From positions 1-64,000 of the forward strand of contig NZ_JQKJ01000002.1 of assembly GCF_000745975.1 (NCBI RefSeq): a stretch of DNA of 64,000 nucleotides. Direction: 5' to 3'. The translations under genes were made by a program, and so were the position numbers. This DNA comes from Desulfobacter vibrioformis DSM 8776. GTDB taxonomy: Bacteria > Desulfobacterota > Desulfobacteria > Desulfobacterales > Desulfobacteraceae. The notes beneath the pieces were generated by a model. That model ran no database searches, was not told the DNA's origin, and saw nothing but the letters and a program-made list of their open reading frames with translations. Within the stretch, counting starts at the first letter, position 1. Each line of letters opens with the position of its first letter. Shown here one piece after another: positions 1-64,000 of the stretch.

Positions 1-222
1 GAAGAGGCAATCTTTCATTAATCCACTTATGTGAATCAACTTTATCCGGTATTAGCTACCCTTTCGAATAGTTATCCCAGGCTTGGAGACAGATTATCTA
101 CGTGTTACTCACCCGTGCGCCACTCTACTCAGGACTGCAAGCAATCCCTTTCTCGTTCGACTTGCATGTGTTAAGCACGCCGCCAGCGTTCATTCTGAGC
201 CAGGATCAAACTCTCCAGTTAT
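1..222 (-). rRNA. 16S ribosomal RNA, 5' end only
   Basis: The reverse complement of 195-214 is the universal 16S start (AGAGTTTGATCCTGGCTCAG). Conserved 5'-domain sequence continues to the left edge, so about 220 nt of the gene are present and the rest lies outside the window. The mature 5' end near 222 is estimated by analogy with other 16S genes. Confidence 0.97.
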
Positions 223-524
223 AATCCTTTACTAAAACTTTTTAAGGTCTGCACTTTAAGCTGTTACGCCCCAAGCGCATTGTCATTGACCCGCTCTTTT
301 CTTTTTCACTGACCAATTTTCAAAGATCAAAAATACTGCTTCAAAAAAAATCTTCCCGGAAAAACTGTTGGGCCGTTCCGTGAAGCCAGAGCAATATCCT
401 TCATTTCCTAACCAATGTCAAATCTTTTTTTAATAAAATTGCATTTTTTTTAAACCTGCCCTGAAACTTCAGGCCCAGGCCGGGGATAAAATATCTTTAA
501 CACTTTAAAATATCAGGCAATTTT
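223..524 (-). promoter_or_regulatory. rRNA operon promoter and leader
   Basis: This 300-bp gene-free stretch is the upstream region of the rRNA operon. Read on the minus strand, a TTGACA (-35, 416-421), a 17-bp spacer and GATATT (-10, 393-398) form a strong sigma-70 type promoter. Between it and the 16S start, 312-329 reads TGATCTTTGAAAATTGGT, resembling the boxA antitermination element of rRNA leaders. An A/T-rich tract at 421-455 could act as an UP element. No ORF is convincing here. Confidence 0.75.
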
Positions 525-770
525 TTACCTTGTCGCCCCGGGAACCGTATAGGTCTTACACGTTCCACTTGAACAGGTACGCTCCTGGGTATGGACACCC
601 TGGGCAGCATGTCCTGGCGAACCCATGGCATAGTTGGTGGTCGAGACCACCCGCTGGAACTCCTTGGAACTACATTTGGGGCAGGCAACCTCCCGGTCAT
701 CCTGTGCCCCCATGACAATCACTTCAAAAAATTCTTCGCATTTATTGCATTTAAATTCATATATCGGCAT
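525..770 (-). CDS. FmdB-family zinc-ribbon protein
   Basis: An 81-residue protein starting MPIYEFKC, the hallmark of the FmdB/CxxC_CxxC_SSSS regulatory-protein family. It carries two zinc-knuckle pairs (CNKC near residue 8 and CPKC near residue 31), followed by a flexible tail with a CSSGTC motif. The start at 770 is preferred over an upstream one because GAGAGGAA lies 6 nt before it. Family members are small putative zinc-binding regulators whose molecular role is poorly defined. It stands alone between the rRNA promoter and recN, so context adds nothing. Confidence 0.88.
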   Translation of the reverse strand: MPIYEFKCNKCEEFFEVIVMGAQDDREVACPKCSSKEFQRVVSTTNYAMGSPGHAAQGVHTQERTCSSGTCKTYTVPGATR

Positions 771-887
771 GTTGATTCCTCTCATACTAATTTAATAGTG
801 TATGAATTTTCATTTCCTAAAACCTAAAACTTAAAACCCCACTCGAAGGACGATAAGTCATCAAATATTAAACAGTACCGGAGTTTG

Positions 888-2597
888 TCAAGACTCCTCT
901 GCCGTGTCAAGAAGTTCCCTGGCATGGGCAAGGGTGGCATCGGTGATCCGGCTGCCGCCAATCATCCGGGCAAGCTCATTTATCCGATCTTCCTGACAGG
1001 TCAAGGGCGTGATGCGGGTGGCGGTTCTGCCGCCTGACACCTGCTTGGTTATCCTGAACTGGTGGTTGCCATACCTGGCAATCTGGGCCAGATGGGTAAT
1101 GCAGATCACCTGTTGAACCCGGCCCAGTTCTTTAAGTTTGAGCCCCACCTTGTCGGACGTAGCACCGCCAATACCGGCATCCACCTCGTCAAAGATCAGG
1201 GTCTCAAAGGACTGGCCCCGGCAGAGTACAGCTTTAAGCGCCAGGACAATACGGGACAGTTCTCCGCCAGAGGCTATTTTGACCAAAGGCTTTGCTGCTT
1301 CCCCGGGGTTTGGACTGAACAGAAACCGAACCCTGTCCATGCCTGTGGCAGATATTTTTTCATTATCCTCGGTTGCAAGCTCATCAGGGGCAACGCCCGG
1401 GTCTGTGGAGAAATCCACTTCAAAGGTGGCCCGGCCCATTTCAAGGGCGCCAAGCTCTGCCTTTGCCAGCCTGGCCAGGGCCAGGCCTTCTTTCTGCCGC
1501 CGCATGGACAGGGCCTTGGCCTTTTGGCGAATCAGGGCCACCAACCCCTTTTGTTCCTGTTCCAGCTGTTCTATACGCCCCTCAATCCCCTGGACATCTG
1601 CCAGATTTTGTGCCATGCCCCGGTATTGCTCAAATATGGTATCAAGACTGCCCCCGTATTTGCGCTTGAGTCTGGCGATCTGATCCAGGCGCTGATTCAC
1701 CTGGTCCAGGGATTGAGGGTCCAGATCAATGCCTGCGGCAAAAGATCTGAACTCTGACACCAGATCCTGGATTTCATAGGATATTTCATCCAGACGCCGG
1801 GCCATGGCATCAAGCTTTTCATCTGTCCCGCAAAACCGGCCAAACCGGACAGAGATGGCAGAAATCTGCTCCAGGGTCGAGCCGTCCCGGTCATATAAAT
1901 TATGAATCGCGCCGTTTACGGCTTCAAAAAGCTGCCCGGCATTCTGCAACTGGTCGCGTTTTTGAATCAGTTCTTCATCCTCACCTGGCTGGATATTGGC
2001 GGTTTCAATCTCATCCACCTGAAATTGGAGCAGACCCAGTTCCTTTTCAGCCGTTTCCTTTTCGGCCTTTAATCGGGAGATCTCCTTTCTTAAAGGAACA
2101 ATCTTCCGGTACAGCCCCGCCACATCTTTTCTTAGGTCAAGGGTCCGGGAAAATTCGTCCAAGATATCCAGGTGCTGATCTTCTTTGAGCAGCCCCTGGT
2201 GGGCATGCTGACTGGATACACCAGCCAGATTTTCAGTCACCTGTTTTAAAAAATCCAGGGTGGTCTGACGGGCATTGATATAAATTTTGCTTTTTCCTTC
2301 GGCAGATACCACCCGCCTGATGATCAGGCCGTCTTCAATATCCATGTTCTGGTCTGCCATGAGCCGGGCGGCATGGGAATCAGGGGCAATGTCAAACACG
2401 GCTTCCAGTTCGGCATTGTCCTTTCCGGTGCGTACCAGATCCGCCGATGCCCGTGATCCCAAAAGCAGATTGACGGCCTGGATGATAATTGATTTTCCTG
2501 CCCCGGTTTCCCCTGTCAGTACGGAAAGGCCGGGACCGAATTCAATACGCAGATCCTCAATGATCGCAAAGTTTTTTATGACCAGGGCGTGCAGCAT
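888..2597 (-). CDS. recN: DNA repair protein RecN
   Basis: A 569-residue SMC-like ATPase of double-strand-break repair. The N-terminal half-ATPase has the Walker A GETGAGKS near residue 30. A long coiled-coil region follows (about 150-360, rich in E/K/L heptads), then the C-terminal half with the signature SGGELSR and Walker B LIFDEVDAGIGG. The length matches the family (about 550-570). GGAGATTTT precedes the ATG. It is known to act early in recombinational repair by holding broken ends together. The next gene upstream on the same strand is a small unknown protein. Confidence 0.97.
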   Translation of the reverse strand: MLHALVIKNFAIIEDLRIEFGPGLSVLTGETGAGKSIIIQAVNLLLGSRASADLVRTGKDNAELEAVFDIAPDSHAARLMADQNMDIEDGLIIRRVVSAEGKSKIYINARQTTLDFLKQVTENLAGVSSQHAHQGLLKEDQHLDILDEFSRTLDLRKDVAGLYRKIVPLRKEISRLKAEKETAEKELGLLQFQVDEIETANIQPGEDEELIQKRDQLQNAGQLFEAVNGAIHNLYDRDGSTLEQISAISVRFGRFCGTDEKLDAMARRLDEISYEIQDLVSEFRSFAAGIDLDPQSLDQVNQRLDQIARLKRKYGGSLDTIFEQYRGMAQNLADVQGIEGRIEQLEQEQKGLVALIRQKAKALSMRRQKEGLALARLAKAELGALEMGRATFEVDFSTDPGVAPDELATEDNEKISATGMDRVRFLFSPNPGEAAKPLVKIASGGELSRIVLALKAVLCRGQSFETLIFDEVDAGIGGATSDKVGLKLKELGRVQQVICITHLAQIARYGNHQFRITKQVSGGRTATRITPLTCQEDRINELARMIGGSRITDATLAHARELLDTAEES

Positions 2598-2638
2598 AAA
2601 ATCTCCTTACCGAAGAAACTTGCTTAAGCATGCGGGAT

Positions 2639-2863
2639 TCAAGATTTGGGGGAACCGGATAAGTCATCTTGGGGCGGATCCAGATTCTTTTTCACGGTAT
2701 CATTGACGGTCTTGTAAACATCCTTGAAAGATTCATGGACGTTGGAAGGCGACAGCCGGCCCATTTCAATGAACTTAACTATAATTTCCTTGGTGGCTCT
2801 GAGTATGTGTTCGTCAACGGATTTCATAAATGGCTGAATACCAGAACCGTTTGATAAGGTCAA
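2639..2863 (-). CDS. small conserved-type hypothetical protein
   Basis: A 74-residue soluble, charged, probably helical protein with no recognised motif. The core begins MKSVDEHILRATKEIIVKF and ends in a polar tail rich in P, D and S. Two starts are possible: TTG at 2863 with AGG 7 nt upstream, or ATG at 2827 with no clear ribosome site. It lies 41 bp upstream of recN on the same strand and may be co-transcribed. Codon use looks like its neighbours. Function unknown. Confidence 0.6.
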   Translation of the reverse strand: MTLSNGSGIQPFMKSVDEHILRATKEIIVKFIEMGRLSPSNVHESFKDVYKTVNDTVKKNLDPPQDDLSGSPKS

Positions 2864-2955
2864 TATTTGACCTGAATTTGTGTTGCCATGTATTGCTAAA
2901 TGCTTATAATATTGTTTTCTTTTTTAACTTTTCAGCATAAAGGCAGCGGTGCATA

Positions 2956-4137
2956 ATGAACGAAAACCCCATGGACGATAACGACATCCACATGCTTGAC
3001 CGGGACGGAAAACAGATCATTCTTATCGGGACAGCCCATGTATCCCGGCACAGCGCCCAGCTGGTTTCGGACACCATAGCGTCCCAGCAGCCGGATTCCG
3101 TATGTGTGGAATTGTGCAACAACCGTCTGGCAGCCCTCCAGGATAAAGACAGATGGCAGAATATGGATATCGTAAAAATCATCAAGGAAAAAAAAGCGCT
3201 GATGCTGTTTATGAATCTTTTGCTGGCTTCTTTCCAGAAAAAAATAGCCGATAAATTCGGCATCAAACCCGGCCAGGAGATGATCAATGCCATTGAGGCC
3301 GCAGAAAAAACAGGTGCGGCCATTATCCCTGCAGACCGGGAAATTCAGACCACCCTTTCCCGGATATGGCGGGGCATGGGAGTCTGGGAAAAAATCAAAC
3401 TGATATTCTCCATGGTGCTGTCATTTGGCCAGTCCGATGACATTGAAGAGGCAGACATTGAAAAGATGAAGCACCAGGACATCCTGCAGTCCCTGCTTTC
3501 GGAGATCAAAGAGGATCATCCCATTATCGGGGAAATTCTGATTAACGAACGGGACCAGTTCCTGGCCCAAAGCATTCGAAGTGCCCCGGGAAACAAAATC
3601 CTGGCGGTTGTGGGGGCAGCCCATGTGCCTGGAATTTTGAAATATATTGAGCAAGATACCCCCATTGACCTTGCCGCTCTTAAGACCCTGCCTCCCCCCG
3701 GCAAGGCAGGAAAGATATTAAAATGGCTCATCCCCGGCCTGATCGTCATGCTTTTCATAGCCGGATTTCTCATGGGGGGCAAAGGCGCAGGAACCGACAT
3801 GATCTGGATCTGGGTTCTGGCCAACGGTATTTTTGCCGGTATCGGCGCATTGATCGCCCGGGCCCATCCATACACCATTTTTTCATCCGTTGTGGCCGCC
3901 CCCCTGACCTCCCTGAACCCCATGATCGCGGCAGGCTGGGTGGCAGGCCTTGTGGAGGCCTTTGCGCGTAAACCCAAAGTGCGTGACCTTGAGGCGATCC
4001 CTGGGGATATCACCTCTGTAAAAGGGTTCTGGAAAAATAATGTCACAAGAATTCTTCTGGTGGTGGTGTTCACCAATCTTGGCTCCTCCATCGGCACCAT
4101 GACAGCCCTGCCATTGATGATCAAACTTTTGTCCTGA
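2956..4137 (+). CDS. TraB-family (pheromone-shutdown type) membrane protein
   Basis: A 393-residue protein. Residues 15-225 form the TraB/GumN-like domain, with the conserved IGTAHVS near residue 20 and a GAAHVPG motif near 222. Residues 255-393 hold about four hydrophobic segments (one starts WLIPGLIVMLFIAGFLMGG), placing the C-terminus in the membrane. The family was named from enterococcal TraB; a metalloprotease-like fold has been suggested, but the function in bacteria is unsettled. The gene stands alone. Confidence 0.88.
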   Translation: MNENPMDDNDIHMLDRDGKQIILIGTAHVSRHSAQLVSDTIASQQPDSVCVELCNNRLAALQDKDRWQNMDIVKIIKEKKALMLFMNLLLASFQKKIADKFGIKPGQEMINAIEAAEKTGAAIIPADREIQTTLSRIWRGMGVWEKIKLIFSMVLSFGQSDDIEEADIEKMKHQDILQSLLSEIKEDHPIIGEILINERDQFLAQSIRSAPGNKILAVVGAAHVPGILKYIEQDTPIDLAALKTLPPPGKAGKILKWLIPGLIVMLFIAGFLMGGKGAGTDMIWIWVLANGIFAGIGALIARAHPYTIFSSVVAAPLTSLNPMIAAGWVAGLVEAFARKPKVRDLEAIPGDITSVKGFWKNNVTRILLVVVFTNLGSSIGTMTALPLMIKLLS

Positions 4138-4271
4138 TATTGCAACGACACTGATTTTAAAGGTATAGATATAGGTATCGGTTATCCGGATTGTTTCGGG
4201 TATTGAGTTTTTTTTGATTTCATATCTTAACACAGGTATGTTGATACATTCAAAATGGAGTTCTCAATTTA

Positions 4272-5492
4272 ATGGATATATTTGTAGCCCGCCAGCCTGT
4301 ATTCACTTCAGATAAAAAAATTTTTGGTTATGAACTTTTATTCAGGCTCAGCCTGGACAATGTGTTCCCAAATATCGACGGGTCAGCAGCCACATCCGGT
4401 GTGCTGTCCAATACTTTTTTCTCCTTTGGACTCAATGACATCCTTTCCGGCAAGCCCGGACTGATCAATTTTACCCGGGATCTTCTGCTCAAACAGACAC
4501 CGCTTCTTTTCCCGAAAGATCATATCATCATTGAGGTTTTAGAAGATATTGAACCTGAACCTGAAATCATTGATGCATTAAAGACGTTTAAATCCCAAGG
4601 ATTCAGGGTTGCCCTGGATGATTTTATTTATGATCAGAGATTCAATGAAATGATTCAGCTGTGCGACATGATAAAGTTTGATATCATGGCCACACCCTTG
4701 GACACCCTGGGCCCGGTTCTTACATTCCTGAAAAATGAACTCAACCATATCACACTGCTGTGTGAAAAGGTGGAAACCCACGAAGAGTTTGAACAGGCCA
4801 AAGCCATGGGATTCCAGCTTTTCCAGGGATATTTCTTTGCTAAACCCGAAGTCATGTCACGCAAAGGCCTTTCAGCCAACCAGATCACCAACCTGAAACT
4901 GCTAAATGAGATTTCAAAGCAGGAGCCGACCTTGGACATTTTAATAGATATGATTAAAAATGACATGGCCATCTCTTTCAAACTTTTGGCGTTTATCAAT
5001 TCAGCGTATTTCAGGAGGCCCACTGCCGTAAACACGATCAAGGATGCCATCATCTTTTTGGGTCTGCAGGAACTGAAAAAATTTATCAATGTGGTGGTGG
5101 TATCGGATATAAACCCGGACAAGCCCAATGAGCTGATCCGGTTTTCGGTGATCAAGGCCCGAATGTGTGAGCAATGCGCCCATGTCATTCGAACCCGGTT
5201 TACGCCGGACGAGTTGTTCACGGTGGGCCTGTTTTCAACCATGGATGCCATTTTGGATATGCCCATGGAAGACATTCTTGAAAAAATTGCCCTGTCTCAA
5301 AAAATCAAGGATGCGCTTTTAGGCAAAGACCGCATATTCAGACAGCTCAATGACCTGATCACAAACTTCGAACAGGGACAGTGGAGCCATACCAGGTTTC
5401 AGACAGACAAAGATTCTCAACTGATTCAAAAACTGCCCGCATTCTACATGGATGCCTTAAAAATGGCGGATGCCTTTCTTGCCTCTGCCTGA
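4272..5492 (+). CDS. EAL-HDOD domain signalling protein
   Basis: A 406-residue protein of the YuxH-like class: an N-terminal EAL domain (about 1-205) and a C-terminal HDOD domain (about 210-400). The EAL segment opens with IFVARQPVF and has VLEDIEP where the EAL signature normally sits, so the catalytic glutamate region is altered. LDDF and FQGYFFAKP are retained. That suggests c-di-GMP sensing or a structural role rather than hydrolysis. HDOD proteins are common regulatory parts in motile deltaproteobacteria. Its stop is 2 bp from the stop of convergent purN. Confidence 0.9.
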   Translation: MDIFVARQPVFTSDKKIFGYELLFRLSLDNVFPNIDGSAATSGVLSNTFFSFGLNDILSGKPGLINFTRDLLLKQTPLLFPKDHIIIEVLEDIEPEPEIIDALKTFKSQGFRVALDDFIYDQRFNEMIQLCDMIKFDIMATPLDTLGPVLTFLKNELNHITLLCEKVETHEEFEQAKAMGFQLFQGYFFAKPEVMSRKGLSANQITNLKLLNEISKQEPTLDILIDMIKNDMAISFKLLAFINSAYFRRPTAVNTIKDAIIFLGLQELKKFINVVVVSDINPDKPNELIRFSVIKARMCEQCAHVIRTRFTPDELFTVGLFSTMDAILDMPMEDILEKIALSQKIKDALLGKDRIFRQLNDLITNFEQGQWSHTRFQTDKDSQLIQKLPAFYMDALKMADAFLASA

Positions 5493-5494
5493 TT

Positions 5495-6232
5495 TCAAAT
5501 GGATATTACCTTGCGGGATTGGGCGAATTTCTGAATACAGGCCGGATACAGCTCCCACTCCTTTTGCAGTCCTTTTTCTTTAACATCCTCCAGGGTATCT
5601 TCATCGGCTATTTCAAATGCCTTCTGCCCGATAATGGGGCCTGTGTCTTCCCCGTAATCAATAAAATGAACCGTGCATCCACCAATTTTGCACCCGTACC
5701 GGAAGGTGTCTCCGTATCCGTCGGTACCGGGGAATGCAGGCAGCAGGGCCGGATGGATATTCATGATCCGGTGGCCCAGGGCGCTGGTATTGATCCGGTC
5801 AATGAAATAAGGGGTCAGCACCCGCATGAACCCGGCCAGGACCAGCAAATCCATATCATAGGATTCAATATGGTCTAAAAGCTGCCGTTCGGCAATCACC
5901 CTGGATTTTATGAAAAACAGGGCTTTTTCATGATTCTTTTCCACATCCACCAGCCGCTGTTTTCCAAGGATCTCTTCGGGGTCAAAATCTTTGGGGAGCA
6001 GGCTGTCAAGATCCCGAATCTGCCGACAATTGGCAATGATCCGGGCGTAATCCACCACAAACGTGTTAATGCCTGCTTTTTTTGCCCGTTCCAGGCCTTT
6101 CACCCCGCCAACATCTGATCCGGTAAAAACAATTTGCGCATCAATGCGTCCCTGGTCGCAGGCATCAATAATAGCCTGCAGATTGGTGCCGCCGCCGGAT
6201 ATCAATGTGCCGACCTTTAATTTCTGAACCAT
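5495..6232 (-). CDS. purN: phosphoribosylglycinamide formyltransferase
   Basis: A 245-residue PurN-type enzyme that transfers a formyl group from 10-formyl-THF to GAR in de novo purine synthesis. Seen: the phosphate-binding VGTLISGGGTNLQAI at the N-terminus, the catalytic block MNIHPALLPAFPG, and HFIDYGEDTGPII. Compared with the roughly 210-residue E. coli enzyme there is an insertion near residues 60-100 (the segment with LLPKDFDPEEILGK), probably a lineage feature. No purine-operon neighbours are present. Confidence 0.94.
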   Translation of the reverse strand: MVQKLKVGTLISGGGTNLQAIIDACDQGRIDAQIVFTGSDVGGVKGLERAKKAGINTFVVDYARIIANCRQIRDLDSLLPKDFDPEEILGKQRLVDVEKNHEKALFFIKSRVIAERQLLDHIESYDMDLLVLAGFMRVLTPYFIDRINTSALGHRIMNIHPALLPAFPGTDGYGDTFRYGCKIGGCTVHFIDYGEDTGPIIGQKAFEIADEDTLEDVKEKGLQKEWELYPACIQKFAQSRKVISI

Positions 6233-6248
6233 GATTCCATGCCTTTCA

Positions 6249-6479
6249 CTATTGGTTGCCGTACCCGTTCTGAGCCCCGCAGTCAGGGCATTCCCAGGTA
6301 ATTCCGTTGCAGGTCATCCCCCACTGGTTTTCATACATGCAGGGCTGACACATGGAAAATCCGCACCGGCACTGCCAGCAAAACATGGCAGTGGCACCGC
6401 AGCAATGACATATTTTTGACCGGTTTTGCCGCCGCCGGGACTTCCCGGCGTTGGCCCGTGCCCGGGATTGTTGGGACAT
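6249..6479 (-). CDS. small cysteine-rich zinc-ribbon-like protein
   Basis: A 76-residue protein with a basic N-terminus (SRARANAGKSRRRQNRSK) followed by five cysteine clusters: CHCCG, CWQCRCG, CQPC, TC and CPDCG. The spacing fits two or more zinc-binding knuckles. The basic arm could contact nucleic acid, but this is inference. It ends 16 bp before the purN start and may be co-transcribed with it. I do not recognise a named family. Confidence 0.65.
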   Translation of the reverse strand: MSQQSRARANAGKSRRRQNRSKICHCCGATAMFCWQCRCGFSMCQPCMYENQWGMTCNGITWECPDCGAQNGYGNQ

Positions 6480-6563
6480 AAGACTTCTCCTTTGCTTTAA
6501 AAGATAGTATATATGCCGCTAATTAAACAATAATTCAACAGACAATTTCCCTAGGAAGGATAT

Positions 6564-9248
6564 ATGGCGGCACCAAGCACTATTTACCTGATCGACGGCA
6601 GCGCGTTTTTATACCGGGCCTTCCATGCCATCCGCAGCCTGTCCACGTCAAAGGGGCATCCCACCAATGCCACATTCGGGTTCACCCGGATTCTGCTCAA
6701 ACTGCTTAAGGACAAGCAGCCTGAATACGCAGGCGTTTTCTTTGATGTTAAAGGCCCCACCTTTCGCCATAAAATGTTTGATGAATATAAGGCCAACCGC
6801 CCGCCCATGCCCGAAGAACTGGCCATTCAGATTCCGGACATCAACGCGGTTGTCAAGGCATTGAACATCCCCATTATCCAGAAAACCGGATATGAGGCGG
6901 ATGATCTTGTGGGCACCTATGCCCGCATTGCCCAGGAGCAGGGATTCAAGGTGGTCATGGTTACAGGGGACAAAGATTTTATCCAGTTAATCACAGATGA
7001 CTGCACCCTGTGGGACCCCATGAAAGACACCGTCACCGACCGGTCCGGTGTAAAAGAGGAGATGGGCATTGAACCCGGGCAGTTCATTGACGTGTTAGGC
7101 CTTGCCGGAGACACCTCAGACAACATCCCCGGTGTAAAAGGTGTGGGCGTGAAAACGGCCATTAAACTGATTGCCGAATACGGTTCCATCAGCAATATTT
7201 ACAATAATCTGGACCAGCTGAAAAAAAAGAAAAAACTGTATGAAAATCTGACAGCATCCAAAGACATTGTCGATTTAAGCCGGGACCTTGCCACCATTGA
7301 CCGGCATGTGCAAGTCACCCAGCCCCTGGACGAGTTCCAACTGCAGAAATTTGATACCCGCAAGGCCTTTGAATTGTTCCAGTCATTTGAGTTTAAAACC
7401 CTTGCCCTGGAATTTTCCGGAACAACAGACAAATCAAAAAAAAACTATACAATGGTCCACACCGTTGCCGACATGGAGAAACTTTTGTCGGTGCTTGAAA
7501 CCAAGGAGGTGTTTGCCATTGACACGGAAACCACAAACATTGATCCCATGCAGGCGGATCTTGTAGGTCTGTCCGTTTCATACCTGGATGATACAGGATT
7601 TTACATCCCGGTGGGACACACCAATGCAGGCGGGATACAGATGCCTGAAAAAGATGACATCCTTCGGATTTTCAAGCCCTTGCTTGAAAATCCAGACATC
7701 GCCAAGGTGGGCCAGAACATCAAATATGACGTCATTGTTCTGGCCCGGTACGGCATTGAGATCAAAGGCATTGTGTTTGACACCATGATTGCCTCCCACC
7801 TGCTCAATCCCGGCACCCGGGGCCATGGCCTGGACCGCATTGCCATGAACCTTTTCGGGTACAAAATGGTTTCCTATGAAGAGGTTACCGGCAAGGGCAA
7901 AGACCAGATCGGATTCCAGGAAGTCCCTGTTGATCTTGCCGCAGACTATGCGGCCGAGGACGCAGATCTGACTTTCATGGCATATGGGGTATTGAAAAAA
8001 CAGATTGCGGACAAGGGGCTTACCCCTCTGATGGAAACCATTGAGGTCCCTTTGATCTGCGTTCTGGCAAAAATGGAGATGGCAGGGATCCGTGTGGATG
8101 CGGATGTGCTTGACCAAATGTCCCTTGAGTTTGCCGAAGAACTGAAAACCCTTGAGCAAAAAATTTACGAACTTGCCGGCGAAGCGTTCAACATCAATTC
8201 CCCCCAGCAGCTCGGGGTGATTCTGTTTGAAAAATTAGGCCTTAAATCCGGAAAAAAAACCCGGAAGAAAACCGGGTATTCCACGGATGTCCAGGTGCTC
8301 ACCGAACTTGCGGGGACCCATGAAATGCCTGAAAAACTGTTGCGGTACAGAACCCTTGGCAAGTTAAAATCCACCTATGTGGACGCCCTGTCTTCCCTTG
8401 TTCATCCGGAGACCGGGCGGATCCACACCTCATTTAACCAGACCATCACCGTCACCGGCCGCCTGTCATCGTCCAATCCCAATCTGCAGAACATTCCCAT
8501 CCGCAAACCCGAAGGCAAAAAAATCCGGCAGGCCTTTATCCCGGCAAAGGGCTGCATCCTTGTTTCCGCAGATTATTCCCAGATTGAACTGCGGCTTTTG
8601 GCCCATTGTGCCCAGGATCCCATTCTCATTGAATCCTTCCAGAACGACGAAGACATTCATACCCGTACGGCCCTGGAAGTTTTCCAGGTGCTGCCCGGTC
8701 TTGTCACTGATGAAATGCGCAGCCAGGCCAAAGCCATAAACTTCGGCATCATCTATGGCATGAGCGCCTTCCGCCTGTCAAACGAGCTGGGCATCAGCCG
8801 GAAAATGGCAGGCATTTATATTGACAATTATTTCAAGCGTTACGCAGGGGTGAAAACCTTTATTGATAAAACCATTGAACAGACCCGGGAAACCTGCGAG
8901 GTATCCACCCTGTTCGGCAGAAAACGCAGGCTGGATGACATCCGTTCCTCCAACGCCAATTTGCGGCATTTTGCCCAAAGAGCTGCCGTGAACACGCCCA
9001 TCCAGGGCAGTGCTGCAGATTTGATCAAGCTTGCCATGATTAAAATGCACACAGCCCTTGCAACAAAGAGAATGGAATCAAAAATGCTTTTATCCGTACA
9101 CGATGAAATTATTTTTGAAACCCCTGAACAGGAAAAAGACAAACTCATGGCCATGGCAAAGCAGGTTATGGAAAACGTTACGCCCCTGAAAGTGCCACTG
9201 AAGGTCAACTTTGGTGCTGGAGCCAACTGGGCCGAGGCTGAACACTAA
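6564..9248 (+). CDS. polA: DNA polymerase I
   Basis: An 894-residue full-length Pol I. Residues 1-290 are the 5'-3' exonuclease ([32 protein letters not shown]). Residues about 310-500 are the 3'-5' exonuclease, with the catalytic DTETT intact. Residues about 510-894 are the polymerase, with motif [11 protein letters not shown], motif [15 protein letters not shown] and motif [10 protein letters not shown]. All key acidic residues are present, so all three activities are expected. GGAAGGATAT precedes the ATG. nadK follows 19 bp downstream on the same strand. Confidence 0.98.
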
Positions 9249-9267
9249 AACAAACAAGAGGAAAAAC

Positions 9268-10098
9268 GTGAGTAAGCAGCGCATCGGACTTGTAATAAAA
9301 AATGAAGACCACGCCCAGAACAAAGCCTTGGAATTGATCCGGCATTTAGGAGACAGATGCCTGGTCATTGACGCCCAGTCCCAGACGCCGCCACCCATCC
9401 CCGAAGATCTGATCTGCATTGTTGTACTTGGCGGAGACGGCACATTTTTAAGTGTAGCCCGGTATATCGGTGATTCGGACATTCCCCTGATGGGCATCAA
9501 ATTCGGAGAGGTGGGATTTCTTGCCGAGACCACGGAGGATCTTCTTTTCAAGGCGGTTGAAGCGGTATTTAAAGGGGAGTATTTTATCCAGGAGCGCAGC
9601 CGCCTCAATATTCGGGTGGTCCGGAACAGTAAGTGCGTCATGGATGAGGATGTGCTAAATGATGCGGTCATTAATAAGGCGGCCCTGTCAAGGCTTGCCT
9701 CATGCGCAGTGTATCTGGATGATACCTATCTGACCACCTACCGGGCCGATGGCCTGATCGTGGCCACGCCCACGGGCTCCACAGCCTATTCCCTGGCCGC
9801 AGGCGGGCCGGTGGTTTATCCCGAAGTGCCCTCCATTATCTTGACCCCTATCTGTCCCTTTACCCTGACCAACCGGCCATTAATCATCCCGGACCATACC
9901 CGGGTCGAAATCAGCCTGAAAGGCAGTCCGGAAGATATGATTCTGACCCTGGACGGCCAGGAGGGCTTTGATATGGATACCTGTGACAGGATTTACATTG
10001 AAAAAAGCCGCCACAACGTAAGAATGATCTCCTTTGAGGCACACTCCTATTTCAAGGTGCTGAAGACACGGCTGCACTGGAGCGGGGGCAGATCCTGA
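9268..10098 (+). CDS. nadK: NAD kinase
   Basis: A 276-residue NAD+ kinase (PpnK family), which makes NADP+ from NAD+ and ATP or polyphosphate. Seen: the diagnostic [10 protein letters not shown] near residue 50, the [13 protein letters not shown] segment (the usual NE/D motif), and [21 protein letters not shown]. The start is a GTG at 9268 with AAGAGGAAAA just upstream; a longer in-frame start would lie inside polA. It is probably co-transcribed with polA. The 87-bp dispersed repeat lies about 50 bp past the stop. Confidence 0.95.
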
Positions 10099-10146
10099 TA
10101 GTTTCTTCCAATGGTTTATTAGGCCCATGTTTTTTATACCCCACAC

Positions 10147-10255
10147 GGGCCGCAAGTCCACAACGAACAATGAAACTAAAAACAGCAACAATGCAGGGCT
10201 AAAACGGGCGCCCCAGGCGCTTCGCCCTCTTGTTTCTTGTCTCCGGTTTCTTGTT
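10147..10255 (+). repeat. dispersed intergenic repeat, copy 1
   Basis: The stretch 10147-10233 aligns without gaps to 58297-58383 (87 bp, 76 identical by eye). It contains a GC-rich hairpin-like block (GGGCGCCCCAGGCGC) and is followed by degenerate heptamers of the form TCTTGTn up to 10255. It lies between nadK and ppnP. The family and function are unknown. Confidence 0.8.
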
Positions 10256-10567
10256 TCATAGAAAGTAGCTACAGCAATAATCGGTGACTTTGTTAATCTT
10301 TAGCTTGAAATTTGAATTTGCGGGGACTTCAAAAGATTCCCCACCTGATATTTTCTTCCAGCTTTCCCCGGGCAATTGTATTTCCAGATCTCCCGAGAGA
10401 ATTTCCATCAACTCTTTTGCATCTGTGTTAAATTCATAGTCACCGGGAAGCATGATGCCAAGAGTCTTTTTAGAACCATCATCAAAAAGAACGACCCGAC
10501 TCGTGACTTGACCATCAAAATAAATGTTCGCTTCTTTGATAATTGTTACATTGCTGAATTGTGACAT
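10256..10567 (-). CDS. ppnP: pyrimidine/purine nucleoside phosphorylase
   Basis: A 103-residue single-domain cupin of the PpnP (YaiE, DUF1255) family. Seen: the N-terminal [19 protein letters not shown], the cupin block [13 protein letters not shown], and [13 protein letters not shown] near the end. The length equals the family norm (about 95-105). E. coli PpnP phosphorolyses several nucleosides to free base and ribose-1-phosphate. AGGAGA precedes the ATG. Its stop abuts the dispersed repeat. Confidence 0.88.
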
Positions 10568-10650
10568 GTATAGTTATCTCCTATTGGTTTGTTGAATATT
10601 CGCAATACCGCAAAACTCACCCCGAAAAGGGTGGAATAAAGGAAATTCTC

Positions 10651-10887
10651 ATGGCAATAAATGTTTTGTCAAAAACGAAGACTCCCAAAGGAAACCATGC
10701 AATGAGAACACGCCGTGCATTATATCCTCAAACATCGGAAATGTACATTTGCGAATTAGATCAATGCCCGTTATGTGGTGAACAACTGGAGTTGAGTCGT
10801 TATTCAAACGGACATAAAATTGTACGGAACCTGTCAACAGATGTTGCTCCCACACCAGAGAAACCCCTCACAACCGATAGGTTGTGA
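10651..10887 (+). pseudogene. probable N-terminal remnant of a transposase-like protein
   Basis: A 78-codon reading frame opening with AAGGAA and ATG. It contains a single zinc-knuckle half (CPLCGEQLEL, about residues 38-47) preceded by the basic NHAMRTRRALYPQ. This resembles, from memory, the N-terminal zinc ribbon of some DDE transposases, whose second CxxC half and catalytic domain would follow. Here the frame stops abruptly inside a perfect hairpin (10861-10894). I read it as a truncated insertion-sequence gene, but a small stand-alone gene is possible. Confidence 0.4.
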
Positions 10888-10894
10888 GGGGTTT
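10861..10894 (+). terminator. perfect 15-bp stem hairpin
   Basis: Arms AAACCCCTCACAACC and GGTTGTGAGGGGTTT pair perfectly around a GATA loop, followed by AAATTTTT. It fits a Rho-independent terminator, although the stop codon of the upstream frame lies within the right arm. It could also be an IS-end structure. Confidence 0.6.
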
Positions 10895-11003
10895 AAATTT
10901 TTAGTTTCCGCTCGATAGGTTATGCGCCTTGCAGCCGGGCAACTTTGTGGGCATGCGCCCCTCTGTCAAGCTGTCCGAACAAGGGGATTCCGTTCAGTGC
11001 TAT

Positions 11004-11531
11004 TTAGTAATTTTTATCTGCAAACTCCACCCATCCCCCGGTTTTCACCAGGGTTTTGTCAAACTCTGAGATAGGAAATTCAATTTTCAGTTCTTTGCCG
11101 CTGTCATTGGTTGCAAGAAGGGTTTTATTTTCCACATCTATGCAAAGCCGGGCCTTTTTACCGGCGCCCAGTTCAAACAGGGACTGGACCTGATCGTCGG
11201 GCAGTTCAATGGCCATCATGCCGCAATTGAACATATTCTGCCTGAAAATCCGGGCAAAGCTCGGGGCAATCACCACATTGATGCCGTTGACTTCCAGCGC
11301 CCAGGGCGCATGTTCCCTGGAAGAGCCGCATCCAAAATTTCCCCGGGATACAATCACACGGACATCTTTGAGATCTGTATCAGGGTTAAAGCCATCTAAG
11401 ACTAAATCTTCAAGCAGGTGGGGCTTTAAAGCGGATTTTGAAATTTCCGTCAGATATCTGGCCGGAATAATTTCATCGGTATTGATATCTGCCCGGTCCA
11501 GGCAGAGCATGTTTCCTTGAAAGTCTTTCAT
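11004..11531 (-). CDS. leuD: 3-isopropylmalate dehydratase small subunit-type protein
   Basis: A 175-residue swivel-domain protein of the aconitase superfamily. It has NTDEIIPARYL near residue 18 and the signature GNFGCGSSREHAPWAL near residue 65. The length matches the short LeuD/HacB class (160-175) rather than the long bacterial LeuD. With the large subunit it would isomerise 2- to 3-isopropylmalate or a related homologue such as homoaconitate. It begins 10 bp after the large-subunit stop, same strand, in one operon. Confidence 0.86.
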   Translation of the reverse strand: MKDFQGNMLCLDRADINTDEIIPARYLTEISKSALKPHLLEDLVLDGFNPDTDLKDVRVIVSRGNFGCGSSREHAPWALEVNGINVVIAPSFARIFRQNMFNCGMMAIELPDDQVQSLFELGAGKKARLCIDVENKTLLATNDSGKELKIEFPISEFDKTLVKTGGWVEFADKNY

Positions 11532-11540
11532 AATACCTCC

Positions 11541-12827
11541 CTAACTTTTAAACCGGTCAGAATTGGTGATCACGCCATGAACTGCGGTGGCCGCAGCCGT
11601 GGCCGGGCTCATAAGATGAACCATTCCGCCTTTGCCCATTCGTCCGTTAAAATTTCTGTTGGTGGTGGACGCAGCCACCTCCCCTTCGGCCAGGACCCCG
11701 TTGCTCATCCCAAGACAGGCACCGCAGGTGGGATTGGTCACGCAGAATCCGGCATCCATAAAAATTTTAATCAGTCCTTCATCCAGGGCCGCACTAAAAA
11801 TATCCGGTGTGGCCGGAGAGACAATGGCCCGGACCCCGGGGTTGATTTTTTTGCCCGCTACCTCGGCGGCGGCCTCACGAAGATCCTCCAGGCGCCCATT
11901 GGTACAGGAGCCGATGTAAACCTGATCCACGGGCGTCCCTGTCATCTGGGACACCGGTTTAACATTGTCCGGTTTGAATCCAAAAGTCACCATGGGTTCA
12001 AGAGAGCTGACATCAATTGTTTTTTTCTTTGCATAGACAGCATCCGGATCGGAACAGAATTGGGAATATTGTGCCAGGGCATCTTCGGGGGTCTGGAACT
12101 CATCCTTAATAAACGGCCACAGATACTGCACCGTTGTCATATCCGGCAGACAGATGCCGGAAGTTGCACCGGCTTCCACGGCCATATTGGAAAGGGTCAT
12201 GCGCTGGTCCATGCCCATGGCATCCACCACGGGTCCTGTGAACTCAATGACCATGTTTGTGGCCCCGTTCACTGAAATCTGACGAATCACCTCAAGAATG
12301 ACATCCTTGGCATATACGCCCGGCCGAAGGGTCCCGGTAATGTCTATTTTAAAGGTTTCCGGCTCTTTAAAGGTACACACACCCTTTAAAATACCCACCT
12401 CCAGATCGGTGGTGCCCACGCCCGCGGCAAAAGCGCCGAATGCCCCGTGGGTACAGGTATGGGAATCACCCATAATGATGGTGAATCCGGGACGGACAAA
12501 TCCTTTTTCAGGAAACAGGGCATGGCAGACCCCGTTCTGGCCGATATCAAAAAAATCTTTTATGCCGTGACGAAGGGCCCAGTCCCGCAGAATTTTTCCC
12601 TGCATGGCGGTTTTGGAATCTTTGGCCGGTGAAACATGATCAATCACCGCCTTGATTTTGTCCGCATCAAACACCCGGTCTTTTCCCCTTGCAACCAGAT
12701 CCTGGACCGCAATCGGGGTGGTAATTTCATGACAGAAAACCCGGTCCAGGCGCAGTACGCTGACATCCCCGAAGGGTTTGTCCACCAGGTGGGTGTCAAA
12801 AATTTTTTCAGCAATTGTTTTTCCCAT
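11541..12827 (-). CDS. leuC: 3-isopropylmalate dehydratase large subunit-type protein
   Basis: A 428-residue aconitase-superfamily protein. It has GDSHTCTHGAFGAFAAGVGTTD near residue 120, YIGSCTNGRLEDL near residue 295, and NPTCGACLG near residue 355, supplying the three [4Fe-4S] cysteines. The length fits the short LeuC/HacA clade (about 420) that pairs with short LeuD. The ATG at 12827 (MGKTIAEKIF) is preferred to one 12 bp upstream because that is the conserved N-terminus. The XRE-cupin gene just upstream suggests local control. Homoaconitase activity cannot be excluded. Confidence 0.87.
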   Translation of the reverse strand: MGKTIAEKIFDTHLVDKPFGDVSVLRLDRVFCHEITTPIAVQDLVARGKDRVFDADKIKAVIDHVSPAKDSKTAMQGKILRDWALRHGIKDFFDIGQNGVCHALFPEKGFVRPGFTIIMGDSHTCTHGAFGAFAAGVGTTDLEVGILKGVCTFKEPETFKIDITGTLRPGVYAKDVILEVIRQISVNGATNMVIEFTGPVVDAMGMDQRMTLSNMAVEAGATSGICLPDMTTVQYLWPFIKDEFQTPEDALAQYSQFCSDPDAVYAKKKTIDVSSLEPMVTFGFKPDNVKPVSQMTGTPVDQVYIGSCTNGRLEDLREAAAEVAGKKINPGVRAIVSPATPDIFSAALDEGLIKIFMDAGFCVTNPTCGACLGMSNGVLAEGEVAASTTNRNFNGRMGKGGMVHLMSPATAAATAVHGVITNSDRFKS

Positions 12828-12838
12828 GGCACTCTCCA

Positions 12839-13426
12839 TTATTTATGATTTCCTTCACCAAAATAATCTTCACCGTCCGCCGGCGTGACAATCCAGTAGG
12901 CCTGAAACAGATCATCACCCGTATTTTTAATCACATGGGGTATTTGCGACGAAAAAGAGAGGGCATCTCCGTTACTGATATCGTAGACATCCCCGCCGTA
13001 AATCAACTGGCCAGACCCGTTCACCACAATTCCCAGCTCCCGGCCAAGATGGCCGTCATTCTCATCCCCCCGCTGCTGTCCCGGTGAAAGTTCAAGAAAA
13101 AAGGCGGTAAAGGAGTGGTTGCCCTTGGACTGGCTGTATCCACTCAGGGTTTCATATTTAAATCCCTTGCGCTGGTAAACCCGGCGCTGGTCCTTTTTTA
13201 TAATCTCCACCCGGTTCATGGTCTCATAATCTTTAAAAAACTTTTCCGGAGAGACCCCGTAAACTTCAAGCAATTCCAGCAGGGTATCCAGAGACGGGGA
13301 TATGCGGTTGCGTTCAATCTGGGACAACAGGCTTGAACTGACCCCGGCCTTTAATGCCACATCTTTGATGGTCAGATGCCGTGAATTTCGAATAGCCCGC
13401 AGCAACGGCCCCAGTTTGATTTTCAT
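12839..13426 (-). CDS. XRE-family regulator with C-terminal cupin sensor
   Basis: A 195-residue protein. Residues 5-62 form an XRE helix-turn-helix (LTIKDVALKAGVSSSLLSQIERNRISPSLDTL), and residues 110-185 form a cupin_2 domain (LSPGQQRGDENDGHLGRELGIV...ISNGDALSFSSQIPHVIKN). This architecture is typical of small-ligand-responsive repressors. It is the first gene of an operon with leuC and leuD, 11 bp upstream of leuC, so it probably controls them. The cupin lacks an obvious full His set, so it may bind an organic ligand without a metal. Confidence 0.9.
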   Translation of the reverse strand: MKIKLGPLLRAIRNSRHLTIKDVALKAGVSSSLLSQIERNRISPSLDTLLELLEVYGVSPEKFFKDYETMNRVEIIKKDQRRVYQRKGFKYETLSGYSQSKGNHSFTAFFLELSPGQQRGDENDGHLGRELGIVVNGSGQLIYGGDVYDISNGDALSFSSQIPHVIKNTGDDLFQAYWIVTPADGEDYFGEGNHK

Positions 13427-13559
13427 TCATTCCCCAAATTCAGTATTTCTAATTCAAATTAAAGAATACTGAATTTTTTCCAGGTGTCAATACTTTTTAA
13501 ATGGATAAAAACGCCGATACAGGAAAAAGCCTTTTCGGGCAAACATACGCCTTCCAAAA

Positions 13560-14204
13560 TTAGGCTGTTATTTTTGTATACCCCAAAAGCCCCTGGCGTT
13601 GGTATTGTGTGAGTACGGATTCCAGGGCCGGAAGGTCGGACAATTCCACGGCCAGATCATGGGTGATCCGTTCTTTATAATCCGTTCCGGTGATTGTGGT
13701 CTTCAAGGCGCTGATGCGGTTTAAAAATGAATCATTCAGGCTGTAATCCAGACAGATTTGGAACGATTGCGTTTTTACCAGCCGGACCAGGGGGGCCTGG
13801 TCAACGGCCTCACCCACAGCCAGGGCATAGGCTTCAATCAGCCCGCGAACCCCAAGCTTGACCCCGCCGTAATACCGGGTAACCACCGCTGCAGTACAGG
13901 TCATATGATGGGATAAGAGCGTGTTGAGCATGGGCTTGCCGGCCGTACCCGGCGGTTCTCCCGCATCTGAGCAATGGCTGATCTGCCCGGAATCGCCCAC
14001 TACATAAGCCCAGCAGTTATGAGTGGCGGTTTTGTATTCTTTACAAACGTTGGAAATAAATCCCTTTGCCCCTTCAATGGTATCAACATAGCTGAGCCGG
14101 CAGACAAACACGGAGCGCTTTATTTTTATTTCCGCCCGGCGAACGGGATCGGACACAGACCGCCCCACAGAATAAAAAACCGGTTTTTCGCCATCCATAA
14201 TCAT
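13560..14204 (-). CDS. YigZ/IMPACT-family protein
   Basis: A 214-residue protein of the YigZ (UPF0029/IMPACT) family. The N-terminal domain (about 15-135) holds the family block SDAGEPPGTAGKPML and VVTRYYGGVKLGVRGLIEAYA. The C-terminal domain (about 140-210) is the smaller RNA-recognition-like DUF1949 fold. The family is linked to translation or stress regulation by homology to eukaryotic IMPACT; the bacterial role is not established. The ATG at 14204 has no strong ribosome site and the ATG two codons later is equally possible. Confidence 0.9.
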   Translation of the reverse strand: MIMDGEKPVFYSVGRSVSDPVRRAEIKIKRSVFVCRLSYVDTIEGAKGFISNVCKEYKTATHNCWAYVVGDSGQISHCSDAGEPPGTAGKPMLNTLLSHHMTCTAAVVTRYYGGVKLGVRGLIEAYALAVGEAVDQAPLVRLVKTQSFQICLDYSLNDSFLNRISALKTTITGTDYKERITHDLAVELSDLPALESVLTQYQRQGLLGYTKITA

Positions 14205-14272
14205 GGATCATGGTATAGTACAAATCAAATTCAAATAAAAGGCCGAATATGGCCGTAAGATTGAAGACACGC

Positions 14273-15841
14273 TTATCTGGAATGAAGGGTAAAGGCTTTA
14301 ATCATCTGTTTTCTGAACCTCTGGATATACGATAATGTACCCGGGTCCGGCTCTGATGCCTTTTTATCCCAGTCCACGTAAATCATAGACAAAATTTTAT
14401 CGTCCACAAATACGGGAAAAATGCCGAATCCCTTTACCAGAAAAGGACTGGCTATCTTTTTCATATACCAGGAAGGAATATGGAGCCGGCAAAACTCTTT
14501 TTGGATATCTTTGACAATGATATCGGTTTTCTGGTCGATGGCGTTGTTGAAAATGCCTGATACCGGTTCAATTTTGAATACCATGGCTTTGCCGAATCCA
14601 TCCGGCCGTTTTTCCCCCCGGACAAACCGGGGCTCCATGGTGTTGGTCTCTTTTTTTTTGATACTGATGACGACCTGGTTAAAATAAAAGCACTGCGCCA
14701 TGGTGTCGATGAGCCGGGTAAAAATATTATGGATGCTCAGGCCTCCTTCTAACGCCTCTTCCACGCGGCTGATCCCCAGATCCAGTTCCACCTTGTTTTT
14801 TATCCCCGGATCGTTCTTAGCGGGTGGGGTTACCACAGGATCAATGCCTAGAATTTCAGCATGCCGAATCACCCGCTCCATGGCTGTGCAGGTCAATTCC
14901 AGTGCCTGCCGGGCATCAAAATCCAAAACACCACGGAACTTTTCCACAAGTTTACCTGCAGCGCCAAGGGATATCGCGTCATTTCCCGGTTCAGGGATAT
15001 TGCATAGCTCATATACAAAGGCACATAGATATCTGGCCTCTTCTTGTGGGGATATCCGCAGCCCCTGTCCCGCAGTCAACGTAACCGGCCGCATGGCCTG
15101 GACAATTCTCCGGGGCAAATTAAACTTCAAAGCAACCATCTGTCCGAGTTCAAAATAGGTTAAGCCTAAAATGGTTTTAGCCGCACATTCCCTTGATAGC
15201 CGGTCTTCATCCATGGCGACCTCCACCTTGAGGTAAGTATCCGGGTCCAGAAGCGCCACCAGGTATTCTCCCAGTTCATACAACATGGCTGAAACGGGGA
15301 AGGCATCCGAAGTTCTGTCGCCCTTTTCCCTTTCAACCTGACTGGCAACAGCACTCCGATGAAGGCTTTTGAGCAGTTTGTCCTTCAAAAGCCGGGAATA
15401 GGCCCTTGACTTCAGCATCTCAAAAATTTTAAGTCCGGCTGCCAGTTCCCGGATTTCATCTGTACCCAATATGATCATGGCCTCGGAGAGGGTTGAAATG
15501 CCTTTGTCTGAAAACTGCCGGTAAATTGAGGAATTCACAAGTTTCAGCACCTGTGTGGTCAAGCTCAGGTCATTAAGAATCACCCGGGCAATATCCCCTG
15601 CAGAGGAATAGTCCATATTCAGTATCTGATTAATATTGTTGACCTGCTGGGAAAAGGTTAAAAACGCCTCCTTGCCCTGCATTCTCTTTATAATACCGCT
15701 GAAGTAAACCCGATAATCCCCTGGGTCCGCACGGATGCTTTCCTGAAATTTTTCCGGGGAGTCTTCATCTTTTTCGACCAGTTCATCAATGCAGATAACG
15801 TCCAGATCAATACCGGTATGGGAGGAATCTTTGTCACCCAT
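14273..15841 (-). CDS. HDOD-domain signalling protein with GAF-like C-terminus
   Basis: A 522-residue protein. Residues about 45-250 carry an HDOD domain (INQILNMDYSSAGDIARVI; LVNSSIYRQ; LSEAMIILGTDEI). Residues about 370-515 look like a GAF-type sensor (LIDTMAQCFYFNQVVISIKK...FPVFVDDKILSMIYVDWDK). HDOD proteins are HD-GYP relatives lacking the catalytic pair, often acting as scaffolds in signalling. It is divergent from the adenylate cyclase gene, with 123 bp between the starts. Confidence 0.82.
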   Translation of the reverse strand: MGDKDSSHTGIDLDVICIDELVEKDEDSPEKFQESIRADPGDYRVYFSGIIKRMQGKEAFLTFSQQVNNINQILNMDYSSAGDIARVILNDLSLTTQVLKLVNSSIYRQFSDKGISTLSEAMIILGTDEIRELAAGLKIFEMLKSRAYSRLLKDKLLKSLHRSAVASQVEREKGDRTSDAFPVSAMLYELGEYLVALLDPDTYLKVEVAMDEDRLSRECAAKTILGLTYFELGQMVALKFNLPRRIVQAMRPVTLTAGQGLRISPQEEARYLCAFVYELCNIPEPGNDAISLGAAGKLVEKFRGVLDFDARQALELTCTAMERVIRHAEILGIDPVVTPPAKNDPGIKNKVELDLGISRVEEALEGGLSIHNIFTRLIDTMAQCFYFNQVVISIKKKETNTMEPRFVRGEKRPDGFGKAMVFKIEPVSGIFNNAIDQKTDIIVKDIQKEFCRLHIPSWYMKKIASPFLVKGFGIFPVFVDDKILSMIYVDWDKKASEPDPGTLSYIQRFRKQMIKAFTLHSR

Positions 15842-15964
15842 TCATGCTCCATGTTAAAACTTGACTTGAAAATAATAAAAGATCGTTCCTATAATATCAC
15901 CAAATACACATGACTTAATATTAAACAGTTTGTGTTATCTTTTCAAATGATTTAACCCCCCATC

Positions 15965-17992
15965 ATGGAACCGGAACAGACCATGCACGATTCGTCAGCA
16001 TCCACAAAAAATGCCCTGGCTGCCAAGCTCCTTAGGATGAAAGCAGCCTTTTCCAACTACAACGTGGTGAGAATGCGCGAGGCGTTGCGTTACCTTTCAG
16101 GCCCGAAACTTGAACTTTTTATCAAAATTCCTTTTCTGATCCACATTAACCAGCCGCAATTCCCGGGATATGTGTCCGAATCGCCTGAGGCCTGCGGTAT
16201 CTATAATTTTAAGCATTCAGGATTTTACAACGCCGTGCTGGACAAAGACAAAGAAGAGATCTCCCGGGATATTCTCGAAACGGAAACGGACATCAAAGAT
16301 CCCTGTGTCCTTGGTTTTTACCACATCGGCTCCCTGGGGACATTTACCCAATCGGCCCAGTCAGATTTTGATTACTGGGTCATCATTGACAGAACCTGCT
16401 TTACGGAACAACGATATTACAACCTTGAAAAAAAACTCAACCACATCGTTCAATTTTCCAGGGACAACTTTGACCAGGAAGTGACGTTTTTCATCATGGA
16501 TCAGGCCGATATCCGGAAAGACTGCTATGCCGGGTTTGAATCGCCTGAAACAATGATTGCCCCCAAGCTGTTCCTCAAAGAGGAGTTTTACCGGACGTTT
16601 CTAATGATTGCCGGCAAGATCCCGGTGTGGACCATTTTGCCGGCAAACATGCAGCAGGGTACATACGACCGTCTGGTTGGACATCTGTTCCGGCAGCCTG
16701 AACTGACTGTTTTATTAAAAGATTTCATTGACCTTGGGAAGGTTGAAATGCCGTCTGTCAAAGACATTTACCAGGGCATCCGCTGGCATATCTGCAAATC
16801 CAAAGAAGATCCGGTCAAGGCCCTGCTCAAGGCCACCATGATCCTTTCCCACATAACGGACGAAAAAAACAGCGCCATGCTCCTGTGCGACGAACTCAAG
16901 CAGAAATTTGCAAAAGCCGGCATTGACGACTGCGAAAGTGATCCATACAAGATTATGTTCGACAGGGTGCTCCACTACCATAAAGTCCATGCCCACGATG
17001 GGCTCAAACTTATAAAAAACGCCATATTTCTCAGGCTTTGCAGCTACCCCGAAGTCAGGCTGCCTGAACCGGGATCACCTAAAAAACAATTGATAGACAA
17101 ATATATCCGAACCTGGAACATCTTGCCCTCCCAGGTCAAAAAACTGATGTCGTATCCAACCTGGCCCGAAAAGGGAAAGCAGCTCCTTGACACAACCTTA
17201 ATCCAGCGCCTGGCCAGGATGTACGAACAGATCAACACCAAAGGGAAGGCCATTGAAAAAGACCTGCCCCAGGCGGAACAAAGAAATATGAAGATTCTCA
17301 ACAACAAAGTCAAAGCGCGTCTGAACACGGAATCCGGCAAAATTCCGGCCAGTTCAAATTTTTTGGCCCGACACGCTTTTTCATTTCTTTTGATAAGAAA
17401 GAATTCAATGGGAAAATGGATATTGAGCGCCGCGCTTTCAAATACAATCCATGAAAGTATTTTTCACAAATCCGAGGCGTTCCTGGGCCTGATGGGATGG
17501 ATCATGGAAAACCGGCTTTACCGGAGAAATAAAACCAGTATCAAGATAGAAACCTGGCTTAAGCTATATGAAAGCAGGGATCAAGCCATCTGCGCAGACG
17601 CCCTCTACCTGGTCATGCAGCCGGTCGAACCTCTTTTTGACGGCTGTTTTGAACACGATGCCCGGTGGACCAAAATACTGATTCTGCTGGTTTACCCGGA
17701 TCCGTTCTGCGGGGTGGAGCAAATTGAACTGTTAGCGCTCAATTCCTGGGGGGAACTGTTTCTGGATCAATTGAAGCTTGACACCGATTGGCCCCTGGAT
17801 GATAGGTATAGAAAAATAGCCGATAAAATTAACCAGTATACCGGGGAAGAGATCCGTCTGTTTTTTTTCCAGATGGCAGCAATCCGGGACCCAAATGCGG
17901 TATACGAAATCAAGCAGTTTCTGGCGGATCGTTTTCGGATGCACCGACCGGGAACGCCTGAAAAAAATCGTCCAATGCTGGACAAATTATAG
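15965..17992 (+). CDS. class I adenylate cyclase-type protein
   Basis: A 675-residue protein. The N-terminal third resembles the CyaA (class I) nucleotidyltransferase domain: GSLGTFTQSAQSDFDYWVII (about 118-137) corresponds to the Gly-Ser ... D-x-D metal site of enterobacterial CyaA. It is shorter than E. coli CyaA (848), and the C-terminal part shows no clear glucose-sensing domain. It would make cAMP from ATP in the cytoplasm. The start could also be the ATG at 15983. The next gene begins 9 bp later and is a degenerate receiver-TPR protein, a probable partner. Confidence 0.82.
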   Translation: MEPEQTMHDSSASTKNALAAKLLRMKAAFSNYNVVRMREALRYLSGPKLELFIKIPFLIHINQPQFPGYVSESPEACGIYNFKHSGFYNAVLDKDKEEISRDILETETDIKDPCVLGFYHIGSLGTFTQSAQSDFDYWVIIDRTCFTEQRYYNLEKKLNHIVQFSRDNFDQEVTFFIMDQADIRKDCYAGFESPETMIAPKLFLKEEFYRTFLMIAGKIPVWTILPANMQQGTYDRLVGHLFRQPELTVLLKDFIDLGKVEMPSVKDIYQGIRWHICKSKEDPVKALLKATMILSHITDEKNSAMLLCDELKQKFAKAGIDDCESDPYKIMFDRVLHYHKVHAHDGLKLIKNAIFLRLCSYPEVRLPEPGSPKKQLIDKYIRTWNILPSQVKKLMSYPTWPEKGKQLLDTTLIQRLARMYEQINTKGKAIEKDLPQAEQRNMKILNNKVKARLNTESGKIPASSNFLARHAFSFLLIRKNSMGKWILSAALSNTIHESIFHKSEAFLGLMGWIMENRLYRRNKTSIKIETWLKLYESRDQAICADALYLVMQPVEPLFDGCFEHDARWTKILILLVYPDPFCGVEQIELLALNSWGELFLDQLKLDTDWPLDDRYRKIADKINQYTGEEIRLFFFQMAAIRDPNAVYEIKQFLADRFRMHRPGTPEKNRPMLDKL

Positions 17993-18000
17993 GAATGCAT

Positions 18001-19011
18001 ATGACCCACCCGCCAATCCTCACCATCACCGAAGATACGCTGGAGCAGGACAGACTTTTAACTGCCCTGAAAAAGATCGGTTACACCCATATCATAACTG
18101 CCGACAGTGCAGACAACGGATGGACCGTATTAAAAGCATCTGACATCGGATGTGTTATTGCCGCCTATGATATGAGCGATATGTCCGGACTGGCGCTGTT
18201 GAAAATTTTGAGAAAAGAGGAGCGCCTAGGCGATCTGCCTTTTTTTTTAACAAACAGCGCATTTACCAAAATCAAGGTCATCAAGGCAGGCCAGGCAGGC
18301 GTCAGCGGGCTTTTTGTCATTCCCTATGATCCCAAGGCCATGAAAATGAAATTGGCCACAGCGTTAGGAAAGCTTAAAGATCCTGTCATCCACCAGGTCG
18401 AGTTAAGTGTAAAAAAAGGCCTCGAATTCATTGAAAAAAAAGAATACAAAAAAGCGCTGGAGTTATTCCAAACCCTGGTCAACCAGAAAGAAAACCCAGA
18501 ATACTATTACAACATCGGATACATCAAAACAGCCCAGAACAAGCATTCCGAAGCCATCGAGGCCTTTTCAAAGGCAACGCTTCTGGACCGGCTTTTCGTC
18601 AAGGCATACAAAGCCATGGCCATGGTATACAAGGCCATGGGGGCCGTTGAAAAGGCTGAAGAGTACACCCGGATCGCAGCAGAAATTTATATGGATACCG
18701 ATAAACTGGGAAAAGCCGAGGACCTGCTCAATGAGCTCTTGGATTCCGGGACCAATTCACTGAATGTGTTCAACACCCTAGGGGTACTTTACCGGAAAAA
18801 GGGTGACATAAAAGAAGCCATGAAACAGTACAAAAAAGCATTAAAAATCCACCCGGACGAGCCTTATATCTATTACAACATAGGCCGCCTTTATCTGGAC
18901 GCAAAAAACACCACCAAAGCCAAGACCTATTTCCAGGCCGCCCTTGACAAGGACCACGGTTTTGCCGAAGCCAAGCAGGTGATCAAGGCCATTGACCTGG
19001 GGATGATCTGA
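18001..19011 (+). CDS. degenerate receiver domain fused to TPR repeats
   Basis: A 336-residue protein. Residues 1-125 have a CheY-like fold, but where CheY has its phospho-acceptor Asp this protein reads CVIAAYDMSDMSG (Asp replaced by Ala). The conserved Lys near the end is Ile (GLFVIPYDP), so it should not be phosphorylated in the normal way. Residues about 140-330 hold four or five TPR units (EYYYNIGYIKTAQNKHSEAIEAF; NVFNTLGVLYRKKGDIKEAM). The ATG at 18001 fits TAGGA 7 nt upstream. It follows the adenylate cyclase gene and may scaffold it. Confidence 0.88.
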   Translation: MTHPPILTITEDTLEQDRLLTALKKIGYTHIITADSADNGWTVLKASDIGCVIAAYDMSDMSGLALLKILRKEERLGDLPFFLTNSAFTKIKVIKAGQAGVSGLFVIPYDPKAMKMKLATALGKLKDPVIHQVELSVKKGLEFIEKKEYKKALELFQTLVNQKENPEYYYNIGYIKTAQNKHSEAIEAFSKATLLDRLFVKAYKAMAMVYKAMGAVEKAEEYTRIAAEIYMDTDKLGKAEDLLNELLDSGTNSLNVFNTLGVLYRKKGDIKEAMKQYKKALKIHPDEPYIYYNIGRLYLDAKNTTKAKTYFQAALDKDHGFAEAKQVIKAIDLGMI

Positions 19012-19080
19012 TAGTACCCACCCGGAAACAGCCTTTTTGCCCAATTGTGAGCAGAATTTTTGTTCGACCTTTCGTTGAAT

Positions 19081-19206
19081 TCAATCGCGTTCTGACCCCT
19101 TGGCCGCTAAATCCATACCCGCATCAAGTGCATTGTTGGCATTAACCGCTACGCCATGAGCACATGTGAAAGGTTTCCGGCCATGTGTACAAGGATGCCG
19201 TGGCAT
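19081..19206 (-). CDS. possible 41-residue small protein
   Basis: A short frame directly downstream of the four-repeat lipoprotein gene on the same strand, starting ATG with AGGAAAAAA immediately upstream. The product ends VNANNALDAGMDLAAKGSERD. No family is recognised. It could be a real small protein, a gene-end remnant or chance. The rest of 19012-19226 shows nothing I can support. Confidence 0.25.
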   Translation of the reverse strand: MPRHPCTHGRKPFTCAHGVAVNANNALDAGMDLAAKGSERD

Positions 19207-19226
19207 TTTTTTCCTGTTTTGGGTCG

Positions 19227-20912
19227 TTACGGCCCGCAGCTTCCAATCATGGTCCTGATGGCCGGAATATCCTCGGTGGTCAGAACCGCTCCTTTTTTCA
19301 ATATCTTTTCTCCCAGGGCAAAGAGGTCTTCCCGATTTTCCTTTTTACCGGTATTCAGGGCGTTGAGCGCATTTATATCCCGGGTGAGCCCTGCCGAGAC
19401 GCAGGACAGGATTTCATCCGGGGCATTGCTTTTCAGATGGATCTCCAGCACCGAGAAGTTGGAGGTGAAGTTCATCAGGGTCCACTCGATGTTGCCAAGG
19501 TTACTCCGCTCGTTCCCGGTGAAATCGTCCCAGTGGTCATAGGTTTTTTTGAGCATGACGTTAGCCACGGTTCTCATCTTCAGGGCGATGTCCCGGGACA
19601 GGGCCGCGGTTTTTTCGTTCAGAGGCCGGGGAATAGGCGTTTTGACCGGATCTGCATACTTTCCCATCAGTTCCGGGTCCCCGGTCAGGATGGCCGCGCC
19701 CAGCTTCAGGCCATTCTGACCCTGGACAAAGAAAGGCCCATACGCCGAATCATCCTGGGTAAGATCCGCCGTAATGGCCGCGATCCCCGATTGGATCTTT
19801 TTAAGGAGCGTTTCATTACCGCTGGTGGCGGCGTCAATGCCGAAGACAGCAAAATCCGAGTTAAAGTTGGTCAGGGTGAACTCCAGGTTTTCAAGATGAT
19901 ACTTTTCCTCCTTGGTCAATACATCCCAGTTCCGGTAGCGGTACTGCAGGAGCAAAAAGGACATGTGCCGGAACTTCAGGCCGAAGTCCCTGCCCAGTTC
20001 ATAGTCCCGGCCCGCAGCCGTCTCCTGGCGTATGATTTTTTCGATGGCGGGAACATCTTCCTCGGTGATGGCGGCACCCAGGTCCATAACGGTCTGGGCG
20101 AGATTCATGACCCTGGAAAGAAAGCTTATGTCCCGGTGGCCCAAGGCCTCCATCGCCGTCACGTAGCCGGTGGTTTTTTCAAGGATCCGCTCGAACAGCT
20201 CCCGGGTCTCTTGTTCGTTGACCTTGATACCCAGGCCGCCGAAGTTGGAGTTGTAGTTCAGGAGGGTCATCTCCATGTTCAAAAGCCGGGCCTTTTGGGC
20301 GGCGTCAAGACCGGTCCAGTTTCGATAGTGAAAGGCCAGGACCGCGTCCGAGATCCGGGCAAAGTTCAAACCGATTTCCCGGGCAAGATCCGGATCGGCA
20401 TACACGGGCGGTTTGGAAGGATCCGGAGGAACGTCAAAGGACTTGAGCAGGGCCGTTACCTGGCTGGAACTTTTACTGGCGATGGCCGCTCCAAGTTTCA
20501 TGGACCAGTCGCCCAGGGCCGTGATCCTGGATATTTTTTTTTCGCCGGAGGTTATGATGGCAAGAACCTGGTCCGAGGCCTCTTTCACCCGGTTACCGAT
20601 GCCGGAGAAAAGGGTGTTGGCATCACCGGTATCAAAGGAGATTCCCGAATCCGTAAAGTCGGTGCAGTAGTTGATCAGGGTCCACTCCACATTTTCGATA
20701 TGGTATTGCTCCTTTTCCGTGAGATGCTGCCACTGCCCATAGCGGTACCGGACAAAGAGGTCGGAAAGTTCCCGGAGCGATAGGCCGGTCTGCCGGGCCT
20801 GTTCTGGGGTGAAACAGATGTTTGAAGACAATACGGGCGTTTGTCTTTGAAACAGGCAGCCCGTGGTGGTGGTCAGACACAGCAGGATGAAACCGATCAG
20901 TACGTTTCTCAT
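19227..20912 (-). CDS. lipoprotein of four tandem ~130-residue repeats
   Basis: A 561-residue protein starting at the ATG with GGAGACTCC upstream. The signal peptide MRNVLIGFILLCLTTTTGC ends in a lipobox cysteine, so it is probably a lipoprotein. The mature part holds four repeats, each with an aromatic-W core and a conserved helix: YRYGQWQHLTEKEQYHIENV, FHYRNWTGLDAAQKARLLNM, YRYRNWDVLTKEEKYHLENL and KTYDHWDDFTGNERSNLGNI. Each continues as (E)xTLxNxxxxF and later a LGAA/KLGAAI segment. I do not recognise the family; helix-rich repeats suggest a structural or binding role. Confidence 0.8.
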   Translation of the reverse strand: MRNVLIGFILLCLTTTTGCLFQRQTPVLSSNICFTPEQARQTGLSLRELSDLFVRYRYGQWQHLTEKEQYHIENVEWTLINYCTDFTDSGISFDTGDANTLFSGIGNRVKEASDQVLAIITSGEKKISRITALGDWSMKLGAAIASKSSSQVTALLKSFDVPPDPSKPPVYADPDLAREIGLNFARISDAVLAFHYRNWTGLDAAQKARLLNMEMTLLNYNSNFGGLGIKVNEQETRELFERILEKTTGYVTAMEALGHRDISFLSRVMNLAQTVMDLGAAITEEDVPAIEKIIRQETAAGRDYELGRDFGLKFRHMSFLLLQYRYRNWDVLTKEEKYHLENLEFTLTNFNSDFAVFGIDAATSGNETLLKKIQSGIAAITADLTQDDSAYGPFFVQGQNGLKLGAAILTGDPELMGKYADPVKTPIPRPLNEKTAALSRDIALKMRTVANVMLKKTYDHWDDFTGNERSNLGNIEWTLMNFTSNFSVLEIHLKSNAPDEILSCVSAGLTRDINALNALNTGKKENREDLFALGEKILKKGAVLTTEDIPAIRTMIGSCGP

Positions 20913-21044
20913 GGAGTCTCCTTTTGTCAAAAAAAGGGGATGAATATTCATTATCAGCTTGGACTGTTTGTGTTTAACCTGTTATTTTATTCAATTGCAA
21001 TTAAATTTTTTGATTATGAAACCATCCCCAAAAAAGAGAAATCC

Positions 21045-22091
21045 ATGGGCAGTTTATATAAGGACATAAAAAACGCATTGTCAAAAGACCAGCCTTTTGC
21101 CCTGGCCATGATTGTCAGCCATAAGGGGTCCACGCCCGGGACATCGGGCTCCTGGATGCTGGTTCGGCAGGATAAAACCATTGCCGGCACCATTGGCGGC
21201 GGCCTGGTGGAAGCCAAGGTCATGAATGCCTGCGTGGGCATGATGGATAAAGCGCAGTCCCAAATTAAGGCGTTTCATTTGGACCAGGCCCTGAAAGCCG
21301 GCATGGACATGATCTGCGGCGGCAGCCTGGGTGTGTGGCTGCGCAGTTTTGTGCCGCCGTTTTCCAAAGAGTTTCTAAACGCCTTTGAAATCATTGCAGA
21401 AATTGAGAACAAAGGGGAAAGCGCCCTGGTTATTACCCGGATATCCGGTGATACGGTCCAGGTGCCTGTGGTGCTTAAAAACAGCCACAATGATCCTGGT
21501 GCATCAATTTTACCGGAAGATCTGCTGGCAGATGCAGCAGGCAGGGCGTTTTCCGGGCCCGGTCTCTCGTGCCAGGTGTACGGGCAGGACCTGTATATTA
21601 TTCAGCCGTTGATACCCAGGCAAACCCTTTATATCTGCGGTGCCGGCCATGTGGGATATCAGCTGGGCCAGATGGCCCACATCACGGATTTTTCAACCGT
21701 GATCATTGATGACCGGCCGGAATTTGCCGATCCGGCCCGGTTCCCCCATGCCAGGCAGGTCAAGATCGTGCCCGGATTTAACCCGGTTTTTGACGGATTT
21801 AATGTGGATGAGAACAGCTATATTGCTATCCTCACCCGCGGACACCTGTACGACCAGATCGTTCTGGAACAAGCCCTTTACACCCGGGCCGCATATATCG
21901 GCATGATCGGATCCCGGAAAAAACGGGAACTCATTTACGGCAATCTCATGGACAAAGGCATATCAAAGCAGGCCCTTGACGCGGTTTACTCCCCCATCGG
22001 CACGGCCATTAAGGCACAAACCCCGGCAGAGCTTGCTGTCAGTATTCTGGGAGAACTGATACTTGTGCGCGCAACACACAAGAAAAGCTAA
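21045..22091 (+). CDS. XdhC/CoxI-family molybdoenzyme maturation factor
   Basis: A 348-residue protein. The N-terminal XdhC_CoxI domain (about 10-75) has VSHKGSTPGTSGSWMLV and GTIGGGLVEA. The C-terminal Rossmann domain (about 190-340) has LYICGAGHVGYQLGQMA and VIIDDRPEFA. XdhC proteins bind the Mo cofactor and insert the sulfido ligand into xanthine-dehydrogenase-type enzymes. The ATG at 21045 (MGSLYKDI) has AAGAGA upstream; longer frames run into the divergent lipoprotein gene. It is 12 bp upstream of a MobA-like gene and may serve the Mo-hydroxylase at 32663-36322. Confidence 0.9.
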   Translation: MGSLYKDIKNALSKDQPFALAMIVSHKGSTPGTSGSWMLVRQDKTIAGTIGGGLVEAKVMNACVGMMDKAQSQIKAFHLDQALKAGMDMICGGSLGVWLRSFVPPFSKEFLNAFEIIAEIENKGESALVITRISGDTVQVPVVLKNSHNDPGASILPEDLLADAAGRAFSGPGLSCQVYGQDLYIIQPLIPRQTLYICGAGHVGYQLGQMAHITDFSTVIIDDRPEFADPARFPHARQVKIVPGFNPVFDGFNVDENSYIAILTRGHLYDQIVLEQALYTRAAYIGMIGSRKKRELIYGNLMDKGISKQALDAVYSPIGTAIKAQTPAELAVSILGELILVRATHKKS

Positions 22092-22103
22092 AGGGGGGCG
22101 CCG

Positions 22104-23270
22104 GTGACAGGTAAATCTTGGCAGGGTGATACCGTGGGCCCTGTAACGGATTTGGGCCCTGCAGGGCCTGGCTCGCCTGTGTCTGCCCTTATCCTTGCCG
22201 CAGGTTATTCCTCGCGTATGGCACCGGCATTCAAGCCTGTGCTGCCTCTGAACGACACCCCCATGGTCTGTGCCGTGATTGATCTTTTTTATGGTGCAGG
22301 TGTCCGTGACATCGTGGTGGTGGCCGGGCATAACCATGGGCAGGTGAAGTCAGCCGTGAAAAATACGCCTGCCCGGGTGGTGGTAAATTCTGATTATGCC
22401 CTGGGCATGTTTTCCTCCATCCGCACCGGGGCCGGGGAAATAGACCCGGAAAGCCAGGGCTTTTTTCTTCTGCCCGTGGATATCCCCGCAGTTCGGCCCT
22501 CAACCCTGGCGCGTATCAAAGCGGCTTTTTTGAAAAGGCCTGAACTGCCGGTCGTCCCCTGTTTTAACGCAAAAACCGGCCATCCCCCCCTGATTCCCGG
22601 CCCAGCCATTGAATCCATCATGCATGCAGGATCGGACAACAATCTTCGGGACATCCTTTTTGCCAAAGCATATACCTGCCTTGCCGTTCATGACCAGGGC
22701 ATTCTCATGGATGCGGATACGCCAGAAGGGTATGAGGCGGTTAAGGAACAGTTTGCCAAAAGACTAATGCCGAACCGAACGGAGTGCCTGTCCATGATTG
22801 GGGCGGAACTAAGCGGAGAACAAGAGATCAAGGCCCACCTGCTTCTGGTGGAAAAAACAGCCATGGCCCTTTACAACGCGCTGCTTCCGGCGTTGTCCGG
22901 CCTGAATCCGGACCTGGTCCGGGCCGCAGCCCTGCTCCACGATATCAAACGAAAAGTTTCCCGTCATGACCGGGCCGCAGAAAAATTTTTGCTGGATATG
23001 GGATTTGCTGAACTCGCCGCTGTTGTGGGCGCCCACATGACCCTGGAAAATCCCGGAGAAGAACCCGGGGAAAAAGAGATCGTCTATTTTGCAGATAAAG
23101 TATGCGCCGGTGCCTGCCTGGACCTGGATTATGAGTCCAGATTCCGGCGTAAAGCCCGGGATTACCCCGAAGCCCGGGAAAGGATAAAACAGCGCCTTGA
23201 AACTGCACGGTACATACATGCCCGGATCAGCGCAATTACCGGCCGATCTGTTAAACAGATTCTCGGCTGA
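22104..23270 (+). CDS. MobA/MocA-like nucleotidyltransferase fused to HD domain
   Basis: A 388-residue two-domain protein. Residues about 20-210 form an NTP-transferase of the MobA/MocA class (SALILAAGYSSRMAPAFKPVLPL; LPVDIPAVRPSTLARI), expected to attach CMP or GMP to molybdopterin. Residues about 225-385 carry an HD-type phosphohydrolase motif (AAALLHDIKRK; GAHMTL; FADKVCAG). The GTG start follows GGGGGGCGCC, 12 bp after the XdhC gene. The fusion suggests coupled synthesis and turnover of a nucleotide or cofactor; the HD substrate is unknown. Confidence 0.87.
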   Translation: MTGKSWQGDTVGPVTDLGPAGPGSPVSALILAAGYSSRMAPAFKPVLPLNDTPMVCAVIDLFYGAGVRDIVVVAGHNHGQVKSAVKNTPARVVVNSDYALGMFSSIRTGAGEIDPESQGFFLLPVDIPAVRPSTLARIKAAFLKRPELPVVPCFNAKTGHPPLIPGPAIESIMHAGSDNNLRDILFAKAYTCLAVHDQGILMDADTPEGYEAVKEQFAKRLMPNRTECLSMIGAELSGEQEIKAHLLLVEKTAMALYNALLPALSGLNPDLVRAAALLHDIKRKVSRHDRAAEKFLLDMGFAELAAVVGAHMTLENPGEEPGEKEIVYFADKVCAGACLDLDYESRFRRKARDYPEARERIKQRLETARYIHARISAITGRSVKQILG

Positions 23271-23826
23271 CACCCCCCTTGTCTGTCTGATGCGCCACGG
23301 TCAGATTCTGGAGACAGGCGTTAAGCGCTTCATCGGCCGGACCGATCTGCCGCTCAATGCCCATGGGCAGGCCCAGGCCAAGTCCTGGCAAACTGTTTTT
23401 CACCACATTCAATTTAAAAGAATTTATGTGTCAGGGCTTTTGCGCACCCGGCAGACAGCCGCATTGTGCTGCCCGGGTCAGCCCGTGACAACAGATGCCC
23501 GTCTCAATGAAATTGACCTGGGTGACTGGGAAAATTTAAGTTTTGATCAGGTGAAAAACCGGTTTCCTGATGCGTTTGCACAGCGGGGCCGGGATATTTA
23601 TCATTTCCGTACCCCCGGCGGTGAACGCTTTAAGGATCTCAAAGCGCGGGTTGTTCCGTTTTTTGAATCCCTGTTTTCCCCTGCCGCGCCCCTGCCCGGG
23701 CCTGTGCTGGTGATCGCCCACAGCGGGGTGATTCGTGTGATGTCCTGCCTGTGGTCGGGGCAATCCTTTGACCGCCTGCCGGCACTTAAACCGCAGTATG
23801 GACAGGTCTTTGTGCTGGGATACTAG
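23218..23826 (+). CDS. histidine phosphatase (phosphoglycerate-mutase-like) family protein
   Basis: A 202-residue protein with the catalytic LMRHGQILETG near residue 22, the second-histidine block LVIAHSGVIRVM near residue 165, and NEIDLGDWENLSFDQV between them. This fits the CobC/PhoE-like small-molecule phosphatases. The start overlaps the MobA-HD gene by about 50 bp, with a weak ribosome site, and implies co-expression. The association of XdhC, MobA-HD and this phosphatase points to the Mo-hydroxylase cofactor pathway; the exact substrate is unknown. Confidence 0.85.
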   Translation: MPGSAQLPADLLNRFSADTPLVCLMRHGQILETGVKRFIGRTDLPLNAHGQAQAKSWQTVFHHIQFKRIYVSGLLRTRQTAALCCPGQPVTTDARLNEIDLGDWENLSFDQVKNRFPDAFAQRGRDIYHFRTPGGERFKDLKARVVPFFESLFSPAAPLPGPVLVIAHSGVIRVMSCLWSGQSFDRLPALKPQYGQVFVLGY

Positions 23827-24189
23827 GCAGGTTTTAACTGCCTTTTAATGCCATATTTAGAACAGCAATTCTAACTATGGAGAAACCCCTTCTTTTCAAA
23901 ATAGCCACTTAACTTTTTTGGTGTTCAGGGTTAAAATGAATCGCTTTAGGGTCGTATGTATAATATAATTATTCAAATAAGGACAGATCTTTGCTTCGTG
24001 GCCTCATAACTGCGTTTATAATAAATGAGGCGAAGCATGGCGTTAGCCGTAGCGAAAGGAGAAATTACCTCCCCATTCCCTCTGGCCACGCAGATCCAGA
24101 TAGACTCGGCCCATGGCCGATGACTTTAATACTATGGTGCCAGCTGGTAGGACTCCAACAATACCATATTTTGCGGAGATGATATAAAG
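23827..24189. other. gene-free interval with an inverted repeat
   Basis: No convincing gene is seen. A small GGCAG...CTGCC stem with TTTT at 23826-23846 is a weak terminator for the phosphatase gene. GCTTCG/CCTCAT (23993-24007) pairs with ATGAGG/CGAAGC (24025-24036) around a 17-nt loop with a 3-nt bulge. It could be an operator, an RNA hairpin or a vestigial mobile end. Confidence 0.5.
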
Positions 24190-24609
24190 ATGAATGACAA
24201 ATTCATGGAGAGCCTTATAGAGCAAAATCCCGATGCAATAATATTTGCCGATACAGAAGGGACGATATGTGTATGGAATATGGCGGCTGAACGTATTTTT
24301 GGATTTAGCAAAGAGGAAGCAGTCGGATCAAACTTAGACCTTATAGTTCCAGAAAACTTACGAGAGGCTCACTGGCGCGGATATAAACAAGCCATACGAA
24401 TGGGGAAAACTAAGTATGCCGGTAAATTCCTGCCTACGAAATCTTTGCATGCAAACGGGACTGTTATTTACGTTGACCTCGGTTTTTCTATTGTTTTAGA
24501 TTCCGCAAAGAATGTTATTGGAGCGCTGTCAAGCGCGAGAGACATTACCACGAGATATAAGGAAGATCGGACGATTAGAAAGAGGTTGTCCGAGTTAGAG
24601 AAGCTCTGA
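24190..24609 (+). CDS. single PAS-domain protein
   Basis: A 139-residue protein that is essentially one PAS (S-box) domain: IEQNPDAIIFADTEGTICVWNMAAERIFGFSKEEAVG, then a PAC tail ending GALSSARDITTRYKEDR. A short charged helix (residues 120-139) follows. There is no kinase, cyclase or DNA-binding output. Close relatives include stand-alone heme or flavin PAS sensors, but the cofactor cannot be told from sequence. It precedes the cytochrome pair by 99 bp, so a redox-sensing link is possible. Confidence 0.85.
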   Translation: MNDKFMESLIEQNPDAIIFADTEGTICVWNMAAERIFGFSKEEAVGSNLDLIVPENLREAHWRGYKQAIRMGKTKYAGKFLPTKSLHANGTVIYVDLGFSIVLDSAKNVIGALSSARDITTRYKEDRTIRKRLSELEKL

Positions 24610-24708
24610 TATAGATAAGTTTCAATTTAAGTGAAGCCGTGTTCTAAACAAGCGGCCCAAGCATCTCAATAAATTTTCTGTATGTTATAAAAAGGCGTGA
24701 GGTTCAAA

Positions 24709-25260
24709 ATGAGAAAAATTATCAAACCTGTAATTTTTATTTTTATCGGCATTATTATCGCCTTTCCTGTATTCAGCCTGACCTATTATACAATGGCGAG
24801 AACATCAACGCCCGGATTCTGCGCCTCCTGCCACGAAATTCAGCCCGCATTTAACGCTTGGAAGACCTCTACCCATGTAAACAACGCCCAGGGATTTGTC
24901 GCGGATTGTATGGACTGCCACCTGCCTGCCCCGCAGGATACAATCAACTTTTTTTATACAAAGACGATCCACGGCATCAAAGATATATTCGTCCATTTCG
25001 CCTATGGGACCTATGATCGGGAAAAGAGCCGTAATCATGCCTATGAAACCTTTAAAAATGCGCAATGCCAGAAATGTCACCGTAATATTTTGAATATCCC
25101 GGATAAAAGAGGAGCCATGCTGGCCCACCGGACAGTTTTATACCCCAAAAAAGGATATGAAAAAAAATGCGTAGACTGCCACAGGAATCTGGTTCATGTG
25201 GACAGTGAAATATATAAGTACAAACAGAAACAGGTGCCATACAGAGGATTGGGAATATAG
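24709..25260 (+). CDS. NapC/NrfH-type tetraheme cytochrome c
   Basis: A 183-residue membrane-anchored cytochrome. One N-terminal transmembrane helix (about 5-28) is followed by four CxxCH heme sites: CASCH, CMDCH, CQKCH and CVDCH. NapC/NrfH proteins take electrons from menaquinol and pass them to a periplasmic reductase. The ATG at 24709 is preferred to a GTG 12 bp upstream because the purine-rich GTGAGG sits before it. It lies 45 bp upstream of the octaheme gene, matching the HaoC-HaoA arrangement of some nitrate-ammonifying bacteria, so that enzyme is the likely partner. Confidence 0.9.
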   Translation: MRKIIKPVIFIFIGIIIAFPVFSLTYYTMARTSTPGFCASCHEIQPAFNAWKTSTHVNNAQGFVADCMDCHLPAPQDTINFFYTKTIHGIKDIFVHFAYGTYDREKSRNHAYETFKNAQCQKCHRNILNIPDKRGAMLAHRTVLYPKKGYEKKCVDCHRNLVHVDSEIYKYKQKQVPYRGLGI

Positions 25261-25272
25261 GATTTATAAACC

Positions 25273-25287
25273 TTGTAACGGTTACAA
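25273..25287. promoter_or_regulatory. 15-bp palindrome upstream of the octaheme gene
   Basis: TTGTAACGGTTACAA is a perfect inverted repeat around a central G, 18 bp before the octaheme cytochrome ATG. It could be an operator or an intercistronic RNA hairpin. No regulator can be assigned. Confidence 0.4.
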
Positions 25288-25305
25288 ATAAAAGAAGGGG
25301 GTTCC

Positions 25306-26697
25306 ATGAAGAAAAAATTAAGCGCATTGCTAACTGGTGTATTTATCACCGGCATATCCGCATCCACAGTTTTATGTTCGGATGTCCAGATGAATATACC
25401 AAAATCAAAAGAGTTTAGGATTGAGCGGTCCATGTCACCCGAGGCCATGGCATGTATCGAATGTCATAAAAAACAGCACCCGGGCATCTTCTCTGACTGG
25501 GCGGCCAGCCGTCATGCCAGCGCCAATATTACCTGTTACGACTGCCACGCTGCCGAGGCTCATGATCCGGATGTCAGTCAATCCCATTTTAAAGAGTACG
25601 AGGCAAACGATACTAAATACGGGCAGAAAAAATACATGGTTCCGGTTTCTGCCGTGGTCACCCCCAAAGACTGCTCACGCTGCCATCCGGATGAAGCAAT
25701 GCAATACAGCAAGAGTAAACACGCAAACACCCTCGAAATTATCTGGAAAATAGATCCATGGCTCAACGATGGCATGAACAGTGACTTTGAGCGGGTAAAC
25801 GGCTGTTACCATTGCCACGGCACCATTTTAAGCCTGAAAGACAAAGAACTTGATCCGGCAACCTGGCCCAATGTCGGCGTGGGAAGGCTGAACCTCGACG
25901 GCAGTAAAGGCAGTTGCAGCAGTTGCCATACAAGGCATCGTTTTTCTGTTATGGAGGCCAGAAAACCCCAGGCCTGCGGGCAATGCCACCTTGGTCCGGA
26001 TCATCCCCAGATTGAAATCTTTACAGAATCAAAACATGGTGATATTTACGATGCCTTTGGGGACGAGTACAACTGGACCGCAGCGCCGGGCACTTGGAGT
26101 CCTGGTGTTGATTTCAGGGGGCCAACCTGTGCCTCATGCCATATGTCCGGTGCCGGTAGTGTAATGACCTCCCATGATGTCACTGAAAGATTGTCCTGGG
26201 AATTGCAAGCCCCATTGACAGTCAGGCCCGAAGACTTCAAACCGCTTCCAGCCCAGACAAACTGGCAGGAAGAGCGGACTAAAATGCAGGAAGTCTGTAT
26301 GCAGTGTCACGGAAAAAGGTGGACAGAATCCCACTACAGCCAGATGGATCAAACCATCAAAGAATATAATGAAGTATATTTCATACCTGCTAAAGCCAAA
26401 CTTGACGAACTCTATACAAAAGGCCTGCTTGACAAAACCCGTTTCTTTGATGAACCCCTTGAGGTGGAGTACTATGAACTATGGCACCACGAAGGGCGCC
26501 GGGCAAGGATGGGGGCTGCGATGATGGCTCCGGACTATTCGTGGTGGCACGGATTTTATGAATGTAAAAAACGCTTCAATGCGTTCATGGAAGAAGCCAA
26601 TCACCTGATTGAAACCGGTAAAAAATCCTACAAAGCAGAAAACTATCCAAACGCCACCGGAAACAGGACAAAACCACCTGAAATTTTCAAACAATAG
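25306..26697 (+). CDS. octaheme cytochrome c of the hydroxylamine oxidoreductase family
   Basis: A 463-residue periplasmic protein with a signal peptide (about 1-25) and eight CxxCH sites: CIECH, CYDCH, CSRCH, CYHCH, CSSCH, CGQCH, CASCH and CMQCH, between residues 50 and 332. The C-terminal helical region has ELWHHEGRRARMGAAMMAP, typical of HAO-type octaheme cytochromes. In ammonifiers without nitrifier-type metabolism, HAO homologues paired with a NapC/NrfH protein reduce nitrite or hydroxylamine. The nearby hcp supports a nitrogen-oxide role. Whether the active heme carries a tyrosine cross-link (oxidative type) cannot be decided here. Confidence 0.9.
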   Translation: MKKKLSALLTGVFITGISASTVLCSDVQMNIPKSKEFRIERSMSPEAMACIECHKKQHPGIFSDWAASRHASANITCYDCHAAEAHDPDVSQSHFKEYEANDTKYGQKKYMVPVSAVVTPKDCSRCHPDEAMQYSKSKHANTLEIIWKIDPWLNDGMNSDFERVNGCYHCHGTILSLKDKELDPATWPNVGVGRLNLDGSKGSCSSCHTRHRFSVMEARKPQACGQCHLGPDHPQIEIFTESKHGDIYDAFGDEYNWTAAPGTWSPGVDFRGPTCASCHMSGAGSVMTSHDVTERLSWELQAPLTVRPEDFKPLPAQTNWQEERTKMQEVCMQCHGKRWTESHYSQMDQTIKEYNEVYFIPAKAKLDELYTKGLLDKTRFFDEPLEVEYYELWHHEGRRARMGAAMMAPDYSWWHGFYECKKRFNAFMEEANHLIETGKKSYKAENYPNATGNRTKPPEIFKQ

Positions 26698-26711
26698 TTA
26701 ACGCAAAAAAT

Positions 26712-26749
26712 AAATGCAGCCGCTCAAATTAATTTGAGCGGCTGCATTT
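26712..26749. terminator. perfect 38-bp palindrome, bidirectional terminator
   Basis: The arms AAATGCAGCCGCTCAAATT and AATTTGAGCGGCTGCATTT are exact reverse complements, flanked by an A-run on the left and T-rich sequence on the right. It lies between the convergent octaheme and hcp genes and should terminate both. Confidence 0.85.
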
Positions 26750-26765
26750 TGATTGGTTTTATAAA

Positions 26766-28409
26766 CTAATTGCCTGCCATCATGGCTGCAATATCAGCAT
26801 CAACCTCACCGATGAGTTTGATGTCAAAATTTTCAACCAGGACATTCAATACCGCGGGTGAAACAAAACCAGGCAGCGTGGGACCTAAACGGATGCCCTT
26901 CACGCCCAGATGCAGCAATGCCAGCAGAACAGCCACGGCTTTTTGTTCATACCAACCGATATCAAAGGAGAGCGGCAGATCATTAATGTGATCCAGCCCA
27001 AATGCATCCCGCAGTTTCATGGCGATCACCGCCAGTGAATAAGAGTCGTTGCATTGGCCTGCATCCAGCACCCTTGGAATCCCGCCGATGTCGCCCAGGT
27101 CCAGTTTATTGTACCTGTATTTTGCACAACCGGCAGTGAGGATCACGGTATCTTTGGGTAATTTTTCAGCCACTTCGGTGAAATAGTTTCTTTCTTTGTG
27201 GCGGCCATCGCATCCGGCCATGACGATGAAGCGCTTGATCGCACCTGATTTAACAGCGTCTACAACCTTATCAGCCAAGGCCAGAACTTGATTATGGGCA
27301 AATCCGCCAACGATTTTACCCGTTTCTATTTCAGTGGGCGGTTGGCAGGTTTTTGCCAGTTTCACAATCTTTGAAAAATCTTTGGCACTGCCGTTTGTTC
27401 TTGCCGGAATATGAGTTGTGCCCGGATATGAGACAACCCCGGTCGTAAAAAGTCTGCCCTGATATGTATTTTTCTTCTTAATGGGGATAATGCAGTTTGT
27501 TGTCATCAGGACAGGGCCGTTAAAGGTTTCGAAATCCTCATTCTGACGCCACCAGGAGCCACCGTAATTGCCTTTGAGGTGATCATATTTTTTAAATGCA
27601 GGATAATAATTGGCAGGCAGCATTTCTCCGTGGGTATACACATCAACGCCCGTACCCTTTGTCTGCTCCAGCAGCTCTTCCATGTCTTTCAGATCGTGGC
27701 CGGAAATCAGAATGCCGGGATTTGTACCCACACCGATATTGACTTCTGTGATCTCCGGGTCGCCATAGGCCTGGGTATTGGCTTGGTCCAAAGCGGCCAT
27801 TGTGGTTACAGCCGTTTCACCGGCTTTCATAACCATCGCGACCATTTCATCAACACTCAGGTCCTGGGTGGTGGAAGTTAATGCTTCATACAGAAAATCC
27901 CAGATCTCATCTTTAGTGACACCCAGCACAGACGCATGATCCGCATATGCACAGATGCCTTTGAGTCCGATAACCAAAAGCTCCCTGAGAGATCTGACAT
28001 CCTCGTTTTCAGTTGAAAGAACGCCGACAGCCGCGCCTTTGGCATCAAACTGTGATGTATCATTGGAAAACCAGGTCGCACAGTCATGAAGATCTGACCC
28101 GACTTTATCTTTGACGCTGTCGAACAACTTTTTTTTCACTGCCTGGGCGCGGTTGATCCAGTTTACAAGGTCATCATCATTAAAATTGACATTTGTAATG
28201 GTTGTGAACAACCCTTCGGCAATAAACTGACCGTTGGACGCCGGGACATTAACGCCTGCGGCCTTTGCTTTTTGTGCAAGAACGGCAATCCCTTTTAAAT
28301 TATAAATCAAGAGATCCTGGAGGATTGCCGTACTCCCTTTTTTTCCACACATCCCATTAACGGTACATCCCTGATTTTTAGCGGTTTCCTGACATTGAAA
28401 ACAAAACAT
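26766..28409 (-). CDS. hcp: hybrid cluster protein (hydroxylamine reductase)
   Basis: A 547-residue Hcp. The N-terminal [24 protein letters not shown] carries the cysteines of the cubane cluster in the CxxC-x(n)-C-x(n)-C pattern of anaerobes. Hybrid-cluster ligands follow: [15 protein letters not shown] near residue 235, TNCIIP near 305, and later [15 protein letters not shown] and DAGQCND. Hcp protects against nitric oxide and has been shown to reduce hydroxylamine or NO. It is divergent from the ferredoxin-hybrid gene, with FNR/HcpR-like boxes in the shared upstream region. Confidence 0.97.
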
Positions 28410-28808
28410 GAAGCCTCCTTATTTATAAATTAACTGCTGAATGACGCCTTTCCTTGCACTTGCAGGTACACCATACGTTTAAAGAAGTATAAAAACCTTG
28501 ATATAGATCAAATTACAAAAAAACGTGTAATAATAAATTGAACAATAGTGCGATAAAAGTTGGAGTGGTGTATTGACTCTATTTAACACATAACAATTTC
28601 AGATTAAAGGAAATTAAAATATCCCCGGGTTGATTTTTCAAATGGAAATGAAATCGCAACAAAGATACGCATTTTAAAGCATTAATTGTGTTTTTCTTGA
28701 TTTGGGTCAAGGATTTTACAGTCTTTTTCAGGCATCTTTTTTTAAGGATCTGAACGGAAGGTTACACATATCTATTATATTGCAGAGGTTTTCCCTGAAA
28801 GGAGCGTT
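28410..28808. promoter_or_regulatory. shared hcp/ferredoxin control region with two FNR/HcpR-like boxes
   Basis: This 399-bp divergent intergenic region carries TTGATATAGATCAA at 28498-28511, a perfect match to the FNR/DNR consensus TTGAT-N4-ATCAA, about 90 bp upstream of hcp. TTGATTTGGGTCAA at 28697-28710 is one mismatch from dyad and lies about 100 bp upstream of the ferredoxin gene. The second resembles the GGTCAA half-site described for HcpR in sulfate reducers. Each gene plausibly has its own box for a Crp/FNR-family NO or redox sensor. No such regulator is encoded in this window. Confidence 0.7.
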
Positions 28809-29612
28809 ATGAAGTGGGCTTGGGATGCTGAAAAAGAAATATCAAAGGTTCCGTTTTTTGTAAGAAAGAAGGTTCGGAAACGGGTTGAGAAGGAGACAGC
28901 CGAACGCGGATACGCCATGGTTTCATTGGATCATGTCCATGCAGCACGCAACCGCTTTTTATCCAACATGGAATCGGAAGTTAAAGGATATCAGATAGAG
29001 GCCTGTTTCAGCCAAGGGGGATGCCCCAACAGTTGCGTTGAAAAAGATACTTTGACGGCACGGCTTGAAGCACTGCTTGCGGCAGAAGACCTTTTGGGAT
29101 TTCTGCAAAAAAGCGTTCCGGGTAAGCTCAGATTCCATCATGAATTCCGGATCAGCGTTTCCCATTGCTCCAATGGCTGTTCCCAGCCACAGATAAAGGA
29201 TATTGGTATCATTGCCGCCATGTATCCCAGGACGGAAGAAACCTTGTGCATCGGATGCCTGGCCTGTGTCAATGTCTGCAAGGAAAAGGCCGTTGCCCTG
29301 TCCAATACTCCCTTTCCCCTGATTAATACCCGGGCCTGCCTTGGCTGCGGTGCCTGCGTTCGCTCCTGCCCCGCAGGTTGCCTCCTATCCGGAGAGAGGG
29401 GATACCGTGTTCTGCTCGGTGGCCGGTTAGGCCGCCATCCCAGGCTTGCCCGTGAGCTGCCACACCTTTTTACCGAAGGTCAGGTTCTTGAAGTGGTCAG
29501 GGCCTGTCTGGCGTATTACAAAAAGAACAGCCGGACAGGCCAAAGGTTTTCCGCCCTGCTGGGCGACAACGATATCCCCCGGGACATACGCCAAGCCGTT
29601 TTGCCGCAGTAA
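28809..29612 (+). CDS. PCP_red / siroheme-reductase-like / 2x[4Fe-4S] ferredoxin hybrid
   Basis: A 267-residue composite protein. Residues 1-50 match the PCP_red motif (KEISKVPFFVRKKVRKRVE). Residues about 60-140 look like the C-terminal half of a nitrite/sulfite reductase (QGGCPNSC; VSHCSNGCSQPQIKDIG). Residues about 145-195 are a 2x[4Fe-4S] ferredoxin (CIGCLACVNVCKEKAV; CLGCGACVRSCPAGC), then a GGRLGRHPRLA block typical of siroheme reductases. GAAAGGAGC precedes the ATG. Divergence from hcp and its own FNR/HcpR-like site suggest it supplies electrons to, or assists, Hcp. Confidence 0.82.
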   Translation: MKWAWDAEKEISKVPFFVRKKVRKRVEKETAERGYAMVSLDHVHAARNRFLSNMESEVKGYQIEACFSQGGCPNSCVEKDTLTARLEALLAAEDLLGFLQKSVPGKLRFHHEFRISVSHCSNGCSQPQIKDIGIIAAMYPRTEETLCIGCLACVNVCKEKAVALSNTPFPLINTRACLGCGACVRSCPAGCLLSGERGYRVLLGGRLGRHPRLARELPHLFTEGQVLEVVRACLAYYKKNSRTGQRFSALLGDNDIPRDIRQAVLPQ

Positions 29613-29638
29613 TTTGTTTTTCCCACCGGGCTATTTCA

Positions 29639-29959
29639 TCAGATTGGCGGAGCAATGGTGACGATGATCCGCATTCTGGTGTCCGCCATTACCCCGTGGG
29701 GCTCCCTGATTTCCGAAATCAGGATGTCCCCCTTATTGGCTGGAATCTTTGTATCATTCTCCCCCAGAAACCATCCCTTTCCCTCAAGAACCTGAATGGA
29801 CAATTCCCCGTCCAGGTCGTGGGAATGAACCGGAAACGTCACTCCGGCATCAAGATTAAAATTGATAATTTTGAAAAATTCTGAAGTTTGAACTAAAAAG
29901 AATCTTTTCATGGCACCGGAGTTAAACTCGTTGGTTTCTGTCAGTTTTAAAACCTTCAT
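29639..29959 (-). CDS. small single-domain cupin
   Basis: A 106-residue cupin_2 protein. FPVHSHDLDGELSIQVLEGKG supplies the first cupin motif (HxH...E), and EIREPHGVMA the second motif histidine, so a metal site is plausible. It is convergent with the ferredoxin-hybrid gene (27 bp between stops). Similar stand-alone cupins occur near nitrogen-oxide genes, but no function can be assigned from sequence. The ATG lies in a weak ribosome-site context. Confidence 0.75.
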   Translation of the reverse strand: MKVLKLTETNEFNSGAMKRFFLVQTSEFFKIINFNLDAGVTFPVHSHDLDGELSIQVLEGKGWFLGENDTKIPANKGDILISEIREPHGVMADTRMRIIVTIAPPI

Positions 29960-30232
29960 GGATTATTCCTTAATCTGAATTTTTCCTAAGCGTTGACTAA
30001 TGGTCTATAACTGAACCACTTCAAAGATGCGGGCGAGACGCCAGCGCTCCCAGGTTAAGTTATTTCGGACTCATTTCTAAACACTTTACCTCTATCTTCC
30101 TGACAAATAAATCCATAATGAACCCACACGCAATTGTGTGCGGGTCATATTTATAATTGCTGGCTTGAATTTGTCAGGGGTTTGACATAAAGTCAAATTT
30201 TCCTGCAATCGCTGACCAAGGAAGGAGCTCCC
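29960..30232 (+). promoter_or_regulatory. promoter region of the biosynthetic island, unit 1
   Basis: Gene-free. TTGAAT (30165-30170), a 17-bp spacer and TAAAGT (30188-30193) form a candidate promoter, with a TTTGAC...GTCAAA dyad over its -10 (30181-30197). The downstream leader 30191-30217 matches 43041-43067 (22 of 27 bases), upstream of the MFS gene. CCCACACGCAATTGTGTGCGGG (30123-30144) is an imperfect hairpin. AAGGAAGGAG precedes the first gene. Confidence 0.6.
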
Positions 30233-31534
30233 ATGCAAGTCGATCCCAGACAAGTCGATGACCAAAGCGTTCAGGCCAGGATCTGGGCTGAACGCGACTG
30301 GGTTCCCCTGGCCCAGGCCATCGTGGAAAAAAGCTGTCCTGTATTTGGCCTGGATCAGAAAGGGACCGGCCGCCTGACCATGGCCGTGGAAGAGGTCCTC
30401 ATGCATCTGGCCCGGACTGCAAAGAACACCGAGATCCGTCTGGACATCCAGCCCGGCGGCTGGTATGTGGCGGCCCGCCTTTCCTTTTACGCAGACCCAT
30501 CGGAACTTTGGGCCATGAATCTCACCGCCGTCCCCATGAAGGGGGACACGCCGGATCTGGACCACCTGGGACTGGTGCTGGCCTCCCGGATGACAGACCG
30601 CTTTGACCTGACCGTCGAGGGAGGCCGTGTGCAGCTGACCCTGCGCCGTGATCTGCCCTATCCAACGGTGACGGCCGAACCTAGGCCGCGCATCGTTCCC
30701 AAGGGCCCTTTGACGATTGTTTTTGATCCGGACCCGGACCTTGTCAAGGCGGCCTGCATCCGGGCCTTGGGCCTGTACAGACCCGAGCAGCTTCATCACT
30801 CATTTTTCAAGCCCGGCAAACTTGCGGACATGGTGGCCAGGGGCGACATGGCCATGGCCGTGGCCTTGACCAAGACCTTGGAACCGGCCGGGATGGTCTG
30901 CTGGCAGGGCAACTCCGGTATCACTTTTTTCGGCCCCTACGCCTTTGACCAGGCCAGGGAATCTGCCAAGCTTCTTATCAATCACCTGATCCAGCGCGTG
31001 GCCAGAACCGGTGCCAAGGGTATGTTTTCAGGCCTGGCCACCCAGGAGCTGCCCCCGGGGGATTTCGAAAGCCTCGGGACTTACGGGCCAGGCAGCAAGA
31101 CCACGGAAACCCGGGTCTGGTACCGCCACCTGGGAGAAGATCCCGGCACATCGGTCTGGTCCCACCCGGACCTTATACCCTTTCTGGAAAAAACCTATCC
31201 GCCCCTCTGGCTCATGCGGCAGATCCGTCCCACCCAGGATCTGGGAGAACGGCACCCGGAACGGTCCGTGCTCTCGGCCCGGCTCAGGCCGGAGATTTCC
31301 GAGGCCCTGCTGGTGCCCCTGGTGGGCGGCCGGGACATGGCCGGCTGCCTTGCAGATCATGTGGCGGCCCTGCAGGCCGAAGGGCTTGACCGTATCCTGT
31401 TCCAAACCGATTTGTCCTCGGGCTGGCAGGCTGCCCTGGGCAGGGCCGCCCTTGATGCAGGATTCACCCCGAAACTGGTGCTGCCCTACGGCGGCAAATC
31501 CGATATCCTGGTATTCCAGTATGAACGCGTTTGA
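30233..31534 (+). CDS. HATPase-like domain fused to an acyltransferase-like (GNAT) domain
   Basis: A 433-residue protein. Residues about 15-145 resemble the anti-sigma/serine-kinase HATPase fold (GTGRLTMAVEEVLMHLARTA; HLGLVLASRMTDRF), but the N-box Asn is replaced (EEVLMHL), so ATP binding is doubtful. Residues about 160-433 resemble the GNAT-like proteins elsewhere in the island: the final block (GFTPKLVLPYGGKSDILVFQY) matches their GYFFGGVLPQWFGTDGMLMQK. It heads unit 1 and overlaps the next gene by 14 bp. Either a regulatory acyltransferase or a carrier-handling enzyme is possible. Confidence 0.7.
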   Translation: MQVDPRQVDDQSVQARIWAERDWVPLAQAIVEKSCPVFGLDQKGTGRLTMAVEEVLMHLARTAKNTEIRLDIQPGGWYVAARLSFYADPSELWAMNLTAVPMKGDTPDLDHLGLVLASRMTDRFDLTVEGGRVQLTLRRDLPYPTVTAEPRPRIVPKGPLTIVFDPDPDLVKAACIRALGLYRPEQLHHSFFKPGKLADMVARGDMAMAVALTKTLEPAGMVCWQGNSGITFFGPYAFDQARESAKLLINHLIQRVARTGAKGMFSGLATQELPPGDFESLGTYGPGSKTTETRVWYRHLGEDPGTSVWSHPDLIPFLEKTYPPLWLMRQIRPTQDLGERHPERSVLSARLRPEISEALLVPLVGGRDMAGCLADHVAALQAEGLDRILFQTDLSSGWQAALGRAALDAGFTPKLVLPYGGKSDILVFQYERV

Positions 31535-32666
31535 CGCCCTGAGTCTTGTCCCGGCCCATGTCCGGGATTTTTCTCCGTACTATCCCAGCAAACCGGATAC
31601 CCTCCTGATGCGGCTTTACGGAGTGAGCCGTCTCCACCGGCTCAACAACAACGAAAATGCCCTGGGGCCACCGCCCGAAGTGGCGGCACTATTGGCGGAC
31701 TTCCCGCCCGGATCCGTGCCGGTCTATCCCAACGGCGACTGCTATGACCTGCGGTGCGTCCTGGCCGAAAAGTTCCACAAGACCGGGAATCAATTCCTCG
31801 TGGGCAACGGCTCCTGCGAGGTCATCTCCTCGGTGATCAAGGCCTTGTGCACAAAAGGGGACAACATCATCACCGCGGACAAGACCTTTGCGGTGTACGA
31901 ATGGGTGGCTGAATTCTCAGGTATAGAGGCCCGGCTGATTCCCCTGCGGGACCATGCCTTCGATCCCCAGGCCATGCTGGACGCCATGGACGACCATACC
32001 AAAATCCTCTTTGTCTGCAACCCCAACAACCCCACGGGCACCTATTGGGACCGGGCCACCATGACCGACTTTCTCAACCGGGTGGACAACCGGGCCGTGG
32101 TGGTCATTGACGAGGCCTACTTCGAGTACGTGGAGGAGGCGGATTATCCCGACGGCATGGATCTCATGGAGACCTATCCCAACGTCGTGGTGTTCCGCAC
32201 CTTTTCCAAGATGTACGCCCTGGCCGCCCTGCGCATCGGCTACCTGAGCGCCCCGGAGCCTGTGGTGGAACTGATCCGCCGCACCCACATTGTCTATTCG
32301 GTGAACACCCTGGCCCAGCAGGCCGCAGCCGCAGTCCTGTCCAACGACGGTACCTTTATCGCCGCCACCCGGGAGATGGTGAAGACGGCCCGGCAGCGCC
32401 TTTGCGCCCTGTTCGAAAAATTGAAGCTCGAATACGTGGCCAACCAGGGCAACTACGTCATGGTCCGTCTGCCGGTCTCCGACACCCTCATGTACCGTAA
32501 ACTCATGACCCATGGCATCATGGTTCGCACCATGACGGGTTTTCGCTTTCCCAACTGGATCCGTATCTCCCTGGTTCAGCCCGAGGTTATGGAACCCTTT
32601 TGCGAAGTTTTCTCCCGGATCGTGGGGGAGATCGAACCTGTGTTTCAGCCCGGGGAGGCCCTATGA
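31521..32666 (+). CDS. HisC-like pyridoxal-phosphate aminotransferase
   Basis: A 381-residue fold-type I, class I/II aminotransferase most like histidinol-phosphate aminotransferase. Seen: LNNNENALGPPPEV, the PLP region VCNPNNPTGTYWD, VVIDEAYFEY, the Schiff-base Lys in FRTFSKMYALAALRIGY, and a C-terminal arginine block (FPNWIRISL). There is no histidine operon here. Its setting, between an acyltransferase-like gene and a Mo-hydroxylase with ATGA overlaps, argues for a pathway-specific transamination. A decarboxylase activity (CobD-like) is another option. Confidence 0.88.
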   Translation: MNAFDALSLVPAHVRDFSPYYPSKPDTLLMRLYGVSRLHRLNNNENALGPPPEVAALLADFPPGSVPVYPNGDCYDLRCVLAEKFHKTGNQFLVGNGSCEVISSVIKALCTKGDNIITADKTFAVYEWVAEFSGIEARLIPLRDHAFDPQAMLDAMDDHTKILFVCNPNNPTGTYWDRATMTDFLNRVDNRAVVVIDEAYFEYVEEADYPDGMDLMETYPNVVVFRTFSKMYALAALRIGYLSAPEPVVELIRRTHIVYSVNTLAQQAAAAVLSNDGTFIAATREMVKTARQRLCALFEKLKLEYVANQGNYVMVRLPVSDTLMYRKLMTHGIMVRTMTGFRFPNWIRISLVQPEVMEPFCEVFSRIVGEIEPVFQPGEAL

Positions 32667-34996
32667 ACACCTTTTTAAAAACCGGTCCCCATGGAACTGC
32701 CCATCCGGAAACCGCTCCCCCTCAGATCGGACTTTCCCAACCCCGGCCCGACGCCGCAGCCAAGATAAGGGGGACGGAAAAGTTTACCATTGACCTGCCG
32801 GGCAAGGACGACCTCTGGGCCGGGGTCAAGCGGGCCGGCATCCCCCATGCCCGGCTCATATCCATTGACACGGAAAAGGCCCGGGCCCTGCCGGGCGTGG
32901 CAGCGGTTCTCACCCACCAGGATATCCAAGGATCCAACCGTCAGGGCGTGGTGCGCCAGGATCAGCCGGTCCTTGTGGACGACCGCATCCGCCACTGCGG
33001 GGACGCCCTGGCCCTGGTGGTAGCCCGGGACAAGACTGCGCTGGGAAAGGCCCTTTCCCTGATCACCTTTGAGGCCGAGGTCCTGCCCGGGATCTTCAGC
33101 ATCGAGGAGGCCCTGGCAGAGGGCGCTCCCGTCCTCCACCCCGACCACGAAACCGGGAATATCCTCCTGGCAGGGGCCCTGACCCAGGGGCAGGGGCTTG
33201 ACGCCTTTAAAGCGTGCGCCTGGGAGGTGACGATTTCCCTGACCGTGCCGGTCCAGGAGCACGTGTGCCTGGAAACCGAGTGCGGCCGGGCGATTTTCAA
33301 AGACAACAGGCTTTTCATCACGGCCTCCACCCAGACCCCGTTCCGGGACCGCAATGAAACCGCCCAGGCCCTGGGGCTTTCCCAGGACCGGGTCCAGGTG
33401 ACAGCGCCGTTTCTGGGGGGCGGATTCGGCGGCAAAGACGGTATTACGGTTCAGACCCTCCTGGGCCTGGCTGCCCTGGCCTGCCCCGGGAAGCATGTGG
33501 CCATGGTCTGGGACCGGGAGGAGAGCTTCATCGCCTCCCCCAAGCGGCACCGGGCCAACCTCTCCTACCGCCTGGGACTTTTGGCGGACGGCAGCTTCCA
33601 CGCCCTGGAGGCCAGGGCTGATTTTGATACCGGCCCCTACGACCACCTGGGCGGGGTAGTCCTGGCCCTGGGCCTGGAACATGCGGGTGGCCCTTACGCC
33701 ATTCCCCACACCCACATTGAAGGCCGGGCTGTCTATACCAACAACCCGGTGGGCGGGGCGTTCAGGGGGTTTGGCGTGCCCCAGGTCACGGCGGCCATGG
33801 AACAGGTCGTGGACCTGGCTGCCAAAAGAGTGAATCTCTCCCCCATGGAGATCCGCCTGAAAAACTGCCTTACCCGGGGCCAAAAAGCCCCGGCCGGCAA
33901 TACCCTGGCCCGGTCCACCGGCATCCGGGAATGTCTTGCAGCCGTGGCTGCCCATCCCCTGTGGCAAGGGGCTGGTGCCTGGCTCAAAAAAGCCCCGGCC
34001 CATACCCTGCGGGGATGCGGCCTTGCCTGCGCCATGCACGGCATGGGGTTCGGCCCGGTGGTTCCGGACGTGGCCCACGCCAAGCTGGAACTGACCGCCC
34101 AAGGCCGGTTCAGGGTCTATTGCGGGGTTTCGGACATGGGCCAGGGCAACGCAGCAACCTTCCTGCACATCGCAGGGGACCTGCTCTGCCAGCCCATAGA
34201 CAATATAGACCTGATCCTGCCGGACACGGACCAGACCCTTCCCTGCGGATCATCCTCGGCCAGCCGCACCACCTTCACCTTTGCCCACGCCCTGACCCGG
34301 GCCGCGGCAACCTTAAAAGAACGGATTGTCAGACGGGCCGCAGACAGCCTCATGGTGGATGACCCCGAAGAATTCACCCTGGTCCCGGGGGAGCTGCGGC
34401 ATCTCACCTCGGGCAGGGCCTTTCCCCTGGCCGTCATGGCCGGCTTCATGAATCCGGACGAACGAATGGCCGTCAGCCGGTACCGGGCACCCACGGCCCG
34501 GGACCATGTCACCGACAATAAGGCCCTTAAGATGCACGGGGTCCCCCATGCGATCTTTTCCTATACTGTCCATTTCGCCCGGGTGGAAATCGACACCCTC
34601 ACAGGCGGGATCCGGGTGGACCGGTATCTCGCGGCCACGGACTGCGGCCGCCTCATCAACCCGGCCCTGGTCGAACAGCAGATGCACGGGGCCATTGCCC
34701 AGGGTCTGGGCTATGCCCTGTTTGAGGACTTTCTGACTGAAGGCGGGCAAACCCTGACCCGGGACTTGTCCACCTACATCATACCCGGTGCCCTTGACCT
34801 GCCGCCCATGGAGCTGATCTCCGTGGCCACCCGGGAGCAGGACGGGCCCTTTGGCATGAAGGGGGTGGGAGAGGTGGGCATTGACGCCCCCCTGGCCTGC
34901 GTGGCCAACGCCGTGGCAGATGCCTGCGGAAAACGGCCCGGCACCTGGCCCCTGACCCGGGTCAGAATGCTGGCACTTTTGAAAGAGAAACCATGA
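32663..34996 (+). CDS. molybdenum hydroxylase, large (Mo-cofactor) subunit
   Basis: A 777-residue protein of the xanthine-dehydrogenase family. Residues about 35-140 are the a/b hammerhead domain. The Mo-binding part has APFLGGGFGGKDG, GGAFRGFGVPQ, and the catalytic Glu in MKGVGEVGIDAPLA. It would hydroxylate an aromatic or heteroaromatic ring, or oxidise an aldehyde, using water. Shorter N-terminal extension than xanthine dehydrogenase. Overlaps its neighbours by ATGA on both sides. The XdhC/MobA genes at 21-23 kb may mature it. Substrate cannot be read from sequence. Confidence 0.93.
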   Translation: MNTFLKTGPHGTAHPETAPPQIGLSQPRPDAAAKIRGTEKFTIDLPGKDDLWAGVKRAGIPHARLISIDTEKARALPGVAAVLTHQDIQGSNRQGVVRQDQPVLVDDRIRHCGDALALVVARDKTALGKALSLITFEAEVLPGIFSIEEALAEGAPVLHPDHETGNILLAGALTQGQGLDAFKACAWEVTISLTVPVQEHVCLETECGRAIFKDNRLFITASTQTPFRDRNETAQALGLSQDRVQVTAPFLGGGFGGKDGITVQTLLGLAALACPGKHVAMVWDREESFIASPKRHRANLSYRLGLLADGSFHALEARADFDTGPYDHLGGVVLALGLEHAGGPYAIPHTHIEGRAVYTNNPVGGAFRGFGVPQVTAAMEQVVDLAAKRVNLSPMEIRLKNCLTRGQKAPAGNTLARSTGIRECLAAVAAHPLWQGAGAWLKKAPAHTLRGCGLACAMHGMGFGPVVPDVAHAKLELTAQGRFRVYCGVSDMGQGNAATFLHIAGDLLCQPIDNIDLILPDTDQTLPCGSSSASRTTFTFAHALTRAAATLKERIVRRAADSLMVDDPEEFTLVPGELRHLTSGRAFPLAVMAGFMNPDERMAVSRYRAPTARDHVTDNKALKMHGVPHAIFSYTVHFARVEIDTLTGGIRVDRYLAATDCGRLINPALVEQQMHGAIAQGLGYALFEDFLTEGGQTLTRDLSTYIIPGALDLPPMELISVATREQDGPFGMKGVGEVGIDAPLACVANAVADACGKRPGTWPLTRVRMLALLKEKP

Positions 34997-35466
34997 AACT
35001 TGAATTTACGCTGAACAGCGCAAAGGTCACCGTGGAAACCGCTCCGGACCGGCGCCTTATCGACCTTTTAAGGGAAGACCTGGGGCTGACCGGCACCAAG
35101 GAGGGGTGCGGCACCGGGGAATGCGGGGCCTGTACCATCCGGGTGCAAGGCGAAACCAAACTGGCCTGCCTCATGCTGGCAGCCCAGGTCCAGGGCTGTG
35201 ACGTCGTCACCATCGAAGGCCTGGACCCTGCGGGCCACCACCCGGTCCAGGAGGCCTTTACGGGGTCCGGGGCCGTCCAGTGCGGCTTCTGCACCCCGGG
35301 CATGATCATGAGCCTGTCTACCTATCTTGCCGCCCATCCCGACCCGGCCCCGGAAAAGATCCGGGAGGCTGTTTCCGGAAACCTGTGCCGGTGCACCGGC
35401 TACCAGAAAATCGTGGATGCCGGCCTTGCAGCGGCCAGGGCCCTGAAGGAGGCGCATCGTGGCTGA
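34993..35466 (+). CDS. molybdenum hydroxylase, small 2x[2Fe-2S] subunit
   Basis: A 157-residue electron-transfer subunit. The N-terminal plant-ferredoxin-type cluster is bound by CGTGECGACTIRV and a later Cys in KLACLML. The C-terminal helical cluster is bound by QCGFCTPGM and NLCRCTGY. Both sets of four cysteines are intact. Its length is the family norm. It begins ATGA-overlapping the large subunit and ends 8 bp inside the FAD subunit. It carries electrons from the Mo centre to the FAD subunit. Confidence 0.96.
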   Translation: MKLEFTLNSAKVTVETAPDRRLIDLLREDLGLTGTKEGCGTGECGACTIRVQGETKLACLMLAAQVQGCDVVTIEGLDPAGHHPVQEAFTGSGAVQCGFCTPGMIMSLSTYLAAHPDPAPEKIREAVSGNLCRCTGYQKIVDAGLAAARALKEAHRG

Positions 35467-36322
35467 CGTCCTGTTTCCTGTTTCTCTGGACCAGGCCCTG
35501 GACCTTCTGGCCAAGACCGAAGCCCCGGCTGTCCTGGCCGGCGGCACAGACCTGCTGGTCCAGGTCCGGCAGGGGAAAAAGACCCCGGGTATCTTTGTTT
35601 CCCTGGACCGGATTGAAGGGGCTCAAGAGATCCTTGAAACCGAAACCGAAATCATCATCCGGGCAGGCGCTCCCCTGGCCCGGATTATGGCGCACCCGGC
35701 CATCCGGGACCACGGCAGTGTCCTGGCCCAGGCCCTGGCCGTCCTGGGCTCCCCCCAGATCCGGAACATGGGAACCCTGGGAGGCAACATCATGACCGCG
35801 TCCCCGGCCGGGGACAGCCTGCCGCCCCTGTACGCGCTGGATGCCCGGGTGCAACTGGCAGGCCCCGAAGGCTTCCGGCGCATGCCTGTCCGGGACTTTA
35901 TCCAAGGTCCAGGCAAGACCGCCCTGGCCCCGGGCGAAATTCTATGGCAGGCGAATTTTACCAAGCCTGCACCCGGCACCTGCCACTGGTTCGAAAAGGT
36001 GGGGCAGCGCACGGCCCTGTCCATCTCCATGGTCAGCCTGGCGGCCCTGTTCCGTCCGGATCCGGACGGCCGCGTCTCCAAGGTGAGCCTGGCCTGGGGC
36101 AGTGTGGGGCCGACCATCGTGGAAAGCCCCGAGACAGAAACGTTCCTCCTGAACAAGCCCTTGACCCGGGAAGTCCTGGCCGGAGCCGGGGACCTTGCCA
36201 GGCAAGCCGTACGCCCCATTTCAGACATCCGGGCCACGGCGGATTTCCGGCGCCAGGTGGCCGGAAACCTCTTGATGCGCCTGGAAACACCAGCCAAGGG
36301 AAAACGGTTAACCAGATATTGA
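35459..36322 (+). CDS. molybdenum hydroxylase, medium FAD subunit
   Basis: A 287-residue FAD-binding protein of the CoxM/XDH-B family. VLAGGTDLLVQVRQG near the N-terminus and MGTLGGNIMTASPAGDSLPPL near residue 110 form the FAD site. CO_deh_flav_C covers about 170-285. The start is a GTG inside the small-subunit gene. The extra [4Fe-4S]-binding loop found in 4-hydroxybenzoyl-CoA reductase (HcrB) is absent: there is no cysteine cluster, and the protein is 287 rather than about 320 residues. So this is an ordinary oxidative hydroxylase, not that dehydroxylating enzyme. Confidence 0.94.
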   Translation: MADVLFPVSLDQALDLLAKTEAPAVLAGGTDLLVQVRQGKKTPGIFVSLDRIEGAQEILETETEIIIRAGAPLARIMAHPAIRDHGSVLAQALAVLGSPQIRNMGTLGGNIMTASPAGDSLPPLYALDARVQLAGPEGFRRMPVRDFIQGPGKTALAPGEILWQANFTKPAPGTCHWFEKVGQRTALSISMVSLAALFRPDPDGRVSKVSLAWGSVGPTIVESPETETFLLNKPLTREVLAGAGDLARQAVRPISDIRATADFRRQVAGNLLMRLETPAKGKRLTRY

Positions 36323-37623
36323 AAAAGAGTGCCCCCTCACCATCGTGTCATCCTAAACGGATTGTCATTACCGGCATGTCGGTTATTTCGACGCTTGGGG
36401 ACGACCTTGGAGCATTCCATGCCAATCTCCTCCGGGGAAAGTCAGGGATCACCGCCTGGAAAGCGCCGGTATCCGGGTGTTTCTCCCGAATCGGCGGCGA
36501 TATGTCGGCATACGACATGGGCGCCAAGTTGTCATCCTTGGGCCGTATCCTTCCCACCGCGGTGTTCCGTCGTCTGGGCAAACTTGTTCACCAATCCCCC
36601 CGGGCCACCGGCATCGGTATGCTCATCGCCGGCCAAGCCTTTGCCGATGCCGGTCTGTTCGGGGTAAAAATACGCCCGGAACGCCTATCGGCTATTCTGG
36701 CCGGACCTTATCTGTATGATCTCTATAAACAGGCCAACTGGCTTGCCTTTGCTTCCGATCCCGATGACAGCGACGTTGCCCTGGCCCTCAAAGAGATGGA
36801 TACGGATGCACTGGCATGCATCATGGAAGTCCTCGGGATCAACGGCCCCTGTTTCAGCACGGGCGGGGCCTGCGCGGCTGGCAACATCGCCCTGCGAACC
36901 GCCATGGACGAAATTCGATATCACGGTTCCTCTGCGGCGCTGGTGGTTTCCGGTTTTCACGAACTCACGCCCGCTTCACTCCATTCCCTGGCAAGGATGG
37001 GGGCGCTTTCCCTGGACCGGTTCGATGCCGAACCAGGCCGTGCGAGCCGGCCTTTCGCTGCCGACCGAAACGGCTTTGTCCCGGCCACGGGTGCCGCCGG
37101 TCTGGTCATCGAGGAACTGACCCATGCCCTGGGACGGGGCGCGCGGATCTATGCCGAGGTATTGGGCGTCGGCATCAACACCAACAGCTCCCGGAATCCG
37201 ACGCCCCAGGCAGAGCCCATGGCAAGGGTCATGGAATTGGCTCTTGAAGAAGCAGATGTGGACAAAAATGAGATAGACTACCTGTGCGCCCACGCAACCG
37301 CCACGCCGCTCGGTGACCTTGCCGAGGCCAGGGCCATCGAACGGGTCTTCGGGGCCCGGGCCGGGAAACTGAAGATCAACGCGCTGAAATCCATGCTGGG
37401 CCACCAACTCGGCGCATCGGCCCTTGTGGAAATGGTGGCATGTGTATTACAAATGCGTAACGGGGTATTGTATCCCACGATCAATATGGAGAGACGCGAC
37501 CCGGAAATCTCCCTTGACGTCTGTGCAAACCAATGTGTCGAATACCGGCCCGACACCGTGATGAAAAACGCCTTCGGCTTTGGCGGCGTCAACTCAGCCG
37601 CCATCTTGAGGCGATATGACTGA
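36319..37623 (+). CDS. beta-ketoacyl synthase (FabF-like)
   Basis: A 434-residue ketosynthase with a complete Cys-His-His catalytic set: Cys in PCFSTGGACAAGN, His in CAHATATPLGD, and His in KSMLGHQLGASALVE. It begins VITGMSVISTLGDDLG. The most plausible start is a TTG at 36319 whose TTGA overlaps the stop of the Mo-hydroxylase FAD gene. This composition is a little less GC-rich than the genes before it. It would condense an acyl chain with a malonyl-ACP-type extender, or act as a transferase. Its ACP gene follows at once. Confidence 0.9.
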   Translation: MKKSAPSPSCHPKRIVITGMSVISTLGDDLGAFHANLLRGKSGITAWKAPVSGCFSRIGGDMSAYDMGAKLSSLGRILPTAVFRRLGKLVHQSPRATGIGMLIAGQAFADAGLFGVKIRPERLSAILAGPYLYDLYKQANWLAFASDPDDSDVALALKEMDTDALACIMEVLGINGPCFSTGGACAAGNIALRTAMDEIRYHGSSAALVVSGFHELTPASLHSLARMGALSLDRFDAEPGRASRPFAADRNGFVPATGAAGLVIEELTHALGRGARIYAEVLGVGINTNSSRNPTPQAEPMARVMELALEEADVDKNEIDYLCAHATATPLGDLAEARAIERVFGARAGKLKINALKSMLGHQLGASALVEMVACVLQMRNGVLYPTINMERRDPEISLDVCANQCVEYRPDTVMKNAFGFGGVNSAAILRRYD

Positions 37624-37651
37624 AGGACAACCAGATGAAAGGAAACAGAAA

Positions 37652-37897
37652 ATGAAAAAAGAAGAAGTCGTGCAACTGCTCATGAAAAACCTGAAACTGG
37701 TCATCCCCGAATTCGAGGATGAGACCGTGGACACCTCCCTTTCCTACAAGGATCTGGGCGTCTCAAGCCTCGAACTCGTGGAGATCGTCGCTGTCACCAG
37801 CAAGGAGATGGGCGTGAAGCTCTCTCCCACAGCGCTGGCCTCGGTGAAGACGACCGAGGACCTGACGCAGGTGCTCATGGCGGCAAAGGCGAAGTAA
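37652..37897 (+). CDS. acyl carrier protein (first of two)
   Basis: An 81-residue ACP. The phosphopantetheine serine lies in YKDLGVSSLELVEIV; the usual DSL is SSL here, which still offers the serine before Leu. GGAAACAGAAA precedes the ATG at 37652; a longer in-frame start overlaps the ketosynthase. Helices and charges otherwise match the PP-binding family. It ends unit 1, and its 3' end overlaps the convergent GNAT-like gene by 23 bp. It probably carries the acyl unit used by the ketosynthase and ligase of this island. Confidence 0.9.
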   Translation: MKKEEVVQLLMKNLKLVIPEFEDETVDTSLSYKDLGVSSLELVEIVAVTSKEMGVKLSPTALASVKTTEDLTQVLMAAKAK

Positions 37898-38969
37898 TCC
37901 CTGGGCCGGAAGAACTCTCGATGTCATCCCGGATGACGTCGAGCAGCTTCCGGCTCTCCTCCGAGAGGAGCTTGACAGAAGAGAAGGCCGGCAGGTCAGA
38001 AAGCTTCTGCATGAGCAGCCCGTCCGTGCCGAACCATTGCGGCAGAAACCCTCCGAAGAAAAAGCCTTGCTTCCGCAGCAAAGTGACTGCCTGGCCCGCC
38101 CGGGGGTCGCCCAGGTTCACGAAGACCTGGAAAACACAGATCCCCCGGGCCCGGGCCTCTTCCTTCACGTCGTCCAGCCGCGCCTCAAAATCACTGCCCA
38201 GCGCAACAAGGGAGAGGCGGAGTACCTGTGCCTCATCAAAATACCGGGCCTCCATGGTCGAGGAGACACCTTGCGGCGCAGGAGGAGCGGAGACGGCCAC
38301 CTGCCTGGCCAGGGGGATTCGCGCGATGATAGCTCTCAGGATGGCTTCGTATTCGACGGGCAGATGGATCGTGCAGGGTCGGTCGTAAAGGAGCTTGAAG
38401 GCCAGGACCGTCGATACCCTGCCGCCGGAGCCATCTCCCTTATGATAGGTTTCCCCCGGCATCACGCCCAGTTCGATGCCTGTATCGGCAAAGCCTGAAA
38501 GAGAGGCGATCTTCTGCATGACGAGATGGTTGCAGACCGGCTCCCCGAAGATGAGATCCACATCCACGGTGGGGGCAAGGGTGTCGAAAATGAAATCCTG
38601 GATACACATGACCGCCAGGGTGTTCCGGTAGGCGGGGATGACCGTGGCCTGCCCGGTTTCGTAGAGCCGGGGATTGTGAGCGAAGTTCCGGAAAAGGGAG
38701 CCGAAGCCGATGATGTCTCCGGTGGTGGTGCGGGCCACGACGCCGATCATGTCGCCGGAGTGGTCCGCGGCCAGGAGCTGTTCCGGAATATAATAGTGGT
38801 CAAAGGGATAATGGCCCCCGTAGACCTCATAAAAGCAGCGGGCCACCCCCCAGGCATCCCCGGGTTCCATCCGGTAGATATCAAAATCCTGGTTCGGCTG
38901 AACATGATAGTCCTCTTCGGCCAATTTGCGGACAGCCTCTTCCTTGTTCCTGGGAAATTCCTGATTCAT
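37875..38969 (-). CDS. GNAT-like acyltransferase paralog A
   Basis: A 364-residue protein with a GNAT-type N-terminal domain: FDIYRMEPGDAWGVARCFYEVYGGHYPFD; GVVARTTTGDIIGFGSLF; LIFGEPVCNH near residue 140. The C-terminal half ends GFFFGGFLPQWFGTDGLLMQKL. It has two clear paralogs here (44305-45318 and 49827-50909), all sharing these blocks. The start at 38969 gives an ATGA overlap with the aminotransferase gene and an AAGGA at the right spacing. It may transfer the ACP- or CoA-bound acyl group to an amine. The acceptor is unknown. Confidence 0.8.
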   Translation of the reverse strand: MNQEFPRNKEEAVRKLAEEDYHVQPNQDFDIYRMEPGDAWGVARCFYEVYGGHYPFDHYYIPEQLLAADHSGDMIGVVARTTTGDIIGFGSLFRNFAHNPRLYETGQATVIPAYRNTLAVMCIQDFIFDTLAPTVDVDLIFGEPVCNHLVMQKIASLSGFADTGIELGVMPGETYHKGDGSGGRVSTVLAFKLLYDRPCTIHLPVEYEAILRAIIARIPLARQVAVSAPPAPQGVSSTMEARYFDEAQVLRLSLVALGSDFEARLDDVKEEARARGICVFQVFVNLGDPRAGQAVTLLRKQGFFFGGFLPQWFGTDGLLMQKLSDLPAFSSVKLLSEESRKLLDVIRDDIESSSGPGITSPLPP

Positions 38970-40270
38970 ATACATTCCTTTCTATTAAGTTCCGTTGCAG
39001 CCGATCCCCCCGGGTAGGGACCATGTTTTTCGTGTACATAGGCCAAAGAATCCGCAATGGCCCGGGACGTGATCTCCAGATCTTTCCCGCTGTGGCGGTG
39101 GCAGAGGTAGGCATGGTGGTGGGGAGACATGAAGATCCCCCGGCGGATGAGCTGGGTGTAGAAATCCTCCTGCCGTTTGAGGTGCAGCCCTCCCCTGTCC
39201 CGTTTAAAGGTAATGAAGAACAAGGGCGGAAAACCGCTCAGTTCTGCCCCCACTTCGTACAGGCTTAAATGGTTTTTGATTTTTTGAAAGAAGCGCTCCC
39301 CCTTTTCCCAGAGGCTTTCCACGACCCTGTCCCGCTCCAGGATCTCCAGGGTCTTGAGGGCCGCGGCCATGCCGTCGCTGTTGGGGAAAAAGGTCGCGGA
39401 GATGAAGGTGTCCCGGGCCGCCGCCATCATCACCTCTGCTTTGCCGGTAATGGCGCTGATGGCGTAACCGTTACCCAGCCCCTTGCCCAGGACGCAAAGG
39501 TCGGGCACGACGCCGAAGCGTTCCTGGGCCCCGCCCATGGCAAGCCTGAAGTTGGTGCGGATCTCATCAAAAATGAGGACCACGCCGTAGCCATGGGCAA
39601 GCCTGCGGACCCCTTCCAGGAATCCCGGCTGGGGTCCTTCCACCTTGCGATGGCTGGGATGGGCGATGGGGGTCATGATGATGGCGGCTGTCTGGTCGCC
39701 GTGTACTTCCAGCAGGGCCCCAAGCTGATCCAGATCATTGTAGCGGAAGTCAAAGACATCCTCGTATAGCTTTTCCGGTATGCCGCCCTTGAGCTCAATG
39801 GCCCAGTCATGCCAGCCCAGGTAGCCGTACCGGAGGACTTTGGTCCGGCCGGTGTAGGCTCTGGCGATACGGATGCCCGCGGTGGTGGCGTCCGATCCGG
39901 TCTTTAAAAAGAGGCTCTTTTCAGCGCAGGGGATCAGCGCCCGCACCCTGGCCGCAAGCTCGTTCTGACATGGCTGGGTAAAAGTCAGGCAGAGCCCTTT
40001 TCCGGTGAGCTGCCGAACCACTGCGTCATCGACCTCTTTTTCCCGGTGGCCCAGAAGGATCGGTCCGTAGCCGCAGAGGAAATCAATGAATTCGTTCCCA
40101 TCCACGTCAATGATCCGGCCCCCCTGACCGGACTCGAAGAAGATCGGGTATTCGCCGGGAATGAATTCGTCGGGCTTCCGGGCGTACATGGTTCCCCCGG
40201 GAACCAGGGCAATGGCTTCTTCATAGAGTTCAAGGCTTTTTGACAGATTCAGTTTTTTAGCCGCTTCCAC
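38966..40270 (-). CDS. class III aminotransferase (glutamate-1-semialdehyde aminomutase-like)
   Basis: A 434-residue PLP enzyme. Seen: FIDFLCGYGPILLGH, LKTGSDATTAGIRIARAYTGR, YLGWHDWAI, the Schiff-base Lys in CVLGKGLGNGYAISAITG, and FISATFFPNSDGMAAA. I choose the GTG at 40270 because AAGGA lies 6 nt before it; an in-frame TTG at 40297 has no ribosome site. Homology alone could suggest tetrapyrrole synthesis, but the operon neighbours point to an amine or amino-acid step, perhaps moving an amino group within or onto a carboxylic acid. Confidence 0.87.
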   Translation of the reverse strand: MEAAKKLNLSKSLELYEEAIALVPGGTMYARKPDEFIPGEYPIFFESGQGGRIIDVDGNEFIDFLCGYGPILLGHREKEVDDAVVRQLTGKGLCLTFTQPCQNELAARVRALIPCAEKSLFLKTGSDATTAGIRIARAYTGRTKVLRYGYLGWHDWAIELKGGIPEKLYEDVFDFRYNDLDQLGALLEVHGDQTAAIIMTPIAHPSHRKVEGPQPGFLEGVRRLAHGYGVVLIFDEIRTNFRLAMGGAQERFGVVPDLCVLGKGLGNGYAISAITGKAEVMMAAARDTFISATFFPNSDGMAAALKTLEILERDRVVESLWEKGERFFQKIKNHLSLYEVGAELSGFPPLFFITFKRDRGGLHLKRQEDFYTQLIRRGIFMSPHHHAYLCHRHSGKDLEITSRAIADSLAYVHEKHGPYPGGSAATELNRKECI

Positions 40271-40306
40271 GGATGATCCTTTCTTCACGAAATTCAAATC
40301 AAATGT

Positions 40307-41323
40307 TTAAGGTGCAGGTCGGGGCGTCACTGTTTCGGTCTCACGGATTTCAGCCCCGTTTTGCCGGAGCGCCGTAAGGAATTTTTCTGGATCAATGCAC
40401 CCCTCCGGTGCCACCAGGCCATGGGCCGGGATTTCCCCCGCCCCCATCATCCGGACTGCGATTGCGGCGGGAAGCCCCGTGCCCGCCCCCATTGCGCCCA
40501 CCATCTCTGCGGTGCAGGTGACCTGCGCCCCTTGTCGTTCCCCCTTGACAACCACCTTCAAGCCGGAAGCGGCAGGCCTGTCTGCGGGCAGAATCGTCCC
40601 CTTGACGACCACCGTTCGGAGTCCCGGGATATATCGCGGCAGGGTCAGGGGCTGGGGATGGCCGACAAAATGAAGCAGGCAGTTGCCCAGCGGTTCCGGA
40701 AACGCAACCCGCTCCTCCCCGGTGCCGCCTTCCACATATTCGAGCCGTCCATCCAGGAACTGGGGAATTTTGCCCTGGGTCATCCGGAAGCTGTGAGCCC
40801 AGGCAGCCGGGCCGGTGAGTTCGGCGATCCCAACAACCCAGTAGAGGGCAACCTCTGCCACGCGGTCGAGCCGGTCTGCATAGCTTTTGGCGATGAGATT
40901 GTTCGTGCCGGGATCAGAACCCATACCGGTGAGCACGGTGATCCCGGCTTCCCGGGCGGCCCGGTCCAGAGGGGAGGCGTAGAGGCGCGCGACCGTTTCA
41001 TGGTCGTCGCAGACATCAATATAATTGATCCTGGCCCCCACGCATGCCCGGACCACGGCCGGTGCGGTTGTCAGGAAGGGGCCCGCGCAGTTGACGACCA
41101 CATCGGCTTTGGCACCCGTCAGTATCCCTGTAAGGGTCTGAGCGTCGTTGGCATCAATTTTCACCATGGATATCTTTTGATTCTTACGAAGCCGGAGGCG
41201 CAATCCAGCAGGATCGGCATCCATGTCGCCCAGGATGACCTGCGAGATCTCCGCCTGCCTGATCAGCCCCAGGGCGACCTCCTGACCGATATTGCCCCTT
41301 CCGCCCACGATAAACACATTCAT
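40307..41323 (-). CDS. saccharopine-dehydrogenase-like NAD(P)-binding protein
   Basis: A 338-residue protein with an N-terminal Rossmann fold (MNVFIVGGRGNIGQEVALGLI), then VVVNCAGPFLTTAPAVVRAC and INYIDVCDDHE, typical of saccharopine dehydrogenase/reductase relatives. Its ATGA start overlaps the ligase stop; longer frames run into the ligase. Members oxidise or reduce imines between an amine and a keto acid, so this may join, cleave or epimerise an amino-acid adduct. Cofactor preference and substrate are open. Confidence 0.82.
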   Translation of the reverse strand: MNVFIVGGRGNIGQEVALGLIRQAEISQVILGDMDADPAGLRLRLRKNQKISMVKIDANDAQTLTGILTGAKADVVVNCAGPFLTTAPAVVRACVGARINYIDVCDDHETVARLYASPLDRAAREAGITVLTGMGSDPGTNNLIAKSYADRLDRVAEVALYWVVGIAELTGPAAWAHSFRMTQGKIPQFLDGRLEYVEGGTGEERVAFPEPLGNCLLHFVGHPQPLTLPRYIPGLRTVVVKGTILPADRPAASGLKVVVKGERQGAQVTCTAEMVGAMGAGTGLPAAIAVRMMGAGEIPAHGLVAPEGCIDPEKFLTALRQNGAEIRETETVTPRPAP

Positions 41324-42846
41324 GGATGTTTCCCGATGGTTGATGTATCGACCAGTGCCGACCGCTTGATCTTGCCGGTTTCTGTCCTGGGGATCATCTC
41401 CGTGAAGATGAATTGAGCGGGACACAGGTATGCAGGAAGCTGTTCGAGAATGAAGGAACGCATCCTCCGGGGCAGGCCTGTTTCACTCTCGTACCCAGGC
41501 TGGATCACCACAAAGGCCACCGGCTTTTGCAGCCCGTCCACCGAACGGGAGGTCACGGCGCATTCCCGGACAGCCGGGTGCTGGCCCAGGACCTGCTCGA
41601 TCCTGTGGGGCGAAACCCAGTTCCCGCCGCTCTTGAACAGGTCATCCCGGCGGCCCTGGTAGGCATAGCAGCCCTCCTCTTCGATAAATACATCCCCCGT
41701 GTCGAGCCAGCCGTCGGCGCGCATGGTCTCGGCTGTCTTCTCCGGCTGGTTCCAGTAAAAAGGCGCTGTGCTCTTTCCCCGAATCAGCAGCGAACCCGGA
41801 TGACCCGAGGGTTGAGGGAGTCCATCTTCGCCGATGATTCTGGCTTCGTATCCCGGCACCACAAATCCTGTCCTGCCGGGGAGCGTGAGACCGGGACGGT
41901 TGGAAATGAAAATATGCAGGGCCTCGGTGGAACCGATGCCGTCGAGAAGCGGCAGCCCGGTCAGGTGCTGCCATTGGTGGTAGAGCCCTTGGGGAAGGGC
42001 TTCGCCGGCGGAAACGCACAGTCTGACGGAGGCAAAGGCGGTTGCTTCATCCATGGTCTTGACCAGCATCTGATAAAGCGTTGGCACGGCGAAAAAAAGG
42101 GTCGGACGGCGCTCTGCCATCAATTGGAGGAGGTAGAAGATATCGGCGGGGCCGGAACTGCGGGGGTTTAAAACCGTTGAAGCGCCGAAATAGAGCGGAA
42201 AAATCAGGCTGTTGCCCAGGCCGTAGGCAAAATGGAGATTGCCGGCCGAGAGACAAATGTCGTCGGCGGACATTCCCAGGACCTGGCCGGCATACTGTTC
42301 GGCACAAAAAAGCATTTGGCCCTGGGAGTGGGGCACCCCCTTGGGTACGCCGGTGCTTCCGGAGCTGTAGAGAAGAAAATCAACGCCATCCGCCGATGGG
42401 GGTGAAGAGACAAGTGAGCCGCTCGCCTTTGCCCGCAGATCAGCATAATGGGGGTCATCAATACAGAGCGTAATCAGCCGGGAGCCGGCTCCCGCCTTGA
42501 GAGCCGCCGAAGCGCCGGTCGTGAACACAGCGGCAGGGGTGGCGTCGCGCAGGATGTACGCGTAGCTTTCCCGGGATAGGCCGGGGCTCAGGAGAACCGG
42601 GCAGACCCCGCATTTCATGGCGCCCAGAAATGCATAAAAGGCATCTGGGCAGTCGGGCAGGGCCAGAAGGAGCCGGTCCCCGGGACAAAGACCGAGCGAT
42701 TTAAGCATATTCCCGGAACGATTGACGTTTTCCTCCAGCAGGGCATAGGAAATCTGCTCGTTTTCAAAAAACAGGGCCGGATGCCTTCCCCGGGTTGCGG
42801 CGTGCTTTTGGAGAATATCGGCGTAGTCCGTAAAGGGGCGTGTCAT
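41320..42846 (-). CDS. benzoate-CoA-ligase-like AMP-forming ligase A
   Basis: A 508-residue adenylating enzyme. The phosphate loop is LLYSSGSTGVPKG, the aryl-pocket region has LHFAYGLGNSLIFPLYFG, motif A5 is GSTEALHIFIS, then GWLDTGDVF and the catalytic Lys in RTETGKIKR. Closest in style to the benzoate/4-hydroxybenzoate-CoA ligase class. It begins unit 2 from the ATG at 42846; a TTGAGT-17-TATGAT promoter lies upstream (42940-42968). Given the ACP genes, it could load aryl acids on ACP rather than CoA. Confidence 0.9.
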   Translation of the reverse strand: MTRPFTDYADILQKHAATRGRHPALFFENEQISYALLEENVNRSGNMLKSLGLCPGDRLLLALPDCPDAFYAFLGAMKCGVCPVLLSPGLSRESYAYILRDATPAAVFTTGASAALKAGAGSRLITLCIDDPHYADLRAKASGSLVSSPPSADGVDFLLYSSGSTGVPKGVPHSQGQMLFCAEQYAGQVLGMSADDICLSAGNLHFAYGLGNSLIFPLYFGASTVLNPRSSGPADIFYLLQLMAERRPTLFFAVPTLYQMLVKTMDEATAFASVRLCVSAGEALPQGLYHQWQHLTGLPLLDGIGSTEALHIFISNRPGLTLPGRTGFVVPGYEARIIGEDGLPQPSGHPGSLLIRGKSTAPFYWNQPEKTAETMRADGWLDTGDVFIEEEGCYAYQGRRDDLFKSGGNWVSPHRIEQVLGQHPAVRECAVTSRSVDGLQKPVAFVVIQPGYESETGLPRRMRSFILEQLPAYLCPAQFIFTEMIPRTETGKIKRSALVDTSTIGKHP

Positions 42847-43093
42847 GGAGGCTCTTTCGCAAAATAAAGCCTGTTGCAATACCTGACCACACCTTAACGT
42901 ATACAACGGGCAGTTAAATGATACTGAAGAAAGAAATTTATCATATCGACCCTGTACCATCAACTCAAAATTCAGATGGGTTTTGATGGCGGATCAGGGT
43001 GTCAGTCCTGTTCATTGACACGGAAAAGGTTTCGGGGTAGAGTCAAATCTTCCGGCAACTGCCGACCCCATGCTGACCCAATAAGGAATGTCC
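42847..43093. promoter_or_regulatory. divergent promoters of units 2 and 3
   Basis: On the minus strand TTGAGT (42963-42968), a 17-bp spacer and TATGAT (42940-42945) form a good sigma-70 promoter for the ligase unit. On the plus strand TTGACA (43015-43020), 17 bp and TAGAGT (43038-43043) precede the MFS gene. The leader 43041-43067 repeats the one before unit 1. Confidence 0.65.
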
Positions 43094-44308
43094 ATGCAAG
43101 CCAACACCCCAAACGATCAGGCCCTGCCGGAAAAGTTCTGGACCCGGAGCTTTACAGTGATCCTGGCCATCGCCTTCCTGACCTATGCCAACATCTCGGT
43201 CTTTTTCGAATTCTTTGCCTATCTTAAGACCTGCCCCATTGACCCGTCCTGGTTCGGCACGCTCATGGGGATCTTTGCCGGGGTATCGCTGTTGGTCCGG
43301 CCCCTGGTCATCCCCTTTTTCCAGCCCGGCAATGCCCGAAGTTTCCTGGTCCTCGGAACGGTGCTGGCCATCCTGGCCCTTGGATCCTACAGCCTGACCC
43401 GGAGCCTGCCGGGCCTGATGGGGGTGCGCATCTTTCACGGCCTGGCTTTTGTAGTCATGGGGGCGGCCCTCACGGCCCTGATGATGCCCCATGTGCCCAA
43501 GGGGGGATCTGCCCGGTTTTTCGGCATCATCTCCATCGTGGTCCTCATTCCCAACACCCTGGTGCCGCCGCTGCTTCCCTTTCTGACCCGGGTGCTGGGC
43601 GGGTTGCCCGGGGTGCTGCTGGGCTTTGCGGGCTTGAGCGCCCTGATCTTCCTTCTCCTGCCCCTGGTGCCGAAAAATGCAGCGGACGGACCCCGGCACA
43701 AGGACCAGCACCTGAAACTTTCCCGAAAAGAGATCATGGCAAACCTCACGGACCCGAAGGTGGTCCTTCTGCTTTTGGCCATGCTCTGTCTTTACTGCGG
43801 CCATGCCCTGGTTTTTTTCTTTTTGGACGGGTTCAGCCGGGAACTTGACATACCCAACGCCGGCCTGTTTTTAACCCTTTCCACTGTGGGAGAAATCGGG
43901 ATCCGCCTCTTTGCCGGCAAGGCCATGGACCGGGCCCCCAAGGACCGGCTGCTGATCCTGGTCCTGACCGGATTGGGACTGTCCTTCCTGCTGCTGGGCA
44001 GCCTTGCCTCCCTGCCCCAAGGGTTGCGCCTGCCGCTGTTTTATGCCCTGGGCGCTTTGGCAGGTCTGGGGTGGGGCGTGGCCATGCCCGTATTCAACGG
44101 ACTGATGTTCGATATTTCAAACCAGAGGCTCCAGAGTTTCAACACCAACCTGGGATTCCAGATGTTCCAGGCCGGTTTTTTCATAGGCCCATTTTTGGGC
44201 AGTGCCCTGGCCGGCGTTGCCGGATTCGGCCCGGTTTTTTACCTGGCCGCCCTGTTGAGCCTGGCAGGGGTTTTCATGGTGGGAATGTTTAAAAGGAGAA
44301 ATATATGA
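43094..44308 (+). CDS. major facilitator superfamily transporter
   Basis: A 404-residue integral membrane protein with about 12 hydrophobic helices (for example VILAIAFLTYANISVFFEFFAY and LGALAGLGWGVAMPVFNG). It has no lipobox or extra domains. The ATG at 43094 has AAGG 7 nt upstream; one 6 bp earlier is less well placed. It probably exports or imports the island's product; the class fits small-molecule drug/siderophore-type exporters. Its stop is overlapped by the start of the GNAT-like gene, so the two form one unit. Confidence 0.9.
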   Translation: MQANTPNDQALPEKFWTRSFTVILAIAFLTYANISVFFEFFAYLKTCPIDPSWFGTLMGIFAGVSLLVRPLVIPFFQPGNARSFLVLGTVLAILALGSYSLTRSLPGLMGVRIFHGLAFVVMGAALTALMMPHVPKGGSARFFGIISIVVLIPNTLVPPLLPFLTRVLGGLPGVLLGFAGLSALIFLLLPLVPKNAADGPRHKDQHLKLSRKEIMANLTDPKVVLLLLAMLCLYCGHALVFFFLDGFSRELDIPNAGLFLTLSTVGEIGIRLFAGKAMDRAPKDRLLILVLTGLGLSFLLLGSLASLPQGLRLPLFYALGALAGLGWGVAMPVFNGLMFDISNQRLQSFNTNLGFQMFQAGFFIGPFLGSALAGVAGFGPVFYLAALLSLAGVFMVGMFKRRNI

Positions 44309-45318
44309 CGATGAATGCTATCCCGGTGGAACCGGACCAGGAGTGGACCATCCACCGTTTCCGCCCCGAAGATGCCGTGGGCGTGACCGACCTTTTTCGT
44401 TCGGTTTACGGGGACAAGTACCCGGTGCGCACCTATCTTGAGCCTGAACTGCTGGCCAAAGAAAACCGGGAAGGCCGGGTGATCTCCTCGGTGGCGCGGA
44501 TCCCTTCCGGCGCCGTTGTGGGCCATAACGCACTGTTCAACTCCGCCCCCAACCCCAGAATATTTGAAAGCGGGTCCGGAGTGGTGCACAAATTTTACCG
44601 GGGAGGCCAGGGCATCTTCACCCAGATGGCGGCCCACGGGATTGAAATGGGCAAGGAGAACCCAGGCGTGGACCTGATCTACGGGGAACCGGTCTGTAAC
44701 CATCCCTTCACCCAGCAGCTATGCTACCGATTGAACTTTCCGACCCGGGCCATGGAGGTCAGCCTCATGCCTGCGGCTGCTTATGCCAAGGAGCAGAGCG
44801 CCAAGGGCAGGGTCTCAACCCTTTTGGGTTTTTTCACCCTCAAGCCCAGGCCCTGCAAGGTCTTTGTGCCCAAGGGACTGGAAGACCAGTTTTCCCGCTG
44901 TTACGAGGGGTTAGACGACACACGGACCTTTGAGGCTGCAAAAGAGGCGCCCGGCTCCCCGGAAAGCCGGATCCATACCCAGACCTTTGAGTTCGCCCAG
45001 GTGGCCCGGGTGGCAGTGCACGATACGGGTACCGATTTTCAGACCCGGATCACGGCTGAAGAAGAGCGGCTGATCTCCCAGGGTATCCGGGTGATCCAGG
45101 TCTGGCTCAACACAGGCCGCCCATGGGTGGGACAGGCCGTGAACCATCTTGCAGCCATGGGCTACTTTTTCGGCGGGGTGCTGCCCCAGTGGTTCGGTAC
45201 CGACGGCATGCTCATGCAAAAGGTCCTGGATGAACCGGACTGGGAGGGGACAGTCCTGGTGGGCGAATGGAACAAGCAGGTGGCAGGCCTGGTGCGCCGG
45301 GAATGGGAGAAAAGATAA
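44305..45318 (+). CDS. GNAT-like acyltransferase paralog B
   Basis: A 337-residue protein with WTIHRFRPEDAVGVTDLFRSVYG, SVARIPSGAVVGHNALF and the same DLIYGEPVCNH block as the other paralogs. It ends GYFFGGVLPQWFGTDGMLMQKVL. Start at 44305 (ATGA overlap with the MFS stop, AAAAGGAGAAAT upstream). Its pairing with an exporter suggests it modifies the transported molecule or protects the cell from it. Coenzyme A and acceptor specificity are not readable from sequence. A 25-bp piece of its 3' part is copied at 52876-52900. Confidence 0.82.
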   Translation: MTMNAIPVEPDQEWTIHRFRPEDAVGVTDLFRSVYGDKYPVRTYLEPELLAKENREGRVISSVARIPSGAVVGHNALFNSAPNPRIFESGSGVVHKFYRGGQGIFTQMAAHGIEMGKENPGVDLIYGEPVCNHPFTQQLCYRLNFPTRAMEVSLMPAAAYAKEQSAKGRVSTLLGFFTLKPRPCKVFVPKGLEDQFSRCYEGLDDTRTFEAAKEAPGSPESRIHTQTFEFAQVARVAVHDTGTDFQTRITAEEERLISQGIRVIQVWLNTGRPWVGQAVNHLAAMGYFFGGVLPQWFGTDGMLMQKVLDEPDWEGTVLVGEWNKQVAGLVRREWEKR

Positions 45319-45325
45319 GCCCGGG

Positions 45326-46144
45326 CTATCGGGATCCGACCTGTTTTTTCAGACTGCCCAGCCTGGTGCCACCCCAGAGCGCGGCCCCGATGGCACCGGC
45401 AAAGGGACTTGTTTCGTGGGTTTTCAATGAAAGCCCAAGGCCCGAGGCTGAAAGGGCCTGGGACAGGGCGTGGATAAAGCCCTGGTCCGCGGCCAGGCCG
45501 CCTGTAACGGCCAGCGGGGGGATAAGGCCTGCGGTGGAGAGCAGCTTCACGGCCCGTTGGGCCATGGCGTCGTGGATGCCCCGGACAATGTCTGCCATGG
45601 GAACCCCCCTTGACACCTGGTTGATGATGTCTGTTTCCGCCAGGACCGCGCATACCGCGGACAGGGGGCTTGGATCCTCTGAGGCAAGGGAGAGGGCCTG
45701 CATCTCCTCAAAGCCAAGGCCCAGGTACTGGCCCACGTTTTCTAAGAACCTTCCCATGCCCGAGGCGCATTGGCTGGTCATCTTGTAGGAGAGGATCTTC
45801 CCCCGGGGATCCAGCACCATGGCCCGCATGTGAAGGGCGCCGATATCCAGAACGCTCATGGCTTCGGGGGAGAAATGCCGGGCCCCCCGGGCGTGGCAGG
45901 TCATGGCGAAGAAGGTGCCGGTACGGGCGGTGACGGCTGTCACGTCCCCCGTAGCGGCGATGTAAGAAAAGCCATCCAGGGGGAAGCCGGCCCGGGCTGC
46001 CGCGTCAAAGCAGCGGTTCACCGCCGTTTCCGGGGCTTTTTTCCGCAGGGTTTCACGACAGCAGAACAGCAGATCGTGACTCTCCTCGGCCATGACCGCG
46101 AGTTTAACTGCACCTGTTCCCACATCGCATCCGCAAAGGCTCAT
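45326..46144 (-). CDS. bcrD: class I benzoyl-CoA reductase subunit D-like protein
   Basis: A 272-residue ASKHA ATPase of the BcrA/BcrD/BadG type. Seen: GCDVGTGAVKLAVM, VLDIGALHMRAMVL, and the cluster Cys in KMTSQCASGMGRFLENV and CAVLAETDIINQVSRG. The GALH in place of GGQD and the AVLAETD block, as I remember the family, mark true benzoyl-CoA reductase subunit D rather than the 2-hydroxyglutaryl-CoA dehydratase activator. The ATGA start overlaps bcrA. It couples ATP hydrolysis to low-potential electron transfer. No ferredoxin donor gene is inside the island. Confidence 0.88.
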   Translation of the reverse strand: MSLCGCDVGTGAVKLAVMAEESHDLLFCCRETLRKKAPETAVNRCFDAAARAGFPLDGFSYIAATGDVTAVTARTGTFFAMTCHARGARHFSPEAMSVLDIGALHMRAMVLDPRGKILSYKMTSQCASGMGRFLENVGQYLGLGFEEMQALSLASEDPSPLSAVCAVLAETDIINQVSRGVPMADIVRGIHDAMAQRAVKLLSTAGLIPPLAVTGGLAADQGFIHALSQALSASGLGLSLKTHETSPFAGAIGAALWGGTRLGSLKKQVGSR

Positions 46145-47382
46145 AATGTCTCCAGGGCGTACAGCGCGGCGCCCAGGGCGCCGGTATAGACGGCATCCGG
46201 GTGAATATGAAGCGTAAGATCCGCATGGTCTTTAGCCAGGTATTCTTTCAGGGTTCTGACCACGGCCTGATTTTGGGCCACACCTCCGGTAAAAACCAGG
46301 GCGTCAAAGATCCCCCCGGACCGGGCCAGAAGAGAGAGCGCACGAAGAACCACGGCCCGGTGAAGCCCTAAAAGCACCTCCTCCTGCTTTTCACCGGCAT
46401 ACAGCAGGCTTCTCACTTCCGTTCCGGCAAAGACCGTGCAGGTGGAGGTCACGGGGACTGCGCGGCAGGCCGTGCAGGCTAAAGGCCCCAGGTCGGTGAG
46501 GCCGATCCCCAGCTCCTCGGCCACGTATCCCAGGTACCTGCCGCAGCCGGCCGCACACCGGTCATTCATGAAGAAGGAGGCCACAAGTCCGTTTTCATCC
46601 AACTGGATGGCCTTGGTGTCCTGTCCCCCGATGTCCAGGACGGTCCGGGCGTCCGGGAACAGGTAACGGGCCCCTTTGCCGTGGCACAGGATTTCCGACC
46701 GGATTTCCGTTTCCGGAAAGGGCAGGAGGGCGCGGCCGTAACCGGTCCCGATCTGGCCGGCGATCCTGGGCCTTATTGCCGCAAGTTTCGGGATCAGGGG
46801 CCGTACAGCCGGCGGCAGGTCCGTGGCGGCAGTCTCGTCCAAAGCCTTTGAGAACACGGTGTTTTCCGTGGCGGCCAGGGCCTTGGCAAGCCCTGTGGCC
46901 AGCGTTTCCTCGTCCAGGCTGCCCCTGAGGCGGGCCGCATCCAGGTAAAGAGCGAGGGCGATGTCCCTGAAAAAAAGGCTCCGGTCCATGATCTGATCCA
47001 AGACCCGGCTGTGGGCTCCGTTAGAGGCATCACCGGCATCCAGGGCCTTGTCCACGTCCCGGGCCAGGTCAGCAAGGCCGGGGGCGGCCGTCCGGTCCAT
47101 GACACGGCAAAGGGCCTGGTGAAGGATTTGGAGCCTTCGGCGGAAGCCGGCCAGGCGCAGGCGCCTTTCAGTAAGGGTCAGGGTTTCGGTGGAAAGACGG
47201 CCGAGGCTGCCCAGCAGCGCAAGGTCTGCATCCAGGATAGCCTCCCTTGCCGCGATGTCCGCGGAAACCCGGTAATCGGCCCGGGTGTTGGTAATGCCCC
47301 GGCCCAAAACTTTGCCCTCTTTGCTCAGCAGCACCGCCTTGCAGGTGGTGCTGCCCAGGTCAATGCCCAGGGTTGCGATCAT
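46141..47382 (-). CDS. bcrA: class I benzoyl-CoA reductase subunit A-like ATPase
   Basis: A 413-residue ASKHA ATPase. Seen: LGIDLGSTTCKAVLL at the N-terminus, VLDIGGQDTKAIQLD near residue 240, the [4Fe-4S] cysteines in NDRCAAGCGRYL and STCTVFAGTE, and FTGGVAQN near the C-terminus. Together with subunit D it would hydrolyse two ATP per electron pair in the Thauera-type enzyme. It overlaps the subunit B gene by 23 bp and bcrD by ATGA, so the operon is translationally coupled. Slightly shorter than typical BcrA. Confidence 0.9.
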   Translation of the reverse strand: MIATLGIDLGSTTCKAVLLSKEGKVLGRGITNTRADYRVSADIAAREAILDADLALLGSLGRLSTETLTLTERRLRLAGFRRRLQILHQALCRVMDRTAAPGLADLARDVDKALDAGDASNGAHSRVLDQIMDRSLFFRDIALALYLDAARLRGSLDEETLATGLAKALAATENTVFSKALDETAATDLPPAVRPLIPKLAAIRPRIAGQIGTGYGRALLPFPETEIRSEILCHGKGARYLFPDARTVLDIGGQDTKAIQLDENGLVASFFMNDRCAAGCGRYLGYVAEELGIGLTDLGPLACTACRAVPVTSTCTVFAGTEVRSLLYAGEKQEEVLLGLHRAVVLRALSLLARSGGIFDALVFTGGVAQNQAVVRTLKEYLAKDHADLTLHIHPDAVYTGALGAALYALETL

Positions 47383-48652
47383 GGTACGCCCTTCTTTCGT
47401 CGATCATCTGGAAATAGGCATCCAGCCGGTTTTTGATATGGGCCCTCGAAAAATACTGGGGATCCACCAGGTCCGATTCAATGAAACCGCAGGGTTTTGC
47501 CGTCCTCTTTTCCACTTCTTTCAGGATCAAAAGCTGGCCCGCGCCAAAGGAGTTACAGCTCTTGACGGAGTGGACCACAAGTCCGTCCGCCTTGTAATCT
47601 TCCATGAACCGGGTCAGCAGATCCACCCGGGCCGGGACACTCAGGTTGGTGTAGCAGCCCATGCAGTACCGGGCAAAGCTTTCCAAGGGATGGTCCGGGT
47701 CGTGCCGGAAACCGTTGTCGTAAATGCCTCCTACCCGGACGTAGGAACCGGCCACCACCACCGCGCCCCTGCGGTAAAACAGTTTCCACAACTCCCAGAA
47801 ATGGGTCCAGTTGGGAGGGCCCTCCACCACGATGCGGTAGCGTTCTTCCGGCAAATCCCCTTCCAGGGTAAAGGCGGTACGGTTTTCCCGGATCCGTTTT
47901 TCGATCTCTTCCAACAGGAGCCGGTAGTATTTGACGGCCTCCAAGGTCCCCCGAAAGGCGGTGAATATGGGGAACATGTAGAACACCCCGCCAAAGTAGC
48001 TGTCAATGGGGGAGGGAACGTGTTGTGCGCTTTCCAGGCAGCGGACGAACAGGGATTCGGACTGGGCCGCAAGCGCGCACATGGCCCGGATTTTTTCCGG
48101 GTCGTAGGGCCTGCCCGAGACCCGGGCCATGGCCGGGATGATCTCCTCTTCCAGTTGCCGCACCACGTACCGGGTCATGGCCGGGGTAACACCACCCTCG
48201 GCCTGGTAGGGCACGTGAAGCAGCGCGATGGGGCAGTCGTACAGGGCAGCAAGGTTTTCGAACCACTTCATGAAGGTGAAGCAGCCGGTGTAGGAGAGCA
48301 GCAAAAGGTCCGGCGGCGGCAGGGGCTTTCCGGCCGGGCCCGTGTTGCCCAGGAGCATCATGCCGATGTCGCACTTCACATAGGAGCAGACATCTTCGGA
48401 GTGCCCGGCCATTTCAGCCCGTTTGACAAAATTACCCGAATCTCCCCGGAGTGCCGACTGCAGGGCGTTGACCTCAGGATAGACCGGCAGCAGGTCAAAG
48501 GAGAGGATCAGTTCCGTAAGGTTCCCGGGCACAAAGGTGTAGACCACTTTCTGACCCCGGTCCCGGGCCGAAGCCAGCCGGTCGAAGTAGTCGTCCAGAA
48601 TCTGCTTTTGGAAGTGTTTGGCAGAAGGGGATTTCATGGGAATGCTGTCCAT
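47360..48652 (-). CDS. bcrB: class I benzoyl-CoA reductase subunit B-like protein
   Basis: A 430-residue protein of the HgdB/BcrB family. Conserved cysteines lie in VCSYVKCDIGMM, LSYTGCFTFMKWFENL, YCMGCYTNLS and SVKSCNSFGAGQ, suited to a [4Fe-4S] cluster shared with the substrate site. The length is close to BcrB/BadE (about 436). The start at 48652 (MDSIPMKS) follows the BcrC-like stop by 1 bp. In the known enzyme B and C form the ring-reducing module. Order C-B-A-D here equals that of the Thauera operon. Confidence 0.9.
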   Translation of the reverse strand: MDSIPMKSPSAKHFQKQILDDYFDRLASARDRGQKVVYTFVPGNLTELILSFDLLPVYPEVNALQSALRGDSGNFVKRAEMAGHSEDVCSYVKCDIGMMLLGNTGPAGKPLPPPDLLLLSYTGCFTFMKWFENLAALYDCPIALLHVPYQAEGGVTPAMTRYVVRQLEEEIIPAMARVSGRPYDPEKIRAMCALAAQSESLFVRCLESAQHVPSPIDSYFGGVFYMFPIFTAFRGTLEAVKYYRLLLEEIEKRIRENRTAFTLEGDLPEERYRIVVEGPPNWTHFWELWKLFYRRGAVVVAGSYVRVGGIYDNGFRHDPDHPLESFARYCMGCYTNLSVPARVDLLTRFMEDYKADGLVVHSVKSCNSFGAGQLLILKEVEKRTAKPCGFIESDLVDPQYFSRAHIKNRLDAYFQMIDERRAYHDRNPGH

Positions 48653-48653
48653 G

Positions 48654-49811
48654 TCAGGACTCCTTGGGCCACAGACGGATGCTGTCGCTGAAGGTTCCGG
48701 CGACCTCGGCAATGCCGCTGTACTGGCAGGTGTTCTCTGCGTATTTGAAGCTGGCACTGGGAATGCCGTGGGTTTCCAGGGCCTCCCGGAGCAAGGTCCG
48801 GTCCAGCAGGGACGGGTCACAAAAGGAGGGGGCCGCGAAGATCACGCCGTCGGCCCGGTGCTCCCGGACCAGGGCCAGGAACGTTTCCGCCTTTTCCCGG
48901 GGGCCGCAGTACTTAAAGGGGGCCGGGCCGGACCGGTTCAGGTAGCCGTCCACAAGGCTTTCAAAGGGATCGCCCGTTTCCTTCAGGGGGGCGGTGAACC
49001 AGTGCAGCCCGAGCAACAGGTCATGGCTCACGATATAGCATCCCGAGGCTTCGATGGTCTTGAGAAGGCCGATTGTGGGCTGTTCGCAGAAAGCCCCGGC
49101 CAGGTGGACCCGGATGTGGTCCAGGGGTCGGCTGTCCCTTTTTTCGGCAAGGGCGAGATAGGCGGCAAGCATGGGGATATGCGCTTCGGGATGGAGGACC
49201 AGGGCGCTGCGCAGCAGGGTGTACCATTCATCCATAGGCACCTTCCAGGGAAATTTTGACCTCAGGCCGGCCAACCGCCTGAAGAGGTCTGTCTGCCGGT
49301 TGGTCAGGGCGATGGCCTGGGCCAGCCTTTGGCTGTAGGCCGCGTCAGGGGGGTGGCCCAGGATACGGGTGGCCAGGTCGATGAGGGTCTCGTGAAAGAA
49401 CCGTCCCCCGGTTTCCGAAGAGAAGTTCTGGGGCAGGTCCAGATATGCAGCCCACTGGTGGGGGAACAGGATCTGCCACATGCCGGAAAGGTTGCGCATC
49501 ACATCGCAGATGGACGGGAAGATCACGCCGGAAAACGCCCCCAGGGCAGGGGCTGTTTCAAGAACGCTCCGGGGCAGGCGGCAGATATAGGACTGGTAAT
49601 AGATGTCTCCCCGAATGATTTCCACCTGGGGGCCTGCGCCCCAGAGCCCCACCGCCAGTCCCCCTGCGGCGTACACCAGTTCCCGGGGGGCGTAGGCCGG
49701 CAGATAGCCCACCACTGGCGCGCCGGGGTGGCGGGCCTGCCAGTGGGCGACTTCGGTGAATTCAGGGTCTTCCCACAGGGCTTTGAGGCGGTCAAAATCG
49801 GGCAGCGTCAT
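48654..49811 (-). CDS. bcrC: class I benzoyl-CoA reductase subunit C-like protein
   Basis: A 385-residue protein of the HgdB/BcrC family, the same length as BcrC/BadD. Cysteines that may ligate a cluster lie in SYICRLPRSVLE, FPSICDVMRNLSGMW, GAFCEQPTIGLL and PSFCDPSLLDR. It lies 15 bp after the GNAT-like gene and directly before bcrB. Class I reductases break aromaticity of benzoyl-CoA with ATP; here the adjacent ACP, ligase and GNAT genes raise the possibility of an ACP-bound or non-benzoyl substrate. Confidence 0.9.
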   Translation of the reverse strand: MTLPDFDRLKALWEDPEFTEVAHWQARHPGAPVVGYLPAYAPRELVYAAGGLAVGLWGAGPQVEIIRGDIYYQSYICRLPRSVLETAPALGAFSGVIFPSICDVMRNLSGMWQILFPHQWAAYLDLPQNFSSETGGRFFHETLIDLATRILGHPPDAAYSQRLAQAIALTNRQTDLFRRLAGLRSKFPWKVPMDEWYTLLRSALVLHPEAHIPMLAAYLALAEKRDSRPLDHIRVHLAGAFCEQPTIGLLKTIEASGCYIVSHDLLLGLHWFTAPLKETGDPFESLVDGYLNRSGPAPFKYCGPREKAETFLALVREHRADGVIFAAPSFCDPSLLDRTLLREALETHGIPSASFKYAENTCQYSGIAEVAGTFSDSIRLWPKES

Positions 49812-49826
49812 GGGGGGCTCTTTTTT

Positions 49827-50909
49827 TTAGGTTTCCGGGGCAGCCCGGCCGGCACAGTTCCGGGCATCCGCCGCCACCATCTCCCCGATGGTCTTGGCTT
49901 TCTTGGAATGGAGGCGGATGGTGCTGAAATCGGGCAGTTTCAAGAGCTTTTGCATGAGGATACCGTCTGTATCGAACCAGCGGGGGACCAGACCGCCGAA
50001 GAAATATCCCCGCTCCCTGAGTATCTGGACCGCAGTAGTGCCGGAAGGGTCGGACAGGTTGACGAAAACCTGACGCACGGCCGCGTTCCTGGATTCCATA
50101 TCCGCCTCAAACGCCGAAAGACGGGCGGGAAAATCCGTCCCCAGTGCGACGAGGTTGATCCGGCCCACCCCGGCAAATTCGATGAAAACGGTGTCCATGA
50201 CAGTGGCCGTCCCCCGGCGGGGGGCTGTCCTCCCTTCCGGGCCCAGGGTCAGATCCATCCCAAGATCCGCCAGGATGAACGCGGCCTGTTCCCGGTAGGC
50301 ATCGGGAATGAAGATTTCCCGGGGCCGGTCCTTCCATGACCTGAAGAACATGATGCAGGAAATGCGGTCCGCTGACTCGTTTTCCTTTATATATACCTCC
50401 CGGGGCATGAGGCCCATTTCCAGGGCCGTTTCGGACAGGCCAGCCAGGCGTGTGGATTTCTGGGTGATGATATGGTTGCAGACCGCCTCTCCGAAAATGC
50501 CGTCAGGACAGACCTGCCGGAGAAGTTCGCCAGCCACGTACTCGTTGATCCGGAAGGCGGCAAAGGTGGTCCTGTATTCTTTCAGGACAAGATACTGGCC
50601 GATTTCCAGAAGGTTGTTGTAATGGGGTGCGCTTTTGTACATGGCCCCGTGGGCCACGATGTCCCCTTTGGGGGTCCTGGCCACAACGGAATGGATGTCG
50701 CCGCAACGGTTGGCCTCAATGAGTTTTTCGGGGATATAGTAGGTGTCAAAGGGATATGCCGGCCCGTATACGGCAAGATACAGGGACGCGATTCCCGGTG
50801 CGTCCTCCGCACGAAACCGGTCGATGACAAAGGTCTGTTCCGGGTCCACGGATAGTTTTCTTTCAACCCTCATACTAAGATTTTGCCCCTTGGGGCCGGC
50901 ATATTCCAT
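49827..50909 (-). CDS. GNAT-like acyltransferase paralog C
   Basis: A 360-residue protein with FVIDRFRAEDAPGIASLYLAVYG, SVVARTPKGDIVAHGAMY, GIFGEAVCNH and the terminal GYFFGGLVPRWFDTDGILMQKL, the same series of blocks as paralogs A and B. GCGAGG precedes the ATG at 50909; a later in-frame start (50873) is possible. It lies between an ACP gene and bcrC, suggesting that it acts on the acyl group carried by that ACP. Function beyond GNAT-fold membership is not established. Confidence 0.8.
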   Translation of the reverse strand: MEYAGPKGQNLSMRVERKLSVDPEQTFVIDRFRAEDAPGIASLYLAVYGPAYPFDTYYIPEKLIEANRCGDIHSVVARTPKGDIVAHGAMYKSAPHYNNLLEIGQYLVLKEYRTTFAAFRINEYVAGELLRQVCPDGIFGEAVCNHIITQKSTRLAGLSETALEMGLMPREVYIKENESADRISCIMFFRSWKDRPREIFIPDAYREQAAFILADLGMDLTLGPEGRTAPRRGTATVMDTVFIEFAGVGRINLVALGTDFPARLSAFEADMESRNAAVRQVFVNLSDPSGTTAVQILRERGYFFGGLVPRWFDTDGILMQKLLKLPDFSTIRLHSKKAKTIGEMVAADARNCAGRAAPET

Positions 50910-50932
50910 GGGTGTTTGCCTCGCTTTCAGGT

Positions 50933-51172
50933 TTAGCTCAGTTTCTGATTAACAAAGGCAACAAAGTCGTTGACGGTTTTAAGTTTGGTGGCCTGGGCGT
51001 CGGACAGGTTGACGCCGAACTTCTTTTCCGTGGCCACGGCGATCACAGGCATGTCGATGGAATCAAGGCCCTGCTGCAGCAGGGGGACGTCGGCTTTCAA
51101 CTTGGCCACGACTTCCTGGTCTTCGATGCTCTCTTTGATGACGGCAAGAATGCCTTCTGCGGTAACTTTCAC
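50933..51172 (-). CDS. acyl carrier protein (second of two)
   Basis: A 79-residue ACP with the standard phosphopantetheine site LLQQGLDSIDMPVIAV. The real start is a GTG at 51172, with AAGGAGA 7 nt before it; longer frames upstream run into non-coding sequence. It lies 23 bp before the GNAT-like gene and 55 bp after the ligase, in the same operon as the class I BCR-like genes. A carrier protein inside a benzoyl-CoA reductase operon is unusual and suggests protein-tethered substrate. Confidence 0.9.
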   Translation of the reverse strand: MKVTAEGILAVIKESIEDQEVVAKLKADVPLLQQGLDSIDMPVIAVATEKKFGVNLSDAQATKLKTVNDFVAFVNQKLS

Positions 51173-51227
51173 GGGTTGTCTCCTTATTAAATGGGGGTAT
51201 TGGGGGTTAAAAACAAGAACCACGGCG

Positions 51228-52736
51228 TCAGTCTTTCTTTAGCCGGAATCTTTGAACTTTACCGGTTTCGGTCTTGGGCAGGCCCTGGACAAAGTCGATC
51301 TGTACCGGGCACATATAGGCCGGAAGGTTTGCCAGGACATGGCGGCGGAGCGTCCCGACGAGTTTGGGATTTCCCTCGAAGCCCGGCCTGAGCACCACCA
51401 GGGCCAGGGGTTTGGCCAGGCCTTCCAGCCTGCGGTGGGACACGGCGCACTCCAGCACCGCTGGATGCTCCCGAAGGACCGCTTCCACCCGGATGGGAGA
51501 GACCCAGTTGGCGTCCACCTTGAACATGTCGTCCCCCCGGCCCTGGAAGACGAAGGCCCCTTCCGTCCCCGGGGTTTGGATGTAAACATCCCCGGTGTCC
51601 AGCCACCCCTCTTCCCTCATGGTTTCCCGGGTTTTTTCGGGGCGGTTCCAGTAATGGGGGGCGGTGGCATCACCCCTGATCCAGAGGCGTCCCAGGGTGC
51701 CGGGGGGCACGGCGCGGCCGTTCTCGTCGACCACCTTGGTCTCCCAACCCGGGACAGGGGTGCCGGAGGTCCCGGGCCGCACCTGGCCCGCCCGGTTGGA
51801 CAGGAAGATATGCAAGGCTTCGGTGGACCCGATGCCGTCCAGAATCTCCACGCCGGTAAGTCGTTTCCAGTCATGAAAGAGATCGGCGGGAAGAGCCTCT
51901 CCCGCGGAGACACAGAGCCGTAAGGCGCCTGTATCCAGGGATTCGGTCTCCATGGTTTTCAACAGCATGTTGTAAATGGTGGGGACGGCGAAAAAAAGCG
52001 TGGGCCGGTATTGCCCGATCATATTCAAAATGTCAGGGGGAGTCGGGGGATCGGGATTCAGGATGACAGATGCGCCGGCCCTCAGGGGAAAGGAGAGGCT
52101 GTTCCCCAGGCCAAAGGCAAAAAAGAGTTTGGCTACGGAAAAGAAGCGGTCGGTTTCGGTGGCATCCAGCACCTGCCGGGCATAGGTGTCTGCGGTTGCG
52201 ACCATATCCCTGTGGCGGTGGGGCACGCCCTTTGGGTTGCCGGTACTGCCGGAACTGTACAGCATGAAAGCGATGTCCGTTTCCCGGGAGGGATGGGGGG
52301 CAAGCTCCGGGGAAGCCTGGGTGATCCCTGCGGCATATTCCGGGGTGTCCACGTAAAATCGATGCCGGAGCGTGCTGCCGGAAGCCTGGGCCGCGCTGCA
52401 GTCGGTACGGGTGACCAGGGCAACGGCCCCGGCATCCTGGACGATGAAGTCGTATCCGGTCCTGGAAAGGGCCGGGCTGAGGGGCACAGGCCAGGCCCCG
52501 TGCCGGATGCTGCCCAGAAAGGCATAGAAAAAGGCCGGCGAGTCGGGCAAGGCAATGATGAGACGTTCCCCGGGACGTACGCCGGTCTGGGCGAGCAGCT
52601 TGCCGAACCGGTTGATCCCCTCCTGAAGAGCGCCGTAGGAAATTTTTTCGTTCCTGTAATAAATGGCTGTTTTATCGGGGTTTTTTGAGACGTTCGGGTC
52701 AACGAGTTCGGACGCTGCATTCAGGATACCGTTCAT
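51228..52736 (-). CDS. benzoate-CoA-ligase-like AMP-forming ligase B
   Basis: A 502-residue adenylating enzyme, clearly paralogous to ligase A (41320-42846). Seen: the phosphate loop LYSSGSTGNPKGVPH, AKLFFAFGLGNSLSFPL, GSTEALHIFLS, GWLDTGDVY and the catalytic Lys in KTETGKVQRFRL. It begins unit 4, ahead of the ACP, GNAT-like gene and bcrCBAD. The two ligases suggest two acyl substrates or a spare copy. Benzoate or a substituted benzoate is the obvious candidate acid, but specificity cannot be read here. Confidence 0.9.
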   Translation of the reverse strand: MNGILNAASELVDPNVSKNPDKTAIYYRNEKISYGALQEGINRFGKLLAQTGVRPGERLIIALPDSPAFFYAFLGSIRHGAWPVPLSPALSRTGYDFIVQDAGAVALVTRTDCSAAQASGSTLRHRFYVDTPEYAAGITQASPELAPHPSRETDIAFMLYSSGSTGNPKGVPHRHRDMVATADTYARQVLDATETDRFFSVAKLFFAFGLGNSLSFPLRAGASVILNPDPPTPPDILNMIGQYRPTLFFAVPTIYNMLLKTMETESLDTGALRLCVSAGEALPADLFHDWKRLTGVEILDGIGSTEALHIFLSNRAGQVRPGTSGTPVPGWETKVVDENGRAVPPGTLGRLWIRGDATAPHYWNRPEKTRETMREEGWLDTGDVYIQTPGTEGAFVFQGRGDDMFKVDANWVSPIRVEAVLREHPAVLECAVSHRRLEGLAKPLALVVLRPGFEGNPKLVGTLRRHVLANLPAYMCPVQIDFVQGLPKTETGKVQRFRLKKD

Positions 52737-53034
52737 GGGAGCACCTTCTGTTTCTTCAGCTATAGCCCTTGCCGGGAAAGTTTAAAATGTTAGACCAAAC
52801 AGGTTTCATAAAAATAAATATTGATTATATATACACCCTTGTTTTTCGAAATCAAGTGCTTTGTCAAGGGCATCCATCCAGGTCTGGCTCAACACGGGCC
52901 AGACCTTTGGGTGGGGCAGCCGGACATCACTGAAATATAAAACAAAGGACGATCAGTGGCGTGTTGCATAAACCCATTTGCGGCGCCATGGTCCCACCCG
53001 GGCAAGGACGGCGGTTACGCCCAGAAGAGCAGAG
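52737..53034. other. AT-rich island flank with GNAT-gene fragment
   Basis: The unit 4 promoter should lie in 52740-52870. 52876-52900 matches 45094-45118 in the GNAT-like paralog B gene at 24 of 25 positions, and weaker similarity continues to about 52922 with small indels. It looks like the decayed 3' part of a fourth GNAT copy in plus orientation. The rest shows no gene. Confidence 0.55.
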
Positions 53035-53148
53035 CTATGAGTGGTCAAATATATGCCAGCCGTTAATATTGATTGTAATTGCTATGACTAAAAATAGTCC
53101 AAGTATCAGAAATGCTTTTTTCGATTTTTGAATCGCGTCTATATTCAT
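53035..53148 (-). CDS. possible 37-residue single-helix membrane peptide
   Basis: The product has a short polar start (MNIDAIQKSKKA), then one hydrophobic helix (FLILGLFLVIAITIN) and a short tail. No ribosome site is seen and the frame upstream is open, so it may be a chance ORF. No family recognised. Confidence 0.25.
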   Translation of the reverse strand: MNIDAIQKSKKAFLILGLFLVIAITININGWHIFDHS

Positions 53149-53298
53149 TGCATTCAGTTTTAAAGGGATTCGCGGTATCCGGTCCACTACTTGTCTGGTG
53201 ACAGAGCAGAAGTCAGCAGGCTTTCCAATCTTCACAAACAAATTTTGGACACGGCGAGGTCACCATGAAAGTGTCAGCAAGTCCGGTGAAACAACGGG
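53149..53298 (+). other. possible group II intron or maturase remnant
   Basis: The stretch around 53178-53290 contains GAGCAGAAGTCAGCAGG and GGTCACCATGAAAGTGTC, phrases I associate with bacterial group II introns. There is no reverse-transcriptase ORF and no domain V hairpin that I can support. It might be a decayed insertion. Confidence 0.22.
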
Positions 53299-53661
53299 TT
53301 AAGTGATATTTTGGGGTTGTTTATTATAACCCTTTTCACCATATGGCTTCAGTTTTTCTGTCCATAGCTCCTCAAGACATTTGAGATCTTCGGCAGGATC
53401 ATAATTCGGATCATCCAATGGCTCGAGAATTTCAAGTTCTTCAAATATAAACGCCTCATGTCCAAATTCCTTCCATTCTTTTTGTAAAACAACATTGCGG
53501 CAGCTACCCAACTTCAACTCAGATTTAAAGCGATTAAGTCTTGCTGTTAAATTAAGACTCGAGCCTATAAGAACTTTACCGTTAACCTTGTTTATGATCC
53601 GGAAGACACCCATTGGACGCGGAGTATTTTTGTATCCCCTTATTTTGGTTTTTCTATCCAT
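53299..53661 (-). CDS. GIY-YIG nuclease-domain protein
   Basis: A 120-residue protein whose core GVFRIINKVNGKVLIGSSLNLTARLNRFKSE matches the GIY-YIG fold, with GVFRI and VLIGS in the GIY and YIG positions; residues usual for catalysis (Arg in RLNRF, later Glu) are present. The ATG at 53661 has AAAGGA at proper spacing; longer starts are less likely. Such small proteins are often homing-type or mobile-element-linked nucleases. It sits alone in the scar zone. Confidence 0.8.
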   Translation of the reverse strand: MDRKTKIRGYKNTPRPMGVFRIINKVNGKVLIGSSLNLTARLNRFKSELKLGSCRNVVLQKEWKEFGHEAFIFEELEILEPLDDPNYDPAEDLKCLEELWTEKLKPYGEKGYNKQPQNIT

Positions 53662-53756
53662 TTTCATTCCTTTGGTAATGAAGTCATTTGGGGTGTCTAA
53701 CTTTTCGAATTTAGTTTGCTCATAATTTGTACCCCAATTCAAATTTTTATTTAAAA

Positions 53757-53811
53757 CCATGAAGAGCATGAAGATTGATTTTCAAGTATATATTCTTCAT
53801 GTCCTTCATGG
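53757..53811 (-). terminator. inverted repeat, likely methyltransferase terminator
   Basis: The arms 53757-53774 and 53794-53811 pair at 16 of 18 positions around a 19-nt loop. On the minus strand a TTTTAAAT run follows. It lies downstream of the methyltransferase gene and before the GIY-YIG gene. Confidence 0.5.
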
Positions 53812-53954
53812 TAAAATAAAATACTCAATGCTTAAGTTTATGACATTGAAGTAGAAGTTACTCATTTTGATTGAATCTGAAGAAGTCCTTTTTAAATTCA
53901 ACTTCATTGGAGCTTAATCGTATCTTTAAAATGCGATTGCCCTGAAGACCTGGG

Positions 53955-54527
53955 TCATGACCGTTGGCATTTCACATGAGATTTGGTTTCCCGGATAATT
54001 TTTAAGCACCTGGATTGTTTAATTTTCTGAATCGTCTGGGTTCTGGGTTGATGCCCATCTTCAATAATTATTGTTCCGTCTTTTTTAACCAGTCTGCTCA
54101 ATTCCTTTAAAAATAGATTCGTGTTCTCCACCATGTGAAACATGTCCAGAGCGTAAACGATATCAGCAGTTTCATCACTTATGGGTGTTCTATTGTTTTC
54201 TGCGAGAACAGCTTCAACGTTGGTCAGCGAAAGTTTTTTAATTTTTTCTTTTACTTTGGCAATGGCAAGGGGGTGAATGTCCACTGCAATAACTTTGCCC
54301 GTTTTACCCACCGCGCCGGATGCAAATCCAATGTACCTGGCCGGCCCGCAGCCATAATCAATAACCGTCTGACCGGATTTCAACCCCAGGGTTTTAAAAT
54401 TTTTCTGTGAATGGCGGCCCAATACATCCATCAGTTTCATGACCAATGTCATTGCCTTGAAACCAAGGTTTGAAAGTGATTCTCTATTCTTGCCTGAAAA
54501 AAAATCGCCTGGTTTTTCAGTTTTCAT
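53955..54527 (-). CDS. class I SAM-dependent methyltransferase
   Basis: A 190-residue methyltransferase. Motif I is VIDYGCGPARYIGFASG, the acidic residue after beta-2 lies in VIAVDIHPLAIAKVKEK, and later IVYALDMFHMVEN gives motif IV-like sequence. This matches the UbiE/Methyltransf_25 group. The ATG at 54527 follows GAGGG by 5 nt. The substrate is unknown; it is outside the GC-rich island and its base composition matches the flank, so it is probably unrelated to the island pathway. Confidence 0.85.
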   Translation of the reverse strand: MKTEKPGDFFSGKNRESLSNLGFKAMTLVMKLMDVLGRHSQKNFKTLGLKSGQTVIDYGCGPARYIGFASGAVGKTGKVIAVDIHPLAIAKVKEKIKKLSLTNVEAVLAENNRTPISDETADIVYALDMFHMVENTNLFLKELSRLVKKDGTIIIEDGHQPRTQTIQKIKQSRCLKIIRETKSHVKCQRS

Positions 54528-54599
54528 TGTAGCCCTCACATTTTCTAAGATTATAAAAATTATATGCTTTGGAAAAAGTACCTTTTTTCGCGTAAGATA

Positions 54600-55150
54600 T
54601 CAATCCGGTTGCGGCAAAATTGTTTTTCCGCCCAGATGAATAATCCGGGAGCACACCCGGGAGGTGCTGTCCCGGTCATGGGAAATAAAGAGAAGCGCCA
54701 TATTGAAATCTTTCTGAATGGATGTCAGATGGGCCATGATATCAGCCTGCAACGGCAGATCCAGACCACAAAGCACTTCATCGCAGATCAGCAGTTCCGG
54801 TGAAACTGACAACGCCCGGGCAATGGCAGCCCGCTGGCACTGCCCGCCGGAGAGCATTCCCGGCCGGTACCGGCCCAGGTCCGGGTCAAGGCCCATGGCC
54901 TGCATCAGCGCATCAGCCCGGTCCCGGCGCTCCCGCGCCGTGCCAATGCCAAAGGCGGCCATGGGTTCAACGATTGACGTACGAACCGATAAAAAAGGGT
55001 TCAGGTAGACAAAGGGGTCCTGCCAGACCATCTGGACCCTGCTAAAAAACTTGCGGTTGGGCCGCGTCTTTGCATCGCATACAAGTCGCCCCTTCCAGAA
55101 AACCTGCCCGGCATCCGGTGCTTCAACCCCCAGGATAATTCGTGAAACTC
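54600..55150 (-). pseudogene. 5'-truncated peptide/nickel-type ABC transporter ATPase
   Basis: The C-terminal part of an OppF/DppF-like ATPase. Seen: VQMVWQDPFVYLNPF (Q-loop), MLSGGQCQRAAIARAL (signature), LLICDEVLCGLD (Walker B) and LLFISHDRDSTSR (H-loop). Homology continues upstream through GVEAPDAGQVFWKGRL, then stops at the joint with a TonB-receptor fragment near 55130-55150. Walker A is missing, so it cannot be a working ATPase. It is divergent from the intact ATPases at 59261-60912. Confidence 0.8.
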
Positions 55151-55367
55151 AACTGAATCCAGGGCGGACCCCATGGGTAATACTGGCTCACACTGACCCC
55201 GGGAAGATCCCGGATAAATTCGCCAAAGTTATTCATGTAATAGGAAGGCTGGCAATCCAGATCCTCCCGATCTACGCTATAGGCTGTGACTGGTGACAAT
55301 TCCTCACTTACACTGGTTTTTGTAGCAGTCACGATAACATCTTCAATCTGGCTTACAGGGGAAGTCT
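55123..55367 (-). pseudogene. TonB-dependent receptor plug fragment
   Basis: The translation IEDVIVTATKTSVSEELSPV, then FGEFIRDLPGVSVSQYYPWG, matches the plug domain of a TonB receptor (the VTATK segment and DLPGV motif). There is no signal peptide and a stop lies just upstream; the frame breaks after WIQL, where ABC ATPase sequence begins. A deletion seems to have joined the two genes. The rest of the barrel is absent. Confidence 0.7.
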
Positions 55368-55641
55368 TCTATTTTTTGAAGTGTTCCTATCTAACAGATA
55401 ATATAAAGTCAAGATGTTTATCTTTTCGATAAATCCATGATGGCCATGGGGGTGGCCAGGATAAAAAATCGCGTAGAAACAGATGAACAGGAGCGGCAAT
55501 GAAAAAGCCGATGACAATATTTGGGCCGGCATTTAATTTCCATATATATATGCTTGTGTTCTGTTCCAAACAATATCCGCCTTTGATTATTGAACAATGA
55601 GGCTGTCATCTGTATATTCAAATAAAAAAGGAGATGACATA
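55368..55641 (+). promoter_or_regulatory. TA-module promoter region
   Basis: 55368-55589 shows nothing I can support. TTGAAC (55590-55595), a 17-bp spacer and TATATT (55613-55618) form a likely sigma-70 promoter for the antitoxin gene, with AAAGGAG before its ATG. Confidence 0.6.
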
Positions 55642-55875
55642 ATGGAATGCATATCAGAAAAAATATATGACCAAGCAATCAATCTTCCGGTAGATGAACG
55701 GCTTATACTTATAGACAAGCTGCTGATTAGTATCAATTTACCGATTCAAAAAGATATTGATCAGGCATGGTCAGATGAAGTTGAACGCCGTTGCCAAGCA
55801 CTTGACCGTGGAGAGGCAAAACTTATTCCCGGTGATGAGGTTTTTGAAAAAATCCGGAAGCGATTTTCAAAATGA
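55642..55875 (+). CDS. RelB-like (addiction-module component) antitoxin
   Basis: A 77-residue protein: QAINLPVDERLILIDKLLISIN is the helix typical of the addiction-module component (CHP02574-type) antitoxins that partner RelE/ParE toxins. ATG at 55642 with AAAGGAG upstream. The stop overlaps the toxin start by ATGA, as in many such operons. It would neutralise the toxin and repress its own promoter. Confidence 0.85.
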   Translation: MECISEKIYDQAINLPVDERLILIDKLLISINLPIQKDIDQAWSDEVERRCQALDRGEAKLIPGDEVFEKIRKRFSK

Positions 55876-56159
55876 AATTTAGCTTTCATGAAATTGCTGA
55901 AAAAGAATTCATTGATGCCATTGAATATTACGAAGAATGTCAGGCTGGTTTAGGCGAAAGGTTCTCTGAAGAAGTTTACGCCACCATTAAACGAATATGT
56001 GAGCATCCATATGCCTGGACAGATATTGACGCAAACACAAGGCGTTGTCTCACAAACAAATTTCCATACGGAATCCTCTATCGGGTGGTTAATAACCATA
56101 TCAGGATCATGGCAGTGATGCATCTGCATAGAAAACCAGATGACTGGCAGGGCAGATAA
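55872..56159 (+). CDS. RelE/ParE-family toxin
   Basis: A 95-residue toxin of the ParE/RelE superfamily: FHEIAEKEFIDAIEYYEECQAGLGERF, then FPYGILYRVVNNHIRIMAVMHLHRKPDDW. The FPY-x-I-x-YR and MHxHRxPxxW blocks are classical for ParE-like proteins. ParE-type toxins usually poison gyrase, RelE-type ones cleave mRNA; sequence alone here favours ParE. It follows the antitoxin and marks the edge of the scar zone. Confidence 0.88.
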   Translation: MKFSFHEIAEKEFIDAIEYYEECQAGLGERFSEEVYATIKRICEHPYAWTDIDANTRRCLTNKFPYGILYRVVNNHIRIMAVMHLHRKPDDWQGR

Positions 56160-56267
56160 AAACAGAACAAAACGCTGGAGAGGGACCAGGCTTACTGCGC
56201 GGCCTTTCTGAAGTCCCTGGTTCAGGAAAATTTTAAAAAGGAAATTTAAAAGAGAAGGTACCCACCC

Positions 56268-57341
56268 ATGCCAGACAATCTCACTATTCTTGCCGGATCA
56301 ACCGCTTACCACCATATTCAAGAAAACGGCCTTTCTCCTGACCATATCGATGCCATGCTCGGGGCCTCGGGTGCCGCCAAATGGCTCAGCATTTACGGGC
56401 TTGATTCCGTAATTTTTTCCCAGTGGTTTTCAGGGCGGACCCGGCCTTTGCACCTGTTCGGCACCTCCATCGGGGCATGGAAATTTGCCGCAGCAGCCCA
56501 GGCCAACTGCCAGGAGGCCTTTGACCGGCTTAAACACGCCTATGCCCATCAGTATTATAAAGGCAGGATTTCAGCAGTCCAGATATCCAGGGAGACCCGG
56601 CGGATCATGGATGAATTTCTCACACCCCGGGCCATTGATGAAATTTTAAGCCACCCATGGATCCGCATTGGTTTTTCCGCAGTCCGGTGCAAAGGGCTCA
56701 TTGGTTCAAAACACAGTATTATCCAGACCATTGGCGTGGGACAGGCGTTTGCCCTGAATGCGATATCCAGAAAACTTCAGCAATTCTGTTTTGAACGCGT
56801 TCTCTTCCATCACCCCCAATATGACACCGGGCTACTGGCGGAAAACAATTTTCCCACAACACCCGTCCCCCTTGACCGGAAAAATTTTTCCAAAGCACTT
56901 CTGGCATCAGGGTCCATCCCCATGGTCATGGAGGGTGTGAATCATATTGCGGGCGCACCTGAGGGCACTTACCGGGACGGAGGCCTTCTGGATTATCACC
57001 CGGCGTTTTCCTTAAACCCTGAACAGGCCGGTTTTATCCTGTATCCCCACTTTTATACGGAACTGACCCCTGGATGGTTTGATAAAAAATTCACGAAACG
57101 ACGGCTTAAAGGCAGGGCCATGGACCGGATTATTCTTCTGGCCCCGTCTCCCGGATTTGTTTCAACCCTGCCCTTTGGCCGGATCCCGGACCGCCAGGAT
57201 TTTATCCGGCTCATGGGCAGGGATAATGAAAGGATCCAGGCCTGGAACAAAGCCGCAGAGATGTGCAAAAGACTGGGTCACGAATTCATGGAAGCTGCGG
57301 AAAACGGCTCCATCAGGGACAAAGTCCGGAAGATTGAATAG
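56268..57341 (+). CDS. patatin-like phospholipase family protein
   Basis: A 357-residue protein. The nucleophile elbow is FGTSIGAWK (GxSxG) near residue 66, and the Asp of the dyad is in YRDGGLLDYHP (DGG) near residue 244; an upstream glycine-rich LGASGAAKW may form the oxyanion hole. These fit the patatin catalytic dyad, so it is probably an active acylhydrolase or phospholipase. There is no signal peptide. Between the TA toxin and this gene, 56163-56247 reads as the tail of another frame (ending VQENFKKEI), perhaps a gene remnant. Confidence 0.82.
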   Translation: MPDNLTILAGSTAYHHIQENGLSPDHIDAMLGASGAAKWLSIYGLDSVIFSQWFSGRTRPLHLFGTSIGAWKFAAAAQANCQEAFDRLKHAYAHQYYKGRISAVQISRETRRIMDEFLTPRAIDEILSHPWIRIGFSAVRCKGLIGSKHSIIQTIGVGQAFALNAISRKLQQFCFERVLFHHPQYDTGLLAENNFPTTPVPLDRKNFSKALLASGSIPMVMEGVNHIAGAPEGTYRDGGLLDYHPAFSLNPEQAGFILYPHFYTELTPGWFDKKFTKRRLKGRAMDRIILLAPSPGFVSTLPFGRIPDRQDFIRLMGRDNERIQAWNKAAEMCKRLGHEFMEAAENGSIRDKVRKIE

Positions 57342-57348
57342 CGGGAAA

Positions 57349-58248
57349 CTATCCCTGGTCCTGATTGATCTTTAAAATGTCCAGGATTTCGTCAATTTTT
57401 TTCTGGGCATCACGGGCGTCCAGCGTGCATCCGCCGGCCCCGAAATGTCCGCCGCCGCCATAGCGGGCCAGCATGGAACCCACATTTACCCGGCATTCAG
57501 GATTGAAGATGCTGTGACCAACGCTGATCAGAACATGTTTTTTGTCCTGCCCGTCATACCGGATCTTTACACTGGCAATGGCGTCTTCAAACAGGGAGTA
57601 GGTCAGAAAACGGTTGCCCGAAGGTACGTTTTCCAGCGTTCTGAAATCGGTCACGGAAATTCGTTCAACCATGGTGGTATAGGTTTCCAGGTAATTTTTA
57701 AATGCCTTGTTTTCCTCAACCACTTCCCGGCACCGCCTGTCCACATCAGGGTCCTGTAATATGGCGTTAATATCCGCTTTGCCAAGCATCTCCACCAGGC
57801 GGTCCCAATAGGGGATATCCTGAAAATCTTTATTTTTAATGGTCATGGACAAAATCAGGTAAGGATAGTCTTCAGGCGTTTTAACCTGTGCCCGGGTCAG
57901 ATCGGCGGAATCAATCATATTGGTCTGATCCACCAGTTCATCAAACCGGTTGTCCAGAAGGTTGCGGGCTTTATAATACTGGTAGATCACACAGGCGGCA
58001 GACGGTGCAACCTCAAAGGCGCCAGGCACGTCCTGGGCGGGTTTGTTGGAGATATGGTGATCAAACCACAAATAGGCATGGGTATGCCAGGGCAGATTGG
58101 CAAGGATGTCACCGTCCCGGATATCAGCGGCACCCGAATGAATGGCATTGGGCTCTATCCAGTATATCGGTAAAGACGTATCCAGGGCCTGGCGCAGAAG
58201 GACTGCGCAGACAATGCCGTCAAAATCAGGACGGGTAACGATTCTCAT
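57349..58248 (-). CDS. DHH/DHHA1-family phosphoesterase
   Basis: A 299-residue protein. The N-terminal RPDFDGIVCAVLLRQAL has the DHH-type metal-binding Asp (a variant of the usual DxDG form), FDHHISNKP the central DHH motif and GGGGHFGAGGCTL the DHHA1 GGGH block at the C-terminus. It may cleave a phosphodiester or a nucleotide (such as pApA) or polyphosphate. The ATG at 58248 (MRIVTRPDF) has GAGGAAA upstream; a longer frame runs into the dispersed repeat. It is convergent with the patatin gene. Confidence 0.85.
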   Translation of the reverse strand: MRIVTRPDFDGIVCAVLLRQALDTSLPIYWIEPNAIHSGAADIRDGDILANLPWHTHAYLWFDHHISNKPAQDVPGAFEVAPSAACVIYQYYKARNLLDNRFDELVDQTNMIDSADLTRAQVKTPEDYPYLILSMTIKNKDFQDIPYWDRLVEMLGKADINAILQDPDVDRRCREVVEENKAFKNYLETYTTMVERISVTDFRTLENVPSGNRFLTYSLFEDAIASVKIRYDGQDKKHVLISVGHSIFNPECRVNVGSMLARYGGGGHFGAGGCTLDARDAQKKIDEILDILKINQDQG

Positions 58249-58296
58249 GGTATTTCCTCGTATCTGGTGGACTATTAAAATCCATATAACTCCCAT

Positions 58297-58419
58297 GGGC
58301 CGCAAGCCCACAACAAATAATGAAACTAAAGACACCGATAATGCGGGGCTAAAATAGGCGCCCCAGGCGCTTCACCCTCTTGTCTCTTGTATCTTGTCTC
58401 TTGTATCTTGTCTCTTGTC
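58297..58419 (+). repeat. dispersed intergenic repeat, copy 2, with heptamer tandem tail
   Basis: 58297-58383 is the partner of 10147-10233 (87 bp, about 87% identical). Next to it, 58378-58419 holds six copies of TCTTGTC/TCTTGTA in tandem (7-bp units, or three 14-bp units). The repeat lies between the DHH and SH3-protein genes and ends 1 bp before the stop of the latter. Confidence 0.8.
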
Positions 58420-58420
58420 C

Positions 58421-59110
58421 CTACCCCTGGGCCCCGATGTCGGGCACCGAAACAAACGCTTTCATGACCCAGCCATAGGTATTATCAGGAAGCCGGACAT
58501 AATACCAGCCAGACGCACTGCCCTGGACGATCAGAACATTGCCCATATAAATCCGGGTTAAAACGGCATGGTTTGTTCCCGGGCCGGACCGGACATTGAG
58601 AAGTTTAGCCGTTACCACGACCTGGGTTTCGGAACCCGCCGGATTCACGGGTGCTTCAGGGGGTATCTGCACAACGGTTGTTGTCTGGGTGGGAACTTGT
58701 ACCACCTGATATCCGGCAGGCACTCTTCTATAATAAACATTGTCATACACATAATAGGTTAATCCCCCGATCAGCACCGTGACCGCAGCAGCCGGAAGAC
58801 TGTAGGCGATGATATTCAGCGGCGGGCGCACCCCAAAATACCCCTTGGGTCCATGCCTGTAAAAGCGGCCTCTGTGGAAAAAATAGTCATTTCCCTTGTG
58901 CCTGAGCATTTGGCCGCCCGGCGGAACATGCCTGAAAACCGGACCGGAGTTTCCTCTGGAATCGTGCCCTCCGCCGTGCCCTCTCCCGTGACCGCCCCAG
59001 GGATCTGATTTCGCCCCCGGCCCGGCCAGAGCCGTGACCGGCAGGATAGTGGTTAAGCCAAAACAAACAAGAATGATCAGGGTTGGGAACTTCAAACATC
59101 TGTTTTTCAT
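58421..59110 (-). CDS. secreted DUF6515-like protein with SH3 domain
   Basis: A 229-residue exported protein. A signal peptide (about 1-30, ending ALAG) is followed by a Gly/His-rich segment, then YFFHRGRFYRHGPKGYFGV, a hydrophobic LPAAAVTVLIGGLTYYVYDN, and a C-terminal bacterial SH3 domain (VTAKLLNVRSGPGTNHAVL...GWVMKAFV). This arrangement looks like the DUF6515 family. It is probably periplasmic or envelope-bound and may bind peptidoglycan. The stop is adjacent to the heptamer repeats. Confidence 0.8.
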   Translation of the reverse strand: MKNRCLKFPTLIILVCFGLTTILPVTALAGPGAKSDPWGGHGRGHGGGHDSRGNSGPVFRHVPPGGQMLRHKGNDYFFHRGRFYRHGPKGYFGVRPPLNIIAYSLPAAAVTVLIGGLTYYVYDNVYYRRVPAGYQVVQVPTQTTTVVQIPPEAPVNPAGSETQVVVTAKLLNVRSGPGTNHAVLTRIYMGNVLIVQGSASGWYYVRLPDNTYGWVMKAFVSVPDIGAQG

Positions 59111-59260
59111 TTTATCCTCCTGATTAAACCATCCAAATTAAATATTAATCTTTGGATCCAGGTAACATTTCCATGCGCTAAGGTACATCATCCCTTTGGC
59201 AGGAAACAGTCAAAGCGTATACCATCTGAAAAAAACTTGCAAAATCAAAAATTTTTCGGG

Positions 59261-60037
59261 TCATTCGAAATCCTGGAATTGATCAATGGCGGTTCGGTCG
59301 TATCCCTTGCTGGCAATAAGAAGCTGTTTTGTGTACTTTTCACTGATCGCACCGCGTTTAAGTTGGCTGCGGGTCAGGGTCTCAACGGATTTTCCCCGGT
59401 TCATCACCAGAAGCCTGTTACACATATGACAGACCACGGCAAGGTCGTGACTGACAAGGAGATAGGTCAGATTTTTTTCCTTGCGTATATCCTGGAGCAG
59501 ATTCAGCACCTCGGCCTGGATGGATACATCCAGGGCAGAGGTGGGTTCATCCAGCAGGATAACCTCAGGATCAAGGATAAGTGCCCGGGCCACTGCCACC
59601 CGCTGGCGCTGCCCGCCCGAGAGCTGGTGGGGAAAACGGAACCTGAACTTCGCGCCCAGGCCAACCTCCTCCAGCACCTGCGCCACCCGCTGGTTGGCAT
59701 CCCCAAGCCGGTGTATCTTTACCGGTTCCTTTAGTGTCCGGTCAATGGTATGCCTGGGATGAAGGGAGCCGTAAGGGTCCTGGAAAACCATCTGAACTTT
59801 CCGGTAAAACGCCATGTCCCTTGTCTGGGTTAACCTGACGCCGTCAATTTCCATATGCCCGCTCCAATGGGTCAAAAGCCCTGCGATACAGTTGAGAACC
59901 GTTGATTTGCCTGATCCGGACTCTCCCACCAGGCCGAAACTTTCACCCTTTTCCACGGTAAACCCCACATCCTTTACCGCATGGCTGCGGGTCTGGCCAT
60001 GGCCGAAAAAAATATTGAGGTTCTCAATGCTAATCAT
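59261..60037 (-). CDS. peptide/nickel ABC transporter ATPase (DppF/OppF-like)
   Basis: A 258-residue ATPase: Walker A GESGSGKST, Q-loop VFQDPYGSLHP, signature LSGGQRQRVAVARAL, Walker B VILLDEPTSALD and H-loop LVSHDLAVV. The start at 60037 (MISIENLN) overlaps the upstream gene stop by ATGA; the longer frame starts inside that gene. It powers uptake through the permeases at 60912-62887. Its C-terminus is shorter than OppF and lacks the typical OppF tail. Confidence 0.94.
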   Translation of the reverse strand: MISIENLNIFFGHGQTRSHAVKDVGFTVEKGESFGLVGESGSGKSTVLNCIAGLLTHWSGHMEIDGVRLTQTRDMAFYRKVQMVFQDPYGSLHPRHTIDRTLKEPVKIHRLGDANQRVAQVLEEVGLGAKFRFRFPHQLSGGQRQRVAVARALILDPEVILLDEPTSALDVSIQAEVLNLLQDIRKEKNLTYLLVSHDLAVVCHMCNRLLVMNRGKSVETLTRSQLKRGAISEKYTKQLLIASKGYDRTAIDQFQDFE

Positions 60038-60912
60038 AAGGCAGTTCCCCTGCCAAAGCATTTTGGCGGCGGCTTAAGCCAGGCCTCATCCCGGACAAGT
60101 GTGGGCAGATGGTCCGGGTTGCCGTCTATTTTAGGCAGGCAGCCAAGCAATCCCTTGGTGTAAGGATGATTTGACTTATGCAGATTGACTGCGTCCACCA
60201 CTTCCATAATTTGTCCGCCGTACATAATGATCACCCTGTCGCAGAAAGAAGATACAAGCGCAAGGTCATGGGAGATAAAAATAAGGCCCATCCCCCTTTC
60301 TTGGACCAGATCATCAAGGATGGCAAGGACCTGGAGCTGCACCGTAACGTCAAGGGCGGATGTGGGCTCATCAGCAATCAGCAGGCTGGGTTCGGGAATA
60401 AGCATCATGGCAATCATGATTCTCTGGCCCATGCCCCCGGACACCTCATGGGGATAAAGGCCGTATACCTGGGCAGGATTCCTGATCCTGACCGCCTTGA
60501 GCATATCCAAAGTTTTTTGCCGGGCCTGCTTTTTCCCGGCTTTATGATGAATGGTATAGGCCTCGCTGATCTGATTTCCCACGGTTCTTACCGGATTCAG
60601 GGAGTACTTTGGATCCTGCATGACCATGGAGATCTGCCTGCCTCTGATTTGCCTCATCTGCTTTTCGGAACAGGTCAGAAGATTTCTGCCCTTAAAGGTG
60701 ATATCCGATGCCGTAACCCTGGCATAGGGCGGCAACAGGCCCAGTACAGCCCGGCCGGTCACGGATTTTCCGGAACCGGACTCTCCCACGATCCCGATTT
60801 TTTCCCTGCCCATGGAAAAGCCGAGGTTGTTGACCGCGCAGACATCGCCTTTGGGAGAAGGAAAGACCACGGACAGATCATTTACCGTGAGCAGTGGTGT
60901 GTTGCCGGCCAT
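60034..60912 (-). CDS. peptide/nickel ABC transporter ATPase (DppD/OppD-like)
   Basis: A 292-residue ATPase: Walker A GESGSGKSV, Q-loop VMQDPKYSLNP, signature VSGGMGQRIMIAMM, Walker B LIADEPTSALD and H-loop FISHDLALVS. The C-terminal HPYTKGLLGCLP region is the usual oligopeptide-ATPase tail, but the cysteine cluster often seen there is not complete. It overlaps both neighbouring genes (1 bp with the permease), so the five genes form one operon. Confidence 0.94.
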   Translation of the reverse strand: MAGNTPLLTVNDLSVVFPSPKGDVCAVNNLGFSMGREKIGIVGESGSGKSVTGRAVLGLLPPYARVTASDITFKGRNLLTCSEKQMRQIRGRQISMVMQDPKYSLNPVRTVGNQISEAYTIHHKAGKKQARQKTLDMLKAVRIRNPAQVYGLYPHEVSGGMGQRIMIAMMLIPEPSLLIADEPTSALDVTVQLQVLAILDDLVQERGMGLIFISHDLALVSSFCDRVIIMYGGQIMEVVDAVNLHKSNHPYTKGLLGCLPKIDGNPDHLPTLVRDEAWLKPPPKCFGRGTAL

Positions 60913-61832
60913 CAGTTGCCACCCCTGGGATCAAGGACTTCGCGAAGCCCGTCCCCCAAAAGGTTGAATGCAAGGCTGACAATAAAAATGGCGGTCCCGG
61001 GCATGGTGATCAGCCACCAGTAGTCGATGATATACGCTCTTCCGCCGGCGGTCATGGCACCCCATTCCGGACAGGGCGGTTGTGCCCCAAGCCCTAAAAA
61101 GCCAAGGCCTGCGGATGTGAGGATAATGCCTGCCATATCCAGGGTGACACGGACAATCAGCGAAGACAGGCAAAGGGGCATGATATGGCCGGTAATAATC
61201 CTGAGCCCACCGGCGCCCTGCAGCCTGACGGCTTTTATGAAATCCGAATGCCTGATGGTAAGGGTCTCTGCCCGGGAAATCCTGGCGTAAGGTGGCCAGG
61301 AGGTGATGGCGATGGCAATAATGGCGTTTTCAATTCCCGGGCCAAGCGCAGAAACAAAGGCCAGGGCCAGAATAAGCTTGGGAAATGCCAGGATAATGTC
61401 GGTGATACGCATGAGCACCATATCGACGATTCCGCCGAAATACCCTGCAACCGTGCCCACAAGGAGTCCCACAGGTGCTGCAATAATGGCCACAAGACCG
61501 ATGACATAAAGGGTCAGGCGGGATCCCCAGACAATCCGGGAGAAAATATCACGGCCCATCTCGTCCGTACCCAGATAGTGGGTTGAAGACAATGGCGCAA
61601 GGCGGTTGCCGATCCGGGTTTCAACCGGATCATAGGGCGCAATCACAGGTGCGAACACGGCAATGACAATCAGTGCCACAATAATCAGCAGCCCCAGAAC
61701 CGCCAGCCGGTTTTTCATGAATGCCCCAAGCCCCAGATAGGCCCTGCCGGCCCAGGCCTGGAAAGAGGACTCCGGCGTATCCGCCAGAAGCCATTCCCTC
61801 ATACCGCCTGTTTTTAATGCGTTGTTTGTCAT
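60912..61832 (-). CDS. peptide/nickel ABC transporter permease (DppC-like)
   Basis: A 306-residue inner-membrane permease with about six helices. The EAA-like ATPase-contact loop is AVRLQGAGGLRIITGHIMPL, and the N-terminus has the typical LAVLGLLIIVALIVIAVFAP helix then YLGTDEMGRDIFSRI. It forms the channel with the DppB-like partner. It ends at the first base of the OppD-like gene. Confidence 0.94.
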   Translation of the reverse strand: MTNNALKTGGMREWLLADTPESSFQAWAGRAYLGLGAFMKNRLAVLGLLIIVALIVIAVFAPVIAPYDPVETRIGNRLAPLSSTHYLGTDEMGRDIFSRIVWGSRLTLYVIGLVAIIAAPVGLLVGTVAGYFGGIVDMVLMRITDIILAFPKLILALAFVSALGPGIENAIIAIAITSWPPYARISRAETLTIRHSDFIKAVRLQGAGGLRIITGHIMPLCLSSLIVRVTLDMAGIILTSAGLGFLGLGAQPPCPEWGAMTAGGRAYIIDYWWLITMPGTAIFIVSLAFNLLGDGLREVLDPRGGN

Positions 61833-61855
61833 AATTTAAATATCATTGGGGGAAA

Positions 61856-62887
61856 CTAACGGGCCCTTGGATCCATGATTTTGTATAAAAAATCGGAGAA
61901 CAGGTTCACCCCCAAAAATATGGCCCCCACAACAATGGTGCAGCCCAGGACCGCATTCATGTCGGCGTTGAGCAGGGAATTTGTCAGATAAAGGCCCAGG
62001 CCCGGCCAGGCAAAAACGGTTTCCGTCAACACCGAGCCTTCAAGCAGGGTGCCGAAACCAAGGGCAATAACGGTAATCAATGGGATGGCACAATTGCCCA
62101 GGGCATGCCCCCATATCACCTTCCACTCCTTGACGCCCTTTACCCGGGCAGTCAGAATATACTCCTGGCCAAGCTGCTCAATCATGAAGGACCGGGTCAT
62201 TCTTGACAGATATGCCATGGAATAATACCCGAGAAGGGAGGCCGGCAGAATCAGATGATACACGGCGTTTCTGAAAATTTCCCACTCCCCGGCAATCATA
62301 CTGTCCAGGGTCAAAAAGCCGGTGACAGGCGTCACAATGCCCTCATAAAAGACATCCACACGGCCGGGCCCCGGCAGCAGGTCAAGCCGGGCATAGAAAA
62401 ACATCAACCCCATCAGCCCGAGCCAGAAAATGGGCAGGGAATATCCGAACAGGCCGATGACACGTGTGACATGGTCCAGAAAGCTGTCTCTTTTTACCGC
62501 CGAGAATATGCCAAGGGGAATGCCCGCCAGAACGCCGATGACCGTAGCCGTGATGGCCAGTTCAAAGGTGGCCGGAAAAACCCTTAAAATGTCGTCAATC
62601 ACAGGATTGGCCGTGAGCACGGATGTGCCGAAATCGCCGGTGAGCACATTTGAGATATAAATAAAAAACTGTTTCCACAGCGGCAGGTCCAGTCCCATGG
62701 CAATGCGGGCTTTTTCATAAACCTGGGGCAAGGCTTTGTCGCCGACCACAGCCAGGACCGGGTCAATGGGAACAACCCGGCCAATGAGAAAGGTGATCAG
62801 CAAAAGGCCCAGAAAGGTGGTTGACAGCATCACCAGTATCCGGACCGGCTGTTTTAGAGCCTGTTTGGTCATTAGGCCCATGGTCAA
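61856..62887 (-). CDS. peptide/nickel ABC transporter permease (DppB-like)
   Basis: A 343-residue inner-membrane permease: the N-terminal TTFLGLLLITFLIGRVVPIDPV, six helices, and the EAA-type loop TARVKGVKEWKVIWGHALGN. Its start is immediately after the stop of the binding-protein gene, and the DppC-like gene follows 23 bp on. The likely cargo is a peptide, nickel or an opine-type metallophore complex; the permeases do not show which. Confidence 0.94.
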   Translation of the reverse strand: MTMGLMTKQALKQPVRILVMLSTTFLGLLLITFLIGRVVPIDPVLAVVGDKALPQVYEKARIAMGLDLPLWKQFFIYISNVLTGDFGTSVLTANPVIDDILRVFPATFELAITATVIGVLAGIPLGIFSAVKRDSFLDHVTRVIGLFGYSLPIFWLGLMGLMFFYARLDLLPGPGRVDVFYEGIVTPVTGFLTLDSMIAGEWEIFRNAVYHLILPASLLGYYSMAYLSRMTRSFMIEQLGQEYILTARVKGVKEWKVIWGHALGNCAIPLITVIALGFGTLLEGSVLTETVFAWPGLGLYLTNSLLNADMNAVLGCTIVVGAIFLGVNLFSDFLYKIMDPRAR

Positions 62888-62888
62888 A

Positions 62889-64000
62889 TTATTTGGTTAT
62901 GTACTGGTAAAAATTACTGTCAAAATTTGGCCCCAGAATGAAATGGTTAACATTGGCCTTTTCAGCCACCACTTCAATCTTCTGGAACATGATCACAAAG
63001 GGAGAGCACTGCTGGTGTTCCCGCTGGAGATCCAGGTACATCCGGGCGCGTCTGGCCGTATCCCGTTCCAGGAGAGCGGCGTCGGCTTTTTGGGTCATCT
63101 CCGGGATATCCCAGGCATTTCTCCAGGCAAGGGATCTGGATTTCGCATCATCGGCGTTGTCCGGGTTGTGTGCAAAGGCGTTTGCATTGGTGTGCGGATC
63201 CATATAGTCCGGTCCCCAGTCTCCGATATAGATGTCGTGCCGGCGGGCCCGGTATTTGGTCAGGGTCTGCTTGCCGTCCCCGGGAATAATCTCAAGTTTT
63301 ATGCCGGCTTTGGCAAAGGTGGACTGGATGGAAAGGGCCATGGAGGTGAGCGGTTCGAAATTTCTTGTGTCCATGGTGACGGAGAATCCGTTCCCAAGGC
63401 CGGCTTTTTTTAAAAGTGTTTTTGCTTTTTCAATATCAAGGGAAAAAGGCGTTTCTTCCAGGGCGCCCGGAAATCCCTTTGGCAAAAAGGCCTGGTGCAA
63501 GGTGGCCTGGCCGTTCAGGATGGTCTGTTCCATGCCTTTGTAATCAATGAGATACTTAAGTGCCTGGCGCACCTCGGGTATCTTGAGATACTGGTTTTTC
63601 TGGTTCAGCCCCAGGTAATAGACCTTACCTTTGGCCCTTTTCTGAAGCGTTATCTCTGTATTGTTTTCCAGACTTTTCAGATCATCCGCAGTCAGGTTTC
63701 TTGCCATATCAATGTCGCCTTTTTCGAGCAGCATGCGCTGGCTGGAAGATTCGGTGATATGCCGGATGATGATGCGTTTCAATTTCGGCGCATCTCCCCA
63801 GTAATGTTTGTTGGCATCAAGCATCATGATTTCCGATGCTTTCCAGGTTCTTAATGTATAGGGCCCGGAACCGGCATATCCGGTCCTAAGCCAGCCATAG
63901 CCAAGATCACCGTCCTGTTCATGTGCCATGACCTCTTTTTTATCCACAACAGACCCGGCTGTTGAGGTCAGGCAGTAAAGCAGAAAGGTGGGGGCATAGG
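62889..64000 (-). CDS. family 5 solute-binding protein, 5' end outside the window
   Basis: The C-terminal ~370 residues of an SBP_bac_5 periplasmic binding protein. The frame is open to the window edge (upstream YAPTFLLYCLTSTAGSVVDK), so the signal peptide and N-terminus lie outside. Seen: YTLRTWKASEIMMLDANKHYWG, then LKRIIIRHITESSSQRMLLEKGDIDMA, typical of family 5. It is the first gene of the five-gene importer operon in this window. The ligand cannot be told from sequence. Confidence 0.9.
   Translation of the reverse strand, partial: YAPTFLLYCLTSTAGSVVDKKEVMAHEQDGDLGYGWLRTGYAGSGPYTLRTWKASEIMMLDANKHYWGDAPKLKRIIIRHITESSSQRMLLEKGDIDMARNLTADDLKSLENNTEITLQKRAKGKVYYLGLNQKNQYLKIPEVRQALKYLIDYKGMEQTILNGQATLHQAFLPKGFPGALEETPFSLDIEKAKTLLKKAGLGNGFSVTMDTRNFEPLTSMALSIQSTFAKAGIKLEIIPGDGKQTLTKYRARRHDIYIGDWGPDYMDPHTNANAFAHNPDNADDAKSRSLAWRNAWDIPEMTQKADAALLERDTARRARMYLDLQREHQQCSPFVIMFQKIEVVAEKANVNHFILGPNFDSNFYQYITK

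Follow-up and report, generated by a model that had tools for sequence, protein, structure and literature searches.

A divergent class I benzoyl-CoA reductase-type operon within a putative biosynthetic island of Desulfobacter vibrioformis DSM 8776

We identified a single compact minus-strand operon, lig1, ACP1, GN3, bcrC, bcrB, bcrA and bcrD, running from position 52736 to 45326 of the window, by which we mean the whole 64,000-nucleotide stretch of DNA analysed here (positions 1 to 64,000 of contig NZ_JQKJ01000002.1, assembly GCF_000745975.1). Its genes are as follows:

51228..52736, minus strand: lig1, AMP-forming ligase of the benzoate-CoA-ligase family, 502 aa, opening the operon (TIGR02262)
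50933..51172, minus strand: ACP1, acyl carrier protein, 79 aa, GLDSID phosphopantetheine site (PF00550, 7.3e-08)
49827..50909, minus strand: GN3, acyltransferase-like protein, 360 aa, two GNAT halves as read (structure model)
48654..49811, minus strand: bcrC-like subunit, 385 aa (TIGR02263; five conserved Cys)
47360..48652, minus strand: bcrB-like subunit, 430 aa (TIGR02260; five conserved Cys)
46141..47382, minus strand: bcrA-like ATPase subunit, 413 aa (TIGR02259; tree; four conserved Cys)
45326..46144, minus strand: bcrD-like ATPase subunit, 272 aa (TIGR02261; tree; both conserved Cys)

The spacing is 55 bases between lig1 and ACP1, 23 between ACP1 and GN3, 15 between GN3 and bcrC and 1 between bcrC and bcrB; bcrB and bcrA overlap by 23 bases and bcrA and bcrD by 4. 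All four bcr reading frames are intact. ACP1 probably starts at the GTG at 51172, which is preferred over the GTG at 51223 because GGAG lies upstream. A scan of the operon gave 1 promoter-like site against 2.3 expected, which is no excess, and 12 terminator-like sites against 9.7 expected, which is no clear one. The original prediction had described bcrC-B-A-D genes in canonical order, transcribed with an ACP, a benzoate-CoA-ligase-like enzyme and a GNAT-like protein. The gene order and coordinates are borne out by the open reading frames and by Pfam and NCBIfam matches, the GALH and AVLAETD blocks described for subunit D and the DSI site of the ACP are present in the sequence, the ACP matches PF00550, and the ligase scores over the TIGR02262 cut-off. 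GN3 has no Pfam or NCBIfam match, but its AlphaFold2 model (pLDDT 91.5) matches single GNAT folds in the PDB over about half of the chain, and we read it as two GNAT halves in tandem.

The extent first given for the locus was right for the operon but not for the cluster, which really begins at about 30.2 kb, outside the earlier coordinates. The operon forms one end of a GC-rich island of about 22.5 kb (30.2-52.7 kb), with a GC content of 0.58-0.65 across 30-52 kb versus 0.45-0.54 outside. This contrast suggests an origin foreign to the neighbouring DNA, and the stretch is probably an acquired biosynthetic island. It includes a ketosynthase, ACP2, lig2, two aminotransferases, a molybdenum hydroxylase, two further GNAT-family proteins and an MFS transporter:

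44305..45318, plus strand: GN2, second member of the GN family, convergent with bcrD (38% identity to GN3)
43088..44308, plus strand: MFS transporter, possibly an exporter (PF07690, 4.4e-30)
41320..42846, minus strand: lig2, second benzoate-CoA-ligase-family enzyme (TIGR02262, 395.1 bits, over cut-off)
40307..41323, minus strand: saccharopine-dehydrogenase-like protein (PF03435, 5.5e-15)
38966..40297, minus strand: class III (GSA-like) aminotransferase (PF00202, 9.6e-41)
37875..38975, minus strand: GN1, third GN-family protein (40% identity to GN3)
37616..37897, plus strand: ACP2, second acyl carrier protein (PF00550, 1.4e-07)
36376..37623, plus strand: FabF/PksF-like ketosynthase, true start maybe slightly upstream (PF02801, 1e-32)
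32663-34996, 34993-35466 and 35459-36322, plus strand: xanthine-dehydrogenase-like molybdenum hydroxylase, three subunits (PF02738, PF20256, PF01799, PF00941)
31521..32666, plus strand: HisC-like PLP aminotransferase (TIGR01141, 278.2 bits, cut-off 276.55)
30233..31534, plus strand: leftmost gene of the island, with an RsbW-like ATPase domain joined to one or more GNAT-like domains (PDB matches)

Portions of the island recur elsewhere in the phylum. One locus, L257, keeps the order KS-ACP2-GN1-aminotransferase-dehydrogenase-lig2 at 57-77% identity (lig2 65%, saccharopine-dehydrogenase-like protein 57%, class III aminotransferase 77%, GN1 69%), and the Cys and His motifs of the ketosynthase align with those of L257 and L178. 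An MFS transporter was present at 18 of the 31 GN places read. The AlphaFold2 model of the RsbW-GNAT fusion (pLDDT 88.3) has RsbW/SpoIIAB and GNAT matches in the PDB. For the molybdenum enzyme, xanthine and glyceraldehyde dehydrogenase models outscore TIGR03193, TIGR03194 and TIGR03195 in all three subunits, and among solved chains nicotinate dehydrogenase ranks first and the alpha subunit of 4-hydroxybenzoyl-CoA reductase second. A 4-hydroxybenzoyl-CoA reductase feeding the benzoyl-CoA reductase (BCR) was rejected because other Mo-hydroxylase models score higher and the enzyme accompanies the core genes without a BCR elsewhere. No island gene has a known product, and a literature search found no paper on the island's core gene set.

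By profile and tree comparison, the Bcr proteins of the window are of the class I BCR type but very divergent. Pfam places A and D in BcrAD_BadFG (PF01869) and B and C in HGD-D (PF06050). BcrB scores 599.5 bits against NCBIfam TIGR02260, over the cut-off of 486.55, and the other subunits fall under theirs: BcrA 343.8 bits against TIGR02259 (cut-off 578), BcrC 372.4 bits against TIGR02263 (421.15) and BcrD 246 bits against TIGR02261 (312.85). Eight of nine reference A, C and D proteins from three loci were over the cut-offs, the exception being the BcrA of L047. Both Pfam families are common to BCRs and 2-hydroxyacyl-CoA dehydratases, and subunits of the HgdABC/HadIBC type would give the same Pfam matches. 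That identity is most improbable and was rejected, since each of the four subunits scores better with BCR models than with those for dehydratases and activases, and A and D are distinct subunits falling in their own BCR clades. In a tree of 40 rows, with only 6 activases and one of these from a BCR-like locus, A groups with BcrA and D with BcrD at SH-aLRT 100 each, apart from the activases. The original prediction had proposed this tree as a check, and its reading of A and D as other than dehydratase activators agrees with the outcome.

Every Cys at columns at least 95% conserved is present in the window subunits: four in A, five each in B and C, and two in D. The first conservation alignment took A, B, C and D rows from 79, 86, 82 and 76 of 86 loci, namely the best 80 of 569 confirmed GTDB relatives plus six fetched loci; L198 and L199 were excluded from the counts, and the rows included some that were over-long or of doubtful frame. 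A stricter set, filtered by length and under a best-subunit rule, has 57, 62, 52 and 52 rows for A, B, C and D and gives identical Cys. In both sets the median identity of the window subunits is lower than that of the other rows among themselves. The window row also has the longest end branch in a 72-row FastTree (1.21 versus a median of 0.26) and in a stricter 27-row FastTree (1.07 versus 0.28), and the placement of so long-branched a row is unsure in both. This long branch could also reflect relaxed constraint. Together with the GC content that suggests an island foreign to its flanks, it would fit a passenger gained by horizontal transfer, with selection relaxed and a reductase that no longer works. 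We consider such a passenger very unlikely, given that the four frames are intact, the conserved Cys are kept and the bcr genes still overlap or almost touch.

The enzymes Dch, Had and Oah are the three that follow BCR in benzoyl-CoA degradation. Across the host genome, that of a sulfate-reducer-type bacterium (95.4% complete, 86 contigs, dsrA present), none was found over cut-off, the best scores being 88.9 bits for Oah (TIGR03200, cut-off 464.45), 90.1 bits for Dch (TIGR03189, 292.5) and 27.5 bits for Had (TIGR03201, 338.65), and a tblastn search of the window, in which a single Oah and a single Dch protein served as queries, gave no match at E 0.01. These results agree with the earlier statement that no degradation genes lie nearby, and on them a degradation operon was rejected. 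Four genomes of the same phylum with a 59% BcrB have Oah (4/4), Dch (3/4) and Had (3/4) over cut-off. Three others, G120 (BcrB 43%), G283 (37%) and G284 (33%), are also without over-cut-off Oah, Dch and Had, so the missing degradation genes are not unique to the host, though two partial but strong Had matches occur in G283. This shared lack would be compatible with an ordinary catabolic or co-metabolic BCR standing by chance beside a biosynthetic cluster, as would the canonical bcrC-B-A-D order and the two benzoate-CoA-ligase-family genes nearby. We nevertheless find a chance neighbour unlikely: the BCR shares an operon with ACP1 and GN3, beginning 15 bases past GN3, it is very divergent, and its host is without the three enzymes over cut-off.

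It is likely that a small-molecule biosynthetic cluster has recruited a class I BCR-type enzyme. The biosynthetic part of the original prediction is supported by the island context, the trees and the lack of over-cut-off Oah, Dch and Had. Among the points against it are the occurrence of the combination in a single genome, the CoA thioesters used by described class I enzymes, the BcrB score above the benzoyl-CoA reductase cut-off, the lig1-ACP1-GN3 module that manages without a BCR elsewhere, the other BCR genomes and loci in which degradation genes are missing, the incomplete assembly and the long branch. The further proposal, that the aryl group is reduced while bound to the ACP, is plausible, with the carrier undistinguished by sequence.

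The first gene, lig1, scores 454.3 bits against TIGR02262 (cut-off 375.25), its nearest solved structures are benzoate- and anthranilate-CoA ligases, and its aryl-pocket motifs FFAFGLGN and STEALHIFLSN correspond to FFAYGLGN and STEMLHIFLSN in benzoate-CoA ligases. Membership of this family leaves CoA and ACP undistinguished as acceptor. We also found the lig1-ACP1-GN3 module in six further loci (L174, L176, L182, L212, L256 and L258), where the ACP1 phosphopantetheine site is conserved and BCR is absent from the stretches read. The presence of the ACP is therefore not due to the BCR, and its position beside the ligase in these loci suggests that it receives its acyl group straight from the ligase.

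Within the biosynthetic reading, ACP-bound and CoA-bound substrates are alternatives that the sequence does not separate. A Birch-type, ATP-driven ring reduction on an ACP-bound aryl group, as a tailoring step in natural-product biosynthesis, is a real but tentative possibility. The other course, which overlaps the preferred reading, may be entertained with similar caution: lig1 or lig2 would make an aryl-CoA, and the dienoyl product would pass to ACP1 or GN3 after reduction at the CoA level. Acyl-CoA is a common substrate of GNAT enzymes, which supports the CoA course, as do the aryl-CoA ligases that are the nearest solved relatives of lig1 and the BcrB score over its curated cut-off. The class I enzymes described in the available part of one report likewise act on CoA thioesters (PMC12016498). 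Against the CoA course, the ACP adjoins the ligase, as it does in the six further loci whose stretches read contain no BCR, and no CoA:ACP acyltransferase gene was recognised in the operon by Pfam or NCBIfam.

If the carrier is the ACP, lig1 would use ATP to activate a benzoate-type acid and then load ACP1, as the conserved module suggests. By the chemistry of the family, ATP hydrolysis by BcrAD would drive ferredoxin electrons into BcrBC, which would reduce the thioester-bound aryl group, giving a cyclohexadiene-carbonyl thioester. Dearomatisation would precede N-acylation, in which GN3, judging from its GNAT fold and the aminotransferases of the island, may move the reduced acyl group onto an amine from the cluster core, and the MFS protein may export the product. 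The FeeM and LuxI families, GNAT-fold N-acyl synthases that transfer acyl groups from ACP to amines, offer a precedent for this role by function rather than by sequence comparison; GN3 differs in being read as a tandem GNAT. Few reductions in biology are as hard as dearomatising a benzene ring with low-potential electrons, and to our knowledge such dearomatisation is known only from degradation. A literature search, judged by title and start of abstract, found no biosynthetic BCR. If the proposal is true, anaerobes could make reduced-ring molecules out of benzoate-type acids, and this small operon would allow a test of whether such an enzyme reads a carrier protein instead of CoA.

The window BCR resembles the Thauera/bcr-type class I enzymes (BcrCBAD, BadDEFG) in gene order, four subunits, the ATPase pair A/D, the HGD-D pair B/C and the conserved Cys. 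It differs in that A, C and D are under the cut-offs, the branch is long, the operon is shared with an ACP and GN3, and the host lacks over-cut-off Dch, Had and Oah. The Azoarcus-type enzymes (BzdNOPQ and MbdONQP; PDB 9g87, 8s02) belong to the same superfamily, and among solved structures MbdO matches the window BcrB best, but bcr-type models far outscore bzd-type models for the window proteins. The enzyme of Desulfococcus multivorans is similar in overall chemistry but is of a type with different subunits and a tungsten cofactor; in the available part of its description it is ATP-independent, and the organism is without bcrABCD (PMC5109826). Class I-like genes for an ATP-dependent tetrahydronaphthoyl-CoA reductase are described from naphthalene-degrading sulfate-reducing cultures; that enzyme is catabolic and acts on CoA, and the available part of the text mentions no link to ACP or GNAT genes (PMC12016498), whereas the window BCR stands with ACP1 and GN3.

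Relatives were sought in phylum, class and family samples, which overlap and were kept unmerged. In 86 family genomes, every other bcrC match was at or below 33% identity. At E 1e-60, bcrB was found in 8 of 395 phylum genomes (best other 59%) and 8 of 389 class genomes (best other 39%), the host's own included. Of 569 confirmed GTDB relatives, the BCR loci of the best 80 were examined: Oah or Dch shares the stretch with the BCR in 51, 29 have neither in the available stretch, and HMMs built from the window families found an ACP-like or GN-like ORF in none. No second genome with the same operon was found among the samples, these best 80 included, and the combination of BCR, ACP, ligase and GN3 is one instance in one draft genome. 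If true, the biosynthetic reading points to a wider group of GN-marked clusters in the phylum, where 49 of 395 sampled genomes, host included, gave a strong match to the GN marker (best E 1e-40 or better).

The seven-gene operon of the original prediction, running from lig1 to bcrD on the minus strand of the window and encoding a class I benzoyl-CoA reductase (BCR), was confirmed together with its coordinates:

52736-51228, minus strand: lig1, benzoate-CoA-ligase family, first gene; AMP-binding (Pfam)
51172-50933, minus strand: ACP1, acyl carrier protein, second gene; PP-binding (Pfam)
50909-49827, minus strand: GN3, GNAT-like protein, third gene; no match in the Pfam search
49811-48654, minus strand: bcrC; HGD-D (Pfam); NCBIfam 372.4 bits, under the cut-off of 421.15
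48652-47360, minus strand: bcrB; HGD-D (Pfam); NCBIfam equivalog 599.5 bits, over the cut-off of 486.55
47382-46141, minus strand: bcrA; BcrAD_BadFG (Pfam); NCBIfam 343.8 bits, under the cut-off of 578
46144-45326, minus strand: bcrD; BcrAD_BadFG (Pfam); NCBIfam 246 bits, under the cut-off of 312.85

From lig1 through bcrB the genes are separated by 55, 23, 15 and 1 bases in order, and overlaps of 23 and 4 bases join bcrB to bcrA and bcrA to bcrD. Benzoyl-CoA reductase models were the top NCBIfam match for all four Bcr subunits. Of nine reference subunits (A, C and D of three further loci), eight exceeded the cut-offs, the A subunit of L047 falling under. Every conserved cysteine is kept in the window subunits (4 in A, 5 in B, 5 in C and 2 in D), counting alignment columns at least 95% conserved among the comparison rows, and a stricter row set left this outcome unchanged. 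A 40-row tree, bearing on the original assignment of the subunits, placed window A in the BcrA group and window D in the BcrD group (SH-aLRT 100), with six activase rows apart. Median identities of window to others versus others among themselves, in the stricter rows, were 44.4 against 52.2 for A (57 rows), 58.2 against 67.8 for B (62 rows), 42.6 against 48.7 for C (52 rows) and 42.8 against 52.7 for D (52 rows). The window's end branch was also the longest in two FastTree trees, at 1.21 against a median of 0.26 with 72 rows and at 1.07 against 0.28 with 27 stricter rows, its exact placement being unsure in both. The retained cysteines, the BcrA and BcrD grouping, the low identity and the long branch together mark the window reductase as a fast-evolving enzyme of class I BCR descent.

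The original prediction also held that sulfate reducers that degrade aromatics are usually reported to use the ATP-independent class II enzyme. In the literature, class I BCR is assigned to facultative anaerobes and class II to obligate anaerobes, Desulfococcus multivorans is described as lacking bcrABCD (PMC5109826), class I BzdNOPQ is listed alongside class II in Desulfotomaculum gibsoniae (PMC4148979), and class I-like genes are reported from naphthalene-degrading sulfate reducers (PMC12016498). On these sources class I is therefore unusual in sulfate reducers, yet not unknown, and the new point here is the biosynthetic setting.

A GTDB scan with BcrB gave at least 569 confirmed relatives, of which the best 80 (57-64% identity) served as comparison loci; their titles are mostly Planctomycetota, Acidobacteria, Bacteroidetes or Myxococcales groups. 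HMMs built from the families seen here found no ACP-like or GN-like ORF in these best 80 loci; the ACP model recovers L174, L176, L182, L212 and L178, and a distant ACP could escape it. Oah (>250 bits) or Dch (>150 bits), two of the next three enzymes of benzoyl-CoA degradation, lay in the same stretch in 51 of the best 80, and neither in 29. Since 17 of these 29 are Bacteroidota-titled and six of the 17 are full 21-kb stretches, the lack of these genes next to the operon is by itself weak evidence. Among the Bacteroidota-titled loci in the best 80 (L035, L042, L047, L050, L079, L090, L100 and others), 17 of 20 lack both in the stretch; a second match of BcrB-like or BcrA-like type is present in many, and a ligase-like or Mo-hydroxylase match in some. 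The 72-row tree unites 16 Bacteroidota rows with one Armatimonadota row in a single group at 100.

Absence from the whole genome is a stronger test. In the host draft genome (95.38% complete), the best matches to Oah, Dch and Had, the third of these enzymes, were 88.9, 90.1 and 27.5 bits against cut-offs of 464.45, 292.5 and 338.65. Four same-phylum genomes with a BcrB at 59% exceed the cut-off for Oah in 4/4, for Dch in 3/4 and for Had in 3/4. None of the three exceeded cut-off in G120, G283 and G284, genomes with weaker BcrB matches (33-43%); two strong but partial Had matches occur in G283. With a dsrA over cut-off (601.2 bits), the host is of the sulfite/sulfate-reducer type. Both the Had and the dsrA results fit the biosynthetic reading, and G120, G283 and G284 count against it. 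No second bcr-type BcrB was found in the host genome, the sole other match being partial (28%).

The operon forms the right end of a GC-rich island. In 2-kb steps GC is 0.58-0.65 at 30-52 kb, versus 0.45-0.54 in the rest of the window, and this difference is a sign that the island may have been acquired horizontally; third-position GC mostly tracks overall GC. Its other genes are:

30233-31534: first island gene, a fusion of an RsbW-like ATPase domain with GNAT-like domain(s)
Also present: three-subunit Mo hydroxylase, saccharopine-dehydrogenase-like protein, lig2 (benzoate-CoA-ligase family)
Further: ketosynthase (KS), ACP2, HisC-like aminotransferase, class III aminotransferase
Others: MFS transporter, GN1, GN2

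GN1, GN2 and GN3 are a single family. GN3, the one member modelled, has a predicted structure with pLDDT 91.5 that matches mostly single GNAT domains in the PDB, each spanning about half of the protein, and we read the model as two GNAT halves. By eye, partner-switching-like regulators (STAS, PP2C, RsbW-type) lie near some core clusters (L185, L189, L191, L212).

GN3 matched at E 0.001 in 17/86 family and 69/395 sampled phylum genomes, host included, and at 1e-40 or better in 10/86 and 49/395. The weak matches include many ORFs some 500 aa long at 20-28% identity, which perhaps have another architecture. We examined 31 GN places chosen from the stronger and some spread matches, in stretches of 3.6 to 35 kb; tblastn found a HisC-like gene in 19, an MFS gene in 18, a large Mo subunit in 13, lig1-ACP1-GN3 in four (L174, L176, L182, L212) and bcr genes in none. 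At E 1e-110, lig1 matched at 27 places in 22 of the order's 291 genomes, host included. Eight were fetched of the 24 outside the host and the already examined G380: two carry lig1-ACP1-GN3 (L256, just 4.9 kb with little readable past GN3, and L258), L257 (G678) holds the whole KS-ACP2-GN1-aminotransferase-dehydrogenase-lig2 block with order kept at 57-77% identity, and five hold neither. The ACP site in all six module loci reads DS, then I/M/V, then D. At L178 a GN1 relative shares its stretch with a phosphopantetheinyl-transferase-family protein, KS, ACP, FabA/FabZ-like protein and a PKS fragment bearing methyltransferase and KR domains. Biosynthetic clusters thus include GN proteins, and lig1-ACP1-GN3 forms a module also where BCR is absent.

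The aryl-pocket motif of lig1, FFAFGLGN, is near-identical to FFAYGLGN of benzoate-CoA ligases, whose Tyr presumably lines the ring pocket; FFAYGLGN itself occurs in four of six lig1 relatives of the module loci, and the other two retain the Tyr. Since lig1, ACP1 and GN3 stay together in the absence of BCR, in the simplest scheme lig1 would load an aryl acid onto ACP1 and GN3 would transfer the acyl group from ACP1 to an amine, the BCR reducing the ring ahead of this transfer. This scheme fits the placement of ligase, ACP and acyltransferase ahead of bcrC in one operon, and also the missing hydratase, dehydrogenase and hydrolase of degradation. Among the module loci, in the stretches examined, BCR lies downstream of the module only in the window, a single instance in a draft genome. 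Ring reduction on ACP1 itself is a tentative proposal, favoured by the ACP in the same operon and by the lack there of a recognised CoA-to-ACP transferase. Reduction at the CoA level is a similarly tentative alternative, to which the well-kept BcrB and the family's chemistry on CoA, as described in PMC12016498, both point.

In L180, L181, L210 and L211, core-cluster loci whose stretches show no Mo-hydroxylase match, an adenosine-deaminase-like gene (its family checked in L211 alone) adjoins the HisC-like gene; this gene pair hints at a possible purine-like or other N-heterocycle in the core product. Elsewhere in the host genome (L200:2-10329; G000:C4:212001-222328), what looks by eye like a large NRPS ORF precedes a weak double-cubane/HadB-like protein, a CoA_E_activ activase scoring 253.5 bits against a cut-off of 125.4, and a double-cubane/HadC-like protein under cut-off. 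This arrangement suggests that peptide synthesis here is linked to a second ATP-driven enzyme, a reductase or a dehydratase. Three further features were seen in the window. XdhC-like, MobA-like/HD-domain and phosphatase-like ORFs (by eye) at 20841-23826, in lower-GC DNA upstream of the island, are perhaps Mo hydroxylase maturation genes. Right past the island end, 53299-55031 holds a GIY-YIG-like ORF, a short methyltransferase-like ORF and a peptide ABC transporter ATPase fragment (by eye), a possible insertion scar. At 1-221 the window holds just the start of a minus-strand 16S rRNA gene, which its edge truncates.
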